The notes under the pieces: generated by a model | Database searches by the model: none | Seen by the model: the letters and a program-made list of their open reading frames with translations, nothing else | What the model was told of the DNA's origin: nothing | Assembly: GCF_029318685.1 (NCBI RefSeq) | Contig: NZ_CP119677.1 | Coordinates: 4,641,001 to 4,705,000, forward strand | Source of the DNA: Ruminiclostridium papyrosolvens DSM 2782 | Lineage (GTDB): Bacteria; Bacillota; Clostridia; Acetivibrionales; DSM-1351 | Length of the DNA: 64,000 nucleotides | Reading direction: 5' to 3' | Shown here: positions 1 to 64,000 of the stretch, piece after piece | Numbering within the stretch: position 1 is the stretch's first letter | Layout of the letters: every line of letters starts with the position of its first letter | Program-made: the position numbers and the translations under genes

Positions 1-298
1 TAACCTCATATCCATTTCCAAGTCCATGAACACTTCCCTTTGAAATTGCTTCTACAGCAGCTTCAGTAACAACATCAGGAGCATGTCCCAATATAAGAGG
101 GCCTAAGCCTGAAGCACAGTCTATATATTCGTTACCATCAATGTCATATATCTTTGAACCTTTTCCATAATCATAGAATATGAAATCACTAAAAATTCCT
201 GCAGTGTAGTGAGCTATTAAGGATTGCTTACCTCTTTGAGCCAATTCATAGGAAGACTTATTTTTTTCTTTTAAATATAACGCATCTTTCCTTCTCAT
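1..298 (-). CDS. Class-III aminotransferase (glutamate-1-semialdehyde aminomutase-like), 3' part outside window
   Basis: About 99 N-terminal residues are visible, and the gene runs off the left edge. The start is an ATG at 298, preceded by GGAGGAACTATAA. The peptide begins [12 protein letters not shown] and continues with the N-terminal signature of PLP fold-type I class-III aminotransferases: a [10 protein letters not shown] segment, then [12 protein letters not shown] (the G-x-LG-H-P region). This segment binds substrate and the cofactor phosphate. The catalytic lysine lies beyond the window, so substrate cannot be judged. GSA aminomutases and related omega-aminotransferases share this layout. 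It is probably co-transcribed with the dehydrogenase-like gene immediately upstream (gap about 120 bp, same strand), which suggests a specialised amine or acyl-CoA pathway rather than heme synthesis. That last point is inference. Confidence 0.8.
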
Positions 299-417
299 TT
301 ATAGTTCCTCCATTATGTTAACCATTGATATCAAATTAATAATTTCGAGTTATAAGCTTACCCCAACTTTCAATTGGATTTATATTACTTGCAGATAAAC
401 AACTTTTTGCTTTAACT

Positions 418-2061
418 TCAACTATAAAACTTTTTATGGTGCTTCTCCATGTCCAGTAGTATTTCAGGCATAGAGAAAGTACGTCCGTATATAGGCTCAA
501 GATAATTGCATATCTTAGAAATATTCTTTATTTCAAATAAGTCCATATACTTAAATATTTCACCGTCAACGCCAACGATTTCAATATCTTCCTTTGTAGC
601 AATACCAGCCTCCAGCAATCGTGATGCTTCAAGAAGTTTGGCAAACACAAAATATACTAAAGGTCTTACATAAGTATCCTTTGTCTCTATATAGTCTGAA
701 GCAAGTTTTTTAATCATACGTCTTATTGAAACATATATTTCCTTGTCAATTATGTCGTTAATAATAAGTTCTGTATTGGCTAGGTATGCTTTTTGAGTAT
801 ACATTCCAAAAACCATAGAAGGTTTTACTAAGGTTTTTGATATATCCTCAAGTTTATGAATAGGTGTATTAAGTAATATAGGTATTTCTGTACCAAACTT
901 CTGCTGAAGTATTTTACAGCTTTCTATCTTTTCATCCAGCATTTCTATTGTAAAATCCATAACCAAGTCTACTTCTTTTACATTTTCTTCATTAATAAAT
1001 ACTGTCTTACTTAATACCCTGTCGTATAAATCTTTGGTTGTATTTTTAATGTTATCAAAATACTCTTTACTTTCGTTTTCATCAAAATATAAGGTTGTGT
1101 CTCCTCTAAGAAGGGGGTAAAGAATGTTGTTATATATCGGATGAATTCCTTTGATATGTATTTTTTTAAATTCTTTGATTTGAAATCCTTCATCAGATAT
1201 GCTGTAGTCTTCAACTGAATCCTGCTGAATAACATTTAAAATATTATCAAATGTTAATTCGTCATAGGCATATTTGTTTATATAATTCGGTAGTCTGAAT
1301 TTGTCATTTCCTAACTTTTCACTTAATTGTATAAATACTTCCCTTGCTTCAATTAACTCAAACTTTGCTTCTTTTCCTAATGTCAGATTAAAAAAGAGTT
1401 TTGGACCCACCTTTGTTACAACTATATATTTAGACAAGTCCTTTAGTGTTATTATTTTTTCATCATAGAATTTTAGAAGGCACATAATACCAAACAATCC
1501 TATACGGTTATGTACAAACCCCGTACATTCTTTTACTACCCCTACACGTAAACCAGCTTCTGTAAAAAGAGTCTTGATTTTTTCTACAACCTCTTCAAAG
1601 CATTCAGAATGTGTTACAATCTCACCATTATTATTTCCATGCTCAATATCATATAAATAAATTCCAAGAAGTCTTGAAGGATTCTCTAAAACTGTGGCAA
1701 GTTCAGACGGGAAATACACTCTCCCACTTGTTAAAATGGGAGTATCTCTCAAGGAATTGTTTTCAATCTTCTTCAGCACCATCTGTTTACTTTCTTTAGT
1801 TCCATGAATTGCTTCTATAAGAAAATCAACATTTGATAGTTCTTCGTAGCTTTCAATCCATTCTATAGACTTGTCCTCAGTTGAAACTTCAACAAATTTT
1901 CCCTTTATATTTCTGATTCTTGTAATTCTTCTTTCAAGATTCCCGTCGTATTCGCCATTTTCATTAACATTTAAAACTTTAACATTGTAGTCTTTGTTTG
2001 AAAAATGAAAAGCTATGGCATTTCCTACATTGTCATTACCTACAATACCGACACAACTCAT
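418..2061 (-). CDS. 3-hydroxyacyl-CoA dehydrogenase-like protein, two-module
   Basis: The roughly 547-residue protein opens with a Rossmann NAD-binding motif (GIVGNDNVGNAIAFHF, residues about 5–20). It then has the 3HCDH N-terminal domain with the typical DFLIEAIHG segment and a C-terminal helical 3HCDH domain around 180–280 (ECTGFVHNRIGLFG). From about 350 a second, degenerate copy appears: VDLVMDFTIE, then a helical end with GIATKEDIEI-GVDG, as in 3HCDH C-terminal domains. Such enzymes oxidise 3-hydroxyacyl-CoA to 3-ketoacyl-CoA. The nucleotide motif departs from the usual GxGxxG, with N and D at two positions, so activity or cofactor may differ. ATG at 2061 follows GAGGTATGCAT; an ATG two codons upstream (2067) is an alternative. 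It lies between an aminotransferase and a dehydratase activase on the same strand. Confidence 0.75.
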   Translation of the reverse strand: MSCVGIVGNDNVGNAIAFHFSNKDYNVKVLNVNENGEYDGNLERRITRIRNIKGKFVEVSTEDKSIEWIESYEELSNVDFLIEAIHGTKESKQMVLKKIENNSLRDTPILTSGRVYFPSELATVLENPSRLLGIYLYDIEHGNNNGEIVTHSECFEEVVEKIKTLFTEAGLRVGVVKECTGFVHNRIGLFGIMCLLKFYDEKIITLKDLSKYIVVTKVGPKLFFNLTLGKEAKFELIEAREVFIQLSEKLGNDKFRLPNYINKYAYDELTFDNILNVIQQDSVEDYSISDEGFQIKEFKKIHIKGIHPIYNNILYPLLRGDTTLYFDENESKEYFDNIKNTTKDLYDRVLSKTVFINEENVKEVDLVMDFTIEMLDEKIESCKILQQKFGTEIPILLNTPIHKLEDISKTLVKPSMVFGMYTQKAYLANTELIINDIIDKEIYVSIRRMIKKLASDYIETKDTYVRPLVYFVFAKLLEASRLLEAGIATKEDIEIVGVDGEIFKYMDLFEIKNISKICNYLEPIYGRTFSMPEILLDMEKHHKKFYS

Positions 2062-2265
2062 ATGCATACCTCACAATTATTAATTGATAACATAAAGTGT
2101 TTACATTATTTTAATTTTCTTAATGCACCAAGGGTTTCAAGCTTTTTAAAATAAAAAAACAATGCCCCCTATCGATACTTAATCGGTTTTCCCAGATAAA
2201 TAATCCAAGAAAGAAAGGTGTCATTGTGATACAAACAAAATTTATTTAAGCAGAGCTTGTAAAAT

Positions 2266-3039
2266 TTATAAACCCGCTGCAAATAAAGCCGCACCTAATG
2301 CTCCGATAAAATCCAAATCATGTGGGACGATAATATTTTCTGAATTAAACAATCGTCCTATTGATTTTACCATTCCTTTACTTCTTGCAACTCCTCCGCA
2401 AAACATGATATCCTGTTCTACCTTTAAACGTCCTGCCATTCCTAGAATCTTTTCTGCTATTGAATTATGAATTGAATTAATAATATTCTCCTCTGAAACC
2501 TGCTGAGATACCAAGGATATTATTTCTGATTCAGCAAAAACTGCACATACGGTACTTATGGGAATTATTTTATCTGCTCTATCAGAATACTCGCTGAGCT
2601 TATCTACATCTATATTAAATACTTTTGCCACCATCTCAAGAAATCTTCCGGTACCCGCAGCACACTTATCATTCATTATAAATTCATCAACATCTCCTCT
2701 ATCATTAACTGTGATAACCTTTGAGTCTTGTCCTCCAATATCAATTATAGTTTTAACAGTAGGATGTGTGAATTTTGCACCTTTGGCATAACAACTTATT
2801 TCTGTAATATTTCTATTGGCAAAGGTTACAAATTTTCTTCCATAACCAGTAGAAACTATCGAAACTATTTCTTTATCACCAATGTCACTTTTTTTAAAAT
2901 TTGTATATCCAACTTCACTTGCTACTTTTATGTTTCCTGAAGTTAAAGTCTTATCTTTAAAAACAATTTCGCCATTTTCATCTATTACCACAAACTCAGT
3001 TGTAGTTGACCCTATGTCTATTCCTCCAAATAGCTGCAT
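2266..3039 (-). CDS. 2-hydroxyacyl-CoA dehydratase activator (BadF/BcrA-type ATPase)
   Basis: This 257-residue protein belongs to the acetate kinase/Hsp70-fold ATPases that activate 2-hydroxyacyl-CoA dehydratases or benzoyl-CoA reductases by ATP-driven one-electron transfer. Visible motifs are the phosphate-1 loop GIDIGSTTTEFVV at residue 6, IDIGGQDSKVI, the KCAAGTGRF motif, STVCAVFAESEII and FCGGVARSKG near the end. The cysteines of CAAGTG and STVC match the two that bridge a [4Fe-4S] cluster across the homodimer in the HgdC family. Length is normal. The start follows AAAGGGGATTAA. No dehydratase subunits are present in the window, so the client enzyme must be encoded elsewhere, possibly beyond the left edge. 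Confidence 0.88.
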   Translation of the reverse strand: MQLFGGIDIGSTTTEFVVIDENGEIVFKDKTLTSGNIKVASEVGYTNFKKSDIGDKEIVSIVSTGYGRKFVTFANRNITEISCYAKGAKFTHPTVKTIIDIGGQDSKVITVNDRGDVDEFIMNDKCAAGTGRFLEMVAKVFNIDVDKLSEYSDRADKIIPISTVCAVFAESEIISLVSQQVSEENIINSIHNSIAEKILGMAGRLKVEQDIMFCGGVARSKGMVKSIGRLFNSENIIVPHDLDFIGALGAALFAAGL

Positions 3040-3370
3040 TTAATCCCCTTTCTTAAAATAAACATTCTAGAACATAAAAACATTAAATATTAAAATTTGA
3101 TAGCGTTACTTTAGTTCCAGTATTATTATTTTTTATATATAATAACTTTAGATATTTACAAAAATCTTATCTGCTTAAAATCTGAATAACTAAGTCTTTT
3201 ATAAAGTAAAAAATGAACCGTTATACAAAATTATGTATATCATTCAAAGCATTATTTAATAGAAACAATCTACAATATAAATTTCATTCTATCCTGTAGA
3301 TATACCAGTATAAATCGTACTTTATAAACATTTTAAACAAGTTTAAGATTTTTATATTTATATCTTAAAG
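3040..3370. other. AT-rich intergenic region, no gene seen
   Basis: About 330 bp of very AT-rich sequence lie between the activase and a small hypothetical gene. No open frame with a ribosome binding site, no convincing hairpin-plus-T-run and no repeat shared with the rest of the window were found. Confidence 0.5.
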
Positions 3371-3697
3371 TTATATGTTATCTTCTGTAGGCATTTTAAA
3401 ATTAGGTAATACTGCTCTAGCCTGAGTCTTATCAAAAACTTCATTGAATCTCTCAATTTGCTCCTCTAAAGGAACTTTTTTTGTTTTAAATACCGTTTTA
3501 AGCATTTCTAACGCTTCCATCATTTGCTCTACAGTAGCGGTCTTGTTATTTCTCTCTAAATCATTCTGGATTTCTTGAATCTTGTTATAAGGCTCAATTA
3601 CTCCATCTCTATATTCATCATTATTCCAGTTTGAATTTCTGGTACAAACTACAATTCTTAGACATTCAGATATTACTGTTGGAACATATTCTCCCAC
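3371..3697 (-). CDS. Hypothetical protein, 108 aa
   Basis: I do not recognise this family. The start is GTG at 3697, preceded at good spacing by GAGGGGAAAAAA. The protein is soluble, with no signal peptide or membrane segment. The centre (residues about 38–85) is highly charged and probably helical, with Glu/Lys-rich heptad-like stretches. The N-terminal part carries RIVVCTRNSNWNNDE and the C-terminus ends in proline- and acid-rich residues. It is on the same strand as the activase downstream but separated by 330 bp, so co-transcription is doubtful. The good ribosome binding site and codon use support a real gene. Confidence 0.6.
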   Translation of the reverse strand: MGEYVPTVISECLRIVVCTRNSNWNNDEYRDGVIEPYNKIQEIQNDLERNNKTATVEQMMEALEMLKTVFKTKKVPLEEQIERFNEVFDKTQARAVLPNFKMPTEDNI

Positions 3698-4022
3698 TTT
3701 TTTCCCCTCTTTCTATTAATTTACTTAGTTAGATTATATACCTAACCCAATTTTTTTGTCAATTTTTTCTTTATATACTACATTATTGTTATGTTTCAAC
3801 TTAATAACACAACTAAATTCCACTTAATTCCCAGTTTTTCCGCAAAAATTAAGATAATATAGCCCTAAATCAGAATTTATGCTTCTACAAAAATCTACAA
3901 TTGTGAAATGAGGAGGAACTTACAAATCAAGAGGGTTATCCGGCAATGGAACTGCAAGGACTGAGCAAGGATTAATATGGATTCTAAAGAACAAATAAGT
4001 TTTATCTGTTTATTTTTATATG
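3698..4022. other. Intergenic region upstream of the small hypothetical gene
   Basis: This stretch is mostly AT-rich. Around 3900–3985 it is richer in G and contains AGGAGGAACTTAC, which looks like a ribosome binding site, but no reading frame of useful length follows on the plus strand. It may be a remnant of a decayed gene. Nothing firm can be assigned. Confidence 0.4.
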
Positions 4023-4056
4023 CAAAAAAAGACTTCTGAATTCTCAGAAGTCTTTT
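4023..4056 (-). terminator. Intrinsic terminator of the tRNA-fMet gene
   Basis: The stem GACTTCTGA pairs with TCAGAAGTC around an ATTC loop. It is flanked by A-runs on one side and T-runs on the other, so it could act in both directions. It lies directly downstream of the minus-strand tRNA. Confidence 0.85.
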
Positions 4057-4059
4057 TCA

Positions 4060-4135
<76 letters not shown>

Positions 4136-4375
4136 ATAACTGTATTTATAAGTATGCTCAGCAGTTAGAAGTTTTATTCATTACCGCCGACAACTATTAT
4201 AATTTAACACATTACTTTTGAAATTGCAAGTGTTATTTTAAAAGAATTTTTATTTTGCTATAAGGAGACAATATTCTAGATAAATTTACAAAAAGTATAT
4301 ACATTTTTCACAATAATGTTATTTAATTATATATGGTTATGCTTTTTAAAGTTAATAAATATAGGAGGATTTAAA

Positions 4376-5002
4376 ATGATTAAAAACCTTTGTAAAAAAA
4401 CAGCTTTTTTCATTATTACCGGACTTCTATTTACCGTCTTACTTTCCGGTTGTGGGAAGCCTGGTTCCCAGGGAAGTTCAGACCAGCCTTCCGGTCATCC
4501 AAATATTCAGTTTGAAATGGAAAACGGAGATAAGATGACTTTTGAGTTGTATCCGGAATACGCTCCAGAAACGGTAAATAACTTTGTTTCCTTAGCCAAA
4601 TCCGGCTTTTACAATGGCCTGACCTTCCACAGAATAATAAAGGGCTTTATGATACAGGGCGGCGACCCGAAGGGTGACGGTTCAGGAGGTTCTGATAAGG
4701 ATATAAAAGGTGAATTCAGCTCAAATGGCTTTACCCAAAACACATTAAACCACACCAAGGGTATTATATCTATGGCAAGAAGCGGTGATCCTAATTCCGC
4801 ATCCAGTCAGTTCTTTATAATGGACGGACCGGCCGCTAATCTTGACGGCGAATATGCTGCATTCGGCAAACTCATAAGCGGCGAAGAGACCTTGGACAAA
4901 ATAGCAAGTACCCCTGTAAAAGCAAATCCTAATGCTCGGGGGGAAGTTTCACTCCCCACGGAAAAAGTAGTTATTAAAGCAGTAACAATCCTCGAAAAAT
5001 AA
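4376..5002 (+). CDS. Peptidyl-prolyl cis-trans isomerase, cyclophilin-type lipoprotein
   Basis: This is a 208-residue cyclophilin that isomerises X-Pro bonds of exported proteins outside the membrane. The ATG at 4376 follows ATAGGAGGATTTAAA; an in-frame ATG at 4316 lacks such a site. Residues 1–27 form a lipoprotein signal peptide with lipobox LLSGC, predicting attachment via Cys-27. A short Gly/Ser/Pro linker follows. The cyclophilin core contains FVSLAKSGFYNGLTFHRIIKGFM (shown by its parts FHRI and GFMIQGGDPKGDG), SQFFIMDG and the FGKLISGEETLDKI segment; the catalytic Arg of FHRI is present. It is a single gene with a hairpin terminator just downstream. Confidence 0.93.
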   Translation: MIKNLCKKTAFFIITGLLFTVLLSGCGKPGSQGSSDQPSGHPNIQFEMENGDKMTFELYPEYAPETVNNFVSLAKSGFYNGLTFHRIIKGFMIQGGDPKGDGSGGSDKDIKGEFSSNGFTQNTLNHTKGIISMARSGDPNSASSQFFIMDGPAANLDGEYAAFGKLISGEETLDKIASTPVKANPNARGEVSLPTEKVVIKAVTILEK

Positions 5003-5007
5003 TTATT

Positions 5008-5062
5008 AAAAAGCATATTAGTCGTAAATATATAATATTTTTACAATTTAATATGCTTTTTT
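5008..5062 (+). terminator. Terminator after the cyclophilin gene
   Basis: AAGCATATTA at 5011–5020 pairs with TAATATGCTT at 5049–5058 around an AT-rich loop, and is followed by six T residues. Confidence 0.75.
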
Positions 5063-5067
5063 AATTA

Positions 5068-5111
5068 TTTAAACGTTTAAACTTGTATTGATGATAATAT
5101 TTCTATAAAAT
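5068..5111 (+). promoter_or_regulatory. Palindromic operator-like site plus sigma-A promoter
   Basis: A perfect 14-bp palindrome TTTAAACGTTTAAA (5068–5081), with a central CG as in LacI/CcpA-type operators, directly precedes TTGTAT (5083–5088), 17 bp and TAAAAT (5106–5111). The promoter drives the BtrH-N-type gene at 5177. The palindrome fits a cre site imperfectly, so the cognate regulator is unknown. Confidence 0.5.
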
Positions 5112-5176
5112 AACACTAAATACTCCAGTTTCTAAAACTAGCAATAACAGTATTAATTTACAGGTGGGGTTTTAAC

Positions 5177-6775
5177 ATGAATATTTCAAAACGGCTTGAT
5201 GTCGCACCCTTTCACAGCGACTTTGCCAATTGTTTAGAAGAATGTATGATTTCTGTGTCAAATTTCTATCATCGAGACTATATATTAATGTATTCCCAAG
5301 CATGGGGATTTTGGTTTGATACTAATAATTATAGAATAAACGGTACAGGTAATTCAATAAAGGATAACAGAGGCAAGGTATACGACCTATATCAACACTA
5401 TCACGGTATCAAAATAGCTTTTGAACATAATAACAATCCTAAAGAAGTAATAAATATTATATCAAATCATATTAGTATGGATAATCCCATGGGAGTATTT
5501 ATGGACACTTTCTATTATTCATGGGATCCAAACAAGAACCAACACGGAAAGCACTGGTTCCTAATAACAGGTGTTGATACGGAAAAAGAAGTTTTTTACT
5601 GCACCGACCCCTACTTTTTACAAAAAGATGCCATACTGGGCTTTAATGATTTTATAAACGGATATCTCGGAGTATTATTTACTTTTGAAATAACTAAAAG
5701 CGACATATCAAATTACGACTGGAAAGAGCTTATCTTAACCTTTTCAAAAAAGCTCAGCGGTGATAGCAGTAGTAATAATATTTTCAACAACATGGAATAT
5801 TTTGCCTCAAGTGTTGAAAACGGATTTTGTATAGAAAAAGAAACACAAGCATATAAAAGAGTTATTGACATGCCCTACTACGTTAACCTTCAATCAGTAA
5901 ATCGGGGAAGAGTTCAATATGCAAAATTCCTTGAGCATACAGCAGCAAAATACCATGTCCCCGAATTACTCCCCATTTCCGAAAAACTAAAACAGGCAGG
6001 CTACAAATGGGATGTATTGAGAGGCATTTTAACAAAGGCCATACTGACTAAAAATGAGGCAATAATTAAATCAAAAATTCCGCCGCATATCAGAGAAATC
6101 TCTGATATTGAAAAAGAAACTCTAAATCTTCTGATAAAAACAACAGCAAGTACTTCACATATTAGCAGCGATGTCTTGAAAAATATCGAAAGCACATCCG
6201 ATATATCTGAAGAGATAAATTTCAACAGTTACTCTTATTTAGATTTATCAAAATATTTCAACAATAATGGCTTTGGAGCTTTACTGGACGAAACCTGCAA
6301 ATCAAACCTCAATGGTGCAGGTATGTTTTTTGTATCTGAGGATATTCCTTCTAATGATATATGGGAAGTTGAAAACATGAGGTTTAAGTTTCCAAAGCTT
6401 ATTGAAGGCCGATGCGACAACCTTTCATGTTCTGGGCAGGAACTGGAGTTTTATCCCATTGATTGCAGCAATATTATGCTGCTTGGAACGGCAGACTTCG
6501 GAAGTTTTAAAGAATCAATAACTCTAAGGTATATTGACGGTAGTACTGAAGAAATTAATATAGGCTTTACAGAATTGGTTTTTTCCCCTTTGTATGGTGA
6601 AACTGTCGCATGGGAAGGCAGAGCTTGCGAACGGCTTGACGGCAAAATGCAGGTTCATAACTCCAGAGTAAAAATATTTGCAAAAACCTATAGGCTGAAC
6701 AAACCGGGCAGAGTAAAAGGTATATCCCTTCCCTACCTTCCCAATATGCATATATTCGCTATTACAATGGTATAA
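5177..6775 (+). CDS. BtrH N-terminal (papain-like C39 fold) protein with C-terminal jelly-roll
   Basis: The protein has 532 residues. The N-terminal ~170 residues match the BtrH-N layout: DVAPFHSDFANCLEECMISV with a Cys, a YSQAWGFWFD segment, and then KHWFLITGVDTEKEVFYCTDPY supplying the His and Asp. Together these resemble a C39-type cysteine peptidase or acyltransferase. BtrH itself transfers an acyl side chain in butirosin synthesis, and relatives occur in many peptide and antibiotic clusters. The middle (about 190–350) is helical. The C-terminal ~180 residues look like a galactose-binding-like jelly roll of the type found in glycosidases (NNNGFG, LLGTADFGSF, YIDGSTEEI, AWEGRACERLDG). There is no signal peptide, so it should be cytoplasmic. 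The gene has its own promoter and no biosynthetic partner beside it. The function is not established. Confidence 0.65.
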   Translation: MNISKRLDVAPFHSDFANCLEECMISVSNFYHRDYILMYSQAWGFWFDTNNYRINGTGNSIKDNRGKVYDLYQHYHGIKIAFEHNNNPKEVINIISNHISMDNPMGVFMDTFYYSWDPNKNQHGKHWFLITGVDTEKEVFYCTDPYFLQKDAILGFNDFINGYLGVLFTFEITKSDISNYDWKELILTFSKKLSGDSSSNNIFNNMEYFASSVENGFCIEKETQAYKRVIDMPYYVNLQSVNRGRVQYAKFLEHTAAKYHVPELLPISEKLKQAGYKWDVLRGILTKAILTKNEAIIKSKIPPHIREISDIEKETLNLLIKTTASTSHISSDVLKNIESTSDISEEINFNSYSYLDLSKYFNNNGFGALLDETCKSNLNGAGMFFVSEDIPSNDIWEVENMRFKFPKLIEGRCDNLSCSGQELEFYPIDCSNIMLLGTADFGSFKESITLRYIDGSTEEINIGFTELVFSPLYGETVAWEGRACERLDGKMQVHNSRVKIFAKTYRLNKPGRVKGISLPYLPNMHIFAITMV

Positions 6776-6783
6776 CGCTAATA

Positions 6784-7044
6784 CTAACTTTTTCCATCCT
6801 TGTACCCTTCTATGTATAAAGCCTTGAATACTAATTCGGATATTTCGTTGTTCAATTTATCGTATACTTCCAGAAGTTTTAGCTTATCTTCGTCACATAA
6901 ATCACCGGCTATCCGCTTTCTGATTTCAATTAATTGATTCTGAAGTTCCATATAACTTATATTTAGACATTCTCTGTTGCATACGGAAGTGATTCTGCCT
7001 TCTATGATACTATCAATTAATTTACCCCTGCTTTGGTTTCCCAT
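6784..7044 (-). CDS. Small hypothetical protein behind a LexA-type box
   Basis: The 86-residue, mostly helical soluble protein has a two-helix centre (LQNQLIEIRKRIAGDL … LKLLEVYDKLNNEISE) and an ending, YIEGYKDGKS, reminiscent of small clostridial proteins of DUF6809 type. I cannot assign a function. The start at 7044 follows TTGGAGGTAAAAGGCTG. A promoter (TTGAAT-N17-TATACT) and a palindrome GAACATATGTTC precede it, implying SOS control. It sits at the downstream end of the phage-tail lysis genes on the same strand, with no clear terminator between, so it may also receive tail-operon transcription. Confidence 0.65.
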   Translation of the reverse strand: MGNQSRGKLIDSIIEGRITSVCNRECLNISYMELQNQLIEIRKRIAGDLCDEDKLKLLEVYDKLNNEISELVFKALYIEGYKDGKS

Positions 7045-7098
7045 CAGCCTTTTACCTCCAATTTAATTAGTACTCGCACTTATTCCTTGTCATAAACA

Positions 7099-7149
7099 GA
7101 ACATATGTTCTTATTTATATAGTATAATACTCTTCTTAGTTTCATTCAA
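7099..7149 (-). promoter_or_regulatory. Promoter with LexA/SOS-box palindrome
   Basis: On the minus strand TTGAAT (7144–7149), a 17-bp spacer and TATACT (7121–7126) make a good sigma-A promoter. The perfect palindrome GAACATATGTTC at 7099–7110 lies just past the expected start of transcription. It matches the GAAC-N4-GTTC core of Firmicutes LexA (DinR) boxes. Confidence 0.6.
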
Positions 7150-7195
7150 CCCCTTTTCCATTGTTTATTTATAAATACAATTATGGTAAACTCTG

Positions 7196-7366
7196 TTACG
7201 CTTTGTTTAGCTTTACTGCAAAGAAGAAGGAAACCGCCATTGTAGTCAAAGGTACTATTTCCTTGGCCTCCAGCTTTCCTGTAACAATGCATCCTATCAA
7301 TGCTCCTACCAGAACAAAAGTAACTATTGTTTTTACATCAATCAGCTTTGCTATTTTCTCTTTCAT
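7196..7366 (-). CDS. Small holin-like membrane protein, 56 aa
   Basis: The frame starts with ATG at 7366 after AAAGGAGAACGGCT and overlaps the endolysin stop by an ATGA junction, so translation is probably coupled. The peptide begins MKEKIAKLIDVK. Two hydrophobic stretches follow (IVTFVLVGALIGCIV and VPLTTMAVSFFFAV), separated by a short charged turn, and the end is basic (KLNKA). Size, topology and position directly after an endolysin fit a phage holin that lets the enzyme reach the wall. The family is assigned by context, not by a conserved motif. Confidence 0.7.
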   Translation of the reverse strand: MKEKIAKLIDVKTIVTFVLVGALIGCIVTGKLEAKEIVPLTTMAVSFFFAVKLNKA

Positions 7367-8061
7367 AGCCGTTCTCCTTTCATTCTCTCAACTATATTCA
7401 TTACGAAATCAGGGAAATATTGCTCTGTTTTAAGCCTTTCCAACCATATGTCAGGATTTTTCTGAGTAGCCCCAACAGTTTCCTCTGCCGACTCAAAGTT
7501 ATTGCCAAGGAGCTTTTGACATATTTTCAGCATTTCTTGTGCCTTTCTTTTGGTTTTGGGGCCTGCAATCCCGTCTATAACAAGTCCCGTCACAGCTTGA
7601 AACTCTTTTACTGTCATTTCTTTTTTCACTCCTTTGAAAACGCTGTCCCTTATTGCTTCTTTTTGAGACAAACTTAGCCCATTGTGTTCCAATAGCTGAA
7701 CATGCCATGGTTCATAGCTCATGGGCTTTACAAGTCCGTATTTTTTCAGTTCTTCATTTCCAAGCAACTTAAACCAACTGTCGCAGATGTCCATTGCTAT
7801 ACAAAAGCAATGATTGCTTTTTCCGTATGCAGCCGCAAGGCACTCTCCGTTTTTACTGTATACGGAGCCGTCTTCTCTCTGTCGGCTGCCATAATTATCT
7901 GCCAAGACCTCTTTTGATATTATCTTCTGCTTCTCAACACTCCTGTAGCCGGAGGTACAGAGACAATCCCGTCCCTTTGCAATACACAATATATTCACAG
8001 CGTTTATTAGTTTTGGATATACACAGGTTTCGTCCTGGTACTTAAACTTTACACAAGGCAT
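7363..8061 (-). CDS. Endolysin: M15/VanY-type peptidase with peptidoglycan-binding domain
   Basis: The protein has 232 residues. The N-terminal ~130 residues form an M15-type D,D/L,D-carboxypeptidase or endopeptidase: TSGYRS, then SNHCFCIAMDI (metal-binding His and Asp of the SxHxxGxAxD motif, with Cys in place of the usual Gly) and MSYEPWHVQL (second His). Residues about 148–178 match a PG_binding_1 repeat (TVKEFQAVTGLVIDGIAGPKT). It cleaves peptide stems in peptidoglycan to release tail particles after holin action. There is no signal peptide, as expected for a holin-dependent lysin. It is flanked by xhlA upstream and the small holin downstream. Confidence 0.85.
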   Translation of the reverse strand: MPCVKFKYQDETCVYPKLINAVNILCIAKGRDCLCTSGYRSVEKQKIISKEVLADNYGSRQREDGSVYSKNGECLAAAYGKSNHCFCIAMDICDSWFKLLGNEELKKYGLVKPMSYEPWHVQLLEHNGLSLSQKEAIRDSVFKGVKKEMTVKEFQAVTGLVIDGIAGPKTKRKAQEMLKICQKLLGNNFESAEETVGATQKNPDIWLERLKTEQYFPDFVMNIVERMKGERL

Positions 8062-8072
8062 CTTATCTCATC

Positions 8073-8327
8073 TCACTTTCCCGAAAATTTTAAAGCCCCT
8101 ACTATGGCCCCGATTACTGTTATTGCCGTAGTAAGTGCCTTGATAAGCTCCAGTACAATTGGAGACCATGTTTTGGTTTCTCCTTCGTTCCTCTTTTTGA
8201 TATCTGTTTTTATTTCCGTCAAATCCTCTTTTATTTCCTTAACGTACACTTTTGTCTCGGCGTGGTTTTGCTCCAGCGTTCTGATTCTCTCCTCATTTAT
8301 ACAACGATAGCCACACTCTCCGGTCAT
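8073..8327 (-). CDS. xhlA: XhlA-like hemolysin/holin-associated protein
   Basis: This is an 84-residue protein. The ATG at 8327 follows AAAGGAGGCGTGCCA; a longer frame upstream overlaps a hairpin and is unlikely to be translated. Residues 10–48 form a charged coiled coil (RIRTLEQNHAETKVYVKEI). The C-terminal ~25 residues are one membrane segment (ALTTAITVIGAIVGALKF). This coiled coil plus single C-terminal membrane anchor is the XhlA pattern of PBSX-type lysis modules, where XhlA works with a holin at the membrane. Its place directly before the endolysin supports this. Confidence 0.8.
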   Translation of the reverse strand: MTGECGYRCINEERIRTLEQNHAETKVYVKEIKEDLTEIKTDIKKRNEGETKTWSPIVLELIKALTTAITVIGAIVGALKFSGK

Positions 8328-8356
8328 TGGCACGCCTCCTTTTAACTTTAAAGTAA

Positions 8357-8386
8357 AGAGGACTACCCATTTCTGAGTAGTCCTCT
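8357..8386 (-). terminator. Hairpin between fibre genes and lysis genes
   Basis: AGAGGACTAC at 8357–8366 pairs with GTAGTCCTCT at 8376–8385. Read on the minus strand it is followed only by a mixed TTTACTTT tract, so it is a weak terminator or an attenuating or processing hairpin upstream of xhlA. Confidence 0.5.
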
Positions 8387-8406
8387 TGGTGCATAATATT
8401 ATCCTT

Positions 8407-8709
8407 TTATTCATTTAATGGTGGAGTTTCTGGATGATTTATTTTATACAAATATTGCAACCATAAATGTCCTATCTCTAATGGCTCAAGTGTTTCATTA
8501 ACTGGATTAAATTCCGCAGCAGTATTCATAATTGTGATTAAAGTTGAAGGAAATTCAATCCAATCAATATTTAATGTTTCTGGATTAGAAAACAACAACA
8601 CATTCGGTTCTCTTTTTATATCCTCTCTATTTTCTAAAACCCATTCGGCAGAAATTTCATTTATTGGTGATATTCTATCCCATATTGTAACTATCATATT
8701 AACTTCCAT
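8407..8709 (-). CDS. Hypothetical tail-module protein, 100 aa
   Basis: The start at 8709 has AAGGAGAG eight bases upstream. The protein is acidic, with no membrane segment, and contains several Trp and Pro residues (TIWDRISPINEI, LNIDWIEFPS, HPETPPLNE). It lies directly downstream of the kelch-type fibre gene (18-bp gap) and before the lysis genes, where tail modules often carry a fibre-assembly or XkdX-like protein. I cannot match it to a known family. It may be a fibre chaperone or a fibre tip subunit. Confidence 0.65.
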   Translation of the reverse strand: MEVNMIVTIWDRISPINEISAEWVLENREDIKREPNVLLFSNPETLNIDWIEFPSTLITIMNTAAEFNPVNETLEPLEIGHLWLQYLYKINHPETPPLNE

Positions 8710-8727
8710 TTTTTATACTCTCCTTTA

Positions 8728-10113
8728 TTAATAAAAATAGGCAAATGTATTAGGAGTTATAGATGGATAATTATAACCACCAAACCAATACAATTTATTA
8801 TTGACTAAAGCAATACTACCACACGATTTTTGGGAAGGCGGTATTAAATGAACACTATAACTATTTAATGTAATATCATAATTATAAAGTATTGTTGACA
8901 TTGCATAGCTGTATTTACTTCCTCCTCCTACTAAAATATTGTTGCTATCTTTTATAATAGCTGAAAAATAAATCCATGAATCATTAGAAAACATTGAAGC
9001 AAGTTGTGTCCACGTATTTGTAGTACAATTATAAACATAAGTTTTTGTTGCACCACTGTATACATTTGTTCCAAAGCAATAAATAGAATTATTATTAGGA
9101 TTATATACCATACCAGAGTAAGCAAGAAAAACGGGGGCATGACCTTTAATAGTTACTGTATCTAATGATTTATTATATAACCACACTTCATAAGAATTGT
9201 CGCCACCAATATTATAAAAAGTGTTTTCATCAGACATAACCCATCGACAAGAAGGTCCTTTCATAGTAGGGGTTTTAGCAGTAATATTTGACCATGTTTT
9301 TGCAATTGTATCATATATATAAATAATATCAGTAGTGGAAGTTGGTTGACTATTTGTATACCAATAAATTTTATGATTAAAAACACCCAACACATAAGAA
9401 TGATATACTATAGGTACGGGGGGCGGTGTTTCATCGCTCCAAACATTGGTTGTTGGGTTATACATTTTTGTTTTTAAAGTTTCACTCATAGAAAAAGTAG
9501 CTATGTAATATAACTTTTCGTCGCATACACATGAGCCAATATCTTTCCAAAATGTAGTTGTTTCATAGTCAGCACAATTATACCATTGCCCATGCGGGTT
9601 CCACCATCCTTCCTCTGGAATATCCAACGTCCCGACTTCCAATCCATTTTCAGTTCCAAATGTAAATCCTTTTAATACTTTAGGTGCTGTTACATTTCCG
9701 TATTCACCCCCTTCACCCAATAACTGAAAATTTTCCCCGTCCCGTATGAAAGAATAAATCCCTGCCTTTGGTTTAAAATCTTCGCCACTGGGTTTTTTTA
9801 AGCTTCTCGCTAATTCATCGGATGAAATACTCAAAGTGGCTGGTCCTGTGGCAATAGCATTAAATTTAACGCTGAATTTCGAACCATCTGAAATAGTTTT
9901 TTCGCTATCAATTGTGTATGTATTACCGTTGTTAACTGTGGTACCCAAATGCGGGACATGACTCTGTGTATCCCCCACATGCCCCTCCAACTCCGTCTCA
10001 ACCCTCTTAATCTGTGTATCAATAATATCCATATTCCCGTTGTGATCCTCTATGTTATAGAAGTCCTCCTGGGATGGCTTTTTCAAATTATAGTTAGCCG
10101 TATTTACTGCCAT
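8728..10113 (-). CDS. Tail fibre / receptor-binding protein with kelch-like propeller
   Basis: The protein has 461 residues. The N-terminal ~60 residues (NTANYNLKKPSQEDFYNIED, then a DTQIKRVE helix) are typical of base-plate-attached tail fibres. Residues about 60–165 are a beta-rich shaft. From about 170 to the end a WxxIGSCVCDEKLYYIATF-like unit recurs several times, each with a hydrophobic strand, a Y/F-rich strand and a TNVWS / AKTWSNIT / TNTWTQL turn. This is the kelch-repeat pattern of a beta-propeller, here with about five or six blades. Such a head would set target-cell specificity. It follows xkdU by 2 bp, so it belongs to the baseplate transcript. Confidence 0.8.
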   Translation of the reverse strand: MAVNTANYNLKKPSQEDFYNIEDHNGNMDIIDTQIKRVETELEGHVGDTQSHVPHLGTTVNNGNTYTIDSEKTISDGSKFSVKFNAIATGPATLSISSDELARSLKKPSGEDFKPKAGIYSFIRDGENFQLLGEGGEYGNVTAPKVLKGFTFGTENGLEVGTLDIPEEGWWNPHGQWYNCADYETTTFWKDIGSCVCDEKLYYIATFSMSETLKTKMYNPTTNVWSDETPPPVPIVYHSYVLGVFNHKIYWYTNSQPTSTTDIIYIYDTIAKTWSNITAKTPTMKGPSCRWVMSDENTFYNIGGDNSYEVWLYNKSLDTVTIKGHAPVFLAYSGMVYNPNNNSIYCFGTNVYSGATKTYVYNCTTNTWTQLASMFSNDSWIYFSAIIKDSNNILVGGGSKYSYAMSTILYNYDITLNSYSVHLIPPSQKSCGSIALVNNKLYWFGGYNYPSITPNTFAYFY

Positions 10114-10115
10114 AA

Positions 10116-10667
10116 TTAAAACACCTCGCTTCTTAATTGTTCATGTGTATATTTTCTTAAATGTGCATGTTTATAGCTGCCCAAAGCCGCGTTTTGCTTG
10201 TAAAGCAAGTTCAAATCAATGCAGATGTTCACCGGCACAATTCTCTTTAGCAGTTTTTCCACCTCGGCAAGCATGGACTTGGCCGCCAGCGCCACCCTTA
10301 CAATGAGCTTGTACTCATTGTTCATTAACTCCAGTGAGTAGCCGGACTCACCGCACAGCGTCTCCAACTGCTGTGCAAGTTTCTTGTAAGTGTAAGGCAG
10401 CTTTTCATTAAGTCTGGTCAGAATCCTGAATTTTCTCAATTCAAGGCTATCGGAGCCTTTTGGATTTATATTCAGTATAGCTTCCCAACGTTTTACCCCG
10501 TCTTCCGTGGCATCTTCTATAAACTGCTCCTTCATTACATTGTCAAGCCTGCCCCAAAGGGCAAGAATTTCAGGATTTTCAGCAGCAGCAAGCTCTTGGA
10601 ATTCCCTGAAATCCTGTAAAAACTCCGGCAAATAGTTCAGCATATTGATTTCTCTATCCAATAACAT
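10116..10667 (-). CDS. xkdU: XkdU-like baseplate wedge protein (YmfQ/DUF2313)
   Basis: This protein of about 183 residues includes MLNYLPEFLQDFREFQEL near the start and FRILTRLNEKLPYTYKKLAQQLE in the middle, typical of XkdU/YmfQ wedge proteins that sit beside gpJ and connect to the fibre. The start is uncertain. ATG at 10667 lies within the end of xkdT, close to AGGGGTG, and a frame open to 10697 is possible. The overlap with xkdT suggests translational coupling. The C-terminal part (KLLKRIVPVNICIDLN) is conserved in the family. Confidence 0.85.
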   Translation of the reverse strand: MLLDREINMLNYLPEFLQDFREFQELAAAENPEILALWGRLDNVMKEQFIEDATEDGVKRWEAILNINPKGSDSLELRKFRILTRLNEKLPYTYKKLAQQLETLCGESGYSLELMNNEYKLIVRVALAAKSMLAEVEKLLKRIVPVNICIDLNLLYKQNAALGSYKHAHLRKYTHEQLRSEVF

Positions 10668-11709
10668 CACCCCTGACCGGAACAGCATCTTTGTCAAGCA
10701 TCAGATTCTGCTCTAAACCATTGATTTTCGTTCCCGATATGTCCAGAATGCCCTCAACCTCCAGCAGACGGGTTTCAATCTGGCTTATTCTGACTATGAG
10801 GTTATCACTGTCAGCCCACTCTTTGCTCAGCTCATTGAAATAATTATCAATAACCGAGTATACATAGCCCTTTACATCCTCCCAAGTCCAGCCTTTACGG
10901 TAGGTCAGGTTCAATGTTATGTCAACCCTAGTTTCCGCAACTCCTGTAACCGTAACTATATGCCCGATAGGTGCAAACCCTACCCCATCGCCTTGGCTGT
11001 TCAAAGGATCTATCTTAGTTTGAAGCTTGTCAATCAAGTCACTTGAAGGCTTTTGAAACTGGGAGCTAATAACCACCAGTTTAACAGTACCCCCTCCATT
11101 CCAAGCAGGATAAACCTTAATACCTCCAACCCCTTGAAGCTGATTAACCTTTTCCTTATAGTCGGACATATTGCCCCCAAAAGCTTGTGAATCCAAGGTA
11201 GCAAAATATCTGGCTCTTAGCTGTTCCGTATCCTCCTCATCTTCTCCGGAAATAAGAAGTTCGGTAATTTCCGCTTTTGTCAATCCCTCAATATAGTCCA
11301 CGGGAATCAACAAACCAAAATACCTGTTTCCTTCAGCTCCTGCAGTTTCACACATGAGTTTGAACTCACACTCATTTATTTTTTCAGCAACAACATAATT
11401 AAGATTTCCCAGTGAGAACCTTGAACCCAGCGGAACATTAATATTAAACACACCTTTTAAAATGGCATTGGTAGCTTCAGCAGGTGTTACTCCACGCTCT
11501 GCAGCCCTTTTGATTAAAAAATCCCTTGACGCTGAATCGGCAAAGGTTTCATTCAAAATTACATCTGCTTCAATATACATTTGTGCCAGTTCGGCAGCAG
11601 CCGGAGCCAACGCATCAAAAATAACCGAGCCCTCACGCTTGTCAATTGTGTCGGGGACCCTATCCAACATCCTTTTTAAAAGCACCTCATAGGTTACAAT
11701 TTCGTACAT
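10654..11709 (-). CDS. xkdT: Baseplate J-like protein (XkdT)
   Basis: This is a 351-residue baseplate wedge subunit of the gpJ/gp6 family, which forms the ring around the hub of contractile tails. The N-terminus (YEIVTYEVLLKRMLDRVPDTIDKREGS, seen as RMLDRVPD and KREGSVIFDAL) matches XkdT. The core contains LRARYFATLDSQAFGGN and VGGIKVYPAWNGGGTVKLVV, where GG(N) and the aromatic-GGGTV segment are characteristic. It begins 1 bp after xkdS ends and overlaps xkdU. Length is normal. Confidence 0.92.
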   Translation of the reverse strand: MYEIVTYEVLLKRMLDRVPDTIDKREGSVIFDALAPAAAELAQMYIEADVILNETFADSASRDFLIKRAAERGVTPAEATNAILKGVFNINVPLGSRFSLGNLNYVVAEKINECEFKLMCETAGAEGNRYFGLLIPVDYIEGLTKAEITELLISGEDEEDTEQLRARYFATLDSQAFGGNMSDYKEKVNQLQGVGGIKVYPAWNGGGTVKLVVISSQFQKPSSDLIDKLQTKIDPLNSQGDGVGFAPIGHIVTVTGVAETRVDITLNLTYRKGWTWEDVKGYVYSVIDNYFNELSKEWADSDNLIVRISQIETRLLEVEGILDISGTKINGLEQNLMLDKDAVPVRGDVIG

Positions 11710-12111
11710 TTAAACCATCACCGCCTTTTCAATATCAACATTACCTTCAGTAGTGTATGCAGTAAACTTAACCAAAACCTGACGTTTGTCAGACTCAAAA
11801 GAGAAGTCTCCCAAATCTTTAATCCTGTCATCCTCCTGCAAAGCCTCTCGTATTCTGTTTTCTATTTCTGAATAAACCAATACAGCCGCTTCACCAAAAA
11901 GGTCTGTTAATTCAATCCCATAATCCCAGTCATAAATCAGATATTGGAATTTCTGGGTATTAAGAATTTTATAAATTGCCTGTTTAACCGCCTCAACCCC
12001 GTCAATGAAGCCCCCTATTCTCATTTCCTCAAGATTCATTTTATAGGTATATCCCGGCTGCTGACGGATTTCAAAATCAGGCTGTAAATCATCATTTAAA
12101 GTTGGAATCAT
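11710..12111 (-). CDS. xkdS: Baseplate protein XkdS-like (DUF2634, gp25/W-related)
   Basis: This 133-residue protein contains KQAIYKILNTQKFQYLIYDWDYGIEL, the DUF2634/XkdS hallmark, and a central EIENRIREALQEDDRI helix shared with gp25/gpW lysozyme-like baseplate wedge proteins that join sheath and baseplate. It overlaps xkdR by 4 bp (ATGA) and abuts xkdT. It is soluble, and no catalytic residues are expected in this group. Confidence 0.9.
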   Translation of the reverse strand: MIPTLNDDLQPDFEIRQQPGYTYKMNLEEMRIGGFIDGVEAVKQAIYKILNTQKFQYLIYDWDYGIELTDLFGEAAVLVYSEIENRIREALQEDDRIKDLGDFSFESDKRQVLVKFTAYTTEGNVDIEKAVMV

Positions 12112-12434
12112 TTCTTCACCGCCTTATCAAGAACAAGGTATTTTTGTCCCCCCTGAAACTGAATCATTATTACACTCTCACCCTCTGCTAATCCGTTGTG
12201 AACCGTAAATGTCTTTTTTCCTCCCAGCTCATCTGTCAATTCCATCACGTGCTCCTTTACATTGTTGGTCAATATCAAATGAGCCTCCTTTAAAATCAGC
12301 TTTTGGTCAATACTGATTGCAAGAGGAGCGACACTCAGAACATTTCCGAAAACAACGTTTGTAGGTTTTGAATCATTCACCGCAGCTATTGCCGCCAGCT
12401 TGATAATTTCAACCATATTAGGCAACAAAATCAC
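12108..12434 (-). CDS. xkdR: XkdR-like tail protein (DUF2577)
   Basis: This 108-residue beta-rich protein resembles DUF2577/XkdR, and may be the spike or OB-fold component beneath the hub. Visible features are VVFGNVLSVAPLAISIDQKLILKE at residues about 28–50 and GLAEGESVIMIQFQGGQKYLVLDK at the end, both typical of the family. It overlaps xkdQ upstream (17 bp) and xkdS downstream (4 bp), so the baseplate genes form one coupled set. Confidence 0.88.
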   Translation of the reverse strand: MILLPNMVEIIKLAAIAAVNDSKPTNVVFGNVLSVAPLAISIDQKLILKEAHLILTNNVKEHVMELTDELGGKKTFTVHNGLAEGESVIMIQFQGGQKYLVLDKAVKK

Positions 12435-13374
12435 CGCCCTTCAAAGTGATGTCCATATAATGCTCATTACTCTTAAAGGTATGCTTCACAGTTTCCACAA
12501 GCATGTAATTCTGAACCTTTATATCTCCAAGCTCCAACCAGACGGGAATAAGGCAACCACCTCTGACCCTAATATCTCCTATGGCGTTGGAAACGGAAAG
12601 ATTTCGGGTTTTCTTGTTGTATAGCTTTAGAAGCCCGTCAGCTTTGGCTTTAGCATTGGTATTTTGATTAACTTTCTCGTAATACTGAAGAAGTCCCCAC
12701 GCAGCTATGTTATTACTGTCTATGGCCTCATAGATTTCACGTTTCTTTGTTTTATCATTATCGTAGGCCAATTTTATGAAGTTGTAAGTATTTGAGTCAA
12801 TAGACGAGGTGTAATCAAAATCCTCAGCTGTACTCTTTTCAATCAGCACATCAAGCTTCAAGGAATCAATACTTTTAAGACTAATAGCACCGAAGTCATC
12901 AAACAGAACATACATCTTATTCCTGTTCTGCAATGTAATATCAAGAGCACTCTGAATCATATCCATAAGTGTCTTATTATCCTCCACCCTAGTAGCTATT
13001 ACATAACCCGTATCTTCGATAGCTCCCGTTAACAGTTTAAATTTACCTGCCAGTTCTTTTATTATCTGGCTTGCGGTACGATTTTCAAATACCTGTGTAT
13101 CCTTATTTTTGAGATACCTCAGCTGGTCATATGCAGTAACCTTTATAATCTGGTCGCTGCTGCGCTTTTTAGTGAAAACATAGCCCTTGAAAACATTTTT
13201 ATTGTCTACCATCAGTTGCACTAAGTTACCTTCCTGAAAGCTTATAATTTCATCTTTAACCACTGAAAATTCCAGCTTCCCGGGGACACCTTTTCTGGAA
13301 GTCTCCCATGTAATTTCATCCTCAATGCAAGGCTGATACATTGTAGAACCGTTCTGAATCTTTAATTCAACCAA
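12418..13374 (-). CDS. xkdQ: Baseplate hub protein XkdQ (gpD-like)
   Basis: The protein has 318 residues. The N-terminal PGKLEFSVVKDEIISFQEGNLVQL region and the KVTAYDQLRYLKNKDTQVFENRTASQII segment are diagnostic of XkdQ hub proteins, the trimeric hub at the tail tip that receives the tube. The C-terminal half contains IGDIRVRGGCLIPVWLELGDI and an EHYMDITLKGG end. It overlaps xkdP by 8 bp. The length matches PBSX XkdQ. Confidence 0.92.
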   Translation of the reverse strand: MVELKIQNGSTMYQPCIEDEITWETSRKGVPGKLEFSVVKDEIISFQEGNLVQLMVDNKNVFKGYVFTKKRSSDQIIKVTAYDQLRYLKNKDTQVFENRTASQIIKELAGKFKLLTGAIEDTGYVIATRVEDNKTLMDMIQSALDITLQNRNKMYVLFDDFGAISLKSIDSLKLDVLIEKSTAEDFDYTSSIDSNTYNFIKLAYDNDKTKKREIYEAIDSNNIAAWGLLQYYEKVNQNTNAKAKADGLLKLYNKKTRNLSVSNAIGDIRVRGGCLIPVWLELGDIKVQNYMLVETVKHTFKSNEHYMDITLKGGDFVA

Positions 13375-14014
13375 GCTTAATCACCTGCCCTACTCTGATA
13401 AGGTTAGGATTTTTGATTCCGTTTAGTTTGGCTATCTGAGGATATTTTGAGCCATCGCCCAGATATTTTTTGCATATGCCCCAGAGGGTGTCTCCCTTTT
13501 TGACTTTATAGGATTTAGGTTTGACAGGAGTGGATTTTTTAGTCCCTCCTTTTGGTTTAATACCTTCTACCGGATATTTTATTGCGGTACATTGCCTATA
13601 CTGTTTGAGGGTCATAGCCACGGTATAATCAAGGCCATTTTCAGCAGCCTCTGTTATGCTGTAATCTTCAAGAGAAACCAAAGTATTTGTTATTTTACGT
13701 ACAAATTTATTTTTAAAGGATATCTCTTCTTCAATATATAGCTTAAACGGCTTACAATCCGTTTTTAACCGACTGAAATGGTCCAAATAGTATTTGGGAT
13801 TTACAAAACTCTTATCAGGGTAGTCTGCAAAAGGGTAGTTCACCTGAGGAATTAGTAATTCAAAGGAAAATTCCGTCAAGCCCGGAACCTTTAATATACT
13901 TGCCTCACTTCCGTCAATCAGGTTAACAGTCTTATTCTGATTCTTGATTTTTGTTTCAAACTTTGAAGGGGCAACAGGCATCTGAACCCCTCCCAGCCAT
14001 ATTTTATAAGGCAT
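13367..14014 (-). CDS. xkdP: LysM-domain tail protein XkdP
   Basis: The protein has 215 residues. The N-terminal ~150 residues start PYKIWLGGVQMPVAPSKFE, the XkdP opening that contacts the tube or hub. A Pro/Lys linker follows, then a LysM module at about 168–213 (YKVKKGDTLWGICKKYLG … QIAKLNGIKNPNLIRVGQVI) that binds peptidoglycan-type glycans or fixes the tail tip. The start overlaps the tape-measure stop by 1 bp. It is widespread in PBSX-type tails and diffocin-type particles. Confidence 0.93.
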   Translation of the reverse strand: MPYKIWLGGVQMPVAPSKFETKIKNQNKTVNLIDGSEASILKVPGLTEFSFELLIPQVNYPFADYPDKSFVNPKYYLDHFSRLKTDCKPFKLYIEEEISFKNKFVRKITNTLVSLEDYSITEAAENGLDYTVAMTLKQYRQCTAIKYPVEGIKPKGGTKKSTPVKPKSYKVKKGDTLWGICKKYLGDGSKYPQIAKLNGIKNPNLIRVGQVIKLG

Positions 14015-15987
14015 TAGCTATACACCCCCTCTGCTGCAACCGACATGGTTTCATAAACCTTCTGCTCCATATATGAAACAATCCCATCCAAATCAAGTTT
14101 GCTGTTTACATTGTTATGATTAGTCATGTCCACCTTGATTTCCGCAGTAGTAAATTTATTCACTACCTCCTGTTCGGCTATATCTCTCATGTACTTTAAG
14201 TCCTCTTCGGAAACTTGCATTGAATCCTTCATAGCCCCAGTGTTAGCAGCGGTATTGGCAATATGATTTTTCATATCGCTGTCTGCAACACCGGCGGTCT
14301 TAGTAGCAGCAGAATTTGTTAATGACTTGTATCCCGGTACATTAAATTTTGGATCTGATTTTTCCTTTTTAGCTTTAGCCATTGCAATATCAATGTTTGC
14401 TTGTCTCTTTTGCATATCTGTACCCATCTGGACTTGACGGTTAAATATATCAGCATCATGCTGCTGCTTTATTGAGTCTATTTTCTGCTTGTACTGCTCC
14501 AAATCTGCCTCTCTGGCTGTCTTTTCAGCTTCATTCTGGATTTTCGCCTGTGTTCCGAAGTTAACACGACTAATAGCTTCAATAGATACTCCCGGGAGAT
14601 TATTCAGTAATCCAATAAACTTGTTGATAATATCAACTGCTCCGTTTACCATGTCTTGCAAAATGGTGAGCACACCCACCTTCATATCTCCCATGAAATT
14701 CTGAATGCCAACCCCTGCCGACTTCATCCCCAGCATCATCAAATTCCAGAGATCAATAACCCAGTACACACCAGTAAAAAATGAAATTTTCAGAGCATCC
14801 CACAAAATGAGCATAGCATTAACCACAATCATCCAAGCAACATGAATACCTCCTACAGACTGAATCCAACTATAAATAAGGCCTATTATTACTCCTATTA
14901 CCAATGCAATCCAAAACAATGGAGAAGTGAACAAGGATGCATTTAATCCATCCTGTGCTATTTTCTGCATAGTTGTAGCTATAGTGGAAATACCAAGCCC
15001 TATGGCATAAGCACCCACTGCCGCAGCAATCCCCCAGAAAACAGGTGCAATGGAAGCCCAGTTGTTATAAATCCATGTAGCAGCGTTTGCTATTGCTGCC
15101 ATAACGGGAATAAATGCTTCAAAGAGAATATTTTTAATAGTTGTTCCAATCTGCTGGAAGGTTGCGGGCATAGTGGCAAACCTTGCCTTAATTTGGTCCG
15201 AAGAGCTTAAAACAGAGTTTTTCAAAACCTCTGCCGAAACTCCGTTACCTGAAATGAGCTGCTGTTGAGATTGTCCCGTGTATTTTGAAACTGCCTGCCC
15301 CAGTGCAGGTGCATTTTGGAAAACAGACGCCATGTCCTCTCCCTTTAATTTTCCTGAAACAATTGCATCGGTTATTTTATCAATGCCCTTTGTTGCTTCA
15401 CCCGACTCAGCTCCCGCAAAAGACTTATTCATTAGTTCGGTAAACCCAAGGATTTCATTATTATCTTTAAATTTACCCTTAGCTGAAAGCCCCAGCTTTG
15501 ATACAGTTGCAGCAGTTCTATCATAGCCGCTTCTTGAATTATTGGCAGCAGAATAAACTTGATGCTGTAATTCTCCTGCGCTTTGACCTTTATCAGTCAT
15601 CTGTGAAAGTCTGGCATTTTGATTTGAATATTTATCAACCATAGCCATACCTTCCTTAATCTTAGGTAAAAACCCTTTAACCTTTGCCGCCACGTCAGAA
15701 AAAGTAAGCTTCTTCTTTTGTTCCTCAGTCTTCTCTTTTAAATTTTCAATGGATTTACCAATAGCATCAATTGATTCCTTGACTTGACTTTGAGCTCCGT
15801 AAAATTCCCTTGACATTATTCTTGCCACATTTATAACTTCTCTGAAGCCACTCATATTAAAGGGTTTTTTAAACTGATTCTGAAGTTCCTGCGTTTTATC
15901 AATTATTTCTATCACAGGCTTTACCACCGTACTTAGTGCAGTTGTAGTCCCAGACGTCAATTGTAGTGCATTTGCTACTGTAGCCAT
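14014..15987 (-). CDS. Tail tape-measure protein
   Basis: The protein has 657 residues. Residues 1–130 form helical coiled coil (IEIIDKTQELQNQFKK, SIENLKEKTEEQKKKL). The segment around 165–275 matches the conserved tape-measure domain with GEDMASVFQNAPALGQAVS and MPATFQQIGTTIKN. Residues about 300–420 contain several hydrophobic membrane-like stretches (FWIALVIGVIIGLIYSW), which are common in tape measures that enter the target membrane. The C-terminal part is again helical. It sets tail length; at about 1.5 Å per residue this implies a tube near 100 nm, an estimate only. The RBS GGTGGTGATATAA precedes 15987. A palindromic repeat element separates it from the chaperone gene. Confidence 0.92.
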   Translation of the reverse strand: MATVANALQLTSGTTTALSTVVKPVIEIIDKTQELQNQFKKPFNMSGFREVINVARIMSREFYGAQSQVKESIDAIGKSIENLKEKTEEQKKKLTFSDVAAKVKGFLPKIKEGMAMVDKYSNQNARLSQMTDKGQSAGELQHQVYSAANNSRSGYDRTAATVSKLGLSAKGKFKDNNEILGFTELMNKSFAGAESGEATKGIDKITDAIVSGKLKGEDMASVFQNAPALGQAVSKYTGQSQQQLISGNGVSAEVLKNSVLSSSDQIKARFATMPATFQQIGTTIKNILFEAFIPVMAAIANAATWIYNNWASIAPVFWGIAAAVGAYAIGLGISTIATTMQKIAQDGLNASLFTSPLFWIALVIGVIIGLIYSWIQSVGGIHVAWMIVVNAMLILWDALKISFFTGVYWVIDLWNLMMLGMKSAGVGIQNFMGDMKVGVLTILQDMVNGAVDIINKFIGLLNNLPGVSIEAISRVNFGTQAKIQNEAEKTAREADLEQYKQKIDSIKQQHDADIFNRQVQMGTDMQKRQANIDIAMAKAKKEKSDPKFNVPGYKSLTNSAATKTAGVADSDMKNHIANTAANTGAMKDSMQVSEEDLKYMRDIAEQEVVNKFTTAEIKVDMTNHNNVNSKLDLDGIVSYMEQKVYETMSVAAEGVYS

Positions 15988-16005
15988 TTATATCACCACC
16001 TTTAT

Positions 16006-16325
16006 GAAAAAGGGGTTACCGCAAAATTAAGCTTATCTTCTTTAACCTGTACTAAGGAGTATAAATTGTATCAATGGAAGCTTGGTTAATGATATTTGCA
16101 GTTGTTTCTCGGCGAACACGGATATTTTACCGGAAAACCTTCACGATGAAGGTTTTAGCGACACAATGAATCATGGACGATGAATGTGAGCGACGGTAAA
16201 ATATCCTATGATGAGCCGCTAGAAACTCTTGCAAATATCTTGGAAGCAATCATTGATACAACTTTATACGGGAGTACAGGTGTTAAAATAAAAAGCTTTC
16301 TGTTTTGCCACAACCCCTTTTATTT
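16006..16325 (+). repeat. Long palindromic repeat element, copy 1 (inside tail operon)
   Basis: The outer arms AAAAAGGGGTTACCGC (from 16007) and CCACAACCCCTTTT (to 16320) are inverted. Inside, GTATAAATTGTATCAATGG is mirrored by CATTGATACAACTTTATAC, and GGATATTTTACCG by CGGTAAAATATCC. The tip hairpin 16134–16156 is AAAACCTTCA / TGAAGGTTTT. A 42-nt segment, 16166–16207, is identical in all three long copies. It has no transposase and lies exactly between the chaperone frames and the tape-measure RBS. Orientation is given as that of the conserved segment. Confidence 0.9.
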
Positions 16326-16329
16326 TTAG

Positions 16330-16518
16330 TTACCTCTTTTTTGGCTTGTTTTTGTTGATTTCCTTTTTATCGTTTTCAATCTTAATCTGAATAGCCGCAG
16401 TTATAAAGGCCCTTTCTTCTCTTGGAAGCTTCAAAAACTCACCGGGTGTTATATGAAATTTGTGAAGGCAATAGTATGCAATATTAGCATCACTATCGCC
16501 TTCGTTAATTAGTTTTTT
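16330..16518 (-). CDS. -1 frame extension of the tail assembly chaperone (XkdN-T product)
   Basis: This is a 61-codon frame in the -1 register that overlaps the end of xkdN. It is reached from A AAA AAC (16518–16512), a canonical slippery heptamer whose last codon directly precedes the xkdN TAA stop. After the slip, translation reads LINEGDSDANIAYYC and then HKFHITPGEFLKLP and EERAFITAAIQIKIE to TAA at 16332–16330. The sequence is typical of the downstream (T-type) part of tail chaperone fusions, and it has no start codon or RBS of its own. This mirrors lambda gpG/gpGT and Firmicutes tail modules. The fusion would run from 16937 to 16330. Confidence 0.85.
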   Translation of the reverse strand, partial: KKLINEGDSDANIAYYCLHKFHITPGEFLKLPREERAFITAAIQIKIENDKKEINKNKPKKR

Positions 16519-16937
16519 GCTTCGTCTACCATGTCTTCCATAGTAACGTCAAAACCGTTAATCTCTTGGATTTTAGCCAGATAATCTGCATATTCTCCCG
16601 GCTTTAGCATGGTTTTAAGAAGAATGTCCTCACCCATACAGCCATAGCTGTTCTGCAACTCAGCATTATGTAAATCAGGAAAAACAGTACATCTTGCAGC
16701 CAACTTCCCGAGGTAGGCATTGTAGTCGGTTTCGGGAGTATACTGATTTTTCTTTCCCGGTATCTGCACCTTGCGAGTACATGCCTTTCTGATGGCTTCA
16801 TCCTCTTCCGAAGTAATAGAGCAGATTTCCCACTCCACTGGCGCCCCGTTTTCATCTACAAACCTCTTTGATGCAGCATACTTTACATTCTCATTATCTA
16901 ATACATTCTGCCTTAAAAAAGAACTTAATCCGCTCAT
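16509..16937 (-). CDS. xkdN: Tail assembly chaperone XkdN (G-type product)
   Basis: The 142-residue protein starts SGLSSFLRQNVLDNENVKYAA and includes EWEICSITSEEDEAIRKACTR, both typical of XkdN tail assembly chaperones. The end is MEDMVDEAKN, where the final AAA AAC codons form the slippery site. The short form coats the tape measure during assembly and the shifted form recruits tube protein; this is inferred from known G/GT systems. It follows the tube gene by 22 bp on the same transcript. Confidence 0.9.
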   Translation of the reverse strand: MSGLSSFLRQNVLDNENVKYAASKRFVDENGAPVEWEICSITSEEDEAIRKACTRKVQIPGKKNQYTPETDYNAYLGKLAARCTVFPDLHNAELQNSYGCMGEDILLKTMLKPGEYADYLAKIQEINGFDVTMEDMVDEAKN

Positions 16938-16959
16938 ATTAGTAACACCCTTTCCTTAT

Positions 16960-17436
16960 TTAACATTCCATTCCCGGAAGTATTGAGAATTTTTCGTGAA
17001 TTTCAAAATCTTCAAAAGTAAAGTCCATATCTTCATCCAGAAATTCCGCATCTGCATCGAACTTTGTAAGTATTCCGCCGTCAACATTACAGCCCTTTAA
17101 AATAACAGTCTGCCTTGCTGCACTGGAACTCGAGTCCTCATTTGTTACCTGAATATCAAAATAGATATCCTCTCCCGTATCCTTGTATCTTGCCAGCAAA
17201 TCTCTGAAAATAGAGGTATTGTAATGGAAAGAGGCAGAGCCTGTTCCCTTCCAGCCCGTAGCCTTGTTACCCTTTCCGGTTCTGCCAAGAATAGGTACTT
17301 CACTCTTGGTTTTTTCAACCTTTGCTTCAAGTTTTATAGCCTGCATAAAATTATATCTTTTATCCCCAATAGTAACGTAACACTCTGCTAAAGATGCATT
17401 TAAAACATCCTTTCCATTCATACTCTGCATATTCAT
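16960..17436 (-). CDS. xkdM: Tail tube protein (XkdM)
   Basis: The 158-residue protein matches XkdM/DUF2001 tube proteins: MNGKDVLNASLAECYVTIGDKRYNFMQAIKLEAKVEKTKSEVPILGR, shown by its parts GKRYNFMQ-like and KSEVPILGRTGKGNKA, then GWKGTGSASFHYNTSIFRD and a beta-rich C-terminal half ending in FEDFEIHEKF. It stacks as hexameric rings to form the rigid inner tube inside the sheath. ATG at 17436 follows AAAGGAGCGG. It is directly downstream of the sheath gene, the normal order in contractile tails. Confidence 0.95.
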   Translation of the reverse strand: MNMQSMNGKDVLNASLAECYVTIGDKRYNFMQAIKLEAKVEKTKSEVPILGRTGKGNKATGWKGTGSASFHYNTSIFRDLLARYKDTGEDIYFDIQVTNEDSSSSAARQTVILKGCNVDGGILTKFDADAEFLDEDMDFTFEDFEIHEKFSILPGMEC

Positions 17437-17450
17437 CCGCTCCTTTTTTA

Positions 17451-18752
17451 TTATTGTACAACCGTAGTCATATAAAGCTGTTCCATAGAATTCATAATGG
17501 TAACAGAATCCTGAATTACAATTGCCCTTTTGCTCTCTCCCTTTGCAATAACAACATCTTCAGGCTTAAAGTTTTCTATAGCCCTTATGCTTTGAAGCTC
17601 CTGATGGTGCTTTACAACGTCATTCCAGAAGGAAATTCTTCCGGCTGCGTCATTTGGAACATTGCCGTTGTACTTAGTGTTAAACAAAACAGCAATATCG
17701 TTTGCAATCTGGTCAAGAACCCTGATTGTCTGATTTCTTCCAAAATCGCTGTTCTTGTCATCGGTATAAGCTACAAAGCTGTTGATATCCTCAAGTATAC
17801 GAATATCATCCCCAACCCTGTGAAGTATAAATTTACCTTCTGAAACAGCAGCTTCAAGCTCGCTTTGTCTGAAATCGGCATTCACGGTAAACTCACCGTC
17901 ATACACCTTGTTTGTGTTACTCTTGTTAACAGGACAGCCCGCTGACATACCTGTTACCCAGTAAACTAATTCTGACGGTGCATTTTCTCCTGCAGCCTCG
18001 TTCTGGACATTGATAATACCTTCATAATCTGATGGTGTTCTGTAAAGAACAGTCTGGAATTTAACTCCCGACTCATCCCTCATTCTTTTTGTGAACTCAA
18101 CAAAAATCTCAGTTACCTCCGGAGATGTCTCCAGACATCCAAGAGTGTTGAAGGAATAGGATTCAATTTTGTCCAGAAAACTTTGATAGTCCTCAACAGC
18201 AGCATTTGCGCCGTTGGTTCCTCCAATGAGCTGTATTCCGCTTGTTAATGCAATTTCACCCACAATAAAATCAACAAAATCATTTGGAATTAATTCAGCC
18301 ATGCTTGAAACCGTCTGGGAATCAACTCTCGTTAATCCCAAAAATGTCTGTACATCAAACTTGCCTGCATCGTTGCCATGCTGTGTAATAACAATTTTGA
18401 TATCATTTCCCCTTACTCCGGCATATTTTGCAGTAGCATATTTACATGCGGCCTTTTGCCCTTTATTGAGTTTGTAGAAATATCCTGCTCTTATGTGCCT
18501 GAACAAATCTCTCAGACCCTTTAATTTTTCATCCTTGAATTCATAACCGAAAAGCTTCAGGGAATTCTTCTGAAAGCTATCTGCTTCAACTTTGAAAACC
18601 TCTCCGTCAACGCCCCAGTCAAGAACCAGCGGCATTGCAGCATACCCCCTTTCGCTAAGAGTTGCGGTTGCCCTTGATGTGCTTACAAAATTAATGTAGC
18701 TTCCGGGTAAAACCTTGTTTTGCTTTAAAAAAGTGCCTCCTCCAAGTGCCAT
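17451..18752 (-). CDS. xkdK: Tail sheath protein (XkdK)
   Basis: This is a 433-residue contractile sheath subunit. The start ALGGGTFLKQNKVLPGSYINF is the diagnostic XkdK opening, with the PG(S/T)YINF motif. ATG at 18752 is preceded by GAAAGGTGAATTAC; a frame extending seven codons upstream is less likely. The middle contains SGIQLIGGTNG, and the C-terminal ~120 residues hold the conserved sheath domain with TDDKNSDFGRNQTIRVLDQIAND and IVIQDSVTIMNSMEQLYMTTVVQ. It makes the outer helix that shortens to drive the tube. Its presence shows that the module is a contractile (myovirus-type) tail. Confidence 0.96.
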   Translation of the reverse strand: MALGGGTFLKQNKVLPGSYINFVSTSRATATLSERGYAAMPLVLDWGVDGEVFKVEADSFQKNSLKLFGYEFKDEKLKGLRDLFRHIRAGYFYKLNKGQKAACKYATAKYAGVRGNDIKIVITQHGNDAGKFDVQTFLGLTRVDSQTVSSMAELIPNDFVDFIVGEIALTSGIQLIGGTNGANAAVEDYQSFLDKIESYSFNTLGCLETSPEVTEIFVEFTKRMRDESGVKFQTVLYRTPSDYEGIINVQNEAAGENAPSELVYWVTGMSAGCPVNKSNTNKVYDGEFTVNADFRQSELEAAVSEGKFILHRVGDDIRILEDINSFVAYTDDKNSDFGRNQTIRVLDQIANDIAVLFNTKYNGNVPNDAAGRISFWNDVVKHHQELQSIRAIENFKPEDVVIAKGESKRAIVIQDSVTIMNSMEQLYMTTVVQ

Positions 18753-18782
18753 GTAATTCACCTTTCCTTTCAAAAATTTTGT

Positions 18783-18860
18783 TTATTTAATATCAACCGT
18801 ATCAAAGAATTGAATATATAAAGCTGCTCCTTTGAAAAGGTTGGTATTTCTGAAATTGAT
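18783..18860 (-). CDS. Possible small ORF between the tail-terminator and sheath genes, no standard start codon
   Basis: The frame continues in register after the TAG stop of the upstream gene (18867–18869): two codons (Gln, Ser), then INFRNTNLFKGAALY and IQFFDTVDIK to TAA at 18783. There is no ATG, GTG or TTG. An ATC codon at 18860 lies about nine bases after AAGGAA. The composition looks protein-like (NTNLFKG, YIQFF). It may be a tiny protein with an ATC start, a read-through tail of the preceding gene, or a remnant. Confidence that it is translated is low. Confidence 0.3.
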   Translation of the reverse strand: MNFRNTNLFKGAALYIQFFDTVDIK

Positions 18861-18866
18861 GCTTTG

Positions 18867-19349
18867 CTATTCCTTTTTAAGTCCGCCTTCCACAGCTATA
18901 TTTTCCATAGGCTCCTCTGACTGTGTTTCCTTATAAACATAGAAATTGTAATTTACGTAAAAAAGCAGTACACCCTCAACAACCTCACAACTCATTTTGG
19001 AGCCTCTGAACATGTCAGCTTCCATAAAAACAGACTCCAGTGTGTCGTATAAACGGTCAGCAACCTGACAAATTTCTGTATTTTTGTTTACCTTTGAAGG
19101 ACAATACTTAATAGTGAAACGCTGCTCTCTGTAGTATCTCTTGCCTGTTATCTGTTTCTGACTGAAATTATTAAGAGAAACAAAAAAGCAAGGTGCTGTC
19201 AGCCCCTGCTCTGCCTCTTCTTTGTATACTGCAATAGAATTTCCGAAATCCCGGGTTAACTTAGCTGCAATTGCATCAATCACTTCAATAAGAATAAAAA
19301 TCCCTCCTTTACTGTTTGAATCATAATAAACATTTAAATTCCCCCTCAC
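18867..19349 (-). CDS. Tail terminator-like protein (DUF6838/XkdJ-position)
   Basis: The conserved part starts about IEVIDAIAAKLTRDFGNSIAVYKEEAEQGL and contains PCFFVSLNNFSQKQITGKRYYRE-type strands, matching small phage tail proteins that cap the tube next to the sheath gene. The start is unusual. The open frame reaches a GTG at 19349 without a useful RBS, while a strong GGAGGG lies inside the frame at 19307–19302, followed at six bases by ATT (19295) rather than ATG. True translation may begin at that ATT, giving about 142 residues. It is the first structural gene of the tail operon after the regulator. Confidence 0.75.
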   Translation of the reverse strand: MRGNLNVYYDSNSKGGIFILIEVIDAIAAKLTRDFGNSIAVYKEEAEQGLTAPCFFVSLNNFSQKQITGKRYYREQRFTIKYCPSKVNKNTEICQVADRLYDTLESVFMEADMFRGSKMSCEVVEGVLLFYVNYNFYVYKETQSEEPMENIAVEGGLKKE

Positions 19350-19444
19350 TTTTAAAGAACAAAAAAGGAACCGGAAAAATTTATCCGCTCCCCACTTAAC
19401 TTAAAGTTCCTTTTGAAATATTTTGTTATCTCTTTTTACAAATA

Positions 19445-19900
19445 CTATTTTACATCATATATACTGGTATTGGTTGGTATTGTTTTTAGAAATTTATCAT
19501 GTTTTTTTCTTACGGTCTCCCATGAGTAACTCATACATTCTCCTGTCTGCTCCCAAGTCAATCCGTCTATGTAGCGATAAACCATTATCTGTCTTACGGT
19601 ACTGTCCTCAATACTATCTATAAATTCATAGGCTTTGTTGATTTTTTCCATAAGACTCTGTGTCTTTAACCTTATTCTTACTCCGATTTCATTTCTCTCT
19701 TTAATACATTCCTCAGACATTTCCTCCCGGCCTGTAATTGTAAAGGACTTTGGCAAATATGGGAACTGTGCCATACTTCCTCTTACCTTGTCAGTTACAA
19801 TCGTCTCGTTGTCCCCGTAGCTCAAATCCAGAAGTTTTTCATTTAGCTGCTTTATTTCTTTCTTTAGCTTAATTATCTGACTTAATTCTTCTTTTATCAT
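19445..19900 (-). CDS. Sigma-70 region-4-like / ArpU-RinA-type late regulator
   Basis: The 151-residue protein has an N-terminal coiled coil (LSQIIKLKKEIKQLNEKLL) and a C-terminal helix-turn-helix like sigma region 4 or RinA/ArpU activators: YEFIDSIEDSTVRQIMVYRYIDGLTWEQTGECM, then SWETVRKKHDKFL as the recognition helix. Such proteins switch on late phage operons. The start follows AAAGGAGAGTATT. It is the first gene of the leftward tail transcript and lies opposite the Xre repressor, with operator-like repeats in between. That position makes it the likely activator of tail production. Confidence 0.75.
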   Translation of the reverse strand: MIKEELSQIIKLKKEIKQLNEKLLDLSYGDNETIVTDKVRGSMAQFPYLPKSFTITGREEMSEECIKERNEIGVRIRLKTQSLMEKINKAYEFIDSIEDSTVRQIMVYRYIDGLTWEQTGECMSYSWETVRKKHDKFLKTIPTNTSIYDVK

Positions 19901-19938
19901 AATACTCTCCTTTTATATATAATCCTTTTGCGACTCTA

Positions 19939-20095
19939 TTCCCATTCGGGAACAAGTTATTTAAAATAAATCTATATTTTAATGTACTCAATATAATATT
20001 GTCTCTTATTGGGAACAATAAAATAATAACACCACCATTTACCAATGTCAATAAAAAATCTCCATATGGAAAATAAAATTTGCATTCGGGAACAA
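19939..20095. promoter_or_regulatory. Three operator-like repeats in the regulator/repressor intergenic region
   Basis: The motif ATT(C)GGGAACAA occurs three times in the same orientation, at 19944–19955, 20008–20018 and 20084–20095. The first lies within the palindrome TTCCC-ATTC-GGGAA (19939–19952). The third lies in the spacer of the repressor's own promoter. The spacings are 64 and 76 bp. These are likely Xre repressor sites that control both directions. Confidence 0.65.
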
Positions 20096-20107
20096 AAGTT
20101 GTATAAT
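20079..20107 (+). promoter_or_regulatory. Promoter of the Xre repressor gene
   Basis: TTTGCA (20079–20084), a 17-bp spacer and TATAAT (20102–20107). The spacer holds the third GGGAACAA motif, which implies autoregulation. Confidence 0.7.
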
Positions 20108-20140
20108 ATAATTGTTACGACTTACGCAGGAGGGTTTAAC

Positions 20141-20467
20141 ATGGCATCAGTCAATGAAAGAATAAAAGAACTGAGAACATCTCTGGGTTTTTCAGTTGAT
20201 GAATTTGCTAAAATACTTGGTATTCATAGAAGTTCTGTTTATAGATATGAAGGAGAAAATGAAAAAGAGACTAGAGATGTGCCTTTGAGTCTGGCTATAT
20301 TAATTTCCGAAAAATTCAATGTAAGCCTTGATTGGCTTGGAGGACTAACCGATACAAAACAGCCGGAACTAAGTGTAAAGGAGCTAACAGAAGTGTATGC
20401 TTCTCTAAATGAGGAAGCCAAAAAAGAATTATTCAATTATGCAAAATATTTAAAAAGTAGGGCATAA
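20141..20467 (+). CDS. Xre-family repressor of the tail module
   Basis: The 108-residue protein has an N-terminal HTH_3 domain (NERIKELRTSLGFSVDEFAKILG, then IHRSSVYRYEGE as recognition helix) and a helical C-terminal end (LSVKELTEVYASLNEEAKKE). ATG at 20141 follows GCAGGAGGGTTTAAC. It lacks the peptidase domain of CI/LexA-like repressors, so induction would need another factor or proteolysis. It is divergent from the late regulator, with three shared operator-like repeats between them, as in phage immunity regions. Confidence 0.85.
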   Translation: MASVNERIKELRTSLGFSVDEFAKILGIHRSSVYRYEGENEKETRDVPLSLAILISEKFNVSLDWLGGLTDTKQPELSVKELTEVYASLNEEAKKELFNYAKYLKSRA

Positions 20468-20560
20468 AAAAATAGAATTAATCCACTGTACGAAACATTT
20501 TTATCATAACGGAATAGGATGTAGTAGACATAAAATATTTATTTTAAAGGAGACTAAATT

Positions 20561-22087
20561 ATGCCTACGCCGTTAGAAACTGCAATACAAAAAGGTATTG
20601 AATGGCTTGTAAGCAAACAAAACATTAATGGCTCGTGGGGGGCAACATATCCCGTTTCCACTTCAAGCCTTATACTTTTAAAACTTGAAAGCTACGCAAG
20701 AGAACAAGGCCTTTCACCTTTTGATGATAAATATATTTATAAAAATAATGTGATAAGCGGCTTGAATTTCATATTCGAAAATACAAAAGTAGATGTCAAC
20801 GGGTTATACTATCAAGATGGGACTTATATAAACTACACAACAGGCGTTGCCTTATCCGCAATATGTGCTAACACTGAACCTGACAGGGTCATAAGCGCAT
20901 CAAATCCTGCCGTGAATGGTCTGACCTATAAACAGGTTGCGCAAAAAGTTGTAGATTATCTCGCCTTTACCCAACAGGATATTGGAGAAAGAAAGGGCGG
21001 ATGGTCATATTCAAAAGGTTTTGTACCAGATAACTCTAACTCCGGTTATGTAACTTTAGGCCTCGAATTTGCACTAGATCCCATTTACAATTTTGCATGC
21101 AGTATTCCTGATAGTACCATAAGCAACCTTAACGATTGGATAGATTTTATACAGAATACTAATGGAGGTTCAGGTTACCAGCTCCCCAATCAATGGGTAA
21201 ATATTCTGAAAACCGGCAATCTCATACTGGAAATGAATATTTGTGCAGATCCTTTGTCAAGTGCCAGACTGAAAAAGGCAACAACATATATTGCAGACAA
21301 CTGGACTGCCTCTGTATGCCTAGTGGACTGTGCAGGATGGAACAGCAGCCCTGCTGATTATCAGGCTACCTTTACAACCATGAAAGGTCTTACCTCTTAT
21401 GGAATAGACATAATAACAACGAGTACCGATGTTGATATTGATTGGTTTGCTGATATGTCTACGGTTATAATAAACCAGCAGCTTCCTGACGGTTCCTGGC
21501 CCAGAAGTCAGTGGGATCAAGAACAGGACGCTCTGTTATCTGCGGTCTGGGCCTTGCTAACACTTGAAAAAGTTGTACTGCCTCCCAGCGAATCCAAAAT
21601 ACCTTATATTGATAATATAACTGCCATATCAAGTGAAATTAGTTTTCCAATGGATTTAAGCAAAACCGTTGAAGTACAGGGAGAAATCAAGCTCTTTGCT
21701 TACAAATATACTCAAAACGAAAGTGAAAATATCCCCGGTACAAAACCGAGTAAAGGTGACGATGTAGCTTTTGCTCTGTTATTCGGCAATTATGGTGAAT
21801 TTCCATATGCAGCTCCGGCTGGAAAACCAACCGTAGAAGATACTCTTAATGTTCAAAGTCCTGCAAGTTTAAAGCTAATGAGTTTGTCATTGAATGACAA
21901 CCTGAGATTGTTCAACGTTACCGATAATAAGTTAGTCAGTCTCGGTGATATGTTCCTTGGTGGAATTATATATAAACTGCAAGTGCAAAAATTGATTTCA
22001 GGAACGGCTGACCAATATGAGGCGGATTTTGATTTACCTGCTAACTCTATATACAGCGTTGCTATGTTGTTACAGGTAGAATTTTAG
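20561..22087 (+). CDS. Alpha/alpha-toroid protein (prenyltransferase/squalene-oxidase repeat) with beta C-terminal domain
   Basis: The protein has 508 residues. Residues 1–340 contain repeated QW-type motifs: WLVSKQNINGSWG at 14, GGWSYSKG near 145, GGSGYQLPNQW near 205 and INQQLPDGSWPRSQWDQEQDALLSAVWALLTLE near 305. These build a double ring of helices as in squalene-hopene cyclases, protein prenyltransferases and thioester-containing proteins. I see no clear class II DXDD acid motif, so cyclase activity is uncertain. The last ~150 residues are beta-rich (VEVQGEIKLFAYKYT, PSKGDDVAFALLFGNYGEFP) and unassigned. There is no signal peptide. It follows the repressor by 93 bp and has its own AAAGGAGACTAAATT site. 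It ends before a bidirectional terminator. The function is unknown. Confidence 0.65.
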   Translation: MPTPLETAIQKGIEWLVSKQNINGSWGATYPVSTSSLILLKLESYAREQGLSPFDDKYIYKNNVISGLNFIFENTKVDVNGLYYQDGTYINYTTGVALSAICANTEPDRVISASNPAVNGLTYKQVAQKVVDYLAFTQQDIGERKGGWSYSKGFVPDNSNSGYVTLGLEFALDPIYNFACSIPDSTISNLNDWIDFIQNTNGGSGYQLPNQWVNILKTGNLILEMNICADPLSSARLKKATTYIADNWTASVCLVDCAGWNSSPADYQATFTTMKGLTSYGIDIITTSTDVDIDWFADMSTVIINQQLPDGSWPRSQWDQEQDALLSAVWALLTLEKVVLPPSESKIPYIDNITAISSEISFPMDLSKTVEVQGEIKLFAYKYTQNESENIPGTKPSKGDDVAFALLFGNYGEFPYAAPAGKPTVEDTLNVQSPASLKLMSLSLNDNLRLFNVTDNKLVSLGDMFLGGIIYKLQVQKLISGTADQYEADFDLPANSIYSVAMLLQVEF

Positions 22088-22130
22088 TCCTTTTCAATTA
22101 TTATTTATATTTTGGGACATAAATAAAGAA

Positions 22131-22156
22131 TTGAGATATAATCTCAATCCTTTATT
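22131..22156. terminator. Bidirectional terminator between the toroid gene and tRNA-Leu
   Basis: ATTGAGA pairs with TCTCAAT around TATAA, with A/T-rich flanks on both sides. It serves the minus-strand tRNA-Leu and probably also the plus-strand gene that ends at 22087. Confidence 0.75.
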
Positions 22157-22245
22157 TGGTGCCGAAGACCGGAATCGAACCGGTACGGGAGGTTAGTCCC
22201 GCAGGATTTTAAGTCCTGTGCGTCTGCCAGTTCCGCCACTTCGGC
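22157..22245 (-). tRNA. tRNA-Leu (UAA)
   Basis: The tRNA is 89 nt including the encoded CCA (22157–22159). The anticodon loop is CTTAAAA in a CAGGA/TCCTG stem, giving anticodon UAA. The long variable arm typical of class II tRNAs (Leu/Ser) is present, as is the T-loop GGTTCGATTCC. Confidence 0.95.
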
Positions 22246-22338
22246 ATATCAAAATCAACCGGCGACTAGCTTATTATAATACTATATCATGTCAGGTGTC
22301 AACACCTATTTGTCCAAATTTTTAATTAGTCATCCAGT

Positions 22339-22770
22339 TTAGTATTGTGCAGACTTTCTATATCCACTGCTGCCGCGTTTGGATTCAACACTTTTTTTCA
22401 GGTCATGCAATTTCTCATCGCTGTCCTTCATAAACTTTGCCAAACGGTCTTCAAAGGAAGCGTTAGATGAACTGTTTTTCCCTGAGTTCCAGTCAACTTC
22501 TACCGGCGGTCTGGATTTAACTATAGTTGGGTTTTCTTCCATAGCTTTTTTAATTGACAGGCTTACCTTACCATTTGTATCAATAGATAAAATCTTTACT
22601 TTTACCATCTGATTTTCTTTAAGATGAGCACTGACATCTTTGACGTATTCTTGAGCTACTTCAGAAATGTGAACGAGTCCTGTTTTTCCTTCGGGTAATT
22701 GGACAAATGCCCCAAATGCTGTAATTCCAGTCACTTTACCCTCAACTATCTTACCTACTTCAAGTGGCAT
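22339..22770 (-). CDS. yabR: S1-domain RNA-binding protein (YabR-like)
   Basis: This 143-residue protein starts at ATG 22770, after GAGGAGGATTTCTTATTTT. Residues 1–75 are one S1 OB-fold: VGKIVEGKVTGITAFGAFVQLPEGKTGLVHISEVA, then VKVKILSIDTNGKVSLSIKKA. The remainder is a low-complexity Ser/Lys-rich tail. It is the last gene of the mazG–yabR block, the same order as in Bacillus subtilis, where YabR follows divIC. Its likely role is RNA or ribosome binding; the exact function is not settled in the family. An upstream open stretch adds 22 hydrophobic residues but has no RBS. Confidence 0.88.
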   Translation of the reverse strand: MPLEVGKIVEGKVTGITAFGAFVQLPEGKTGLVHISEVAQEYVKDVSAHLKENQMVKVKILSIDTNGKVSLSIKKAMEENPTIVKSRPPVEVDWNSGKNSSSNASFEDRLAKFMKDSDEKLHDLKKSVESKRGSSGYRKSAQY

Positions 22771-22889
22771 AAAATAAGAAATCCTCCTCAACAACAGCCA
22801 TAGATAAGCAATCACAATGTACAAAATATTGTACATTGCATAAAAGCAATTCGATTATATATCATATAATATAATCCGTCAAGCAATAG

Positions 22890-23168
22890 TTACTTATTGG
22901 TGTCTATGTAAATTTTCTCACCATCTTTAACATACCCAAGCTTATCTCTTGCAATCTTTTCAGCAAACTCCTCTGTATTTATTAGAGACTTCTGTTTCTC
23001 CAACTGCTGTTTTTTTACTTCCTCAGAATGAATATTTGCCTTCAAAGAAGATACCTTTAAATTACCTATATCCAGCAACGTCTGTTGATGATATACGGTA
23101 TACCCAAAGTAGCAGATAGCAGCGATTAATAAAAATGTCCATACAGTGAATTTCTTTTGTTTCTTCAT
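22890..23168 (-). CDS. divIC: Septum formation initiator DivIC/FtsB-type
   Basis: The 92-residue bitopic membrane protein has a basic start (MKKQKKF), one transmembrane helix (FLLIAAICYFGYTVY, residues 12–26), and an extracytoplasmic coiled coil (LKVSSLKANIHSEEVKKQQLEKQ). The conserved FAEKIARDKLGYVKDGEKIYI ending is the DivIC/FtsB signature. It stabilises the FtsL–DivIB division complex. It lies between yabQ and yabR, as in other Firmicutes. It is slightly shorter than the Bacillus protein. Confidence 0.92.
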   Translation of the reverse strand: MKKQKKFTVWTFLLIAAICYFGYTVYHQQTLLDIGNLKVSSLKANIHSEEVKKQQLEKQKSLINTEEFAEKIARDKLGYVKDGEKIYIDTNK

Positions 23169-23244
23169 TGTCTTTCCTCGTAAGATATAATGATTGATAT
23201 GTTTATTTGTTATATTCTATATGTCGGCTAAAACTCCTTCTTGA

Positions 23245-23784
23245 TTAAGTCTTTTTTCGAACTTTTCTTTTAAATCTGCTCCAAAGCTTTACCTTTTTAA
23301 GTCTGCCGATTGCCACTCCTTTTGCCTTACGAGCTGCTTTTCCAAAAAGCCCGAATAATAGTCTGCCCAATTTCCCAAAACAGCCTCCTATAAACCTTAA
23401 CGGTACCGATAAAATTTTAAATATTAATCTGAAAGGATAAGTTACTACCTTCCAAATGAAAAGTAATACTTTCTTTATAAAGTTAATAATCATCATTGAA
23501 GAGGCAATTACAAGCCTGCTAAAAACAGACAAATATAATGTAACTCCAAGTATATTTCCCAGAAATATAAAACCTCTCATCTGTCCGTCGTTACTGTTAT
23601 ATACGGTTAAAAAGACTATTATTGCAGACAGCAGCCAGTAGATTATGTCCTCTATACTTAGTATTACAACATTTGTCTTAATCGCTCTTCTTTTTATTCT
23701 TAAAACATCATATAAAAAAGCTATAATTACACCGGCCAAAACGGCATAAAAAAATATGTATACCTGTTCAACAATTAAACTCAT
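23245..23784 (-). CDS. yabQ: Spore cortex biosynthesis protein YabQ
   Basis: This 179-residue membrane protein has about four hydrophobic segments (IFFYAVLAGVIIAFLYDVLRI, IYWLLSAIIVFLTVY, FIFLGNILGVTLYLS and FIKKVLLFIWKV) followed by a strongly basic C-terminal tail. AGVIIAFLYDVLR is the YabQ motif. It is needed for spore cortex formation in the mother cell. It starts 24 bp after yabP ends; the pair is sigma-E controlled in Bacillus, though no such promoter was identified here. Confidence 0.9.
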   Translation of the reverse strand: MSLIVEQVYIFFYAVLAGVIIAFLYDVLRIKRRAIKTNVVILSIEDIIYWLLSAIIVFLTVYNSNDGQMRGFIFLGNILGVTLYLSVFSRLVIASSMMIINFIKKVLLFIWKVVTYPFRLIFKILSVPLRFIGGCFGKLGRLLFGLFGKAARKAKGVAIGRLKKVKLWSRFKRKVRKKT

Positions 23785-23807
23785 TAGCTACCACAAGCCT
23801 TTATATA

Positions 23808-24092
23808 TTATTTAAACATTTTACCGAAAAAGGACTTAGACTTGCCGGTTTCTCCATCACTGTATTCAAGTGAGAAAATATCTCCATCTACAACAAGCTC
23901 ATTGGAATCAAGGTTCAGTTTGTTAATATGCAGTTCTGTCCCCCGGATAATAAGAACACCTAAATCAGTTACAGCTATAATGCTTTCTTCATTAAAGCTT
24001 TCTACGTCAACTACACCGGTCACGCATAACTTCTCCCTGTTATCAAGGGTTATGGTCTGCTTCATAGGTGTTACAGTCTTTTTCTCTTCCAT
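23808..24092 (-). CDS. yabP: Sporulation protein YabP
   Basis: The 94-residue protein of the YabP/YqfC family contains ITLDNREKLCVTGVVDVESFNEESI and LGVLIIRGTELHINKLNLDSNELVVDG, the family's core strands. It is a small beta-rich factor acting early in the mother cell during spore development. It forms a pair with yabQ downstream. The start follows AGGGAGGCTGGATTT. Confidence 0.92.
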   Translation of the reverse strand: MEEKKTVTPMKQTITLDNREKLCVTGVVDVESFNEESIIAVTDLGVLIIRGTELHINKLNLDSNELVVDGDIFSLEYSDGETGKSKSFFGKMFK

Positions 24093-24222
24093 AAATCCAG
24101 CCTCCCTATTGTATCTTGCATGAATCCCATTAATTATATATGCCTGTACAACATGAAAAAGAACATTAAAAAAGGATTTAATCCCCCCTGTGACAGTTGA
24201 TTAAACCCTTTATATTTAACAC

Positions 24223-24462
24223 TTATTTTAACATGTACATTTCCTTTGCATCATCTTTTGCAACATGTTCGGTTATACGTGTTATTTCTATTTTAGTTAT
24301 GTTGTTTCCAAATTGAATTTCAACTATATCCCCAACTTTTACTTCTGAGCCCGGCTTGGCTGCTCTGTCATTTATCTTAACACGCCCCTGCTCACAAACC
24401 TCATTGGCTACTGTACGCCTTTTTATAAGTCTGCTCACCTTCAAGTATTTGTCTATTCTCAT
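24223..24462 (-). CDS. rqcP: S4-domain RNA-binding protein RqcP (YabO/Hsp15 family)
   Basis: The 79-residue S4 domain reads MRIDKYLKVSRLIKRRTVANE, then GRVKINDRAAKPGSEVKVGDIVEI, with the conserved Arg, Lys and Asn residues. In Firmicutes RqcP works with RqcH at stalled 50S subunits to add C-terminal alanine tails. ATG at 24462 has GGAGGGTCAAA immediately before it; five more upstream codons lack an RBS. It lies between hup and yabP, as in Bacillus. Confidence 0.92.
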   Translation of the reverse strand: MRIDKYLKVSRLIKRRTVANEVCEQGRVKINDRAAKPGSEVKVGDIVEIQFGNNITKIEITRITEHVAKDDAKEMYMLK

Positions 24463-24563
24463 TTTGACCCTCCACATTTCTGATATGTATACATATTCGT
24501 AAAAGGAAATACAAGTTCAACGGAGGGAAGCGACTTTGCTCCCCTTGCTGAAACTTGCCGATA

Positions 24564-24839
24564 CTATTTGTTAATCATTTCCTTTAAGTCTTTGCCAGCC
24601 TTAAATACAGGAGCTTTGCTCTCCGGAATATTTATTTCTTCCATTGTCTGCGGGTTTCTGCCTTTCCTGGCTGCTCTTTGTTTTACTTCGAATGATCCAA
24701 AGCCAATAAGCTGAACCTTGTCCCCACTGGTTAACGCTTCTTCAACGCTTTCCAGCATTGCATTTAAAGCTTTATCTGAGTCTTTTTTTGAAAGGCCTGA
24801 CTTCTCTGCCATTTTGTCTACCAATTCCGATTTATTCAT
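24564..24839 (-). CDS. hup: HU DNA-binding protein
   Basis: This 91-residue HU protein carries all the family marks: NKSELVDKMAEKSGLSKKD helices, VQLIGFGSFEVKQRAARKGRNPQT (the beta-arm with the conserved GRNP) and a KAGKDLKEMINK end. It bends and packs DNA and is abundant in the nucleoid. It lies between mazG and rqcP, a common clostridial order. Start follows GGGAGGAATTACTA. Confidence 0.97.
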   Translation of the reverse strand: MNKSELVDKMAEKSGLSKKDSDKALNAMLESVEEALTSGDKVQLIGFGSFEVKQRAARKGRNPQTMEEINIPESKAPVFKAGKDLKEMINK

Positions 24840-24875
24840 TAGTAATTCCTCCCATTTGGTTACTACACTATGATT

Positions 24876-25670
24876 TTATCCATTTTCCTCACATTTATTC
24901 ATTTTGGCTTCATTCCACAATTCATCCATCTCAGATAGAGTCATATCATTTAAATTTTTACCAAGTTCTGCTGCCTTCTTCTCTATATACTCAAATCTTT
25001 TAATAAACTTATTTGTAGATTGGGTTAGTGATAATTCAGGATGCACCTTGCAAAAGCGAGATAAATTAACTACTGAAAAAAATACATCTCCCATTTCTTC
25101 TTCAATGCCTGTTTTACTCGAATTCAATACTTCCTGCTCCAGTTCGTCTATTTCTTCTCGTATTTTTGCAAAGACATCTGAGGTATTATCCCAGTCAAAT
25201 CCCACTTGTGCAGCCTTTTGCTGGACCTTATAGCTTCTCATAAGTGCAGGCAAATTTTTAGGAACATCCTGAAGTACTGAGGCTTGATTTATCAGTCCCT
25301 TTTCCTTTTTCTTTATTTCCTCCCAGTTTTCAAGAACCTGATCAGAGGTATCTGCCTTTACATTTCCAAATACATGAGGGTGTCGGTGAATGAGCTTGTC
25401 ACAAATCCCGTTGATTACGTCCTCCATGGTAAAATCTCCGTTCTCTGCTGCTATAACCCCATGAAAGACTACTTGTAAAAGTACGTCTCCAAGTTCCTCA
25501 ACCATCTTCTTTTTATCGTTTAAATCTACTGCTTCAAGGTACTCATATGTTTCCTCTATAAAATACCTCTTTAAACTATCATAAGTCTGCTCACGGTCCC
25601 ACGGACAACCGGTTTCGCTCCGCAGAATCTTCATAATATCTATTAATCTATCCAGTTTACCTTCATTCAT
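24876..25670 (-). CDS. mazG: Nucleoside triphosphate pyrophosphohydrolase MazG
   Basis: The 264-residue protein has two MazG domains. The first is CPWDREQTYDSLKRYFIEETYE with the EExxE…EELGDVLLQVVFH metal-binding helices. The second is around residues 160–245, with KIREEIDELEQEV and EEEMGDVFFSVVNLSRF. It hydrolyses (d)NTPs to the monophosphate and removes damaged nucleotides. It is the equivalent of the C-terminal part of Bacillus YabN; the methylase half is absent here. It is followed by hup after 36 bp. Confidence 0.94.
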   Translation of the reverse strand: MNEGKLDRLIDIMKILRSETGCPWDREQTYDSLKRYFIEETYEYLEAVDLNDKKKMVEELGDVLLQVVFHGVIAAENGDFTMEDVINGICDKLIHRHPHVFGNVKADTSDQVLENWEEIKKKEKGLINQASVLQDVPKNLPALMRSYKVQQKAAQVGFDWDNTSDVFAKIREEIDELEQEVLNSSKTGIEEEMGDVFFSVVNLSRFCKVHPELSLTQSTNKFIKRFEYIEKKAAELGKNLNDMTLSEMDELWNEAKMNKCEENG

Positions 25671-25786
25671 ATTAATTCTCCAATTGCCTGTATGTGGCCT
25701 TTGCGTATTTCCCTTTTCTTGTTATTATACTACATTTTCAGCATTATAACCATGACCGGCGTAAATAGAGAACTAATATATTATTA

Positions 25787-26158
25787 TTAAATTACCTCTT
25801 CTTCCAACTCTTCTATTTCTGTTTCGTCAAACTCTTTTTGCTTAGCGTCGGCAAAAAACACCCTGTCTGCAACAACTTCCGTAACATAGTGCCTGTTTTT
25901 TTCTTCATCCTCCCATACTCTGGTATGTATACTTCCCTGAAGGGCTATACGATGACCTTTTGAAAAGTATTTGCTTGCAAACTCTGCGGTTTTCCCCCAT
26001 GTAACCACCGGAATAAAATCTGCAGTTTTATCATTTGTTACCTTTCTGGGGTCCCTGTCTACGGCCAGAGTAAATGCTCCCACCGCTCTCATTTTTTTGG
26101 TTGTGTACCTGAGATCAACATCTTTTGTTAACCTACCTACAAGACTGACATTATTCAT
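25787..26158 (-). CDS. ssb: Single-stranded DNA-binding protein (short paralogue)
   Basis: The 123-residue SSB starts at ATG 26158, after AAGGAGGATTTTTTT. The OB-fold reads NNVSLVGRLTKDVDLRYT, AVGAFTLAVDR and FIPVVTWGKTAEFASKYFSKG, then HRIALQGSIHTRVW. The C-terminus is acidic (DETEIEELEEEVI) but lacks the DDDIPF-type tip that recruits partner proteins in the main SSB. With its short linker this suggests an accessory SSB rather than the replicative one. It lies between spoVT and mazG, which is not the Bacillus arrangement. Confidence 0.88.
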   Translation of the reverse strand: MNNVSLVGRLTKDVDLRYTTKKMRAVGAFTLAVDRDPRKVTNDKTADFIPVVTWGKTAEFASKYFSKGHRIALQGSIHTRVWEDEEKNRHYVTEVVADRVFFADAKQKEFDETEIEELEEEVI

Positions 26159-26513
26159 AAAAAAATCCTCCTTTGCTCCCGTTATACAGGAACTAATTTT
26201 TATTACAGCAACCGTTTCCCACGCTGCTATAGATATGCAATGCCTGACTTGTGAAGATAAGGTTGACATGTTCAAAGCTGTTAATGAAATATTAACGAAA
26301 AAAACTAAGAATTGGTGTTTTTAATTTGAATTAAAAAATTAAGAAACTTTTGAAAAAAAGAAAAGTTTTAGAAAATATTGCTTACAAAAGAAATTATATA
26401 TTTTACATTACTTCCTGTCAACTGTTAATTATAATAGGGAGGATATGATAATCCCCCCTAAATAAAACCAACCGATTATATTTAAGCCTAAAAATAACCT
26501 ATTGACCTATACA
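26159..26513. other. AT-rich intergenic region downstream of spoVT
   Basis: About 355 bp. An imperfect hairpin GGGAGGAT / ATCCCCCC at 26436–26458 may end the spoVT transcript. The rest, including the upstream part of ssb, holds no gene with a ribosome binding site. Confidence 0.45.
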
Positions 26514-27068
26514 CTATTGTTCCATTTGTTTTCCTAAAAATCCTGCTGCTGATTGTGCCAGTTTTGCTTCAACTTCTCCCATTCTTACATTTGCATCCAC
26601 AGAAAGCATTATTACAGCTCCTATAGGATCACCTTCAGAAATGATTGGGGAAACAACCTGAGAGAAGTATTTTCTTTCACCATTTTCTTCTGCCAAAATT
26701 GAAATTGATTTTTCTTCAGGAGATTTTATAAGTAGTGTTGTTTTCTCCTCTATGGTTTTTTCAACATCAGAGCTAAGTTGCTTTTCAAGAAATTCTTTTT
26801 TCGATGCACCTGATACTGCAATTACTGTGTCTCTGTCAGTAATACATGTAATGTGCCCGCTAGTCTTGTGCAGTGACTCTGCATACTGTGTTGCAAAATC
26901 ACTGAGTTCTCCAATTGGAGAATACTTCTTTAATATAACCTCCCCTTCCTTATCCGTAAATATTTCCAGAGGATCACCCTCTCTTATTCTCAAGGTTCTT
27001 CTTATTTCTTTTGGTATTACAACTCTTCCTAAATCGTCTATACGTCTAACTATCCCAGTTGCTTTCAA
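26514..27068 (-). CDS. spoVT: Stage V sporulation protein T
   Basis: The 184-residue protein has an N-terminal AbrB/SpoVT swapped-hairpin DNA-binding domain (residues 1–50: KATGIVRRIDDLGRVVIPKEIRR, then IREGDPLEIF) and a C-terminal GAF-like domain (residues 55–180). It is a forespore regulator that tunes sigma-G genes. A promoter of the sigma-F/G kind precedes it. It sits downstream of prsA and mfd, as in Bacillus. Length and both domains are typical. Confidence 0.96.
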   Translation of the reverse strand: MKATGIVRRIDDLGRVVIPKEIRRTLRIREGDPLEIFTDKEGEVILKKYSPIGELSDFATQYAESLHKTSGHITCITDRDTVIAVSGASKKEFLEKQLSSDVEKTIEEKTTLLIKSPEEKSISILAEENGERKYFSQVVSPIISEGDPIGAVIMLSVDANVRMGEVEAKLAQSAAGFLGKQMEQ

Positions 27069-27102
27069 AGTATATTACCTCCTTAATAGGTTATTTTAGT
27101 CT

Positions 27103-27133
27103 TATTATTGTTTTGTTGATGATTTTTTATACA
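27103..27133 (-). promoter_or_regulatory. Candidate sigma-G/F promoter of spoVT
   Basis: On the minus strand TGTATA (27128–27133), 17 bp and CAATAATA (27110–27103) resemble the TGAATA / CATACTA forespore consensus, which fits known control of spoVT. Two mismatches keep confidence moderate. Confidence 0.4.
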
Positions 27134-27195
27134 TAATTGGTTGTACACACAGTCCCTCACTTTTGTTAAATTAAAAGTAACGAGTATCTATATGA

Positions 27196-28287
27196 TTATT
27201 TATATAGGGTTTTATCAATTTTTGCTAAAGCATTTTCATCTTTTTTAAGTGGGAATTCTTTTTTCCAGCTGTCTAATTTCTTTGTTATGAATTCGTCGTT
27301 AAATCTTGTATTCAGGATTGTTGACTTTATTTCGTCTTTAACATCATCAAACTTTGTTTCTTCTCTCTTTTCAAATTTCATAACATGATATCCGTAAGAA
27401 GTTTCAACAACACCGGTATCTCCTGCCTTGTGGTTTGCAAATGCCCAATCTTCAAACTGTGGCACCATTTTACCCTTGCTAAAGGTATAAACACCTTTGT
27501 TATTAACCTTTCCGTCCTGACCCTTGTCGTCGGAGTTCTTTTCAGCAAGTGCCTGCATGTCAGCACCTTGTTGTATTTGTTTCAGAAGGTTGTCTGCCTT
27601 TTCCTTTGCTTCCTTCTTCTTACCCTCAGTGAAGGCTGCACCTGTTTGTAAATCCTGTGTAGCAACGAGTATATGTGTTACAGTTACTTTATCATAGTCA
27701 GCTTTATGTGCATCATATTGCTTCTTAATTTCGTCGTCTGTTATTTTAACTTTATTTCTTTCACTTTCCATGTATTTCTGTGACAAAACAAGCTCTTTGT
27801 AGACTTCTTTATAATCTGCCAGAGATACACCATAATCATTTTTCAACTGTTTTTCGGCTTCTGCTCTGCTTCCGCCTGCATTTTGGATTCTTTGATCAAT
27901 AGCTTTTTCTATGTTATCCAAGTCTGCTTTTTCAAGCTTGACACCGGCTTCTTTCGCCTTAATCAACTGAATCTTGATTTCCTGTATACTATCGAGTGTA
28001 GCTTTCTTAATCTGTTCTTTTGCAGTACTTCCTTGATATTTCTGGTTCCAGTCAAACTTTGTAGAATCTTTACTTTGTGCATTCTGAAGGAATGAATTCA
28101 TATTAAACTTTGACAACACCAAATATTCCTGTTTTGTAATACCTAAATCTCCTACTTTTCCAACATCTCCTGACGACATACTTAAAACAACGACTACAGC
28201 TATTACTGCAACTACCAGTATAGCGGCAATAATTCCTATAATCAGCCCTTTTGATGTCTTTTTCACTTTAGCGTTTTCGTTTTCCAA
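27196..28287 (-). CDS. prsA: Foldase / parvulin-type peptidyl-prolyl isomerase (PrsA-like)
   Basis: The 363-residue protein has a cytoplasmic basic start (KVKKTSKG), one membrane anchor (LIIGIIAAILVVAVIAVVVVL, cut here to its core IIAAILVVAVIAV) and a SurA-type N-terminal helical region. A parvulin domain at about 195–310 contains VTHILVAT, FTEGKKKEAKEKAD and SYGYHVMKFEKRE. It assists folding of exported proteins on the outer face. PrsA is a lipoprotein in many Firmicutes, but here no lipobox cysteine is seen, so a helix anchor replaces it. It lies between mfd and spoVT. Confidence 0.88.
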   Translation of the reverse strand: MENENAKVKKTSKGLIIGIIAAILVVAVIAVVVVLSMSSGDVGKVGDLGITKQEYLVLSKFNMNSFLQNAQSKDSTKFDWNQKYQGSTAKEQIKKATLDSIQEIKIQLIKAKEAGVKLEKADLDNIEKAIDQRIQNAGGSRAEAEKQLKNDYGVSLADYKEVYKELVLSQKYMESERNKVKITDDEIKKQYDAHKADYDKVTVTHILVATQDLQTGAAFTEGKKKEAKEKADNLLKQIQQGADMQALAEKNSDDKGQDGKVNNKGVYTFSKGKMVPQFEDWAFANHKAGDTGVVETSYGYHVMKFEKREETKFDDVKDEIKSTILNTRFNDEFITKKLDSWKKEFPLKKDENALAKIDKTLYK

Positions 28288-28370
28288 AGGTAATCTCTCC
28301 CCATTTTTTTATTCAAAACCTAATTTGTAACCTGAATTTTACAAATTACTCTGATTATAATTATATTCAA

Positions 28371-31300
28371 TTATCCATTAGACTGCAATTTAATAATGTA
28401 TTGTAACAAAATCTTAATATTTGCCAAATTTTCTCTGCTGGAGGAATTTATTAATTTGAATGACAAATAAGGGTTGCTGCTGGCATTGAGCATAATCCTT
28501 CTAGGGTATTTATCCATCAGCACTCCCAGATATTGAGATACAGCTGACGCAGATTTGCGCAGTGCAAACAGTATTATATCCTCCTTCTGTGTAATGCCGA
28601 TAAAACCGCACTCCACAGCAAGTGCCTTGATATACGCAATATCCATCAGGTTTTCAACTTCTTCAGGTATATCCCCGTATCTGTCTATCAACTCATCCCT
28701 TAAATCAATTACATCATTTTCATTTTGTATTGCGGCAATTTTCTTATACATATCAATTTTTTGCTCTTCTGAGCTTATATATTCATCATCGATATATGCA
28801 TTAACATTCAAGTCAACTGCCATTTCCTCGTCCGTAGTGCGGACTTCCTTGCCGCTGAGCTCCTGAACCGCTTCATCCAAGAGCTTGCAGTACATTTCGT
28901 AACCAACTGTTTCCAGATGTCCGTGCTGCTCCGGCCCAAGTAAGTTTCCCGCTCCTCTTATTTCAAGATCTCTCATGGCTATTCTGAAGCCTGAACCAAA
29001 CTCAGTAAATTCTTTTATAGCCTGAAGCCTCTTTTCTGCTACCTCTGACAAAACCTTGTCCTTTTTATATGTGATATAGGCATATGCAAGCCTGTTGGAT
29101 CTCCCAACTCTTCCTCTTATCTGATAAAGCTGGGACAACCCCATTCTGTCTGCATCCTCTACAACAATAGTATTAACATTGGGCATATCAAGACCCGACT
29201 CTATAATGGTAGTACATACAAGGACGTCATACTCCCCGTTTATAAAACCGTACATTACATCTTCAAGTTCTTTTTCATTCATTTGTCCGTGGGCGACCGC
29301 AACTCTTGCTTCGGGAATCATTGTCCTGATTTCCTGTGCCTTTAAGTCAATACCCCTTACTCGGTTATACATATAGAAAACCTGACCGTTTCTTGCCATT
29401 TCACGGATTATGCCATCTCGTATAAGCTCCATATTGTACTCCATAACGTAGGTCTGAACAGGGTATCTTTCTTCCGGCGGATCTTCTAAAACACTGATAT
29501 CCCTTATTCCCACTAAGGACATGTGAAGTGTTCTCGGAATAGGTGTTGCTGTCAATGTGAGTACGTCAACATTTGGCTTTAATGTTTTAAGCTTTTCTTT
29601 GTGGGTTACTCCAAAACGTTGCTCCTCGTCAACTACCAATAGCCCAAGATCTTTAAATTCAATATCCTTTTGCAGAAGCCTGTGGGTACCGATGAGTATA
29701 TCCGTATTTCCGGCTTTTACGGATTTTACTATTTTTTTCTGCTCTGCAGGAGTCCTGAATCTGCTCATGACATCCACAGTTACCGGGAAGTCGCTCATCC
29801 TTTTCTTAAAGTTCTCATACAACTGTTGGGCCAGGATAGTGGTTGGAGCAAGATATGCTACCTGCTTTCCGTCCATAACAGACTTAAATACAGCCCTTAT
29901 AGCGACTTCTGTTTTGCCGTAGCCCACATCTCCGCAAAGGAGTCTGTCCATGAGTCTTTCTGACTCCATATCCTTTTTTATTTCATCAATACATTTAAGC
30001 TGGTCATCGGTTTCCTGATATGGGAATAGCTCTTCAAACTGTCTTTGCCATACGGTATCTTCACAAAAAGCATGACCCTTTGCAGACTGCCTTTGAGCAT
30101 AAAGCTTTATGAGTTCTGCCGCAAGCTGTTGCAGAGATTCCTTTACACGGTTCTTGGTTTTAGCCCACTCAGTTCCTCCAAGCTTATTGACCTTTGGGGT
30201 TTTGCCTTCAGAGCCAATGTATTTTTGGAGCAAATCCAGCTGGTTGGTGGGAATGTAAAGGAAGTCTCCTTCCTGATACCGAATTTTCAGATAATCCCTC
30301 TTAATTTCACCAACACTGAGCTTTTCAATACCGATGTATTGGCCTATACCGTGAGCCTGATGTACGACAAAATCTCCAACATTCAGGTCCGAAAAGGCCT
30401 TTATTTTGTTGCCGGCTCTCTTTGCCTTTGCTTTTTTTATTCGCTTATCCTGTCCGAATACCTCGATATCACTTATTACAACAAAAGCCGCCGTAGGGTA
30501 TTCAAACCCTTTCTGCAAGCTGCCGTGAGTTACAACAACCTCCCCGTTCTGCAACTTATACTCGGTATTATCTTTGTAACTGGAAGAAATCTCATTTGTT
30601 GCAAGGGTTTCAACTAACCTGTGTCCTCTGCCGCTGGGGCCTGAAAGAACTATTATTTTATATTCTTTTTTCCTTAGCTGTTCAATGTCGTCAACAAGCA
30701 AATCTATATGGCTTTGGTAAGAATTCCCTGATTTACATGGTATTGATATCTGATTATACGGTCTGATAAGGGAGTTGTTAGATGAAATGGCGGACAATGT
30801 TACAGTCCTCAAATTCAAAATCCGGTCTACTATGAAGTCTGCAGAAAAAGCCCATTCTGCTCCTTTAGGCAAAATACCGCCTTTTTCCAGAAGACTTTTT
30901 GCCAGCTCTTCATGCTCAAGCTGGACATTCTCAATTCTTTGAGTTATCCTCAGGGTTTCATCCAGTACAACTATTGATTCCCTCTCAATGTAATCAATTA
31001 CGGAAGCAGGAGTTTCCAGAATGTACGGGAGGTATCTGTCAATGCCCGGAAAATAGTGGTGTTCAACCAGGTTATCTATGTCTTCCTCAACACGCTTTGA
31101 TATATTTTTAACACCTTCACTGTTGTCCTTTTGCTTGAGCTTTTTAACATAGTCTGCCAAATCTTTTTTTATCTTTGAAACAATTGCTTCCTTTGATATA
31201 TCCTTGTATACTACATCTCTTGCAGGGGCAATTCTGCACTCTTCAATTGAGTTTGTGGACCTCTGCGTTGTTTCATCAAAATACCTTATAGAATCAACTT

Positions 31301-31895
31301 CGGTATCAAACAGTTCAATACGCACCGGGTGTTCACTGTTTACCGCAAAAATATCAATAATCCCCCCACGGACAGCAAACTGGGCTTTGCCCTCAACAGC
31401 TTCAACTCTTTCATAGCCATATAAAACAAGCTTTGAAACCAGTTCATCAAGATCAATTTGCAGACCTACAGAAAAATCAACAACTCCTCCTCTGAAGAGT
31501 TCAACAGGTGAAATCATCTGTATTAATGCTTCGGCTGACATTACAATCAACTTGTAGTTACCCTCTAAGCACCTCAGTAATGTTCTAGTTCTTTGATATA
31601 TAATATCGTTGCTTCTGGCTTCTATATTATATAGCATGGTCTCTTTAGGAGGATAGTACAGGACGTCATCACCCAGAAAAAAGGAAAAATCCTCATAAGC
31701 TCGCCGGGCCTGCATTTCATTGTAGGTTACATACAGTCCTCTTCTCTGTAAATGAGTACATAGGGAATATATCATATGCACTTTTTGTGAATCTGAAGGG
31801 CCGATAACCGAGACAGGCCCTTTCCCTTCACGCACATTGGTTAAAAGGGTATTATATTCATCTATCTTCAAGAGAGGATCTGTAAAAAAATTCAT
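28371..31895 (-). CDS. mfd: Transcription-repair coupling factor Mfd
   Basis: The 1174-residue SF2 translocase releases RNA polymerase stalled at DNA lesions and recruits UvrA. It has an N-terminal UvrB-like region (SVIGPSDSQKVHMI; RGGIIDIFAV), the CarD-like RNA-polymerase-interacting domain (FVVHQAHGIGQYIGIEKL, residues about 500–570), motif I LCGDVGYGKTEVAIRA, DEEQRFG (DExx box), TLTATPIPRTLHMS and QIRGRVGRSNRLAYAY (motif VI), and a C-terminal TRCF domain. It is complete and of normal length. It follows pth by 21 bp, as in Bacillus. Confidence 0.98.
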   Translation of the reverse strand: MNFFTDPLLKIDEYNTLLTNVREGKGPVSVIGPSDSQKVHMIYSLCTHLQRRGLYVTYNEMQARRAYEDFSFFLGDDVLYYPPKETMLYNIEARSNDIIYQRTRTLLRCLEGNYKLIVMSAEALIQMISPVELFRGGVVDFSVGLQIDLDELVSKLVLYGYERVEAVEGKAQFAVRGGIIDIFAVNSEHPVRIELFDTEVDSIRYFDETTQRSTNSIEECRIAPARDVVYKDISKEAIVSKIKKDLADYVKKLKQKDNSEGVKNISKRVEEDIDNLVEHHYFPGIDRYLPYILETPASVIDYIERESIVVLDETLRITQRIENVQLEHEELAKSLLEKGGILPKGAEWAFSADFIVDRILNLRTVTLSAISSNNSLIRPYNQISIPCKSGNSYQSHIDLLVDDIEQLRKKEYKIIVLSGPSGRGHRLVETLATNEISSSYKDNTEYKLQNGEVVVTHGSLQKGFEYPTAAFVVISDIEVFGQDKRIKKAKAKRAGNKIKAFSDLNVGDFVVHQAHGIGQYIGIEKLSVGEIKRDYLKIRYQEGDFLYIPTNQLDLLQKYIGSEGKTPKVNKLGGTEWAKTKNRVKESLQQLAAELIKLYAQRQSAKGHAFCEDTVWQRQFEELFPYQETDDQLKCIDEIKKDMESERLMDRLLCGDVGYGKTEVAIRAVFKSVMDGKQVAYLAPTTILAQQLYENFKKRMSDFPVTVDVMSRFRTPAEQKKIVKSVKAGNTDILIGTHRLLQKDIEFKDLGLLVVDEEQRFGVTHKEKLKTLKPNVDVLTLTATPIPRTLHMSLVGIRDISVLEDPPEERYPVQTYVMEYNMELIRDGIIREMARNGQVFYMYNRVRGIDLKAQEIRTMIPEARVAVAHGQMNEKELEDVMYGFINGEYDVLVCTTIIESGLDMPNVNTIVVEDADRMGLSQLYQIRGRVGRSNRLAYAYITYKKDKVLSEVAEKRLQAIKEFTEFGSGFRIAMRDLEIRGAGNLLGPEQHGHLETVGYEMYCKLLDEAVQELSGKEVRTTDEEMAVDLNVNAYIDDEYISSEEQKIDMYKKIAAIQNENDVIDLRDELIDRYGDIPEEVENLMDIAYIKALAVECGFIGITQKEDIILFALRKSASAVSQYLGVLMDKYPRRIMLNASSNPYLSFKLINSSSRENLANIKILLQYIIKLQSNG

Positions 31896-31916
31896 TTCTG
31901 CAACCTCCGGCTGTAA

Positions 31917-32486
31917 TTATTTATTAAAATTGTTCATGGCCTTTTCCGGCCCGCTTTTCGCTGTCATTATTGCCGCCTGCGCAGCCTTTTCAACACTTTG
32001 GTCAATTACCTGCCTATCCTCTTTTGAGAATTTGCTAAGAACATAGTCAGCCAAATCCCATTTTTCCGGTGCCCTGCCGATACCGATTCTCACTCTGGGA
32101 AATCTATCATCCTGTAATTGGTATATTATGGATTTCATGCCGTTATGTGTACCGGAACTGCCTTTGGGTCTTACTCTGATTTTCCCCGGTTCAAGGTCAA
32201 TATCATCATATATTACTACCAATCTTTCGACAGGCAGCTTGTACCAGTCAACTATTTCCCTTACACTTTCTCCGCTGAGATTCATAAAAGTCTGAGGCTT
32301 TACAAGAATGGTTCTGACTCCCTCTATCTCACCTTCTCCGTATACCGCCTTAAAACCGATTCTGGAGAGTTTTATGTTATACTTAGCTGAAATATAGTCT
32401 ATAGTATCAAAGCCAACGTTATGCCTTGTATTTTCAAATTTTGTACCGGGGTTGCCAAGCCCCACAAGAAGATATACATCTCCCAT
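31917..32486 (-). CDS. pth: Peptidyl-tRNA hydrolase
   Basis: The 189-residue Pth cleaves peptidyl-tRNA released prematurely from ribosomes. Motifs are LVGLGNPGTKFENTRHNVGFD with the catalytic His, KPQTFMNLSGESV, VIYDDIDLEPGKIRVRPKG and GSSGTHNGMKSI. The start follows CAGGAGGCGGCACAG. It is upstream of mfd on one transcript; a hairpin separates it from prs. Confidence 0.97.
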   Translation of the reverse strand: MGDVYLLVGLGNPGTKFENTRHNVGFDTIDYISAKYNIKLSRIGFKAVYGEGEIEGVRTILVKPQTFMNLSGESVREIVDWYKLPVERLVVIYDDIDLEPGKIRVRPKGSSGTHNGMKSIIYQLQDDRFPRVRIGIGRAPEKWDLADYVLSKFSKEDRQVIDQSVEKAAQAAIMTAKSGPEKAMNNFNK

Positions 32487-32527
32487 CTGTGCCGCCTCCT
32501 GTCATTTGTATATAATATATTCATGCC

Positions 32528-32558
32528 TAAAAGGGCGGTTCCTAAAAAAGAACCGCCC
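32528..32558 (-). terminator. Hairpin terminator between prs and pth
   Basis: GGGCGGTTC (32533–32541) pairs with GAACCGCCC (32550–32558) around CTAAAAAA, and on the minus strand is followed by TTTT. It would end or attenuate the glmU–prs transcript. Confidence 0.7.
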
Positions 32559-32586
32559 CCGGAAAATCAACTTCTAAGTATACAGG

Positions 32587-33546
32587 TTATATCTGGGTAA
32601 ACAATGTACTGATCGATATATCTCCATATATTCTCTCAATAGCCTCTGCAAATACTCCTGCTACAGACAAGGACTTAATCTTGTCAATTTTCTTTTCTTC
32701 GCTTAGTGTTATAGTATTTAATGTAACCAACTCTTTTATTGCTGATTCACTAATCCTCTTAATCGCCGGGCCTGAAAGTACTCCGTGGGTACAGCTTGCG
32801 TATACTTCTTTTGCGCCAGCCTCTATCAGAGCGTTAGCACCGTTGACAATAGTACCTCCGGTATCAATCATATCATCAACAAGGATTACTTTTTTATTTC
32901 TTATGTCACCTATTATATTCATTACTTCTGAAACATTTGCCTTAGGACGTCTCTTATCGATTATAGCCAGCGGGCAATCCAGTCTTTCAGCAACCTTTCT
33001 GGATCTTGTAACACTGCCTACGTCAGGGGAAACAACTACAACGTCCTCCATTGTGTCAAATTTTTCTTTGAAATATTCAGCAATAATAGGAAGACCCAAA
33101 AGATGGTCCACAGGTATATCGAAAAATCCCTGTATCTGTGGAGCGTGCAAATCCATCGTTAGTATTCTGTCTGCTCCGGCTATAGTTAAAAGATTTGCAA
33201 CAAGTTTGGCGGAAATAGGATCTCTTGCCCTTGCCTTTCTATCCTGTCTGGCGTACCCAAAGTACGGCATAACTGCTGTAATTCTACCTGCTGAAGCTCT
33301 TTTTACCGCATCAATCATAACCAAAAGCTCCATAAGGTTATCATTTATCGGCTGGCAAGTGGATTGAATGATAAACACATCTGAACCTCTTACTACTTCA
33401 CCGATATTAACAGCTGTTTCACCGTCACTAAACCTTCCAACATTCGCAATACCTACGGGTATTCCAATCTTTTCAGCTATCTCATCGGCTAAAGGCTTAT
33501 TGGAATTACCTGTAAATATTTTAATATCCTTTCCGTGCAGATTCAT
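32587..33546 (-). CDS. prs: Ribose-phosphate pyrophosphokinase (PRPP synthase)
   Basis: The 319-residue class I enzyme makes PRPP from ribose 5-phosphate and ATP for nucleotide, His and Trp synthesis. Motifs are [41 protein letters not shown], the catalytic flexible-loop region DKRRPKAN and the PRPP-binding [18 protein letters not shown]. It lies next to glmU, the standard Firmicutes pair, with a gap of 39 bp. The start follows AAGGAGAATTGAA. Confidence 0.97.
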
Positions 33547-33585
33547 TTCAATTCTCCTTTTTATTACATTTATAATATTGTGTGT

Positions 33586-34758
33586 TTATTTCCGCTTTAA
33601 ATCCTTCTTTGTAACCCAATCCTGCTTTACCGTCTGCCTTTGTCGTGCTATTGCGAGAGAATTTTCAGGTACTTCCTCCGTTATGGTGGAACCTGCGGCA
33701 ACATATGCATCATTTTTTACAACAACAGGTGATACAAGATTTACATTACATCCTATAAATGAATTATCTCCAACAATTGTCTTGTTTTTGTTCTTTCCGT
33801 CATAATTTACAAAAACAACGCCACAACCAATATTAACATTTGAACCAACCTCGGCATCACCTACATATGTCAGATGCGAGATTTTAGTCCTATCCCCGAT
33901 AACTGATTTTTTAATTTCAACAAAATCTCCGATTTTAACGTTCTTACCCACATTACTTCCCGGTCTCAGATATGCAAACGGTCCCACATGAGTAGCATCC
34001 CCTATGGAGCTGTCATATGCAACTGAATTTGCTACTTCAACATTATTTCCAATCCTACAATTGACAATTCTTGAGTTAGGGCCAATTATGGAGCCCTCCC
34101 CCACAACCGTATTTCCCTCTATTATGGTATTGGGCATAATTACAGTATCCTCACCGATAACTGCACCTGCATCTATAAAAGTAGATGAAGCATCCATTAC
34201 CGTGACGCCCGACAACATAACCTTTTTCAATATAACGGATTTAATTTCCCCCATAGCAGTTGAAAGTGCTACTCTGTCATCTACTACAATAAATTGGGTT
34301 TTGTCTTCCGAAGATATCTTGTTTTTGTTTTGAAAAGATTGGAAAATCTGAGCAATGTTAAACTTTGAAAATGATTGAATACCTAATTCATTTAAATGGT
34401 CTTGAAAGCTTTTGCTTTTAAACACATAGACCGAAGCTTTCCCATTACATGAAATAATAGCTGTCGTGTCGTTCCCCTCTGATGTATGCTTTTCCAGTAA
34501 ATGCCTGAAAGTCTCGGCCAGTATCAGCGGCTGGTCTCCCCAGTTGATTATAAAATTCTCCGAATTGCCGATTAAATCCCTGACTCTATCAATATCATCA
34601 CAATGTATTGATTGAACTTCACCTGTTACTTCGGCTAATGCAGACCCAGCCCACTGCAATACACTTTGACCCAGTATGCTATGGCTTTCAACAGGTTTTT
34701 TGGATTTAAACGTGCTGCTATTACTGTCTGTAATGACTAATCCTACAATTTTATTCAT
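33586..34758 (-). CDS. glmU: GlmU-like protein with degenerate uridylyltransferase domain
   Basis: The protein has 390 residues, against about 455 for normal GlmU. The C-terminal left-handed beta-helix (residues about 195–370) is well kept: FIDAGAVIGEDTVIMPNTIIEG, RIGNNVEVANSVAYDSSIGD, VGPFAYLRPGSNVG, VEIKKSVIG, SHLTYVGDAEVG with the catalytic His, NYDGKNKNKTIVGD, and AAGSTITEEVP. This half acetylates glucosamine 1-phosphate. The N-terminal half has lost the LAAGxGTRMxS loop that binds UTP; the equivalent is VITDSNSSTFKS, and the domain is shortened, keeping only GDQPLI. The pyrophosphorylase step is therefore probably absent here. Position upstream of prs is the normal glmU site. ATG at 34758 follows GTGGGGGCTTAATA. 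Confidence 0.85.
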   Translation of the reverse strand: MNKIVGLVITDSNSSTFKSKKPVESHSILGQSVLQWAGSALAEVTGEVQSIHCDDIDRVRDLIGNSENFIINWGDQPLILAETFRHLLEKHTSEGNDTTAIISCNGKASVYVFKSKSFQDHLNELGIQSFSKFNIAQIFQSFQNKNKISSEDKTQFIVVDDRVALSTAMGEIKSVILKKVMLSGVTVMDASSTFIDAGAVIGEDTVIMPNTIIEGNTVVGEGSIIGPNSRIVNCRIGNNVEVANSVAYDSSIGDATHVGPFAYLRPGSNVGKNVKIGDFVEIKKSVIGDRTKISHLTYVGDAEVGSNVNIGCGVVFVNYDGKNKNKTIVGDNSFIGCNVNLVSPVVVKNDAYVAAGSTITEEVPENSLAIARQRQTVKQDWVTKKDLKRK

Positions 34759-34899
34759 TATTAAGCCCCCACTGTATTTTACAGGATATATTCTCTCATT
34801 TTTAAAGAATAATTTCAACCCGTTAATATAACTAAAATTTAGCCGGATTTTGTTTACATTTTATTCCATTGTTATAGTAGTACCTATTTAGGATAAAAA

Positions 34900-34932
34900 T
34901 AAAAAAAGATACCCTATTAAAGTATCTTTTTT
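34900..34932 (-). terminator. Terminator after spoVG
   Basis: AAAAGATAC pairs with GTATCTTTT around a nine-base AT-rich loop, and T-runs on both sides allow termination on the minus strand. Confidence 0.8.
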
Positions 34933-34952
34933 ATTCTTGGAATCACTGCTTT

Positions 34953-35204
34953 TTATGAGTTCGTATAGCTCTCAAGAATAGCAGTTTGAAGTTTTTCTCT
35001 GGCCTCAGCATTTATAGGATGTGCTATATCTCTAAATTCACCGTCCGGTGTTTTCCTGCTGGGCATTGCAATAAACAGGCCGCTCTGACTTTCGATTACT
35101 TTGATGTCATGTACAACAAACTCATTGTTGAATGTTACAGAAACTACTGCTTTCATTTTTCCTTCAGTTTCAATTTTTCTGATTCTGATATCCGTGATTT
35201 CCAT
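34953..35204 (-). CDS. spoVG: Septation regulator SpoVG
   Basis: This 83-residue SpoVG starts [24 protein letters not shown] and has [37 protein letters not shown] (given by its parts FIAMPSRK and [11 protein letters not shown]), the highly conserved core. It is a small nucleic-acid-binding regulator affecting septation and sporulation. It lies between purR and glmU, as in Bacillus. The start follows TTGGAGGGTTCGCCACT. Confidence 0.97.
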
Positions 35205-35331
35205 AGTGGCGAACCCTCCAAGAAGTATTATGTTTTAGATACAATATTCGCCATAAATGCTAATAATCCTTCTTTTTGTACATTATTTTTACATTTTTTT
35301 GGTTTATTTTACATTGGATATTATTTCCCGA

Positions 35332-36144
35332 CTAAATATTAGGTTTTATGTCGATAGAATTGTTCTCCTGCATCTCCGATGTATTAAGTTTCATCAAAGA
35401 ATAATAATTTTCTACAAGTTTTTTATCCGGCAGACTTGTTTCTATCATAACTCCAATTCCAACTACTTCACTGTCAAATTGGTTAGCCAACTCTATAATA
35501 CCCTTTGAAGTCCCTCCGGCTTTCATAAAATCATCTATAAAGAGTATCTTTGAATTTCTTTTTAATGATTTCATTGGAAGTACCATTGTCTGTATTTTCT
35601 TTGCCGACCCCGATGCATAGTTAATATTTACAGATGCTCCGTCAGTAGCTTCATTATAATGTCGTACTATTACCAGAGGAACATTAAGGTATTGTGCAGT
35701 TGCAAAAGCTATAGGTATACCCTTTGTTTCCACTGTAATAACGCAATCCAGCTCCAAACCTGAAAATCTGGTAGCAAACATCATTGCCATCTTGTTAACC
35801 CATTGTGGGTTATAAATGATATCCAGCATATATAAAAACCCGCCCGAGAGTATTCTGTCCGGGTGAGATAATTCATTTGCAAGTTCTTCCAAAGTTTCGT
35901 ATACAGTCTTTTCACTCATAAAAGGAACATATTTAACTCCGCCTGAGGCTCCCGAAATAGTACATATATTTCCCATGGAGTTCTTACTAAAGGTTTTTTG
36001 CAGTAATTCAAGATCCTCACTTATTGTAGATTTTGCAGAGCCGAACATTTCCGAAAAATATCCAAGTGTAAATATCTTATTCGGATTGTCGCACAAAGTT
36101 TTGATTATAACAGAAATCCTTTCATTTCTTTGGATTTTATCCAT
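35332..36144 (-). CDS. purR: Purine operon repressor PurR
   Basis: The 270-residue protein has an N-terminal winged helix (residues 1–70: RNERISVIIKTLCDNPNKIFTL, then SAKSTISEDLELLQK) and a C-terminal PRTase-like domain. The latter carries the PRPP motif ILFIDDFMKAGGTSKGI and DCVITVETKGIPIAF. PRPP binding relieves repression. ATG at 36144 follows GGGGAGATTTT. It heads the purR–spoVG–glmU–prs block and is divergent from murC. Confidence 0.95.
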   Translation of the reverse strand: MDKIQRNERISVIIKTLCDNPNKIFTLGYFSEMFGSAKSTISEDLELLQKTFSKNSMGNICTISGASGGVKYVPFMSEKTVYETLEELANELSHPDRILSGGFLYMLDIIYNPQWVNKMAMMFATRFSGLELDCVITVETKGIPIAFATAQYLNVPLVIVRHYNEATDGASVNINYASGSAKKIQTMVLPMKSLKRNSKILFIDDFMKAGGTSKGIIELANQFDSEVVGIGVMIETSLPDKKLVENYYSLMKLNTSEMQENNSIDIKPNI

Positions 36145-36428
36145 AAAATCTCCCCACATCTTTAGTTTACATCATAGTTATTATACAATAATATAATGAA
36201 TAATAAAACTTAAATTGCAATCATAATTCGGATTAATTGAATTTATCTAATATTTATCCCATATGCATCATACAATATGTAAAGGATATTTCCGCTTCAA
36301 ATTGATTAAAAATATATATTCCTTTTACATTTATATGAAAATAATGTATTATCTTTTTGAGTAGAGCTTACTCTATATTCAATTCATCAACTAATTTTTA
36401 TTAGCAATACAACAAGGGAGTGTTTTCT

Positions 36429-37832
36429 TTGAATAATAATTCGAACATTTTAGATTCTGAAAAAATCAGACGTGTACATTTTATAGGAATTGGCGGATCA
36501 AGTATGAGCGGTCTTGCCGAAATTCTTTTGGCAAAAGGCTATCAGGTATCAGGCTCCGACATCAAGTCTTCCCATGCAACTCAGAAACTTGAGAGCAAAG
36601 GTGCTGAAATATTTATCGGGCACAGTGCCGAAAACATAAACGCTCCGGACCTAACGGTTTATACTGTTGCTGTTAAAGATGATAATCCTGAAATGATACA
36701 GTCAAAAGAGCTGGGCATACCGGTCATAGACCGCGCCGAGCTTTTAGGACTCCTCATGAAAAAGCATTCCTTTGGAATAGCCGTTGCAGGTACTCACGGA
36801 AAAACTACAACAACCTCAATGATAACAACAATAATGTTGGAGGCAAATACAGACCCTACGGCACATATTGGAGGCGAACTGGATTGTATAGGCGGTAATA
36901 CCCGCATAGGAGGTTCTGAATATTTTATAACCGAAGCATGTGAATATTATGGAAGTTTCCTTAAATTCCATCCTTTTATGGCAGTAGTTCTGAACATCGA
37001 AGTTGACCATGTGGATTATTTCCGTGACTTGGAGCATATTAAGTCTACCTTCGGAGAATTTGTTGCTCTTGTTCCCCGAAACGGGTATATTGTAGCCTGT
37101 GCTGATGATGAAAATACTCTTTCTGTTGTCAGCAAGAGAGACTGTAATATTATAACTTATGGTTTAAAAAACAAGGATGCAATGTGGACTGCAAAAGAAA
37201 TAACATACAACAGCATGGGCTGTGCTTCCTTTGAAGTATATAAAGAGGGTACAAAAATGGGAGATGTCTCTTTGTCTGTTCCTGGCCCTCACAATGTAAG
37301 CAATTCTCTTGCCGCTATTGCAGCAGCACACACTTGCGGTTGCAGTATGGATAACATAGCTTATGGTCTTTCCAGATTCGGTGGAAGCCACAAGAGATTT
37401 GAATTGAAAGGCTTAGTGGACAATATTAAGGTTATTGATGATTATGCTCACCATCCGTCGGAGGTTCAGGCTACCCTAAATGCGGCCAAAAGCAGTGACC
37501 ATAATAAAATATGGTGTGTTTTTCAACCCCACACTTATACAAGAACAAGAGCCTTTTTGGATAAATTTTCAGAATCCTTCGGAGAGGCTGATAATATAGT
37601 AATAACTGATATTTACGCTGCTCGTGAGAAAGACCCCGGAGATATACATTCAAAAATTCTTGCGGACAGGATTCGCGAGAATGGCGGTAATGCAGTTTAT
37701 ATAAGTGACTTTCAGGACATAGCCGAGTATCTGGATAAAAATGCACAATCGGGAGATCTAATTCTCACAATGGGTGCAGGCGATATCGTAAGGTGTGGTG
37801 AGATGTTCCTAAACTTAAGGGCGAACAAGTAA
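36429..37832 (+). CDS. murC: UDP-N-acetylmuramate–L-alanine ligase
   Basis: This is an approximately 467-residue Mur ligase that adds L-Ala to UDP-MurNAc in the cytoplasm. Motifs are RVHFIGIGGSSMSGLAEILL, the ATP loop AGTHGKTTTTSMI, the EACEYYGSFL metal site, IEVDHVDYF, GPHNVSNSLAAIAA, and DDYAHHPSEVQATL and FQPHTYTR in domain 3. The start is most likely TTG at 36429 with AAGGGAG seven bases upstream; GTG at 36420 overlaps that site. It is a single gene, divergent from purR, and a palindromic repeat follows it. Confidence 0.95.
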   Translation: MNNNSNILDSEKIRRVHFIGIGGSSMSGLAEILLAKGYQVSGSDIKSSHATQKLESKGAEIFIGHSAENINAPDLTVYTVAVKDDNPEMIQSKELGIPVIDRAELLGLLMKKHSFGIAVAGTHGKTTTTSMITTIMLEANTDPTAHIGGELDCIGGNTRIGGSEYFITEACEYYGSFLKFHPFMAVVLNIEVDHVDYFRDLEHIKSTFGEFVALVPRNGYIVACADDENTLSVVSKRDCNIITYGLKNKDAMWTAKEITYNSMGCASFEVYKEGTKMGDVSLSVPGPHNVSNSLAAIAAAHTCGCSMDNIAYGLSRFGGSHKRFELKGLVDNIKVIDDYAHHPSEVQATLNAAKSSDHNKIWCVFQPHTYTRTRAFLDKFSESFGEADNIVITDIYAAREKDPGDIHSKILADRIRENGGNAVYISDFQDIAEYLDKNAQSGDLILTMGAGDIVRCGEMFLNLRANK

Positions 37833-37849
37833 TATGACTTAGCAAAACT

Positions 37850-38155
37850 AATTTTTATCTATCTTAACTTGTACTAAGAAGTATAAAATTGTATCAATGG
37901 AAGCTTGGTTAAAGATATTTGCAGATGTTTTTCGGCGAACACGGATATTTTACCGAAACACCTACAGGATGTAGGTGTTAGCGGAACCATGAATCATGGA
38001 CGATGAATGTGAGCGACGGTAAAATATCCTAATGTGAGCCGCTGGAAACTCTTGCAAATATCTTGGAAGCAATCATTGATACAATTTTATACGGGAGTAC
38101 CAGTGTTAAATCAGAAAATTTTTCTGTTTTACGACAGCCCCTTTTATTCTTTTAA
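37850..38155 (+). repeat. Long palindromic repeat element, copy 2 (murC/fabZ convergent gap)
   Basis: It is collinear with copy 1: left GCAAAACTAATT…GTATAAAATTGTATC, inner GGATATTTTACCG, tip hairpin ACACCTACA/TGTAGGTGT (37958–37978), the identical 42-nt segment 37989–38030, CGGTAAAATATCC, CATTGATACAATTTTATAC, and right CGACAGCCCCTTTT. It fills nearly the whole gap between two converging genes. The outermost left arm present in copy 1 is missing or diverged next to the murC stop. Confidence 0.9.
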
Positions 38156-38162
38156 AATTTAC

Positions 38163-38591
38163 TTATGCTTTAGTCATTGCAAACTTGACTTCCCCTTCAG
38201 CTGCAACTTTGCCGTCTACACTTGCCTTAACCTTTGCCTTGGTAACTCCAAGCCTGCTCATTAGAATCTCTGCCTCAAGAGTAAGAACATCGCCTGGCAT
38301 TACCTGATTCTTAAATTTCATACCATCAACGCCTGCAAGTACACCCAATTTACCCTTGTTTTCTTCCAAAACAGCTACAGCTATTCCGGCAGCCTGTGCC
38401 AAAGCTTCTACTATCAATACACCCGGCATTATCGGGTATTCCGGAAAATGTCCTTGAAAAAAAGGCTCGTTAATAGAAACATTCTTTACTGCAACTATCT
38501 TTTTTCCCGGTTCAAGTTCTATAACTTTATCCACCAGTAAAAAAGGGTATCTGTGGGGCAATAATTCTCTGACTTCTTTATTTGTAAGCAT
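38163..38591 (-). CDS. fabZ: 3-hydroxyacyl-[ACP] dehydratase FabZ
   Basis: This 142-residue hot-dog-fold enzyme carries out the dehydration step of type II fatty-acid synthesis. It has [20 protein letters not shown] at the start and the catalytic stretch [23 protein letters not shown], with the His and the Glu in place. Length is normal. The start follows TTGGAGGTTATATGC-type sequence (GGAGGTTAT before ATG 38591). It is not linked to other fab genes here. Confidence 0.96.
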
Positions 38592-38700
38592 ATAACCTCC
38601 AATTAACTTTTTAATACATATAATTATGACTAGGTAATATATTCGACTATATAAATAAAAAATCCTTTTAACCTATAAAATTTTACTACAGACCGTTTAT

Positions 38701-39861
38701 TTATTTAATCTTTACCAGAAAACACCCTGCTACCGGTCTTTCAATACCTTTATAGGATGGTCTGTTTCGTAGGCTGCCATTAATTATCATCTGTGAAGAG
38801 GCTCCTCCATCCAGCATTGCCACATCCCTTACTCCCAATTTCACCAGATATTCGCCCATTTCTTTACCTGTCATTCCTTCACTGTAGCCCGGTTGACGTC
38901 CATCTGCAACCAACATTATTATTTTACCGTCAGTCTTGATGCCTATAACGGTTCTGGGGTCCCTATTACCCAGAGTTCCCGCCCACTTGTCACGTTCCGG
39001 AACTACTGTTTTTCCGTCTTTGACAAGCATACTTCCACACTCATACGCCTGATAGCGGTAGCCCAAATATGGCTCCATCCTAATATTTACTTTATCCCCT
39101 GCTTTTAAACCCATTTTTTCAGGTATTGACTCTTTTCCACCATAGAAGCTTATGACATTCATGCCTTTTCTTATGTTAACTTCTTTTGTACTCTCTACTA
39201 AGGTTGTTATTACATTATTATCAACTATTATTGTTGTATTTTTTATTTCAGCTCTGTTTGTACTTCCGAATTTGTCATTGTATAAAACAATGTCATTATT
39301 TTTGCCTATTCTGTTCATGTCATTTATTTTTATTTTATTACCTTTATGCTCAAGAGTAATATTTGAATAAAAGGTTTCAAATCTGGCACCTTTTTTATCT
39401 ACAATGAGTACAGGACTCAGTCCCGTTGATGCTGTCAGCATCTGACCATCTATTGCAACCATACCCGTGGGCTCACCGAATTGATAGAAAAACCCTCCGT
39501 TAATTGCTGCATAAGCTTCGTTTCTTTTGCATATATCAGATAGTTTTTCAAAGCCGAAAATATTATCAAATGACAATGCCGGTTTGAATTCAACCCTCTC
39601 ATCCCTTGGGTCAAACTCCAGCATATATATTTCCTGTTTATTTCCCTTGATAATTTCTGTTTTATGCTTGTATTGAACAGGTAAAGGCTGTACTGAGTTT
39701 AGTGACGTACCTGCAGAATTTTGGGTCTTATCAGTCTTTCCTTGAGTGTTGTCACTATTATTCCGAAAAAATAAAAATTGTCCTGCATAAATTAACATGA
39801 AGGACAATACTAAAATCAATCCAATATGTATAATCAGTTTCTGATTATTTTTTTTCATCAA
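38701..39861 (-). CDS. Phosphodiester glycosidase family protein (NAGPA-like), membrane-anchored
   Basis: The 386-residue protein has one N-terminal membrane helix (LIIHIGLILVLSFMLIYAG, residues 9–27), so the rest lies outside the membrane. The core matches the NAGPA/DUF2233 family: YAAINGGFFYQFGEPTGMVAIDG, NRDPRTVIGIKTDGKIIMLVADGRQ and MLDGGASSQMIING near the end. These enzymes remove alpha-linked GlcNAc or related sugars from phosphodiesters in cell-wall or exopolysaccharide polymers. It overlaps the flgJ-like gene by 17 bp, so it is transcribed with flagellar rod genes, an unusual pairing. Confidence 0.88.
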   Translation of the reverse strand: MMKKNNQKLIIHIGLILVLSFMLIYAGQFLFFRNNSDNTQGKTDKTQNSAGTSLNSVQPLPVQYKHKTEIIKGNKQEIYMLEFDPRDERVEFKPALSFDNIFGFEKLSDICKRNEAYAAINGGFFYQFGEPTGMVAIDGQMLTASTGLSPVLIVDKKGARFETFYSNITLEHKGNKIKINDMNRIGKNNDIVLYNDKFGSTNRAEIKNTTIIVDNNVITTLVESTKEVNIRKGMNVISFYGGKESIPEKMGLKAGDKVNIRMEPYLGYRYQAYECGSMLVKDGKTVVPERDKWAGTLGNRDPRTVIGIKTDGKIIMLVADGRQPGYSEGMTGKEMGEYLVKLGVRDVAMLDGGASSQMIINGSLRNRPSYKGIERPVAGCFLVKIK

Positions 39862-40234
39862 ATACTCCTCCGGTAACTGAGGCAGAGTCTTCCTTTTTGT
39901 ACTTTTTAGACAACTGCTTGTACATCATATCACCTAAACCGATACCTCTTTGAGATGCAACCTCACAAAGCTGATCATCAAGCATTGATTTGTATATGTC
40001 AGACGCTGTATCGTTTCCCAGATAATCCGACTTTGGTACCGTAGCCTTCATCTGTTTAAAAAGCATGCTTATAAACAGGCTTTCAAACTGATGGCACACT
40101 TCTTTTAATTGGCTTTCATCGCCTTTTGCAGCAGCCTCTCTGAGTCGTTTTTCAAAATTGTCCTCAGTAACTTTTGAGCTGGTGCTTCTGGCAGTATCAA
40201 ATGTATTTTTTGAATTAATGCTTCCTACATCCAT
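39845..40234 (-). CDS. flgJ: Flagellar rod-binding protein FlgJ-like (no muramidase domain)
   Basis: The 129-residue protein carries only the N-terminal rod-binding domain of FlgJ: LKEVCHQFESLFISMLFKQMKATVPKS, DIYKSMLDDQLCEVASQRGIGLGDMMYKQLS. The muramidase half found in proteobacterial FlgJ is absent, as is usual in Firmicutes. It caps the growing rod. It directly follows the flgG-type gene (gap 17 bp) and overlaps the phosphodiester glycosidase gene downstream, whose product might open the wall; that link is speculative. Confidence 0.88.
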   Translation of the reverse strand: MDVGSINSKNTFDTARSTSSKVTEDNFEKRLREAAAKGDESQLKEVCHQFESLFISMLFKQMKATVPKSDYLGNDTASDIYKSMLDDQLCEVASQRGIGLGDMMYKQLSKKYKKEDSASVTGGVFDEKK

Positions 40235-40251
40235 AAAAATTCACCTGTCTT

Positions 40252-41064
40252 CTATCTTCTCAAATTATTTGCTATCTGAAGCATATCATCAGATGACTGT
40301 ATAGCCTTTGAGCTGACTTCATATGCTCTCTGTGCAACTATAAGCTTTACCATTTCGTCAACAACCTGAACATTTGAGGATTCAAGAAAGCCCTGTTTCA
40401 TGATGCTCTTTGCATTTTCATCTTCGCTGACCTGTAAAGGTTCTCCGGTAGCTGAATTGCTTGAGTAAAGATTGTTGCCTACTGCTTCTAAAGCATATTT
40501 ATTAGGAAAAGTTACCATTCCTATAGTCTGATCCATAGGAACGCTAACGCCTTCTGCATTCTTATAGCTCATCTCTCCACGAGGAGATACTGAAAGCTCC
40601 GATGTTTTTACTTCAGGGTCGAATAATATTTCTCCACCCGAATTGTCCAGAACGGCATAGCCATCAGATGTAGTAAGCTTCTTCATACCGTCTTCTGTAA
40701 TACTCAACTTAAAGGAACCATCTCTTGTGTACTTAACAGTTCCCTGTGGTCCCATTATAGTGAAGAAACCTTCTCCGTCTATGGCAAAATCAAGGGTTGA
40801 GCCAGTCTGTTCAGGAGTACCGTTTTCAAAATTTCTGATAGTAGAACTTACTACAGTTCCATGTCCCACCTGAAGATTTACAGGCTTTCCGCCACCATTT
40901 AAAACATATGCCCTGTCCATTGTCTGGTACAGGAGATCCTTAAATTCTGCTCTTTCCTTTTTATATCCGGTGGTATTAACGTTTGCAAGATTATTTGAAA
41001 TAACATCTACATTGAACTGTTGAGCCTTCATTCCCGAGCCGGCTGTATATAACGCTCTCATCAT
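40252..41064 (-). CDS. flhP: Flagellar basal-body rod protein FlhP/FlgG-type
   Basis: The 270-residue rod protein starts MRALYTAGSGMKAQQFNVDVISNNLANVNTTGYKK (motif NNLANVNTTGYK), has the D1 region DFAIDGEGFFTIMGPQGTVKYTRDGSF, and ends SSNVQVVDEMVKLIVAQRAYEVSSKAIQ, as in FlgG-type distal rod proteins. The order mbl–flhO–flhP is that of Bacillus subtilis, which supports the FlhP name. It is 49 bp after flhO. Confidence 0.92.
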   Translation of the reverse strand: MMRALYTAGSGMKAQQFNVDVISNNLANVNTTGYKKERAEFKDLLYQTMDRAYVLNGGGKPVNLQVGHGTVVSSTIRNFENGTPEQTGSTLDFAIDGEGFFTIMGPQGTVKYTRDGSFKLSITEDGMKKLTTSDGYAVLDNSGGEILFDPEVKTSELSVSPRGEMSYKNAEGVSVPMDQTIGMVTFPNKYALEAVGNNLYSSNSATGEPLQVSEDENAKSIMKQGFLESSNVQVVDEMVKLIVAQRAYEVSSKAIQSSDDMLQIANNLRR

Positions 41065-41113
41065 AGCCTTAAATCCTCCAAATAAATTTTAAATATATGT
41101 TTATCGGAATGTA

Positions 41114-41911
41114 TTATCTAACCAAACCTACCTCGTTGACTGCTTTATCCAAGGTTCCATCCTGAGCCTGCAAAACTTTTTGATTTGCCTCATAAGCTCT
41201 CATAACCGTAATCATATCAACCATTTCATCTATAATATTAACATTTGACAGCTCGTCATAACCCTGAATAACTGAACCTGTAAATTCAGCTACCTCTCCA
41301 CCGTTATTCTGAACAAGGTTGTTTCCGAATTTTCTTAACTGAGTTGAATCAGCAAACTGAGCTATACGAAGAGTGTCAACAACAGCCCCGTTCTGCATGA
41401 TGTTACCCTTGCTGTCAACTGTAAAATCCCCCTGTTTAAGAGTTATAGGCCCTTTTTTACCCAGTACGGCATACCCATCTCCCGTTACCAGCTGATTATT
41501 GGAATTAAGAGTAAATGAACCGTTTTTCGTATAGAACTCCTGCATTGTGTTATCCTGAGGATTTGTAACTCCTACAGTGAAAAACGCAGGACTTGCTTTA
41601 TCACCGGTATTATCATCTTTTATTGCCAGGTCGTATCTGTCTCCGGTCTGCACAATCTGCCCCGGTGTGTAGTATGTATATACTTCGCCGACATCACTGC
41701 TGAGCTCCATTGAACCAACAACGGCTGACGGATTTGTGGGACTCTGTGTGTCGTTAATTCTCCTTGTCAATATTTCAGGAAAACTCTGGTAAACTACTGT
41801 ATCTTTCTTGTATGCTGTAGTGTTGACGTTTGCCATATTGTTTGTGATAACGTCCAGTTTCTTTTGATTTGCCAGCATACTCCACGCAGAAGTATATAAA
41901 CCTCTTATCAT
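41114..41911 (-). CDS. flhO: Flagellar basal-body rod protein FlhO/FlgF-type
   Basis: The 265-residue protein starts IRGLYTSAWSMLANQKKLDVITNNMANVNTTAYKK (motif NNMANVNTTAYK) and ends SNVNIIDEMVDMITVMRAYEANQKVLQ, the paired helices of flagellar rod and hook proteins. The central ~170 residues are beta-rich. It is the first gene of the rod cluster, separated from mbl by a strong hairpin, so it probably has its own promoter or is partly read through. The start follows AAGGAGATATCTT. Confidence 0.92.
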   Translation of the reverse strand: MIRGLYTSAWSMLANQKKLDVITNNMANVNTTAYKKDTVVYQSFPEILTRRINDTQSPTNPSAVVGSMELSSDVGEVYTYYTPGQIVQTGDRYDLAIKDDNTGDKASPAFFTVGVTNPQDNTMQEFYTKNGSFTLNSNNQLVTGDGYAVLGKKGPITLKQGDFTVDSKGNIMQNGAVVDTLRIAQFADSTQLRKFGNNLVQNNGGEVAEFTGSVIQGYDELSNVNIIDEMVDMITVMRAYEANQKVLQAQDGTLDKAVNEVGLVR

Positions 41912-42004
41912 AAGATATCTCCTTATGTAAATTCATTACTTTATATATCGGCAATAATAATTATTTACTTTAGATTTTTTCTATACTAAATATATCCTAA
42001 ATAT

Positions 42005-42032
42005 CAAAAAGAGGGGTAAATATTTACCCCTC
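42005..42032 (-). terminator. Terminator after mbl
   Basis: GAGGGGTAAAT pairs with ATTTACCCCTC in a perfect 22-bp palindrome (42011–42032), followed on the minus strand by TTTTT. Confidence 0.88.
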
Positions 42033-42045
42033 GATTACACTTTTT

Positions 42046-43083
42046 TTATCTTTTATAATTTGCCCTTTTTTCTGTAAGTGCACTGGCTTCAATTGCTTCT
42101 ATATTGTCCAGAGCCTTGCCTGTTCCAAGAGCTACACAAGATATAGAATCATCTGCAATCAGCACATTTATACCTGTTTTATCCTGAAGCAGTTTATCCA
42201 GACCGTAAATAAGACTTCCCCCGCCTGTCATAACTATACCCCTGTCACTGATGTCAGCAGCAAGCTCAGGTGGTGTACGTTCCAGAACTGAATGTACAGC
42301 TTCAACAACACTTGAAATAGGTTCTTCCAACGCTTCCATCATCTCAGTTGAGGATATGGTGATAGTCTTTGGAAGTCCTGAAATAAGGTTTCTTCCCCTG
42401 ATGTCCATCGTAACTTCCTGAACTCTTGGATAAACCGTGCCTATGTTAATTTTCAATTCTTCGGCAGTTCTTTCACCTATCATGATGTTATGCTTTTTAC
42501 GCATATAACGAACAATGGCTTCGTCAAACTTGTCTCCGGCTATCTTTATGGAAGTACTCACAACTGTACCTCCCAATGATATTACTGCAATATCCGTAGT
42601 ACCGCCACCCATGTCAACAACCATGCTGCCGCAAGCCTTTGCAATATCAATGCCTGCTCCGATTGCAGCTGCAATTGGCTCTTCTATCAAATAAGTCTTT
42701 CTTGCTCCCGCCTGCATGGATGCGTCTATTACGGCACGCTTTTCAACTTCAGTAACACCGCTGGGGACACAAACCATAATTCTTGGTTTGAAAAACTTTC
42801 TGTTGCCGGTAACTTTATTTATGAAATATTTAAGCATTCTCTCTGTTATGTCGTAGTCAGAAATTACACCTTCACGCAACGGCCTGATAGCTACTATGTT
42901 TCCCGGTGTTCTTCCCAGCATTCTTCTTGCCTCTTCGCCTACCGCAAGTAATTTATTTGTGTTCTTATCTATAGCTACAACGGATGGCTCTCTTAAAACT
43001 ATTCCCTTGCCTTTAATGTATACAAGTACTGTGGCAGTACCCAAATCAATACCGATGTCCTGTCCAAATCCCAAACGAAACAA
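42046..43083 (-). CDS. mbl: MreB-family cell-shape protein Mbl
   Basis: The 345-residue actin homologue has DIGIDLGTATVLVYIKGKGIVL (phosphate 1), GSMVVDMGGGTTDIAVISLGG (phosphate 2) and GIVMTGGGSLIYGLDKLL (adenosine motif). It forms membrane-bound filaments that guide lateral wall synthesis. It is named Mbl rather than MreB because it neighbours flhO/flhP, and because mreC/mreD are absent. The C-terminal tail after residue 325 (EASALTEKRANYKR) is slightly longer than usual. Confidence 0.9.
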   Translation of the reverse strand: MFRLGFGQDIGIDLGTATVLVYIKGKGIVLREPSVVAIDKNTNKLLAVGEEARRMLGRTPGNIVAIRPLREGVISDYDITERMLKYFINKVTGNRKFFKPRIMVCVPSGVTEVEKRAVIDASMQAGARKTYLIEEPIAAAIGAGIDIAKACGSMVVDMGGGTTDIAVISLGGTVVSTSIKIAGDKFDEAIVRYMRKKHNIMIGERTAEELKINIGTVYPRVQEVTMDIRGRNLISGLPKTITISSTEMMEALEEPISSVVEAVHSVLERTPPELAADISDRGIVMTGGGSLIYGLDKLLQDKTGINVLIADDSISCVALGTGKALDNIEAIEASALTEKRANYKR

Positions 43084-43257
43084 CTCCTTGATTCCCTTAA
43101 TTTGATAATTTAACAGAAATTATAAGCATTTATAAAGTACGTTTTAAATTTGTACATATTAAGTCAAAATTATCTATTATTTATATTATCATATTAATAT
43201 AATTATGCAATATTTTTGTACTTTTTATAAGTTACAAAATGGTAAATATTTCTTTGA

Positions 43258-44448
43258 TTATAAAGCTACCTTATCCAATATACCCTTTAGCTTTGCAATT
43301 GCTATTCCGTAATTGCATATACTTACCTCCTGAGCGTTGGCAGACTCTATACGGGAAAGTACATATTTTCGGTTAAACATACAGCAGCCACACTGAATAA
43401 CCAGTGAGTATTTTGACAAATCCTTTGGAAAGTCTGCCCCACTGACAATATCAACCGTCAGACCCTCTCCGGCTTTTTGTCTGAGAAGCCTTGGAAGCTG
43501 TACCCGTCCGATATCCTCGCTGAGGGGTGCGTGTGTACAGGCTTCTGCAATCAAAACAGCCGATTTCTCAGTTAGTGCATCAATTGCTTCTGCACCTTTA
43601 ATGTATGCAGAAACATCACCTTTGTATTCTGCAAATAACACGGAAAATGATGTCAACAAACTTTCCTCAGGTTTTTTTGCATATACCTTATCAAAGACCT
43701 GAGAATCGGTAATTATAAGCTTTGGCGGGTTTGCCAATGCCTTTAATGCACTGTCGAGCTTGTCGGTAGTAATACTCATAACCATACATTTTAAATCAAG
43801 TAAATCTCTGATTATCTGTACCTGCGGCAGAATAAGCCGTCCCTTCGGAGCCTGAATGTCCTGAGGCATAACCAGCAATACTAAATCTCCTTCGTTTACC
43901 AGATGTGCTGTTATGCTGCTTACCTCAAAATCTTCCGGTACGGCTCTTATAAGTTCTTCTCTGACTTTATCAAGTCCTGTTTTTTCCTTCGCACTGATAA
44001 CTATTGGCATAAGCCCAAGGGTGTCCTCTACCTGCTTTTTAATATCATTGGTATTCTCAAGTATATCTGCTTTATTGATAACAGGAATAACGGGGATTTT
44101 ACGCTTTTTAAGCTCATCAGTCCATTCCTTTTCCAACGAAAGCTCTGTCCCTGAAAAAAACACAATAGCTACATCTGTTTTTTCAATAGCTTTGCGGGTC
44201 TTTTCTATTCTTAATTCTCCCAGAGTACCCACATCGTCAAAACCTGCGGTATCAATAAACATAACAGGACCTATGGGATGCAGCTCCATTGCCTTGTATA
44301 CGGGGTCTGTGGTCGTTCCGGCTATTTCAGATACCAGAGCAATGTCCTGTCCCGTTATTGCATTAATTAATGAAGATTTTCCACTGTTTCTTCTGCCGAA
44401 CAGTGCTATGTGCAGTCTGTTTGCACCGGGTGTATTTGTAAGACTCAT
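43258..44448 (-). CDS. hydF: [FeFe]-hydrogenase maturation GTPase HydF
   Basis: The 396-residue scaffold protein builds the 2Fe subcluster before transfer to HydA. The N-terminal GTPase has FGRRNSGKSSLINAI (P-loop), DTAGFDDVG and PVINKADIL. A dimerisation domain follows, and a C-terminal [4Fe-4S] domain with EACTHAPLSEDIGRVQLPRLLR and LVIQCGCCMFNR. The usual pattern is CxH…HCxxC; here the second His is replaced by Gln (QCGCC). It follows hydG by 17 bp. No hydE is present in the window. Confidence 0.93.
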   Translation of the reverse strand: MSLTNTPGANRLHIALFGRRNSGKSSLINAITGQDIALVSEIAGTTTDPVYKAMELHPIGPVMFIDTAGFDDVGTLGELRIEKTRKAIEKTDVAIVFFSGTELSLEKEWTDELKKRKIPVIPVINKADILENTNDIKKQVEDTLGLMPIVISAKEKTGLDKVREELIRAVPEDFEVSSITAHLVNEGDLVLLVMPQDIQAPKGRLILPQVQIIRDLLDLKCMVMSITTDKLDSALKALANPPKLIITDSQVFDKVYAKKPEESLLTSFSVLFAEYKGDVSAYIKGAEAIDALTEKSAVLIAEACTHAPLSEDIGRVQLPRLLRQKAGEGLTVDIVSGADFPKDLSKYSLVIQCGCCMFNRKYVLSRIESANAQEVSICNYGIAIAKLKGILDKVAL

Positions 44449-44465
44449 TTTTTATTCCTCCTAAT

Positions 44466-45878
44466 CTAGAACCTGAAATCCCTCTTACCATCATGGAGCT
44501 CGCTTAAATGCTCTTTTACGATTCTTTTAACATCTTCGTTTTGCAGCAGTTCAACTTCTTCTTCTATCATTTTTTCACCTTTTGTTCTTGTATCTTCCGA
44601 TGCATAGTCTTCCAGATATTCTTTTAGTGTCATAATTGCATTGGGATGACAAACGTGTGCGATTGCACCGCTTTTAACAAGTCTCATAAACCTGTCTCCT
44701 GTTCTGCCTTCACGGTAACATGCTGTACAGAAACTTGGAATATACCCCAGTGTCAAAAGCCAGTTAACTATTTCATCCATAGTTCTTGTATCGTTAACTT
44801 CAAACTGTGCTGAGTTCTCCGCTTCTTTTTCCACGTAACCGCCAACACTTGTTGATGAACCTCCGCTGATTTGTGAAACACCAAGTTTGAGACATTCCCC
44901 GCGGGTCTTTTCCGATTCTCTTGTTGACATGATTATCCCTGTGTAGGGTACTGCGATACGAAGTATTGCTACAATTTTTTCAAATATTGAGTCTGGTATT
45001 GCATTTGAATATTCCTTCAAATCCACGTCATCAGCCGGTCTAATACGGGGTACGCTGATTGTGTGAGGCCCGACTCCCATTGCATCCTCCAAATGCTTTG
45101 CGTGCATAAGAAGACCTACAAAATCGTATTTATAAAGGTTCAGGCCAAACAGTACACCAAGGCCTACATCATCAATTCCGCCTTCCATTGCTCTGTCCAT
45201 GGCCTCAGTATGATAAGCATAATTGTGCTTTGGTCCCTTGGGATGCAGATACTCGTATGTGGGTTTATGGTAAGTTTCCTGAAATAATATATAGGTTCCT
45301 ATTCCCGCATCCTTGAGCTTTCTGTAATTTCCAACGGTTGTAGCGGCTATATTCACATTTACTCGGCGTATTTCGCCGTTCTTATGCTTTATTCCATATA
45401 TAGTTTTTATACTTTCCAATACATATTCTATAGGACAGTTTTCCGGGTCCTCTCCCGTTTCAAGGGCAAGTCGTTTGTGCCCCATATCCTGCAAAGCCAT
45501 GACTTCTCTTACGATATCTTCCTGAGACAACTGCTTTCTTGCAATATGTTTGTTTGAGCCGTGGTAGGGACAATATCTGCACTCGTTTACACAATAGTTT
45601 GACAGATAGAGAGGTGCAAACATTACTATCCTGTTTCCATAAAACTTCCTTTTGATATGCTCCGCAAGCCCAGACACTTTTACTTTAACTTCATCCAGCT
45701 CACATTCCAGTAATACTGCCGCTTCCCTGTAGCTTAACCCTTTGTACTCAGCTGCCTTCTGAAGAATATCTTCGATAAGCGGCATATTTTCCTTATTCCT
45801 GCGTGCATACTCCAAGGTTTCTAAAATTTCCTCATCATTAATAAAGTCTTCTGCATTTTTTGATTTACTGTTATACAT
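44466..45878 (-). CDS. hydG: [FeFe]-hydrogenase H-cluster maturase HydG (radical SAM)
   Basis: The 470-residue tyrosine lyase makes CO and cyanide for the H-cluster. The radical-SAM cluster motif is SNYCVNECRYCPYHGS (CxxxCxxC, residues about 90–105). The C-terminal auxiliary cluster motif FCTACYREGRTGDRF … AIAHVCHPNA (CxxC…C) is intact, so the dangler-iron site should be functional. It lies between the regulator gene and hydF on one transcript. The start is preceded by GTGGAGGAATTAAAAT. Confidence 0.96.
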   Translation of the reverse strand: MYNSKSKNAEDFINDEEILETLEYARRNKENMPLIEDILQKAAEYKGLSYREAAVLLECELDEVKVKVSGLAEHIKRKFYGNRIVMFAPLYLSNYCVNECRYCPYHGSNKHIARKQLSQEDIVREVMALQDMGHKRLALETGEDPENCPIEYVLESIKTIYGIKHKNGEIRRVNVNIAATTVGNYRKLKDAGIGTYILFQETYHKPTYEYLHPKGPKHNYAYHTEAMDRAMEGGIDDVGLGVLFGLNLYKYDFVGLLMHAKHLEDAMGVGPHTISVPRIRPADDVDLKEYSNAIPDSIFEKIVAILRIAVPYTGIIMSTRESEKTRGECLKLGVSQISGGSSTSVGGYVEKEAENSAQFEVNDTRTMDEIVNWLLTLGYIPSFCTACYREGRTGDRFMRLVKSGAIAHVCHPNAIMTLKEYLEDYASEDTRTKGEKMIEEEVELLQNEDVKRIVKEHLSELHDGKRDFRF

Positions 45879-45940
45879 ATTTTAATTCCTCCACAAAAAC
45901 AGATTTTTAATCTGACATTACGAGGATGTTATAAGTGGAT

Positions 45941-46186
45941 TTATATTTTCGAGTAAACGGTCTTTGTATTGACTCCCCTCAACATTCCCAACTTCCCTGA
46001 AAGGGAGCTGATAACATCGTTCGGGGCATCAACAACCACGCTTATAATGGAGACACCCTTTTCACGGTATGGAATACCCATTCTTCCCACAATATATTTC
46101 CCGAATTCATGCAGTATCAGGTTTATCTTTTCTGCTGACGTTATATCATCAACTATTATTCCTATCAGAGCAATCCTTGTCTCCAT
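45941..46186 (-). CDS. TM1266-family hydrogenase-associated regulator
   Basis: This protein of about 81 residues has an ACT-like/NikR-C-like fold: ETRIALIGIIVDDITSAEKINLILHEFG, then GRMGIPYREKGVSIISVVVDAP and SSLSGKLGMLRGVNTKTVYS. These small proteins commonly precede hydG and hydF and are annotated as iron-only hydrogenase system regulators; the mechanism is not established. ATG at 46186 follows AAGGGAGGCAGCCAA. It is the first gene of the operon, behind a long leader with a terminator. Confidence 0.9.
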   Translation of the reverse strand: METRIALIGIIVDDITSAEKINLILHEFGKYIVGRMGIPYREKGVSIISVVVDAPNDVISSLSGKLGMLRGVNTKTVYSKI

Positions 46187-46362
46187 TTGGCTGCCTCCCT
46201 TATAAATAAAATAAACCCCGGATGCTTTTACAGGCACGGGGTTTTCCTACTCCACCTTATAGCACCGTCTTACCACTCGGGACTGACCCTCGTGCATTCA
46301 GAACGATTATTTCAAATAAATCTCTTTGCTCTTAGCATTAAAACTTCGAGTTCAGATACTTT
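46187..46362 (-). promoter_or_regulatory. Leader with terminator upstream of hydrogenase maturation genes (possible riboswitch/attenuator)
   Basis: The leader is about 175 nt from the expected start to the first gene. A GC-rich intrinsic terminator (stem 46213–46220 with 46237–46244, then a T-rich run) ends 15 bp before the RBS. Upstream, GCAC (46292–46295 read on minus) can pair with GTGC (46262–46265) around a GGG/CCC mini-hairpin, with a purine-rich GGTGGAGTAGG joining segment. It matches none of the common riboswitch consensus sequences I know (TPP, SAM-I, FMN, cobalamin, T-box). Confidence 0.55.
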
Positions 46363-46368
46363 GATAAT

Positions 46369-46397
46369 ATTTTAACATAATCACACAGTACCTTCAA
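46369..46397 (-). promoter_or_regulatory. Promoter of the hydrogenase maturation operon
   Basis: On the minus strand, TTGAAG (46392–46397), a 17-bp spacer and TAAAAT (46369–46374). It places the transcript start near 46362 and so defines the long leader. Confidence 0.65.
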
Positions 46398-46489
46398 GTT
46401 AATAATTACCCACCTTTTAAGATAAATATTGCAAAACCTGTCCGTCACTACTAAAATATATGTAACTCACAAATTATGGAGGATGCTAT

Positions 46490-46882
46490 ATGAATTGGTT
46501 CAGAAAATTTATGATTGGAAGGTACGGACCTGATCATTTGTCCGCCGGACTTCTTTTTTTATCATTGCTTATTTCATTAATAGGTATGTTTGTACCGATT
46601 AACTGGTTTGGTTATCTGGCTTATATTCCGCTGCTTCTGAGTCTTTACAGATTGTTTTCTAAGAATATTTATAAAAGAAGAGCGGAAAACAGCAAGTTCT
46701 TGAAGCTCTGGAATCCAATTGCGGGATGGTTCTTTAAAAGAAAAAACCGTTTAAAGGAATCTAAAACTCACAAGTACTTCAAATGCCCTCAATGCAAGCA
46801 AGAGGTACGTGTTCCCAAGGGTAAAGGCAAAATTCAGATAACCTGTCCAAAATGTAAGACAGAGTTCATACGAAAATCCTGA
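46490..46882 (+). CDS. Membrane protein with C-terminal zinc ribbon
   Basis: The 130-residue protein has an amphipathic start (NWFRKFMIGRYGPDHL), two hydrophobic segments (LLFLSLLISLIGMFVPI and FGYLAYIPLLLSLY), a basic linker, and a C-terminal zinc ribbon with CPQCKQEVRVPKGKGKIQITCPKC (CxxC…CxxC). The same fold class is seen in other small clostridial membrane proteins, whose role is unknown. ATG at 46490 follows TGGAGGATGCTAT. Its stop lies 10 bp from a short palindromic repeat. Confidence 0.8.
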   Translation: MNWFRKFMIGRYGPDHLSAGLLFLSLLISLIGMFVPINWFGYLAYIPLLLSLYRLFSKNIYKRRAENSKFLKLWNPIAGWFFKRKNRLKESKTHKYFKCPQCKQEVRVPKGKGKIQITCPKCKTEFIRKS

Positions 46883-46892
46883 CTATATTATT

Positions 46893-46970
46893 CCCGTATA
46901 AAATTATATCAATGGCTGCTTCTAAGCTTCCATTGATATAATTTATACAAAACTAATTTTGCAACAACCC
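46893..46970 (-). repeat. Short derivative of the palindromic repeat family
   Basis: CCCGTATAAAATTATATC and AATGGCTGCTTC are followed directly by TAAGCTTCCATTGATATAA and TTTATAC, i.e. both arm ends of the long element without the central ~150 bp. The right side keeps the outer arm ATTTTGCAACAACCC. It forms a clean hairpin between two convergent genes and encodes the last residues of the minus-strand gene. Confidence 0.8.
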
Positions 46971-47177
46971 ATCCTTTTTCTTTTTATGACGCTTACAGTA
47001 AGGAAGATATTTTGAATTTTCGTTATGGTATTTTAAGCACTCGGCACAGTTTCCATGACGTACACATGATTTCTTTTTGCAATTGCATTTTTCTAATCCG
47101 TTTTCAAGAACCATCCCCACAATCTCCTGCCTTCCCTTAATTAAGGTATTTTTTATAAGGTAAGTATCCTGCTTCAT
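46953..47177 (-). CDS. Small cysteine-rich protein
   Basis: The 74-residue protein has seven cysteines and several histidines grouped in CNCKKKSCVRHGNCAECLKYH and YLPYCKRHKKKK, consistent with a zinc- or metal-binding fold. Small proteins with a HGxCxxC…YCKR pattern occur in many clostridia without known function. The C-terminal LLQN lies inside the arm of the neighbouring repeat. There is no membrane segment. Its RBS is not strong, so the exact start (47177) is moderately sure. Confidence 0.7.
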   Translation of the reverse strand: MKQDTYLIKNTLIKGRQEIVGMVLENGLEKCNCKKKSCVRHGNCAECLKYHNENSKYLPYCKRHKKKKDGLLQN

Positions 47178-47324
47178 CCGGCAAATGTCAACTGATAGAG
47201 TGGCTTTTGAAGATTATAGCTAAAATAACGTGCCTAAAAAAATAAATAAATAATTTACTACTCTTTTAGTAATTGAATATTTTTTTCATTCATAACATGA
47301 GACCTCCTTATTACAGCTTTATAA

Positions 47325-48524
47325 CTATATTTTCCCCATCTTGCGTCCGAAAAGCTTTTGTAATCCATTATATATCGGAGCTGACTGTTTAGCCATCAGC
47401 GGGCCGGTAATTGCCAAAATAAGCACATATAGCACTGCAAAGGATTGGATGACCGGCAGAAGTCCTCCTGCCTTGCCCATATTCGCCATTATAATTGAGA
47501 ATTCACCTCTTGATACCAGCGTAAGACCGATGTTTGCTCTGGCTTTTCCGTTTATCCCAGCCGTACGCCCGGCTATTATACCGGAAACCAAATTGCCGAT
47601 AATTGTAAGTACCGCCGCTATAACTGCCATCCAAACTGCACCGCCCAGAGACAAAGGGTCAATTGTTAGTCCGAAGCTGAAGAAAAATACAGCTCCGAAA
47701 AATTCCTTAAAGGGAAGAATATTATGCTCTATTCTTTTTGCATGTACAGACTCTGCAAACACCAGTCCCACCAACAAGGCACCTATAGCTTCGGCAACGT
47801 GCAAAGATTCTGAAAAACCTGCCACCAGAAACAAAAACGCCATTACTATCAGCAGGAACAACTCTGTAGACGGAATATCCAGAAGTTTGTCAAGATATTT
47901 AATGACTCTCTTACCCACAAAAAGCATAAACATTATAAAAACTATGGCTGTGGCTGCGGTGAAAATAATTCCCCAGACAGACTTGGAACCGCTCAAAAGT
48001 AACCCTGATAATATAGATATATGTATGGCAATGAACAAATCATCAAACATAATCATTCCCATAATTATTTCTGTTTCCTTATTAGCTGTTCTTTTAAGGT
48101 CCATCAGCACCTTCGCAACAATTGCTGTTGAGGAACTGGTCATAATTCCGCAAATAACCAGAGTTTCCTTTATTGGAAGTCCTCCAATCCAGCCCATAAT
48201 CAAACCCGTAGAAAAGTTGATTAAGATATAGAATAACCCACCCGTCAATATTGATTTCCCGGATTTAACAAACCTTGATACAGAAAACTCCATGCCCAAG
48301 CTGAAAAGAAGGAAAAGAATACCCAAACGTCCCATAAACTCAATGAACTGTGAGCTTTCAATAAACCTAAGATCAAGTATGCCATAATGCGGTGCATGTG
48401 GGCCTACAGCCATCCCAATCAAGATATAAAAAGGGATAACTGAAAAGCGCAGCTTTTTTGATATCAACCCCATCGCTGCTATTAATGCAACCGCCAAACC
48501 AATTTCAAAAATTAAATTGTGCAT
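47325..48524 (-). CDS. khtU: K+/H+ antiporter KhtU (CPA2 family)
   Basis: The 399-residue integral membrane protein has about 12 helices. Conserved CPA2 features are FLLFSLGMEFSVSRFVKSGKSIL, ICGIMTSSSTAIVAKVL, MIMFDDLFIAIHI with the acidic exchange site, and VSRGEFSIIMANMG near the end. It expels K+ in exchange for protons. It overlaps the stop of khtT by 1 bp, so the pair is co-translated. No TrkA-N domain is fused; control is by the separate KhtT. Confidence 0.93.
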   Translation of the reverse strand: MHNLIFEIGLAVALIAAMGLISKKLRFSVIPFYILIGMAVGPHAPHYGILDLRFIESSQFIEFMGRLGILFLLFSLGMEFSVSRFVKSGKSILTGGLFYILINFSTGLIMGWIGGLPIKETLVICGIMTSSSTAIVAKVLMDLKRTANKETEIIMGMIMFDDLFIAIHISILSGLLLSGSKSVWGIIFTAATAIVFIMFMLFVGKRVIKYLDKLLDIPSTELFLLIVMAFLFLVAGFSESLHVAEAIGALLVGLVFAESVHAKRIEHNILPFKEFFGAVFFFSFGLTIDPLSLGGAVWMAVIAAVLTIIGNLVSGIIAGRTAGINGKARANIGLTLVSRGEFSIIMANMGKAGGLLPVIQSFAVLYVLILAITGPLMAKQSAPIYNGLQKLFGRKMGKI

Positions 48525-49015
48525 TATAACCTCCCCTCTCTGATATAGTTTTTGAATACTTTCAAATTTTTTCTTTCTCCCATGACAATTAACGTGGAAT
48601 CAGCAGTAACCTGATAGTCCGGCCCGGGATTTATATTCTTATCACTGTTTTTTTCAATCACTGCCAGTATGGTAATTCCGGTCAACTTGCGTATATTCAT
48701 TTGTGCAATGGTCTTCCCGACACATGCAAAACCTGCTTCAACCTTATACCACTCAATAACCAATCCACCTAATACTACCTCTATGTTGTCCAATGACTTG
48801 GGGCTATACGCCATACCCCCAATAATACCTGCCAACAGCCTTGCTTCTGCATCCTCCATACTTACCATTGATGCACTGTCATCTTCTCCATTATAAAAAT
48901 GGTACAACTCTCTGCGGCCATCGTCGTGAATAATAACCACAATCTTATCTCCGCCGTTGACTTCCATTTCAAATTTCTTTCCAATTCCCGGCAAATCTAA
49001 CTCTCTGATTATCAC
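48524..49015 (-). CDS. khtT: KhtT regulatory subunit (TrkA-C domain)
   Basis: This protein of about 163 residues starts at GTG 49015, with GGAGGG seven bases upstream, giving MIIRELDLPGIGKKFEMEV, the typical KhtT opening. The N-terminal ~70 residues are the regulatory domain. Residues about 80–160 are a TrkA-C (RCK_C) domain with VIEWYKVEAGFACVGKTIAQMNIR and VTADSTLIVMGERKNLKVF; in other KhtT proteins this domain binds c-di-AMP and activates the transporter. It pairs with khtU. Confidence 0.92.
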   Translation of the reverse strand: MIIRELDLPGIGKKFEMEVNGGDKIVVIIHDDGRRELYHFYNGEDDSASMVSMEDAEARLLAGIIGGMAYSPKSLDNIEVVLGGLVIEWYKVEAGFACVGKTIAQMNIRKLTGITILAVIEKNSDKNINPGPDYQVTADSTLIVMGERKNLKVFKNYIREGRL

Positions 49016-49289
49016 AAGTATTCCCTCCAAAATTCTCGTTCTTTTTATATACTCCTTACAAAAACCCATTCTAAGGCGAAAGTCTGTCTACGATTCAATA
49101 TACGTATATTCTCCTGTCCTGAATTTACTATGCAATCTGATTCTAATAAACACTCTGATTCTTTTATTTTCGGTGATGCTGCTTTTAAAATTACTTATAC
49201 ACCTCTCTTTTTTTAGAATTTCATCTTAAAATTGCGACAGAATTTATTATGGGTAGCCCTAAAAAGCTATGTAACTCTAAATTGAATCG

Positions 49290-49379
49290 TATGGCTGTGT
49301 ATATTAATAGTCCTGTCGTTTAATACTATTCTGCCTGTCCTCTCACATCATTGTCAGAGAGAAGCAGCCCCAGCCCATA
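49290..49379. ncRNA. Candidate structured RNA (three-way junction) upstream of khtTU
   Basis: TATGGCTG (49290–49297) pairs with CAGCCCATA (49371–49379) with one bulge. Inside, AATAGT (49306–49311) pairs with ACTATT (49325–49330), and TCCTCTC (49338–49344) with GAGAGAA (49357–49363), extended by CTGC/GCAG. On the plus strand a T7 tract follows the outer helix; on the minus strand the element lies 275 bp before khtT. The strand is unresolved. Confidence 0.4.
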
Positions 49380-49851
49380 TATTTTTTTGCGGAACTATAT
49401 ATCCGTATATTTAGTTGTAATATTAATCCAATACCTTAGATAAAACTTTAGTAAAAATTTGATAATCAAATGGTAATTCAAATGCTAATCAACCATTTTT
49501 TTAACAGATAAGAATCAGATGGTATTCATCGTACTCTCATTTTAGCTTATTTAAGCACAATTTTCAATACTTTGTTTGAAATTTTTTATTTAATACTTAT
49601 TATCGATGATTATCTCAGTAAATCATGTGTTATATCTATAAATCATTTTTGACATTTCAAATAATTGGTGAAACACTTTTTTACACATACATAAATCATA
49701 CATTTATGTAAACAAATTGCATTATTACCATTATACAAAATCTATACCCAAAATGATTATAATTGAACCATTATAACTCAAATCCTCAACGCTTCCTTAT
49801 TATTTGACTAAATTTCACAGCTATCATTCATAAGCCCTTCCCAAGAGGCAT

Positions 49852-49880
49852 ATATATACACTGTAGACGATGCCATACAG
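49852..49880 (+). promoter_or_regulatory. Candidate sigma-E promoter of spoIIID
   Basis: ATATATA (49852–49858), 15 bp, CATACAG (49874–49880) fits the mother-cell sigma-E consensus (ATA-type -35, CATACA -10) and the known sigma-E control of spoIIID. Confidence 0.55.
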
Positions 49881-49962
49881 CTTTTTAGCGAGTTTTACTT
49901 GCTTAAAGGATAATATATCTACGCTGCAATAAATAATGCCTTATCAAAAGGGGGGTATATGG

Positions 49963-50211
49963 TTGAAGGAGTACATAGAAGAGCGGGTTTTGGAACTCGC
50001 AAATTATATCATCGACAAAAGGACAACAGTACGATACGCCGCTAAAAAGTTTGGAATAAGCAAGAGTACCGTCCACAAGGACGTAACCGAACGGTTGGAA
50101 AAAATAAATCCTGTACTGATGAATGAAGTGAGAATAATACTCGAGGAAAATAAGGCAGAAAGGCATATACGAGGTGGCGAAGCAACAAAGGCAAAATATC
50201 AGGCGAAATAA
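49963..50211 (+). CDS. spoIIID: Sporulation transcription factor SpoIIID
   Basis: The 82-residue DNA-binding protein reads KEYIEERVLELANYIIDKRTTVRYAAKKF, then GISKSTVHKDVTERLEKINP (recognition helix) and RHIRGGEATKAKYQ, matching SpoIIID. It switches mother-cell genes from the sigma-E to the sigma-K stage. The start is TTG at 49963 with AAAAGGGGGG eight bases upstream; nine codons farther upstream there is an ATG, without a site. It is a single gene with promoter and terminator. In Bacillus it neighbours mbl; here the two are 7 kb apart. Confidence 0.95.
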   Translation: MKEYIEERVLELANYIIDKRTTVRYAAKKFGISKSTVHKDVTERLEKINPVLMNEVRIILEENKAERHIRGGEATKAKYQAK

Positions 50212-50240
50212 ATTTACATAGAGAAGCCAAAATTAACGAT

Positions 50241-50271
50241 AAAAGCCGGCTGTTTTAAGCATCCGGCTTTT
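50241..50271 (+). terminator. Terminator after spoIIID
   Basis: AAAAGCCGG pairs with CCGGCTTTT around a 13-base loop. The following ~320 bp up to the SGNH gene are AT-rich with no recognisable gene. Confidence 0.85.
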
Positions 50272-50597
50272 ACCATTAATTGATACTTTATCCTTTTAAA
50301 AAATACATTCAAAAAGACATTCTAAAGGAATATAAATATTTTTCTTGTAAAAGCTTAAATAGCACAATTTATTACAAATCTGATACACATTCATATACAA
50401 TTAATATTATAATCTTAATTGTAAAAATAGATTTTATTTTGTAAAGAGGTGATAGCTGACGTAGAAGATTGTCCAAGGAATTTATATGCATTTTTTATTG
50501 GACATACTAATTTTTCAAGGCTATTGATATCTTTCTCAATAGCTGCATTCTCAATTGGTATATATGAAAATTTATGGAAAAAGTTAAGGGGATTACA

Positions 50598-51515
50598 ATG
50601 AGAGGGGTAAAAAGAAGGTTCAACGTTAAAAAAAGGAAAAGAAGACTGGCAATTGCTGGAATACTGATTTTTTGTATTGCAACAATTTGGCTCTTAGCTA
50701 CCCGCCAGACAGAGCAAAATAAAATCCTTACATCAGGCAGAGCCGAGAATAAGCCAAGTGCGGTGCAAACCGAAACATCGGCATCCTCGGAAAAAAAGGA
50801 AATTGCAACATCTACCTCACCGACACAAAAAGATATTGCAAAATCTACTGTAGCAGGGACAAGCAATACTAAAAAAACTGTACCAATAACCAAAAAAGGG
50901 AATGCGCAATCTGCGAGCAGCAGTCCGGCAACTTCAAAAGATACACATCCCCAAAACAATAAGCCGCAGCCAAAAAATACTAATTATTCGCAGGTTTTTA
51001 AAAAGGATATTTTTATAGGAGACTCTATCACCGAAGGAATGTCCGACTTTGATTTTCTGGAAGAGGACAATGTATGTGCAAAGCTTGGTCTAAATCTGAA
51101 TACAATCGATCAACAGATTGAAAAAGCCCAAATAATGAAGCCTGAAAGAATATTTCTTTTAGTTGGTTCGAATGACATAGAAGATGACGGTACAACACCG
51201 GAAGCATTCAAGAAAAAATATGCTGATGTTATCCGAAAAATTAAGAAATCTATTCCTGGGGTAAAAATCTATGTACAATCAATACTTCCTGTTTTACCGC
51301 AGGTCACTCAAAAACACCCTATCGTCAACAATGACAGAGTAGGAAAATTTAATTCTGCTATTCAGGCGATGGCCAAAGAGGAAAACATAAGCTATATAAA
51401 CATAGCTTCGTTGGTAAATGATTCAAGTAAAAAGTTATATGAACCTGACGGACAACATTTCAAGTCCCAATTTTACAACTTATGGCTTGATTATCTGGAG
51501 TTAAATACAAAATAA
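50598..51515 (+). CDS. Membrane-anchored SGNH/GDSL hydrolase
   Basis: The protein of about 305 residues starts at ATG 50598, after AAGGGGATTACA. A basic N-terminus (RRFNVKKRKRRL) precedes one membrane helix (AIAGILIFCIATIWLLA). A long Ser/Thr/Lys/Pro-rich linker of about 110 residues spans the wall. The catalytic domain follows: IFIGDSITEGM (block I Ser), LLVGSNDIED (block III Asn) and EPDGQHFKSQFYNLW (Asp and His). It is an extracellular esterase or acetyltransferase. As first gene of the MBOAT/DHHW cassette it probably acts on O-acetyl groups of a surface polymer. Confidence 0.85.
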   Translation: MRGVKRRFNVKKRKRRLAIAGILIFCIATIWLLATRQTEQNKILTSGRAENKPSAVQTETSASSEKKEIATSTSPTQKDIAKSTVAGTSNTKKTVPITKKGNAQSASSSPATSKDTHPQNNKPQPKNTNYSQVFKKDIFIGDSITEGMSDFDFLEEDNVCAKLGLNLNTIDQQIEKAQIMKPERIFLLVGSNDIEDDGTTPEAFKKKYADVIRKIKKSIPGVKIYVQSILPVLPQVTQKHPIVNNDRVGKFNSAIQAMAKEENISYINIASLVNDSSKKLYEPDGQHFKSQFYNLWLDYLELNTK

Positions 51516-51537
51516 AATTTAGGAGAGATAAACAAAA

Positions 51538-52005
51538 ATGACAAAAAGGTTTTCAGTAATTATTGCATTGATGGTTGCTTTTATGGTATTTACCGGCTGT
51601 TCCGGAAAGAGCGGTACAAATATAAATTTAAATGATGTACATGAAAACATTAAAAAGGTTGCAAATGTAACCGACATGAGAATTGAAGACGGCAGCAAGC
51701 TTAAAAAGCTATATGGCATTGATGAAGCAAAGCTTGACGGTTTTTATCTTTACAGAGCAGGCTCAAATGTAAAAGCCGATGAAATACTGATTTTAAAGGT
51801 TAAAGATAAAAACGACATGGAAGATATTAAAAGCAATATTAACAAAAGGATAGAGAAGCAGGAAGCAAGCTTTAAGGATTATCTTCCAAAGGAATATGAT
51901 TTGATAAAAAATAACGTTATAAAAACAAAAGATAATTTTTTACTTTTTGCAGTTTCACAGGATGCGGACAAAATCAGCTCAGCATTTGATGAAAGTGTAA
52001 AGTAG
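51538..52005 (+). CDS. DUF4358 lipoprotein
   Basis: The 155-residue protein has a lipoprotein signal peptide (residues 1–21, lipobox FTGC). The DUF4358 domain follows: DGSKLKKLYGIDEAKLDGFYLYRAGSNVKADEILILKVKD (parts shown) and a helix IKSNINKRIEKQEASFKDYLP. DUF4358 proteins repeatedly stand next to MBOAT and DHHW genes, as here, but their role is unknown. It is 22 bp after the SGNH gene and 18 bp before the MBOAT gene. The start follows TAGGAGAGATAAACAAAA. Confidence 0.85.
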   Translation: MTKRFSVIIALMVAFMVFTGCSGKSGTNINLNDVHENIKKVANVTDMRIEDGSKLKKLYGIDEAKLDGFYLYRAGSNVKADEILILKVKDKNDMEDIKSNINKRIEKQEASFKDYLPKEYDLIKNNVIKTKDNFLLFAVSQDADKISSAFDESVK

Positions 52006-52023
52006 GTCTTGGGGGTATAGAAC

Positions 52024-53436
52024 TTGGTATTCAGTAGTCTTTTATTTATATTTATTTTTTTGCCGGTTACTCTGGCATTATATTACTTGTTCCCCAAGAG
52101 GGTCAGAAACATTGTAATTTTGGTTACAAGCCTTATATTTTATGCATGGGGTGAGCCTGTATATATTGTAATAATGCTTTTTTCTACAGTATTTGATTAC
52201 GTTAATGGCAGACTTATACAAAAAAATATAAACAACAATAATAATAAAGCTGCAAAGGCTGTACTTATTTTCTCAATAGCTGTAAATTTAGGCTTGTTGT
52301 GTTTTTTTAAGTATTACGGATTTATAATCAACAACATAAATGAACTTTTTAATTTGAGTATTCATGTTAAATCCATACCTCTGCCTCTGGGTATATCCTT
52401 TTATACTTTTCAAACCATGTCTTACGTAATAGATGTGTATAAAAGGGTTGTTCCCGCACAGAAGAATTTCATTAATTTTGCCACTTATATATCTATGTTT
52501 CCTCAACTACTGGCAGGGCCAATTGTTAAGTACAGGGACGTAGAAAAAGAAATAACAGACCGAAGGGAAAGTCTGCAGCTTTTCAGTGAAGGAATAGAAC
52601 TTTTCATAAAGGGACTGTTTAAAAAGGTCTTTATTGCAAATAACATAGGGGCAATCTGGAGTGTAATTAAAGTATTGCCCCTAGACCAGCTCTCTGTTGT
52701 TTCGGCATGGGTAGGGATAATAGCCTTTACTTTTCAGATATATTTTGATTTCAGCGGCTATTCCGATATGGCCAGAGGCCTTGCAAGAATGTTCGGGTTT
52801 AAATTACCTCTGAACTTCGACCATCCCTATGCTTCAAAGAGTATAACAGAGTTCTGGAGAAGATGGCATATGACCCTTGGCAGCTGGTTCAGGGAATATG
52901 TGTATATTCCTTTGGGCGGCAACAGAACCACCAGATACAAGCATTACAGGAATATATTCATCGTATGGTTTCTAACAGGTCTGTGGCATGGCGCAAACTG
53001 GAATTTTGTGTTATGGGGATTATACTACGGTATCTTTGTAACCTTGGAAAAAATGTTTCTGTTAAAGTGGCTTGAGAAACTGCCGGGGATATTAAGAAAC
53101 ATTTATTCACTTCTGATAGTAATAGTTGGTTGGGTATTATTCGAATTTGAAAGTGTATCGGGTATTCTCAACTTTTTAGGAGTAATGTTTGGAGTTAATG
53201 CATGCCGGTTTATAGATACAACGGCAGTATATTACATGTATACCAACGCCGTTCTATTTGTAATTATGCTTCTATGCTCTACACCAATACCTTCAAAAGT
53301 GTTGGAGACTGTAAGATTCAAGTCTGAAAAAATTAAAATAGCTGCCTTTTTTGCCTTATACATTGCGATGATGTTTATTTGCACTTCTTATTTGGTGAAT
53401 CAGAGTTATAACCCATTTTTGTATTTCAGGTTTTAA
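52024..53436 (+). CDS. MBOAT O-acyltransferase (AlgI/DltB family)
   Basis: This 470-residue membrane protein has about 10–12 hydrophobic segments. The catalytic core has FDFSGYSDMARGLARMFG, FDHPYASKSITEFWRRWHMTLGSWFREYVYIPLGG (in parts: FWRRWHMTLG, EYVYIPLGG) and WFLTGLWHGANWNFVLWG, whose His is the MBOAT catalytic residue. It passes acetyl groups across the membrane to polysaccharide or cell-wall acceptors. TTG at 52024 is the start, with a GGGGG site eight bases upstream. It lies between DUF4358 and the DHHW protein. Confidence 0.93.
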   Translation: MVFSSLLFIFIFLPVTLALYYLFPKRVRNIVILVTSLIFYAWGEPVYIVIMLFSTVFDYVNGRLIQKNINNNNNKAAKAVLIFSIAVNLGLLCFFKYYGFIINNINELFNLSIHVKSIPLPLGISFYTFQTMSYVIDVYKRVVPAQKNFINFATYISMFPQLLAGPIVKYRDVEKEITDRRESLQLFSEGIELFIKGLFKKVFIANNIGAIWSVIKVLPLDQLSVVSAWVGIIAFTFQIYFDFSGYSDMARGLARMFGFKLPLNFDHPYASKSITEFWRRWHMTLGSWFREYVYIPLGGNRTTRYKHYRNIFIVWFLTGLWHGANWNFVLWGLYYGIFVTLEKMFLLKWLEKLPGILRNIYSLLIVIVGWVLFEFESVSGILNFLGVMFGVNACRFIDTTAVYYMYTNAVLFVIMLLCSTPIPSKVLETVRFKSEKIKIAAFFALYIAMMFICTSYLVNQSYNPFLYFRF

Positions 53437-53457
53437 GAAGGAGGAAAACATCTGGCT

Positions 53458-54585
53458 ATGAAAAAATATTATACTGCAATTACAGCTATATTTTTAGTAT
53501 TTATCGGAATAATGATGGTTATATGTCTTCTATCTCCTGCTAAAACCTTTTCTGATGAAGAAAACAGAACACTTCAAACAATGCCCAAATTTTCAGTTGA
53601 AAAACTTAAAAGCGGTGAATTCACAAAGCAGTTTGAGAATTATATTGCTGATCAGTTTCCAAAAAGAAATTTCTTTGTTGGGGTAAAATCAAGAAGTGAA
53701 CTGTTGTTGGGTAAAAAAGAGAACAACAATGTTTACAGGGGAAAAGACGGGTATCTGATGCAAAAGTTTGTAGGGGATGACCTAAAAGCTACCGAGAAGA
53801 AAATGGAGTACATAAATAACTTTTTAAAGGATATCTCCGTTTCAAATAAATACTTTATGCTTGTCCCAACTTCTGTAGAAATAAATAGGGACAAGCTGCC
53901 TTATGCAGCCCCTGCTCAAAGTCAGTTAACCTATATAAATGAAGTTGAAAGTTGTTTAAACAGCGATGTAAAATTCATAGATGTTTATAGCACGCTTTAT
54001 TCCAAAAAAAATGAGTATATTTACTATAAAACGGATCACCATTGGACAACTGACGGAGCATACTATGCTTACCAGAAGTTTTGTCAGGTTGCAGGAATCA
54101 AAAGCAGAAGCAAAAGTGAATTTAACATAAAAACCGTTACAAAGGATTTCTACGGTACTTCTTATTCCAAGAGCGGCTTCAAAGATGTAAAACCGGATTC
54201 CATCAATATTTATGAGCCCCTTGATACTAAAGAAAGCTGCCACGTGGAATACTCTGACAATAAATCAGGCTCTGATACTCTTTATTCAATGGACAGCCTG
54301 AAGCAAAAAGATAAATATGGAGTATTTCTTGGAGGAAATCATTCTCTTGTAAAAATAAAAACGTGGTCAAAGAATAACAAAAAAATAGTAGTAATAAGAG
54401 ATTCCTATGCAAACTGCTTTGTACCGTTTCTGGCTTCAGCCTACAGCGAGATTTATTTGGTAGATATGAGATATTATGATGATAGTGTATCCCGTCTGAT
54501 ATCAGCAAACAAAATAGATGATATTCTGTTTTTATACAATGCAAGTACCTTTGCTGAAGATGATTCCATACAGTTTATTGAATGA
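53458..54585 (+). CDS. DHHW-family AlgJ/AlgX-like O-acetyltransferase partner
   Basis: The 375-residue protein has a signal anchor (TAITAIFLVFIGIMMVICLL, residues 6–25). The periplasmic-type domain reads DEENRTLQTMPKFS, then FENYIADQFPKRNFFVG. It has DHHWTTDGAYYAY (family motif with catalytic Asp/His) and VVIRDSYANCFVPFL (catalytic Ser) at about 315. It takes acetyl groups delivered by the MBOAT and attaches them to a surface polymer, as AlgJ/X do for alginate. It is the last gene of the cassette, followed by a terminator. Confidence 0.9.
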   Translation: MKKYYTAITAIFLVFIGIMMVICLLSPAKTFSDEENRTLQTMPKFSVEKLKSGEFTKQFENYIADQFPKRNFFVGVKSRSELLLGKKENNNVYRGKDGYLMQKFVGDDLKATEKKMEYINNFLKDISVSNKYFMLVPTSVEINRDKLPYAAPAQSQLTYINEVESCLNSDVKFIDVYSTLYSKKNEYIYYKTDHHWTTDGAYYAYQKFCQVAGIKSRSKSEFNIKTVTKDFYGTSYSKSGFKDVKPDSINIYEPLDTKESCHVEYSDNKSGSDTLYSMDSLKQKDKYGVFLGGNHSLVKIKTWSKNNKKIVVIRDSYANCFVPFLASAYSEIYLVDMRYYDDSVSRLISANKIDDILFLYNASTFAEDDSIQFIE

Positions 54586-54609
54586 TAAAAAGCTTTTATA
54601 TATTTATAT

Positions 54610-54648
54610 AACCGGATTACGGGATTATTCCTGTATCCGGTTATTTTG
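54610..54648 (+). terminator. Terminator after the acetylation cassette
   Basis: AACCGGATTACGGGA pairs with TCCTGTATCCGGTT, followed by ATTTT. It also separates the converging TetR gene. Confidence 0.85.
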
Positions 54649-54662
54649 CATTAACCTGAAGT

Positions 54663-55244
54663 TTATATATTACTTATAAGTTCGTCAGTATTAAATGCAC
54701 CTTTAAATATTTTTATAATTTCTTCGGCAAGAACATCTGCTGACTTGTCAGGCTCATTATACAGCCAATACATCAGCAGTTGACTATAACCTGCAACATA
54801 GAATCTTGTCTGAGTTATGTAAAATGAATCTCTGCTGGCTTCATCCTCACCCACGGTTTTATTCAATATAATTGTAAACCAGTCAAAAATAAGCTTTTGA
54901 AAGAAATTATTAAAGGATTGCTGCTTATCGTCCTTAAAAGCATTTTTAAAGAATTTACGGTTTTCCTCAAAGTATCGCAGTATTCTGGGGACCTGGTTAA
55001 TCGATTGCTGTATCAGTGATTCTCCCGCATCAGCATCAAATTCAATTACAAGCATCTGTGTAACTATCTGGTACAGTAAATCATACTTATCGTTAAAGTG
55101 ATTATAAAAGGAATGCCGGTTTACTTCCGCTATATCAGTGATATTTTGTATCCTGATTTTATCAAATGGCATTATTGTCATTAAATACTGAAATGCTTCA
55201 ATTATTGCAGTTCTGGTTCTGGTTTTTTTGTGTTGATATTTCAC
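54663..55244 (-). CDS. TetR-family regulator
   Basis: The 193-residue protein has an N-terminal TetR helix-turn-helix (residues 10–55: TRTAIIEAFQYLMTIMPFDKI, ITDIAEVNRHSFYNHFNDKYDLLY) and a helical ligand-binding domain (residues 60–190) of the YfiR/DhaS-like class. It is divergent from the glycosyltransferase, and a 24-bp inverted repeat lies between the two genes. It probably represses the glycosyltransferase and itself. The start follows AAAGGAGTGTTATAG. Confidence 0.88.
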   Translation of the reverse strand: MKYQHKKTRTRTAIIEAFQYLMTIMPFDKIRIQNITDIAEVNRHSFYNHFNDKYDLLYQIVTQMLVIEFDADAGESLIQQSINQVPRILRYFEENRKFFKNAFKDDKQQSFNNFFQKLIFDWFTIILNKTVGEDEASRDSFYITQTRFYVAGYSQLLMYWLYNEPDKSADVLAEEIIKIFKGAFNTDELISNI

Positions 55245-55267
55245 TATAACACTCCTTTGTTATTTTT

Positions 55268-55291
55268 TGGACAAACTTTAAATTCTGTCCA
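55268..55291. promoter_or_regulatory. TetR operator candidate
   Basis: The inverted repeat TGGACA-N12-TGTCCA lies in the 118-bp gap between the divergent TetR and glycosyltransferase genes, close to both starts. Confidence 0.65.
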
Positions 55292-55362
55292 TTTAAAAAT
55301 AGTATACTAATTGGTAATATAATTCTCAATAGTAAATTATTTCCAATAAAGGAGTGATAGGT

Positions 55363-56580
55363 ATGTCACATGTATTATTTATTAATGTATTTGGACACGG
55401 ACACATAAACCCCACCATCAGTGTAGTCAGTGAATTGGTGGATAGAGGCGAGAAAGTTACATATATAGCAGGAGAAGAATTTAAGGACAAAGTCGAAAGT
55501 GCAGGCGCAAGATTTATTGGATATAAGAATTTTGACGAACTCGGCTTTAACAACGGCGATATCAGTCCGGCGGAAATTCAGCCTCAGTTAATGGAAATAA
55601 CTCGTGTTTATGTGGAAATTATTGAGGTTATTTTCAGCATTAAGGACAAATTTGACTATGTCATATATGATTCCTTGTTTTTTGTGGGAGCGGAAATAGC
55701 ACGAATATTAAAAATCCCTTCCATCAGCTCAAATTCTACTTTTGCAGTAAATGATAAAACAAATTATCTGTCAACGTTTTTTACCAGATTCGGGCCAGTT
55801 ATAAAAGAACTTCTCAACAATCCTGACTTTCAGGGAACTATCCACTTTTTAAGGGAAAAATATGGGGTAAATGTACCTAATATATTAGACATGCACAAAA
55901 TGAAAAGCGACCTTAACCTGGTTTATACCTCAAGATATTTCCAAATAAATAGTGAGGGTTTTGATGACACCTATAAATTTATCGGACCTTCAATATCTGA
56001 CAGACAAGAAATTCTTGAGCCTGAACTGATAAGTAAAGAAAAAAGTAAAATCATCTACATTTCTCTGGGCACTATTTTTAACAAATCTGTGGAATTTTAT
56101 GAAAGCTGTTTTGAAGCTTTCATAGGCATGGATGCAAAAATTATTATGTCTGTTGGCATGAACATAGATATCGACAGCTTTAAAGATATTCCTGACAACT
56201 TTATAATCAGGAATTATGTACCGCAATTGGAGATTTTAAAGCATGCGGATCTCTTTATAACTCACGGCGGAATGAATAGTACAAATGAAGGCTTGTATTA
56301 CTCCGTACCGCTGATAGTTGTACCTCATTTTTTTGACCAACCGGTTGTGGCATACAGGGTTGCCGAACTGGGTGCAGGCATAGTAATTGAAAAAGCTAAA
56401 GTTTCTCCTGCGCTTTTAAAAGCTTCCGTTACCAAGATTTTTTCAGACAATGCCTACAAAGAAAACAGTGAAAAAGTAGGTAAGTCACTTAGAGAATCAG
56501 GAGGGTACAAGAAAGGAGTTGATTATATTATTAACTTAAAGGACAGCAAAGAGGCAGCAGGTGAGCTTATTTACAGTTAA
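55363..56580 (+). CDS. UDP-glycosyltransferase, macrolide-type (MGT/GT1)
   Basis: The 405-residue GT-B enzyme has an N-terminal acceptor domain (SHVLFINVFGHGHINPTISVVSELVDRG, parts shown) and a C-terminal nucleotide-sugar domain with IIYISLGTIFN, NYVPQLEILKHADLFITHGGMNSTNEGLYYSVPLIVVPHFFDQP (motif HGGMNSTNE) and ELGAGIVI. It resembles Bacillus YjiC/YojK, which glycosylate small molecules. TetR control by a divergent operator suggests induction by a xenobiotic or antibiotic. ATG at 55363 follows AAAGGAGTGATAGGT. Confidence 0.9.
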   Translation: MSHVLFINVFGHGHINPTISVVSELVDRGEKVTYIAGEEFKDKVESAGARFIGYKNFDELGFNNGDISPAEIQPQLMEITRVYVEIIEVIFSIKDKFDYVIYDSLFFVGAEIARILKIPSISSNSTFAVNDKTNYLSTFFTRFGPVIKELLNNPDFQGTIHFLREKYGVNVPNILDMHKMKSDLNLVYTSRYFQINSEGFDDTYKFIGPSISDRQEILEPELISKEKSKIIYISLGTIFNKSVEFYESCFEAFIGMDAKIIMSVGMNIDIDSFKDIPDNFIIRNYVPQLEILKHADLFITHGGMNSTNEGLYYSVPLIVVPHFFDQPVVAYRVAELGAGIVIEKAKVSPALLKASVTKIFSDNAYKENSEKVGKSLRESGGYKKGVDYIINLKDSKEAAGELIYS

Positions 56581-56604
56581 CTTTTAAATTATAGGAGGTC
56601 TGTT

Positions 56605-57315
56605 ATGAAGAAAAAAGTAATTTCGTCACTGCTTTGTTCAGCACTGATATTTGCAAACGTTTTGGGTACAAATGCTTATGCTTTTGAAACTAAAGTTGAC
56701 CCGGGAATTCAATCTTATACCAACACCATAAAGACAACTGCAAGTGAAGCGGAGTCAATTTATAAGGAAATTATTGATACATTGAGCTTTCAGACATACA
56801 TAGAAAAAAACTGGGACAAATTATCTGTGGAAAAAGACATGGATTTGTACAATTCAACGGAAAAATCCGTTGGGAAACCGGGAGATATACTCATTACAGT
56901 CTTTGATAAAACTAACACTGATATTAATGCAATCACTATGGGTTCTCTTACAACACATTCAGCATTTGTAGATTCTGACCCTACAAAAGTTCTGGAACTT
57001 TTTCAGGATGGCATAGGCAACCGTGATAATGACTGGAGAACAAGATACAAAAAAATTCTTGTAGTACGTCCAAAGGTTGATGCAAAAATTATTGCAGACG
57101 CCATTGCATACGGACATACCAGGGTTGGTACTCCCTTTAGCTACTTCACTAATATGTTCCAAAAAACAAAGACAGATAAATACTATTGCTCACAGTATGT
57201 TTGGGATTGTTATATGAAAAGCGGAGTTGATTTGGATGGAAATGGCGGAAAAGCTGTTTTCCCCTACGATTTCCTGAGAAGCGATAAAGTATCAATTGTT
57301 TATAAGCAGGGCTAA
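56605..57315 (+). CDS. Secreted permuted papain-like hydrolase (YiiX/NlpC-P60-like)
   Basis: The 236-residue protein has a Sec signal peptide (KKVISSLLCSALIFANVLGTNAYA, residues 3–26, ending AYA). The catalytic part has GKPGDILITVF, TTHSAFVDSDPTKVLEL (His) and KYYCSQYVWDCYMKSGVDLDG (Cys), arranged as in YiiX/YebB permuted cysteine hydrolases that act on amide bonds or lipids. The target is unknown; peptidoglycan is plausible. It is 24 bp after the glycosyltransferase and may share its TetR control. Confidence 0.82.
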   Translation: MKKKVISSLLCSALIFANVLGTNAYAFETKVDPGIQSYTNTIKTTASEAESIYKEIIDTLSFQTYIEKNWDKLSVEKDMDLYNSTEKSVGKPGDILITVFDKTNTDINAITMGSLTTHSAFVDSDPTKVLELFQDGIGNRDNDWRTRYKKILVVRPKVDAKIIADAIAYGHTRVGTPFSYFTNMFQKTKTDKYYCSQYVWDCYMKSGVDLDGNGGKAVFPYDFLRSDKVSIVYKQG

Positions 57316-57333
57316 TCCATTAAATTAAGTTAA

Positions 57334-57605
57334 ATGGGCTGTTGTTTAACCTGTACTCCCGTATAAATTGTATCAATGATTGCTTCCAAGATATTTGCAC
57401 GAGTTTCTAGCGGCTCATCATAGGATATTTTACCGTCGCTCACATTCATCGTCCATGATTCATTGTTTCGCTAACACCTACATCGTGTAGGTGTTCCGGT
57501 AAAATATCCATGCTCGCCGATAAACATCTGCAAATATCTTTAACCAAGCTTCCATTGATACAATTTATACTTCCAAGTACAAGTTAAGCTACAGCCCATT
57601 TTTTA
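57334..57605 (-). repeat. Long palindromic repeat element, copy 3 (inverted)
   Basis: The element is reversed relative to copies 1 and 2. TGGGCTGT (from 57335) and ACAGCCCA (to 57598) are the outer arms. GTATAAATTGTATC/GATACAATTTATAC and GGATATTTTACCG/CGGTAAAATATCC are the inner arms. The tip hairpin ACACCTACA/TGTAGGTGT is at 57474–57494, and the identical 42-nt segment at 57422–57463. It occupies the gap between two converging genes. Confidence 0.9.
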
Positions 57606-57692
57606 TTTAATAACCGTTTTACCGCACATGTAAGGCTGTATAGCCGCCGGTATATTTACTGAAGGTTATTTCCCACAAACATAATAAAAATT

Positions 57693-59471
57693 TTAAATTC
57701 TTTCACGTTCTTCGAAGTGTGTGTGCAGAAGCTCATGTGCCAATTCTCCGAATGGCTCTCCAAGGTAAGTCTTATATAATTCCAGTATCTCCTTGTTTTC
57801 ATGTGACTTCCTGACAGGCTTTCTTCTGTCTTCTTCATAAATGGCTTCTATGCGTTTTTTGATAATTTCGTCATTGCCATGATGGTAGGGCTGTCCTCCT
57901 CCCGCAATACATCCGCCTGGACACGCCATTATCTCGATTGCATGGTAATCGGCTTTTCCGTCCCTTATATCCTCCAGAATGTGCCGTGCATTGCCAAGGC
58001 CGCTGGCAATACCGATTTTCAGTTCCTGATCCCCTATTTTTACGGTAGCCCGACGTACGCCGTCCATTCCCCTTAATTCTTCAAAATCCACTTTTTCAAG
58101 AGGTTTTCCCGTTAACCACTCTGAAGCAGTACGAAGTGCTGCTTCGATAACTCCTCCGGCAGTGCCGAATATGACCGAAGCCCCCGTAGTCTCTCCAAGA
58201 GGACTGTCAAACTCGCTGTCCGGCAACATTGTAAACTCTATTCCTGCTTCCCTTATCATAGCACCAAGTTCACGGGTTGTGATTGAAATATCTACGTTGT
58301 TATGCTCGTCCTTTGTGAGCTCAGGACGTTTCGCCTCTGCTTTTTTTGCTATACACGGCATTATGGAAACTACAACAATATTATTGGGGTCTATTCCATT
58401 CTTTTTTGCATAATAAGTTTTTGCTATGGTCCCAAGCATGATATGCGGTGATTTGCAGGTTGAGGGGACATGAATCAGTTCCGGGAACTGATGCTCAATA
58501 AACTTCACCCACGCAGGACAGCAATTAGTCAATATAGGCAGCGTTTTATTGTTTTTAAGGCGGTAAATCAGCTCGGAGGCTTCCTCCATAATTGTCAGGT
58601 CAGCGCCGAAATCCGTGTCAAATACCGCATCAAAGCCCATACGTTTAAGTGCTGTCACCATCTTGCCTGTCACAATAGTTCCCGGCTCCATGCCAAACAG
58701 CTCTCCCAGAGCAACCCTGATGGCAGGAGCAGTTTGAACAATAACATACTTATCGGGGTCACTTATTGCTTCCCATACCTTGTCAGTGTGGTAGACCTCA
58801 GTAAGTGCCGCCGTGGGGCAGACCTGAACGCACTGGCCGCAATAGGTACAGGAGGATTCCACCATTGGAATGTTTGCAAACGGACCTACGAATGAGTTAA
58901 ATCCTCTTCCTATACCCGAAAGGATGCCACAGGTCTGCACCTTATTACATGCTGTTTCACACCGTCTGCAATAAATGCATTTATTTGCATCCTTAACAAT
59001 GGCATCACTGGATATATCCTTAGGATAGCTCATTCTTTCCCCTTCCCAACGGATTTCACGTACATTCAGCTCATTTGCCAGTGCCTGAAGTTCACATTCC
59101 AAATTCTTCGGGCATGTGAAGCATTCATTGGGATGATTTGACAGAAGCAGCTCAACAGCCATTCTTCTTGCCATGATAGCCCTTCGTGTATCAGTTCTGA
59201 CCGCCATACCTTCTTGTGCTTTTGTAACGCAAGATGGTACAAGCTTGTTGCGGTTGTTCCTCTCATCAACTACTTCAACCATACAAACCCTGCAGGACGC
59301 TGTATTATTGTATAGCTGCAGATCGTGGAGATCCAGGTGGCACAAGGTTGGAATCCTAACTCCTGCCTTGTGGGCTGCCTCAAGGATAGTGATTCCCTCA
59401 GGCACAATCAGTTCCTGGTCATTTATACGGATATGCAGCATTTTATCGTTATTGGTACTTTTATTGCTCAT
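57693..59471 (-). CDS. hydA: [FeFe]-hydrogenase catalytic subunit HydA (electron-bifurcating)
   Basis: The protein has about 592 residues. In order it has an N-terminal 2Fe-2S domain (TLCHLDLHD … ASCRVCMVEV … PSC), a His-Cys3 cluster (HPNECFTCPKNLECELQ), two 4Fe-4S clusters (CIYCRRCETACN and CTYCGQCVQVCP), and the H-cluster domain. Its motifs are TNCCPAWVKF (with proton-transfer Cys), MPCIAKKAEA and MACPGGCIAGGGQP, all complete. It reduces protons using electrons from NADH and ferredoxin. The start is uncertain: ATG 59471 follows GGAGAAGAAA, while a GTG at 59501 directly abuts GGGAG. It is the last gene of hydCBA. Confidence 0.95.
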   Translation of the reverse strand: MSNKSTNNDKMLHIRINDQELIVPEGITILEAAHKAGVRIPTLCHLDLHDLQLYNNTASCRVCMVEVVDERNNRNKLVPSCVTKAQEGMAVRTDTRRAIMARRMAVELLLSNHPNECFTCPKNLECELQALANELNVREIRWEGERMSYPKDISSDAIVKDANKCIYCRRCETACNKVQTCGILSGIGRGFNSFVGPFANIPMVESSCTYCGQCVQVCPTAALTEVYHTDKVWEAISDPDKYVIVQTAPAIRVALGELFGMEPGTIVTGKMVTALKRMGFDAVFDTDFGADLTIMEEASELIYRLKNNKTLPILTNCCPAWVKFIEHQFPELIHVPSTCKSPHIMLGTIAKTYYAKKNGIDPNNIVVVSIMPCIAKKAEAKRPELTKDEHNNVDISITTRELGAMIREAGIEFTMLPDSEFDSPLGETTGASVIFGTAGGVIEAALRTASEWLTGKPLEKVDFEELRGMDGVRRATVKIGDQELKIGIASGLGNARHILEDIRDGKADYHAIEIMACPGGCIAGGGQPYHHGNDEIIKKRIEAIYEEDRRKPVRKSHENKEILELYKTYLGEPFGELAHELLHTHFEERERI

Positions 59472-59508
59472 TTTCTTCTCCATTTCCGGCAGACTTTTCA
59501 CCTCCCGA

Positions 59509-61236
59509 TTATGACTTCATGCCGATTTTATTTTTAGGAACATATTTGCCTTCTCCTCTGGGATGGTCAACATCCTTAACCAAATCCAGATACTCATTCC
59601 AGAAGTGTTTCATAGTACTGACCACCGGATTTGGAGCTGTCTGACAAAGCCCGCAAAGGGAACTGTCCTTAACCATGTATGCCAATTGTTTTAATGCATC
59701 CAAATCATCCATTGTGGCTTCTCCTGACGCGATCTTATGAAGCATTTCAAAAAGCCTTTTTGTTCCGATTCTTCCGGGTGCGCATCTGCCACAGGCTTCA
59801 TCCATAGTAAATTCCAGATAAAACTTTGCAATATTAACCATGTTGTCGTCTTCATCCATGACAATCATACCTCCTGAACCCATCATGGTTCCAATTTTCA
59901 GAAGTCCGTCGTAGTCAATAGGCGTATCCAGATTTTTTTCGGTTATAACTCCACCCGAGGGGCCCCCGGTTTGAACAGCCTTGAACTTTTTGCCATGAGG
60001 AATACCTCCCCCTATATCAAAAATAATTTCACGGAGTGTAATTCCCATAGGCACTTCCACCAAACCAACATTGTTGATTTTTCCGGCAAGGGCAAATACC
60101 TTTGTTCCTTTGCTTTTCTCAGTCCCCATGGAGGCAAACCATTCAGCACCTTTTGTCATTATTACTGGAATATTTGCAAAGGTCTCAACATTGTTTACAC
60201 ATGTAGGATGTCCCCAATAGCCTTCTTCGGCAGGGTAAGGCGGCTTATAATTCGGCTCACCTCTTTTACCTTCGCAGGAATTAATGAGTGCTGTCTCCTC
60301 TCCACATACAAAGGCACCGGCACCGTATTTGAGCGTGATATCAAAGTTGAAATCTGTTCCGAAAATTCCTTTTCCCAGTAAACCGAGTTCTCGTGCCTGC
60401 TCAAGGGCTTTCGTCAGTCTTTCTATTGCAAGTGGGTATTCCGCCCTAATATAGACAATGCCCTTATCTGCACCAATGGCATAGGCACCGATGGCCATAG
60501 CCTCAATTACACTATGAGGGTCGCCTTCCAAAATGCTTCTGTCCATAAATGCACCGGGGTCCCCCTCGTCTGCATTACAGATAATAAATTTTTCCTTATC
60601 TTGCTGTTTTCTGGTAATCTCCCATTTAAGTCCGGTTGGAAAGCCCCCGCCTCCTCGGCCCCTGAGCCCCGACTTTTTAACAGTATCAACGACCTCATCC
60701 GCAGACATTTGAGTAAGGGCCTTTCCTAGTGCTTGATAACCTCCCAGTGCTATATACTCACTGATATCTTCAGGGTTAATAAGTCCGCAGTTTCTTAGCG
60801 CAACTCGTAGCTGCTTCTTGTAGAAGGCCATCTCTTCCTGTGTATGAACCTTTTCCTGAGTCTGGGGATCCTTGTAAAGCAACCTTTCCACCCTATTACC
60901 GTTTATGATATGTTGTTCGATAATTTCTTTTGCGTCCTTAGGTTTAACTCGGACATAAAATACGTTATCAGGTTCAATTTTGATAATGGGACCCTGTTCA
61001 CAAAATCCAAAACAGCCTGTCCTTATAACCTGAACCTGTTCGGACAAGCCCTTTGCCTTCAGGATTGCACCCAAATTCTTTATTACTTTATCACTATCAC
61101 TAGCTAAACAACCTGTTCCACCGCAAACCAGAATATTTTTGTTGGTTTCTTCCGAGTTACGATGTTGTCTTACCATAACTTTTACAGATGCTTCCTGCTT
61201 GATTTTGTCAAGTTCTGCAAGGGATTTAATCTGCAT
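59509..61236 (-). CDS. hydB: NADH-binding subunit HydB/NuoF-like
   Basis: The protein of about 575 residues has an N-terminal thioredoxin-like 2Fe-2S domain (CGGTGCLASDSDK … TGCFGFCEQGP, residues about 40–90), the FMN/NADH site (SGLRGRGGGGFPTGLKWE, CNADEGDPGAFMDRSILEGDPH), an SLBB segment, and the 4Fe-4S motif CGRCAPGRIGTKRL … SSLCGLCQTAPNPV. It ends at GMKS without the extra C-terminal two-cluster ferredoxin found in many HydB proteins. It accepts electrons from NADH for bifurcation. ATG at 61236 follows AAGGAGGAGCAAT and overlaps hydC by 11 bp. Confidence 0.94.
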   Translation of the reverse strand: MQIKSLAELDKIKQEASVKVMVRQHRNSEETNKNILVCGGTGCLASDSDKVIKNLGAILKAKGLSEQVQVIRTGCFGFCEQGPIIKIEPDNVFYVRVKPKDAKEIIEQHIINGNRVERLLYKDPQTQEKVHTQEEMAFYKKQLRVALRNCGLINPEDISEYIALGGYQALGKALTQMSADEVVDTVKKSGLRGRGGGGFPTGLKWEITRKQQDKEKFIICNADEGDPGAFMDRSILEGDPHSVIEAMAIGAYAIGADKGIVYIRAEYPLAIERLTKALEQARELGLLGKGIFGTDFNFDITLKYGAGAFVCGEETALINSCEGKRGEPNYKPPYPAEEGYWGHPTCVNNVETFANIPVIMTKGAEWFASMGTEKSKGTKVFALAGKINNVGLVEVPMGITLREIIFDIGGGIPHGKKFKAVQTGGPSGGVITEKNLDTPIDYDGLLKIGTMMGSGGMIVMDEDDNMVNIAKFYLEFTMDEACGRCAPGRIGTKRLFEMLHKIASGEATMDDLDALKQLAYMVKDSSLCGLCQTAPNPVVSTMKHFWNEYLDLVKDVDHPRGEGKYVPKNKIGMKS

Positions 61237-61762
61237 ATTGCTCCTCCTTATTGCTACGGTACATCTCAATAATATCGTCTACATCTTCTACTTTTACCCT
61301 ACCGAAAACCTTATCATCTACCATAACGACAGGCGCAAGACCGCAGGCACCAATACACCGCACATCCTTCAAGGTAAACAAACCGTCCTTTGTTGTCTCA
61401 TTTGATTCTATACCGAGTTTTTCCTTAAACTTTTCAATAACTTTATCCGCTCCCCGTACAAAACATGCCGTCCCCATACAGACGCTTACTGTATGCAGTC
61501 CGCCAGGTTTTGTGGTAAAGTACGAATAAAAACTTACAACACCATACACTTCTGCACCGGGAATACCAAGTTTACGAGCAACAAACAGCTGTACATCTCT
61601 TGGCAGATATCCAAAAATATTCTGAGCCTTGTGCAGTATTTCAATAAGTGCACCCTTGGTCGTTTCAAGACTTTCTATATATGCTTCCAGTTGATCAAAC
61701 TTTTCCTTAGGGGGTTTGCGTTCAGCAGGTTCCATAACATCTATTTCCTGTGGTTTTGTCAT
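61226..61762 (-). CDS. hydC: NuoE-like 2Fe-2S subunit HydC
   Basis: This protein of about 178 residues has a helical start (KFDQLEAYIESLETTKGALIEIL) followed by the thioredoxin-like 2Fe-2S domain: VSVCMGTACFVRGADKVI and DVRCIGACGLAPVVMVDDKVF, giving the four-cysteine ligand set. It joins HydB in the bifurcating complex. The RBS before ATG 61762 is weak (GGTGATTTAT), so the start could lie slightly upstream. It is the first gene of the operon. Confidence 0.93.
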   Translation of the reverse strand: MTKPQEIDVMEPAERKPPKEKFDQLEAYIESLETTKGALIEILHKAQNIFGYLPRDVQLFVARKLGIPGAEVYGVVSFYSYFTTKPGGLHTVSVCMGTACFVRGADKVIEKFKEKLGIESNETTKDGLFTLKDVRCIGACGLAPVVMVDDKVFGRVKVEDVDDIIEMYRSNKEEQYAD

Positions 61763-61865
61763 ATAAATCACCAACTTTCCAAAAGACTTATATATAATAA
61801 TTCCAAAGAAGCTCATTTTTAATGCAAATTACAAATAAAAAATGTATTACACCAGTTCTAGGCAT

Positions 61866-61905
61866 AAAAACAGCAGCCTCAGACATTCTGAGGCTGCTGT
61901 TTTTT
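61866..61905. terminator. Strong terminator after serS
   Basis: AAAACAGCAGCCTCAGA pairs with TCTGAGGCTGCTGTTTT with flanking A and T runs on both sides, between serS and the hydCBA promoter region. Confidence 0.92.
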
Positions 61906-61917
61906 CATCGTCTATTC

Positions 61918-63195
61918 TTATTTAATTACTGTTTTACCGCCCATGTAAGGCTGCAATGCAACCGGTATATTTACCGTGCCGTCTGCATTAAGGTTATTTT
62001 CCAAAAATGCAATGAGCATTCTGGGAGGCGCAACAACCGTATTATTCAGTGTATGAGCAAAGTATTTTCCGTTTTCACCGTCCACGCGGATTTTCAAACG
62101 ACGAGCCTGAGCATCCCCAAGGTTTGAACAGCTTCCAACCTCAAAATATTTCTTTTGTCTTGGGGACCATGCTTCTATATCCACTGATTTAACCTTCAAA
62201 TCAGCAAGGTCACCTGAACAACATTCCAGAGTCCTGACGGGAATATCCATTGAACGGAATAAATCAACCGTGTTCTGCCACATTTTATCATACCACATCT
62301 TGCTGTCCTCAGGCTTACATACAACTACCATTTCCTGCTTTTCAAACTGGTGTATTCTGTAAACTCCTCTTTCCTCTATACCGTGAGCTCCCTTTTCCTT
62401 TCTGAAGCAGGGTGAATAGCTGGTCAGAGTGTGTGGCAGTGAAGTTTCGGGTATTATGGTGTCTATGAACTTTCCTATCATGGAATGTTCACTTGTACCA
62501 ATGAGGAACAAATCTTCACCCTCTATCTTGTACATCATTGCTTCCATTTCAGCAAAGCTCATAACTCCCGTAACAACCTCGCTGCGTATCATGAAAGGAG
62601 GTATGCAGTAAGTAAAACCGCGCTCTATCATAAAATCTCTGGCATATGAAATTACAGCGGAATGAAGTCTTGCAATATCTCCCATGAGATAATAGAATCC
62701 GTTTCCGGCAACTTTTCTGGCACTGTCCAAATCAATTCCCTTTAGCTTTTCCATAATTTCAGTGTGATAAGGAACCTCAAACTCAGGCACTACCGGCTCA
62801 CCATAACGTTGAACCTCTACGTTTTCGCTGTCATCCTTTCCTATGGGAACACTCGAATCAATTATATTAGGAATAGTCATGAGAATGTTTTTTACCTTCT
62901 CTTCAAGCTCTGTTTCTTTTACTTCCAAGGCTGCAAGGCGTTCAGACTGGGCTGTAACCTGCTGCTTCATTTCCTCTGCCTCAGCCTTTTTGCCCTGAGC
63001 CATAAGTCCGCCAATCTGCTTTGAAATCTTGTTTCTGTTTGCTCTTAAAGTTTCAGCCTCCTGCATTGTACTTCTCATCTCAGCATCCAGAGCGATAACT
63101 TCATCAACCAAACCAAGTTTTCTATCCTGAAATTTATTCCTTATATTCTGCTTTACAATCTCGGGATTCTCTCTGACAAATCTTAAATCTAACAT
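61918..63195 (-). CDS. serS: Seryl-tRNA synthetase
   Basis: The 425-residue class II synthetase has an N-terminal antiparallel coiled coil (LDLRFVRENPEIVKQNIRNKF, then the long E/K-rich arms to residue ~110) that holds the tRNA-Ser variable arm. The catalytic domain has motif 2 (PCFRKEKGAHGIEERGVYR, in part) and motif 3 (NNTVVAPPRMLIAFLEN). It charges serine to tRNA-Ser. ATG at 63195 follows CAGGAGGAAACAGG. It is controlled by a T-box leader upstream. Confidence 0.97.
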   Translation of the reverse strand: MLDLRFVRENPEIVKQNIRNKFQDRKLGLVDEVIALDAEMRSTMQEAETLRANRNKISKQIGGLMAQGKKAEAEEMKQQVTAQSERLAALEVKETELEEKVKNILMTIPNIIDSSVPIGKDDSENVEVQRYGEPVVPEFEVPYHTEIMEKLKGIDLDSARKVAGNGFYYLMGDIARLHSAVISYARDFMIERGFTYCIPPFMIRSEVVTGVMSFAEMEAMMYKIEGEDLFLIGTSEHSMIGKFIDTIIPETSLPHTLTSYSPCFRKEKGAHGIEERGVYRIHQFEKQEMVVVCKPEDSKMWYDKMWQNTVDLFRSMDIPVRTLECCSGDLADLKVKSVDIEAWSPRQKKYFEVGSCSNLGDAQARRLKIRVDGENGKYFAHTLNNTVVAPPRMLIAFLENNLNADGTVNIPVALQPYMGGKTVIK

Positions 63196-63209
63196 CCTGT
63201 TTCCTCCTG

Positions 63210-63480
63210 TATTAAATATTTTAGTCAAAAAAACCTTCTGTCCCAAATAATACTGGGACGGAAGGTATCCGCGTTGCCACCCAAATTGCCGATAAAATTT
63301 ATCGGCCTCTCGACATAAGTACTATAAAGGGTACCAACCTTTCGATTCTTCACCGACAGCTACAAAAGTGGATAGATTCATTATTTCACCGATTTTCACC
63401 ACCCATCGGCTCTCTTGAGAAATAAATAAATCATAGCTTTCATTATCGCTGTTTATTGGTATTTTGATATATTATTCTCT
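63210..63480 (-). promoter_or_regulatory. T-box riboswitch (serine) of serS
   Basis: The T-box motif TGGGTGGCAACGCGG (63284–63270 region) precedes an intrinsic terminator (63227–63266: ACCTTCCGTCCCA / TGGGACAGAAGGT plus seven T). Upstream, a long stem I with AGAGAG at its base and a UCU/UCC serine specifier candidate lies in the GAATCTATCC stretch near 63372. Uncharged tRNA-Ser would bind, form the antiterminator and allow serS expression. Confidence 0.92.
63227..63266 (-). terminator. T-box terminator hairpin
   Basis: This is the competing terminator of the serS T-box: a 12–13 bp stem with one mismatch, followed by TTTTTTT on the minus strand. Confidence 0.92.
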
Positions 63481-63523
63481 ATTATATATATATTTATTAT
63501 AGTTTTCAAGTATTCATATTGTT

Positions 63524-64000
63524 TTAATCTACCGCTTCGCATTCACGCATAGCAAGAATAGTCTGCTGTATCAGGTAATCCAGTTCCCATCCCAGTAACT
63601 CAGCTCCACGCTCTATAACCTCCCTGGAGCATCCTGCTGCGAAATTGGAAGTCTTATATTTTTTCTTAACCGATTTCAGCTCAAGGTCTGAAACACTTTT
63701 TGAAGGCCTCATAAGAGCAACTGCACCAATGAGTCCTGTAAGCTCATCCACTGCATAAAGAACCTTTTCCATTTGATGCTCAGGCTTGATGTCTACCGTG
63801 AGGGCATAGCCATGACTTGCGGTTGCATGAATAATCAGCGGGTCTATTCCCCTTTCCTTCATGATTTCCTGCTGCTTTATACAGTGCTCTTCAGGATATT
63901 GCTCAAAATCCAAATCATGGAGTAGCCCCACGATTCCCCAGAAATCTTCTTCCTCCGAATAACCCAGCTGTCTTGCAAAATATCTCATTACACCCTCTAC
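63524..64000 (-). CDS. HD-domain hydrolase, 5' part outside window
   Basis: The frame is still open at the right edge, so the true start lies beyond 64000; the codons before the first ATG at 63988 read VEGV. The HD domain is visible as GIVGLLHDLDFEQYPEEH (His-Asp metal pair), HATASHGYALTVD and AVDELTGLIGAVALMRPSKSVSDL. These proteins are predicted metal-dependent phosphohydrolases (HDIG type); the substrate is unknown. It lies upstream of the serS T-box on the same strand. Confidence 0.85.
   Translation of the reverse strand, partial: VEGVMRYFARQLGYSEEEDFWGIVGLLHDLDFEQYPEEHCIKQQEIMKERGIDPLIIHATASHGYALTVDIKPEHQMEKVLYAVDELTGLIGAVALMRPSKSVSDLELKSVKKKYKTSNFAAGCSREVIERGAELLGWELDYLIQQTILAMRECEAVD

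Follow-up and report, generated by a model that had tools for sequence, protein, structure and literature searches.

The question raised by this locus is what the imperfect palindromes of about 0.3 kb are that recur across the window, which is the whole stretch of 64,000 nucleotides analysed here (positions 4,641,001–4,705,000 of the 5.03 Mb Ruminiclostridium genome G000). An earlier reading made from the sequence only had proposed either a mobile element or a structured RNA, and had stated that no named family fits. Both natures were supported together, rather than one or the other, and the second statement turned out to be wrong for the core, which corresponds to the RNA family TwoAYGGAY (RF01731). 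The best explanation is an IS1182-type MITE, that is, a non-autonomous transposon, carrying a Csr-type RNA, and its probability was estimated to be roughly 0.7. It is very likely that the family is a non-autonomous mobile element, and mobility itself is well supported. The mobile reading was adopted because the ends are shared with an IS1182-family IS and because orthologous sites carry a plain terminator instead of the element.

The three near-identical palindromes at about 16.0, 37.9 and 57.3 kb were present as claimed. They are about 0.27–0.31 kb long and their pairwise identity is 90–94% over 202–237 matched nt. Copy 1 spans 16008–16321 on the plus strand, and its outer stem, from AAAAGGGGTT to AACCCCTTTT, is perfect over 10 bp. 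Copy 2 (about 37838–38145, plus strand) has a decayed left end and lies between convergent genes at 36420–37832 (plus) and 38163–38591 (minus). Copy 3 (57332–57601) is on the minus strand with the outer stem AAATGGGCTGT/ACAGCCCATTT, and its convergent neighbours are at 56605–57315 (plus) and 57693–59501 (minus). The short derivative at 46.9 kb was also found (46893–46972); it has no RNA core and was assigned to the minus strand from its arm-motif match. With up to three mismatches, GTATCAATGGAAGCTTGG is found at four places in the window, where 0.1 would be expected. The family extends far beyond the copies seen in the window. The DNA search of G000 gave at least 18 long copies, among them L017, which is truncated, and L018, which lacks the tip, and at least 19 short loci in which the arms are kept and the middle is gone; these are lower bounds from the best 40 of 72 candidates. 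Further copies in relatives were found as well, with element matches in 9 of 60 sampled genomes (own genome included), all belonging to one genus, and the numbers for the relatives are lower bounds from the best 12 per genome. The complete congener G003 gave no element match in the DNA search of this 60-genome sample. The long-copy set described below consists of 61 listed copies from five genomes and includes orthologs, so the copies are not independent. The alignment (A1) contains 60 of them, with the truncated L017 omitted.

The claim that each copy could fold almost end to end as a single hairpin held for copy 1, whose one long hairpin has a folding energy of –124 kcal/mol; none of 100 shuffled sequences was as stable (z –14). 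RNAalifold at first gave a structure without the central stem, and a majority-consensus fold was used in its place. This structure of 75 pairs is 96.8% paired in the 60 copies from five genomes, and 11 of the 75 pairs show double-sided changes. It was better than all of the 500 shuffles on all five measures, so the expected covariation was there. Control structures with slid partners paired at only 35–44% against 96.8%, a comparison favouring the observed structure, which was derived from the same sequences. Seven of the 11 double-sided changes fall in the first tip hairpin, H1 (16134–16156 in copy 1), where they affect seven of the ten pairs. The covariation previously noticed at the tip was thus real, but the conclusion that the fold itself is selected holds less firmly, since complementary arms can equally come from arm-to-arm correction at the DNA level and complementarity alone is no proof of selection at the RNA level.

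In copy 1, the core that corresponds to TwoAYGGAY lies at 16087–16243 on the plus strand and aligns with the full length of the model (1–168). Its score in a permissive scan was 42.8 bits (E 1.3e-5), and the Rfam cut-off is 43. The genome-wide RF01731 search of G000 listed two copies of the family, one above the cut-off with 49.1 bits and the other with 42.3 bits; copy 1 and the remaining long copies were absent from that listing. At E ≤ 0.01, the same model gave zero matches in G002, G005 and G008, all of which carry the element. The likeness to TwoAYGGAY consists of the end-to-end alignment of the core, the long basal stem, the two tip hairpins, one GGA loop and the AG linker, and the conserved stems with covariation that belong to RF01731 were found. 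In contrast to the described family, the Ruminiclostridium copies mostly score below the cut-off or are undetected, the GGA of H1 is mostly gone, and the core is embedded in a palindrome of about 0.3 kb with transposon ends. The second hairpin, H2, lies at 16158–16192 in copy 1 and has a CsrA-type loop, AUGGAC, with GGA at 16175–16177. This GGA is kept in 59 of the 59 copies that have the loop (the loop is deleted in 1 of 60), and the variation of the letters beside it roughly follows the AYGGAY motif. The H1 loop has mostly decayed to CACGATG, as in copy 1, and GGA is found in only 4 of 59 Ruminiclostridium copies, among them copy 2 with CAGGATG; it is present too in some more distant congeners. 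The two AYGGAY-type tip loops of RF01731 are therefore not a property of the Ruminiclostridium family. When 61 cores were folded at minimum energy, a GGA hairpin loop appeared in 49 and two such loops in 2. A second TwoAYGGAY subfamily with different arms was seen in G000 (L087, G000:1438740–1438882, minus strand, 39.8 bits), and it is similar to the G007 copy L158. Matches of the element to plant MIR821, CRISPR-DR32 and ceN109 were rejected, as they are far under their cut-offs. The possibility, considered by eye, that 'GAUGAGCC...GAAAC' is hammerhead-like or resembles group II domain V was dropped because the motif letters differ from copy to copy.

The element is short and geneless, and no transposase is encoded, as had been noted from the start. 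Together with terminal inverted repeats and many copies, these are the properties of a MITE; about half of the Ruminiclostridium copies have imperfect or decayed ends. Such an element would be expected to have ends in common with an autonomous IS of the same genome, and these were found. G000 has three IS copies of about 1.88 kb that are 99.9–100% identical and encode an IS1182-family transposase (391 bits against NF033551, cut-off 270). The IS ends AAAAGGGGCTGTTGCACAAT and AAAAGGGAGTGTCGCAAAAC each agree with the element-end consensus at 17 of 20 letters, a match equalled at 3 of 207,960 scanned positions. A strong hairpin, GGGGCTGTTGCACA...TGTGCAGCAGTCCCC, with T's after it, forms the beginning of the left end of the IS (L263–L265). 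A palindrome, GTAAATAAA/TTTATTTAC, runs across the joined flanks in only one of the three IS copies. IS1272 is a member of the IS1182 family. According to the accessible text of PMC4923244, IS1272/TnSha1 targets hairpins, several of them confirmed terminators, and inserts with blunt partial loss of the hairpin and no target duplication. The scan of the Ruminiclostridium long copies for target duplications was negative (0 of 61), which is expected of an IS1272-like insertion and fits non-transposons too. The element resembles the staphylococcal IS1272/TnSha1 in standing where other genomes have terminator hairpins, in lacking target duplications and in taking both orientations at one site, and its terminal repeats match the IS1182-family IS of its own genome. 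It differs from IS1272/TnSha1 in being non-autonomous and geneless, with an RNA core instead. At L102 and L123, oppositely oriented pairs of elements about 2–3 kb apart were seen, and they could behave as composite transposons.

Occupied and empty orthologous sites were found at 37.9 and 46.9 kb. The element is present at 37.9 kb in G000, G008 and G002, and between the same convergent genes G005 and G006 have an intrinsic terminator instead. The two terminators are related, and the hairpin in G006 has a folding energy of –24.1 kcal/mol. Neither the element nor that terminator is present at this site in G007, where a different strong hairpin lacks a clear T-run, nor in G003, where folding gave no significant hairpin. 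A lone GCGGCTGTTGCAAAGCA in G003 (L267, contig C7) resembles one element end and may be a chance match or a decayed remnant. At the 46.9 kb site, only G000 among the five genomes examined carries the (short) element. G005, G006 and G008 carry the terminator ACCCACCTAGTGTGGGT there (in one of the three, ACCCACCTGGTGTGGGT), and G002 has neither; this insertion is probably later than the species split. The terminator was therefore held in 5 of the 8 unoccupied cases, the other three being G003 and G007 at 37.9 kb and G002 at 46.9 kb. It is missing wherever the element is present at these two sites, at a resolution that does not give the exact cut points. At 57.3 kb, G002, G005 and G006 have short versions, and G008 has only an element end and a separate terminator; the 16.0 kb site of G008 is occupied by a short version. 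At no fewer than six further sites, a short copy in G000 corresponds to a full copy in relatives. Because relatives hold full copies at those sites, the short copies are most simply explained as internal deletions in place.

The long copies are concentrated at gene ends. Convergent context was found for 43 of 61 long copies in five genomes (14 of 18 in G000 alone) against 28 of 235 baseline intergenic regions, and divergent context for 1 of 61 against 50 of 235. Gene context was assigned by a simple ORF rule, and the baseline consists of stretches of four genomes around the locus of the window. The convergent preference was not seen in the elements of genomes outside Ruminiclostridium. The element can span a whole inter-stop gap, as for L018 with the stops 6 and 2 bp away. 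The outer stem varies in sequence among copies (AAAAGGGGTT, AAGGCGCTGT and AAATGGGCTGT are examples) and is paired copy by copy; the mean perfect run is 4.95 against 2.39 when arms are mispaired, a value reached in 0 of 2000 permutations. Of the 60 copies, 18 have a perfect run of 9 bp or longer, and 29 have no perfect outer run with four G-C pairs. Within copy 1, the search for promoters gave nothing above chance (one found, 1.2 expected), and the consensus terminator scan gave none, its loop limit of 3–8 nt excluding a 300-nt hairpin.

These observations suggest the following mechanism. An IS1182-type transposase acting in trans would move the element into terminator stem-loops, as the ends, the sites and the IS1272 precedent indicate. 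Insertion would remove the terminator loop and leave no target duplication, as for IS1272. The GC-rich outer stem with its T-run, intact in about half of the copies, may then terminate transcription of the flanking genes in both directions, a role to which the location and the upkeep of the stem point. With less certainty, read-in transcripts in the sense orientation may carry the GGA-loop hairpins, for which CsrA binding is predicted, and, also less certainly, the dispersed copies could jointly act as a CsrA sink.

Orthologous copies with both flanks matched gave 28 pairs at 13 sites, two pairs with only one matched flank being excluded. The orientation was the same in 14 pairs and opposite in 14, and a flip was found at 8 of the 13 sites; the case at 4,713,5xx of G000 is plain by eye. 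Where the neighbouring genes are in tandem, 11 cores lie in sense and 6 in antisense, which is no significant bias (p 0.33). This evenness argues against a strand-fixed role in cis and leaves a role in trans or no role. The opposite orientations may have arisen when a single old insertion was inverted where it stood, or the same terminator may have been entered more than once; the evidence for the two is about evenly balanced. The arms are inverted repeats, which would suit inversion, and flipped orthologs rank first among the copies of the other genome in 6 of 28 comparisons, against about 2–3 by chance on a rough estimate. However, this excess is small, and the accessible text of PMC4923244 describes the IS1272-carrying TnSha1 as entering one terminator independently in both orientations. 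Over all orthologs, the copies are weakly closer to each other than to the rest, ranking first in 13 of 56 comparisons.

The same RNA core was found in other Clostridia. At E ≤ 0.01, 34 of 100 genomes (own genome included) had RF01731 matches, a single genome having as many as 24, and at E ≤ 0.001 the class sample of 391 genomes gave 36 with matches. The searches of these large samples used stricter filters and missed some element-carrying genomes. Part of the TwoAYGGAY matches, 57 copies from seven genomes outside Ruminiclostridium, was examined. The palindrome that surrounds the common two-hairpin core is a different one in each of the seven genomes, its arms and ends being unrelated to those of the others. 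Two GGA loops appeared in the folds of 54 of the 57 copies, which were chosen with the RNA model. Since GGA counts in model-found copies are circular, sets selected by DNA similarity were used instead. In G072, 30 copies were so selected out of 35 near-full-length matches listed; all 30 have the GGA of loop 1, and 24 have that of loop 2. The element in G093 is about 285 bp long with ends like CTGCRATTCGTAAT, and exact target duplications of 7–11 bp flank 10 of its 18 copies, of which L156 is doubtful as a possible artefact of the end sequence. By the same test, target duplications were found in 0 of 39 copies from the six other genomes outside Ruminiclostridium. The search for an autonomous partner of the G093 element by its end motif gave no evident pair at IS spacing. 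In four G093 copies (L154–L157), an extra palindromic sequence is nested in the right arm at the same position, which suggests that the composite element itself has moved.

TwoAYGGAY was described as a probable RNA that is not cis-regulatory, from the human gut, Gammaproteobacteria and Clostridiales (accessible text of PMC2864571), and as a predicted CsrA-binding sRNA with validation in progress (accessible text of PMC4333381). In the class sample, CsrA (PF02599) was found in 31 of 36 TwoAYGGAY-positive genomes against 94 of 355 negatives (Fisher p 2e-12), the negative group containing G002, G005 and G008, which carry the element by DNA. The five positives without CsrA are G229, G269, G306, G323 and G365, with assemblies 80–98% complete. 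Among 42 class-level genomes of nearly all different families (G058–G099), CsrA was present in 5 of 5 positives against 7 of 37 (p 0.0009), and in 5 of 5 against 3 of 12 when only genomes of 2.5 Mb or more were counted (p 0.009). The association could be explained by ancestry, motility or genome size. G007 and G407 have 2 and 3 csrA matches, respectively, beside multicopy TwoAYGGAY elements. The CsrA SELEX consensus site is given as RUACARGGAUGU in the accessible text of PMC7652899, and the loops ACAAGGATGT (G407) and ACAGGATGT (G054 and G072) agree fully or mostly with its 3′ part. The motif, the upkeep of the loop and the co-occurrence suggest that the core RNA would offer a GGA loop to CsrA. 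In this, the element is like CsrB/RsmZ-type sponge RNAs, which also have GGA in hairpin loops, and some loops of the related elements fit much of the SELEX consensus. It is unlike them in having one or two predicted sites per RNA, in many dispersed copies at gene ends of a clostridial host.

Tentatively, TwoAYGGAY may be a mobile CsrA-sequestering module. Unrelated non-autonomous transposons of Clostridia would each have acquired the core, and in Ruminiclostridium such elements would take the place of terminators, with the result that CsrA-binding hairpins are delivered from dozens of gene ends. The element may instead be a purely selfish MITE whose hairpin and loops serve DNA transposition or are leftovers, with gene ends being places of harmless insertion and CsrA irrelevant; this is possible, yet rather doubtful. 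The target duplications in the G093 relative (one doubtful), the unbiased orientation, the loss of one GGA loop in the genus with two left in only 2 of 61 folds, and the second loop without GGA in 6 of 30 G072 copies would agree with selfishness. On the other hand, the core with its GGA loops was found again in seven other genomes, in elements whose ends are unrelated, although as model-chosen matches, one loop is invariant in the DNA-selected sets (59 of 59 here, 30 of 30 in G072), and there is the association with CsrA. A multicopy family of terminators or sRNA genes, spread by ordinary duplication, kept by selection and not transposable, is improbable. In its favour, the orthologous copies are many, the outer stem is kept up in some copies, the location is at 3′ ends and Ruminiclostridium shows no target duplications. 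The IS1182 ends, the element-for-terminator swaps at unique flanks, the target duplications in G093 and the restriction to one genus, patchy even there, speak against it.

For the preferred reading of an IS1182-type MITE with a Csr-type RNA, each part is of a known kind. In the literature searched, no prior report was found of these parts being combined, or of the combined form recurring in unrelated elements. Bacterial palindromic MITEs such as Correia, RUP and ERIC are short, geneless and intergenic with terminal inverted repeats, and what sets the present family apart from them is its named, conserved RNA core, which is found again in elements whose ends are unrelated. No report linking TwoAYGGAY or CsrA RNAs to MITEs was found in the literature searched, mostly without subscription journals. 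In the accessible text of a publication that has both CsrA and MITEs, these appear as separate subjects. No mention of mobility was found in the accessible parts of the literature on TwoAYGGAY, where it is described as a candidate RNA or as one predicted to bind CsrA. TwoAYGGAY, a candidate RNA since 2010 without proven function, appears to travel in transposon-like repeats with unrelated ends. If CsrA binds, a global post-transcriptional regulator would be tuned by mobile elements outside Gammaproteobacteria, a question that the accessible text of PMC4333381 leaves open. If the CsrA-sequestering reading is true, the copy number of a selfish element would be a dial on that regulator. The replacement of terminators is a testable case of transposons turning into gene-end signals.

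As to the surroundings of copy 1, a contractile-tail phage cluster with endolysin, tape measure, XkdN-like and sheath genes occupies 7363–19900 of the window. Copy 1 lies just upstream of the tape measure gene, and its flanking genes are antisense to its core. At the far end of the window, a T-box leader (RF00230, 103.5 bits) is found at 63251–63455 on the minus strand.
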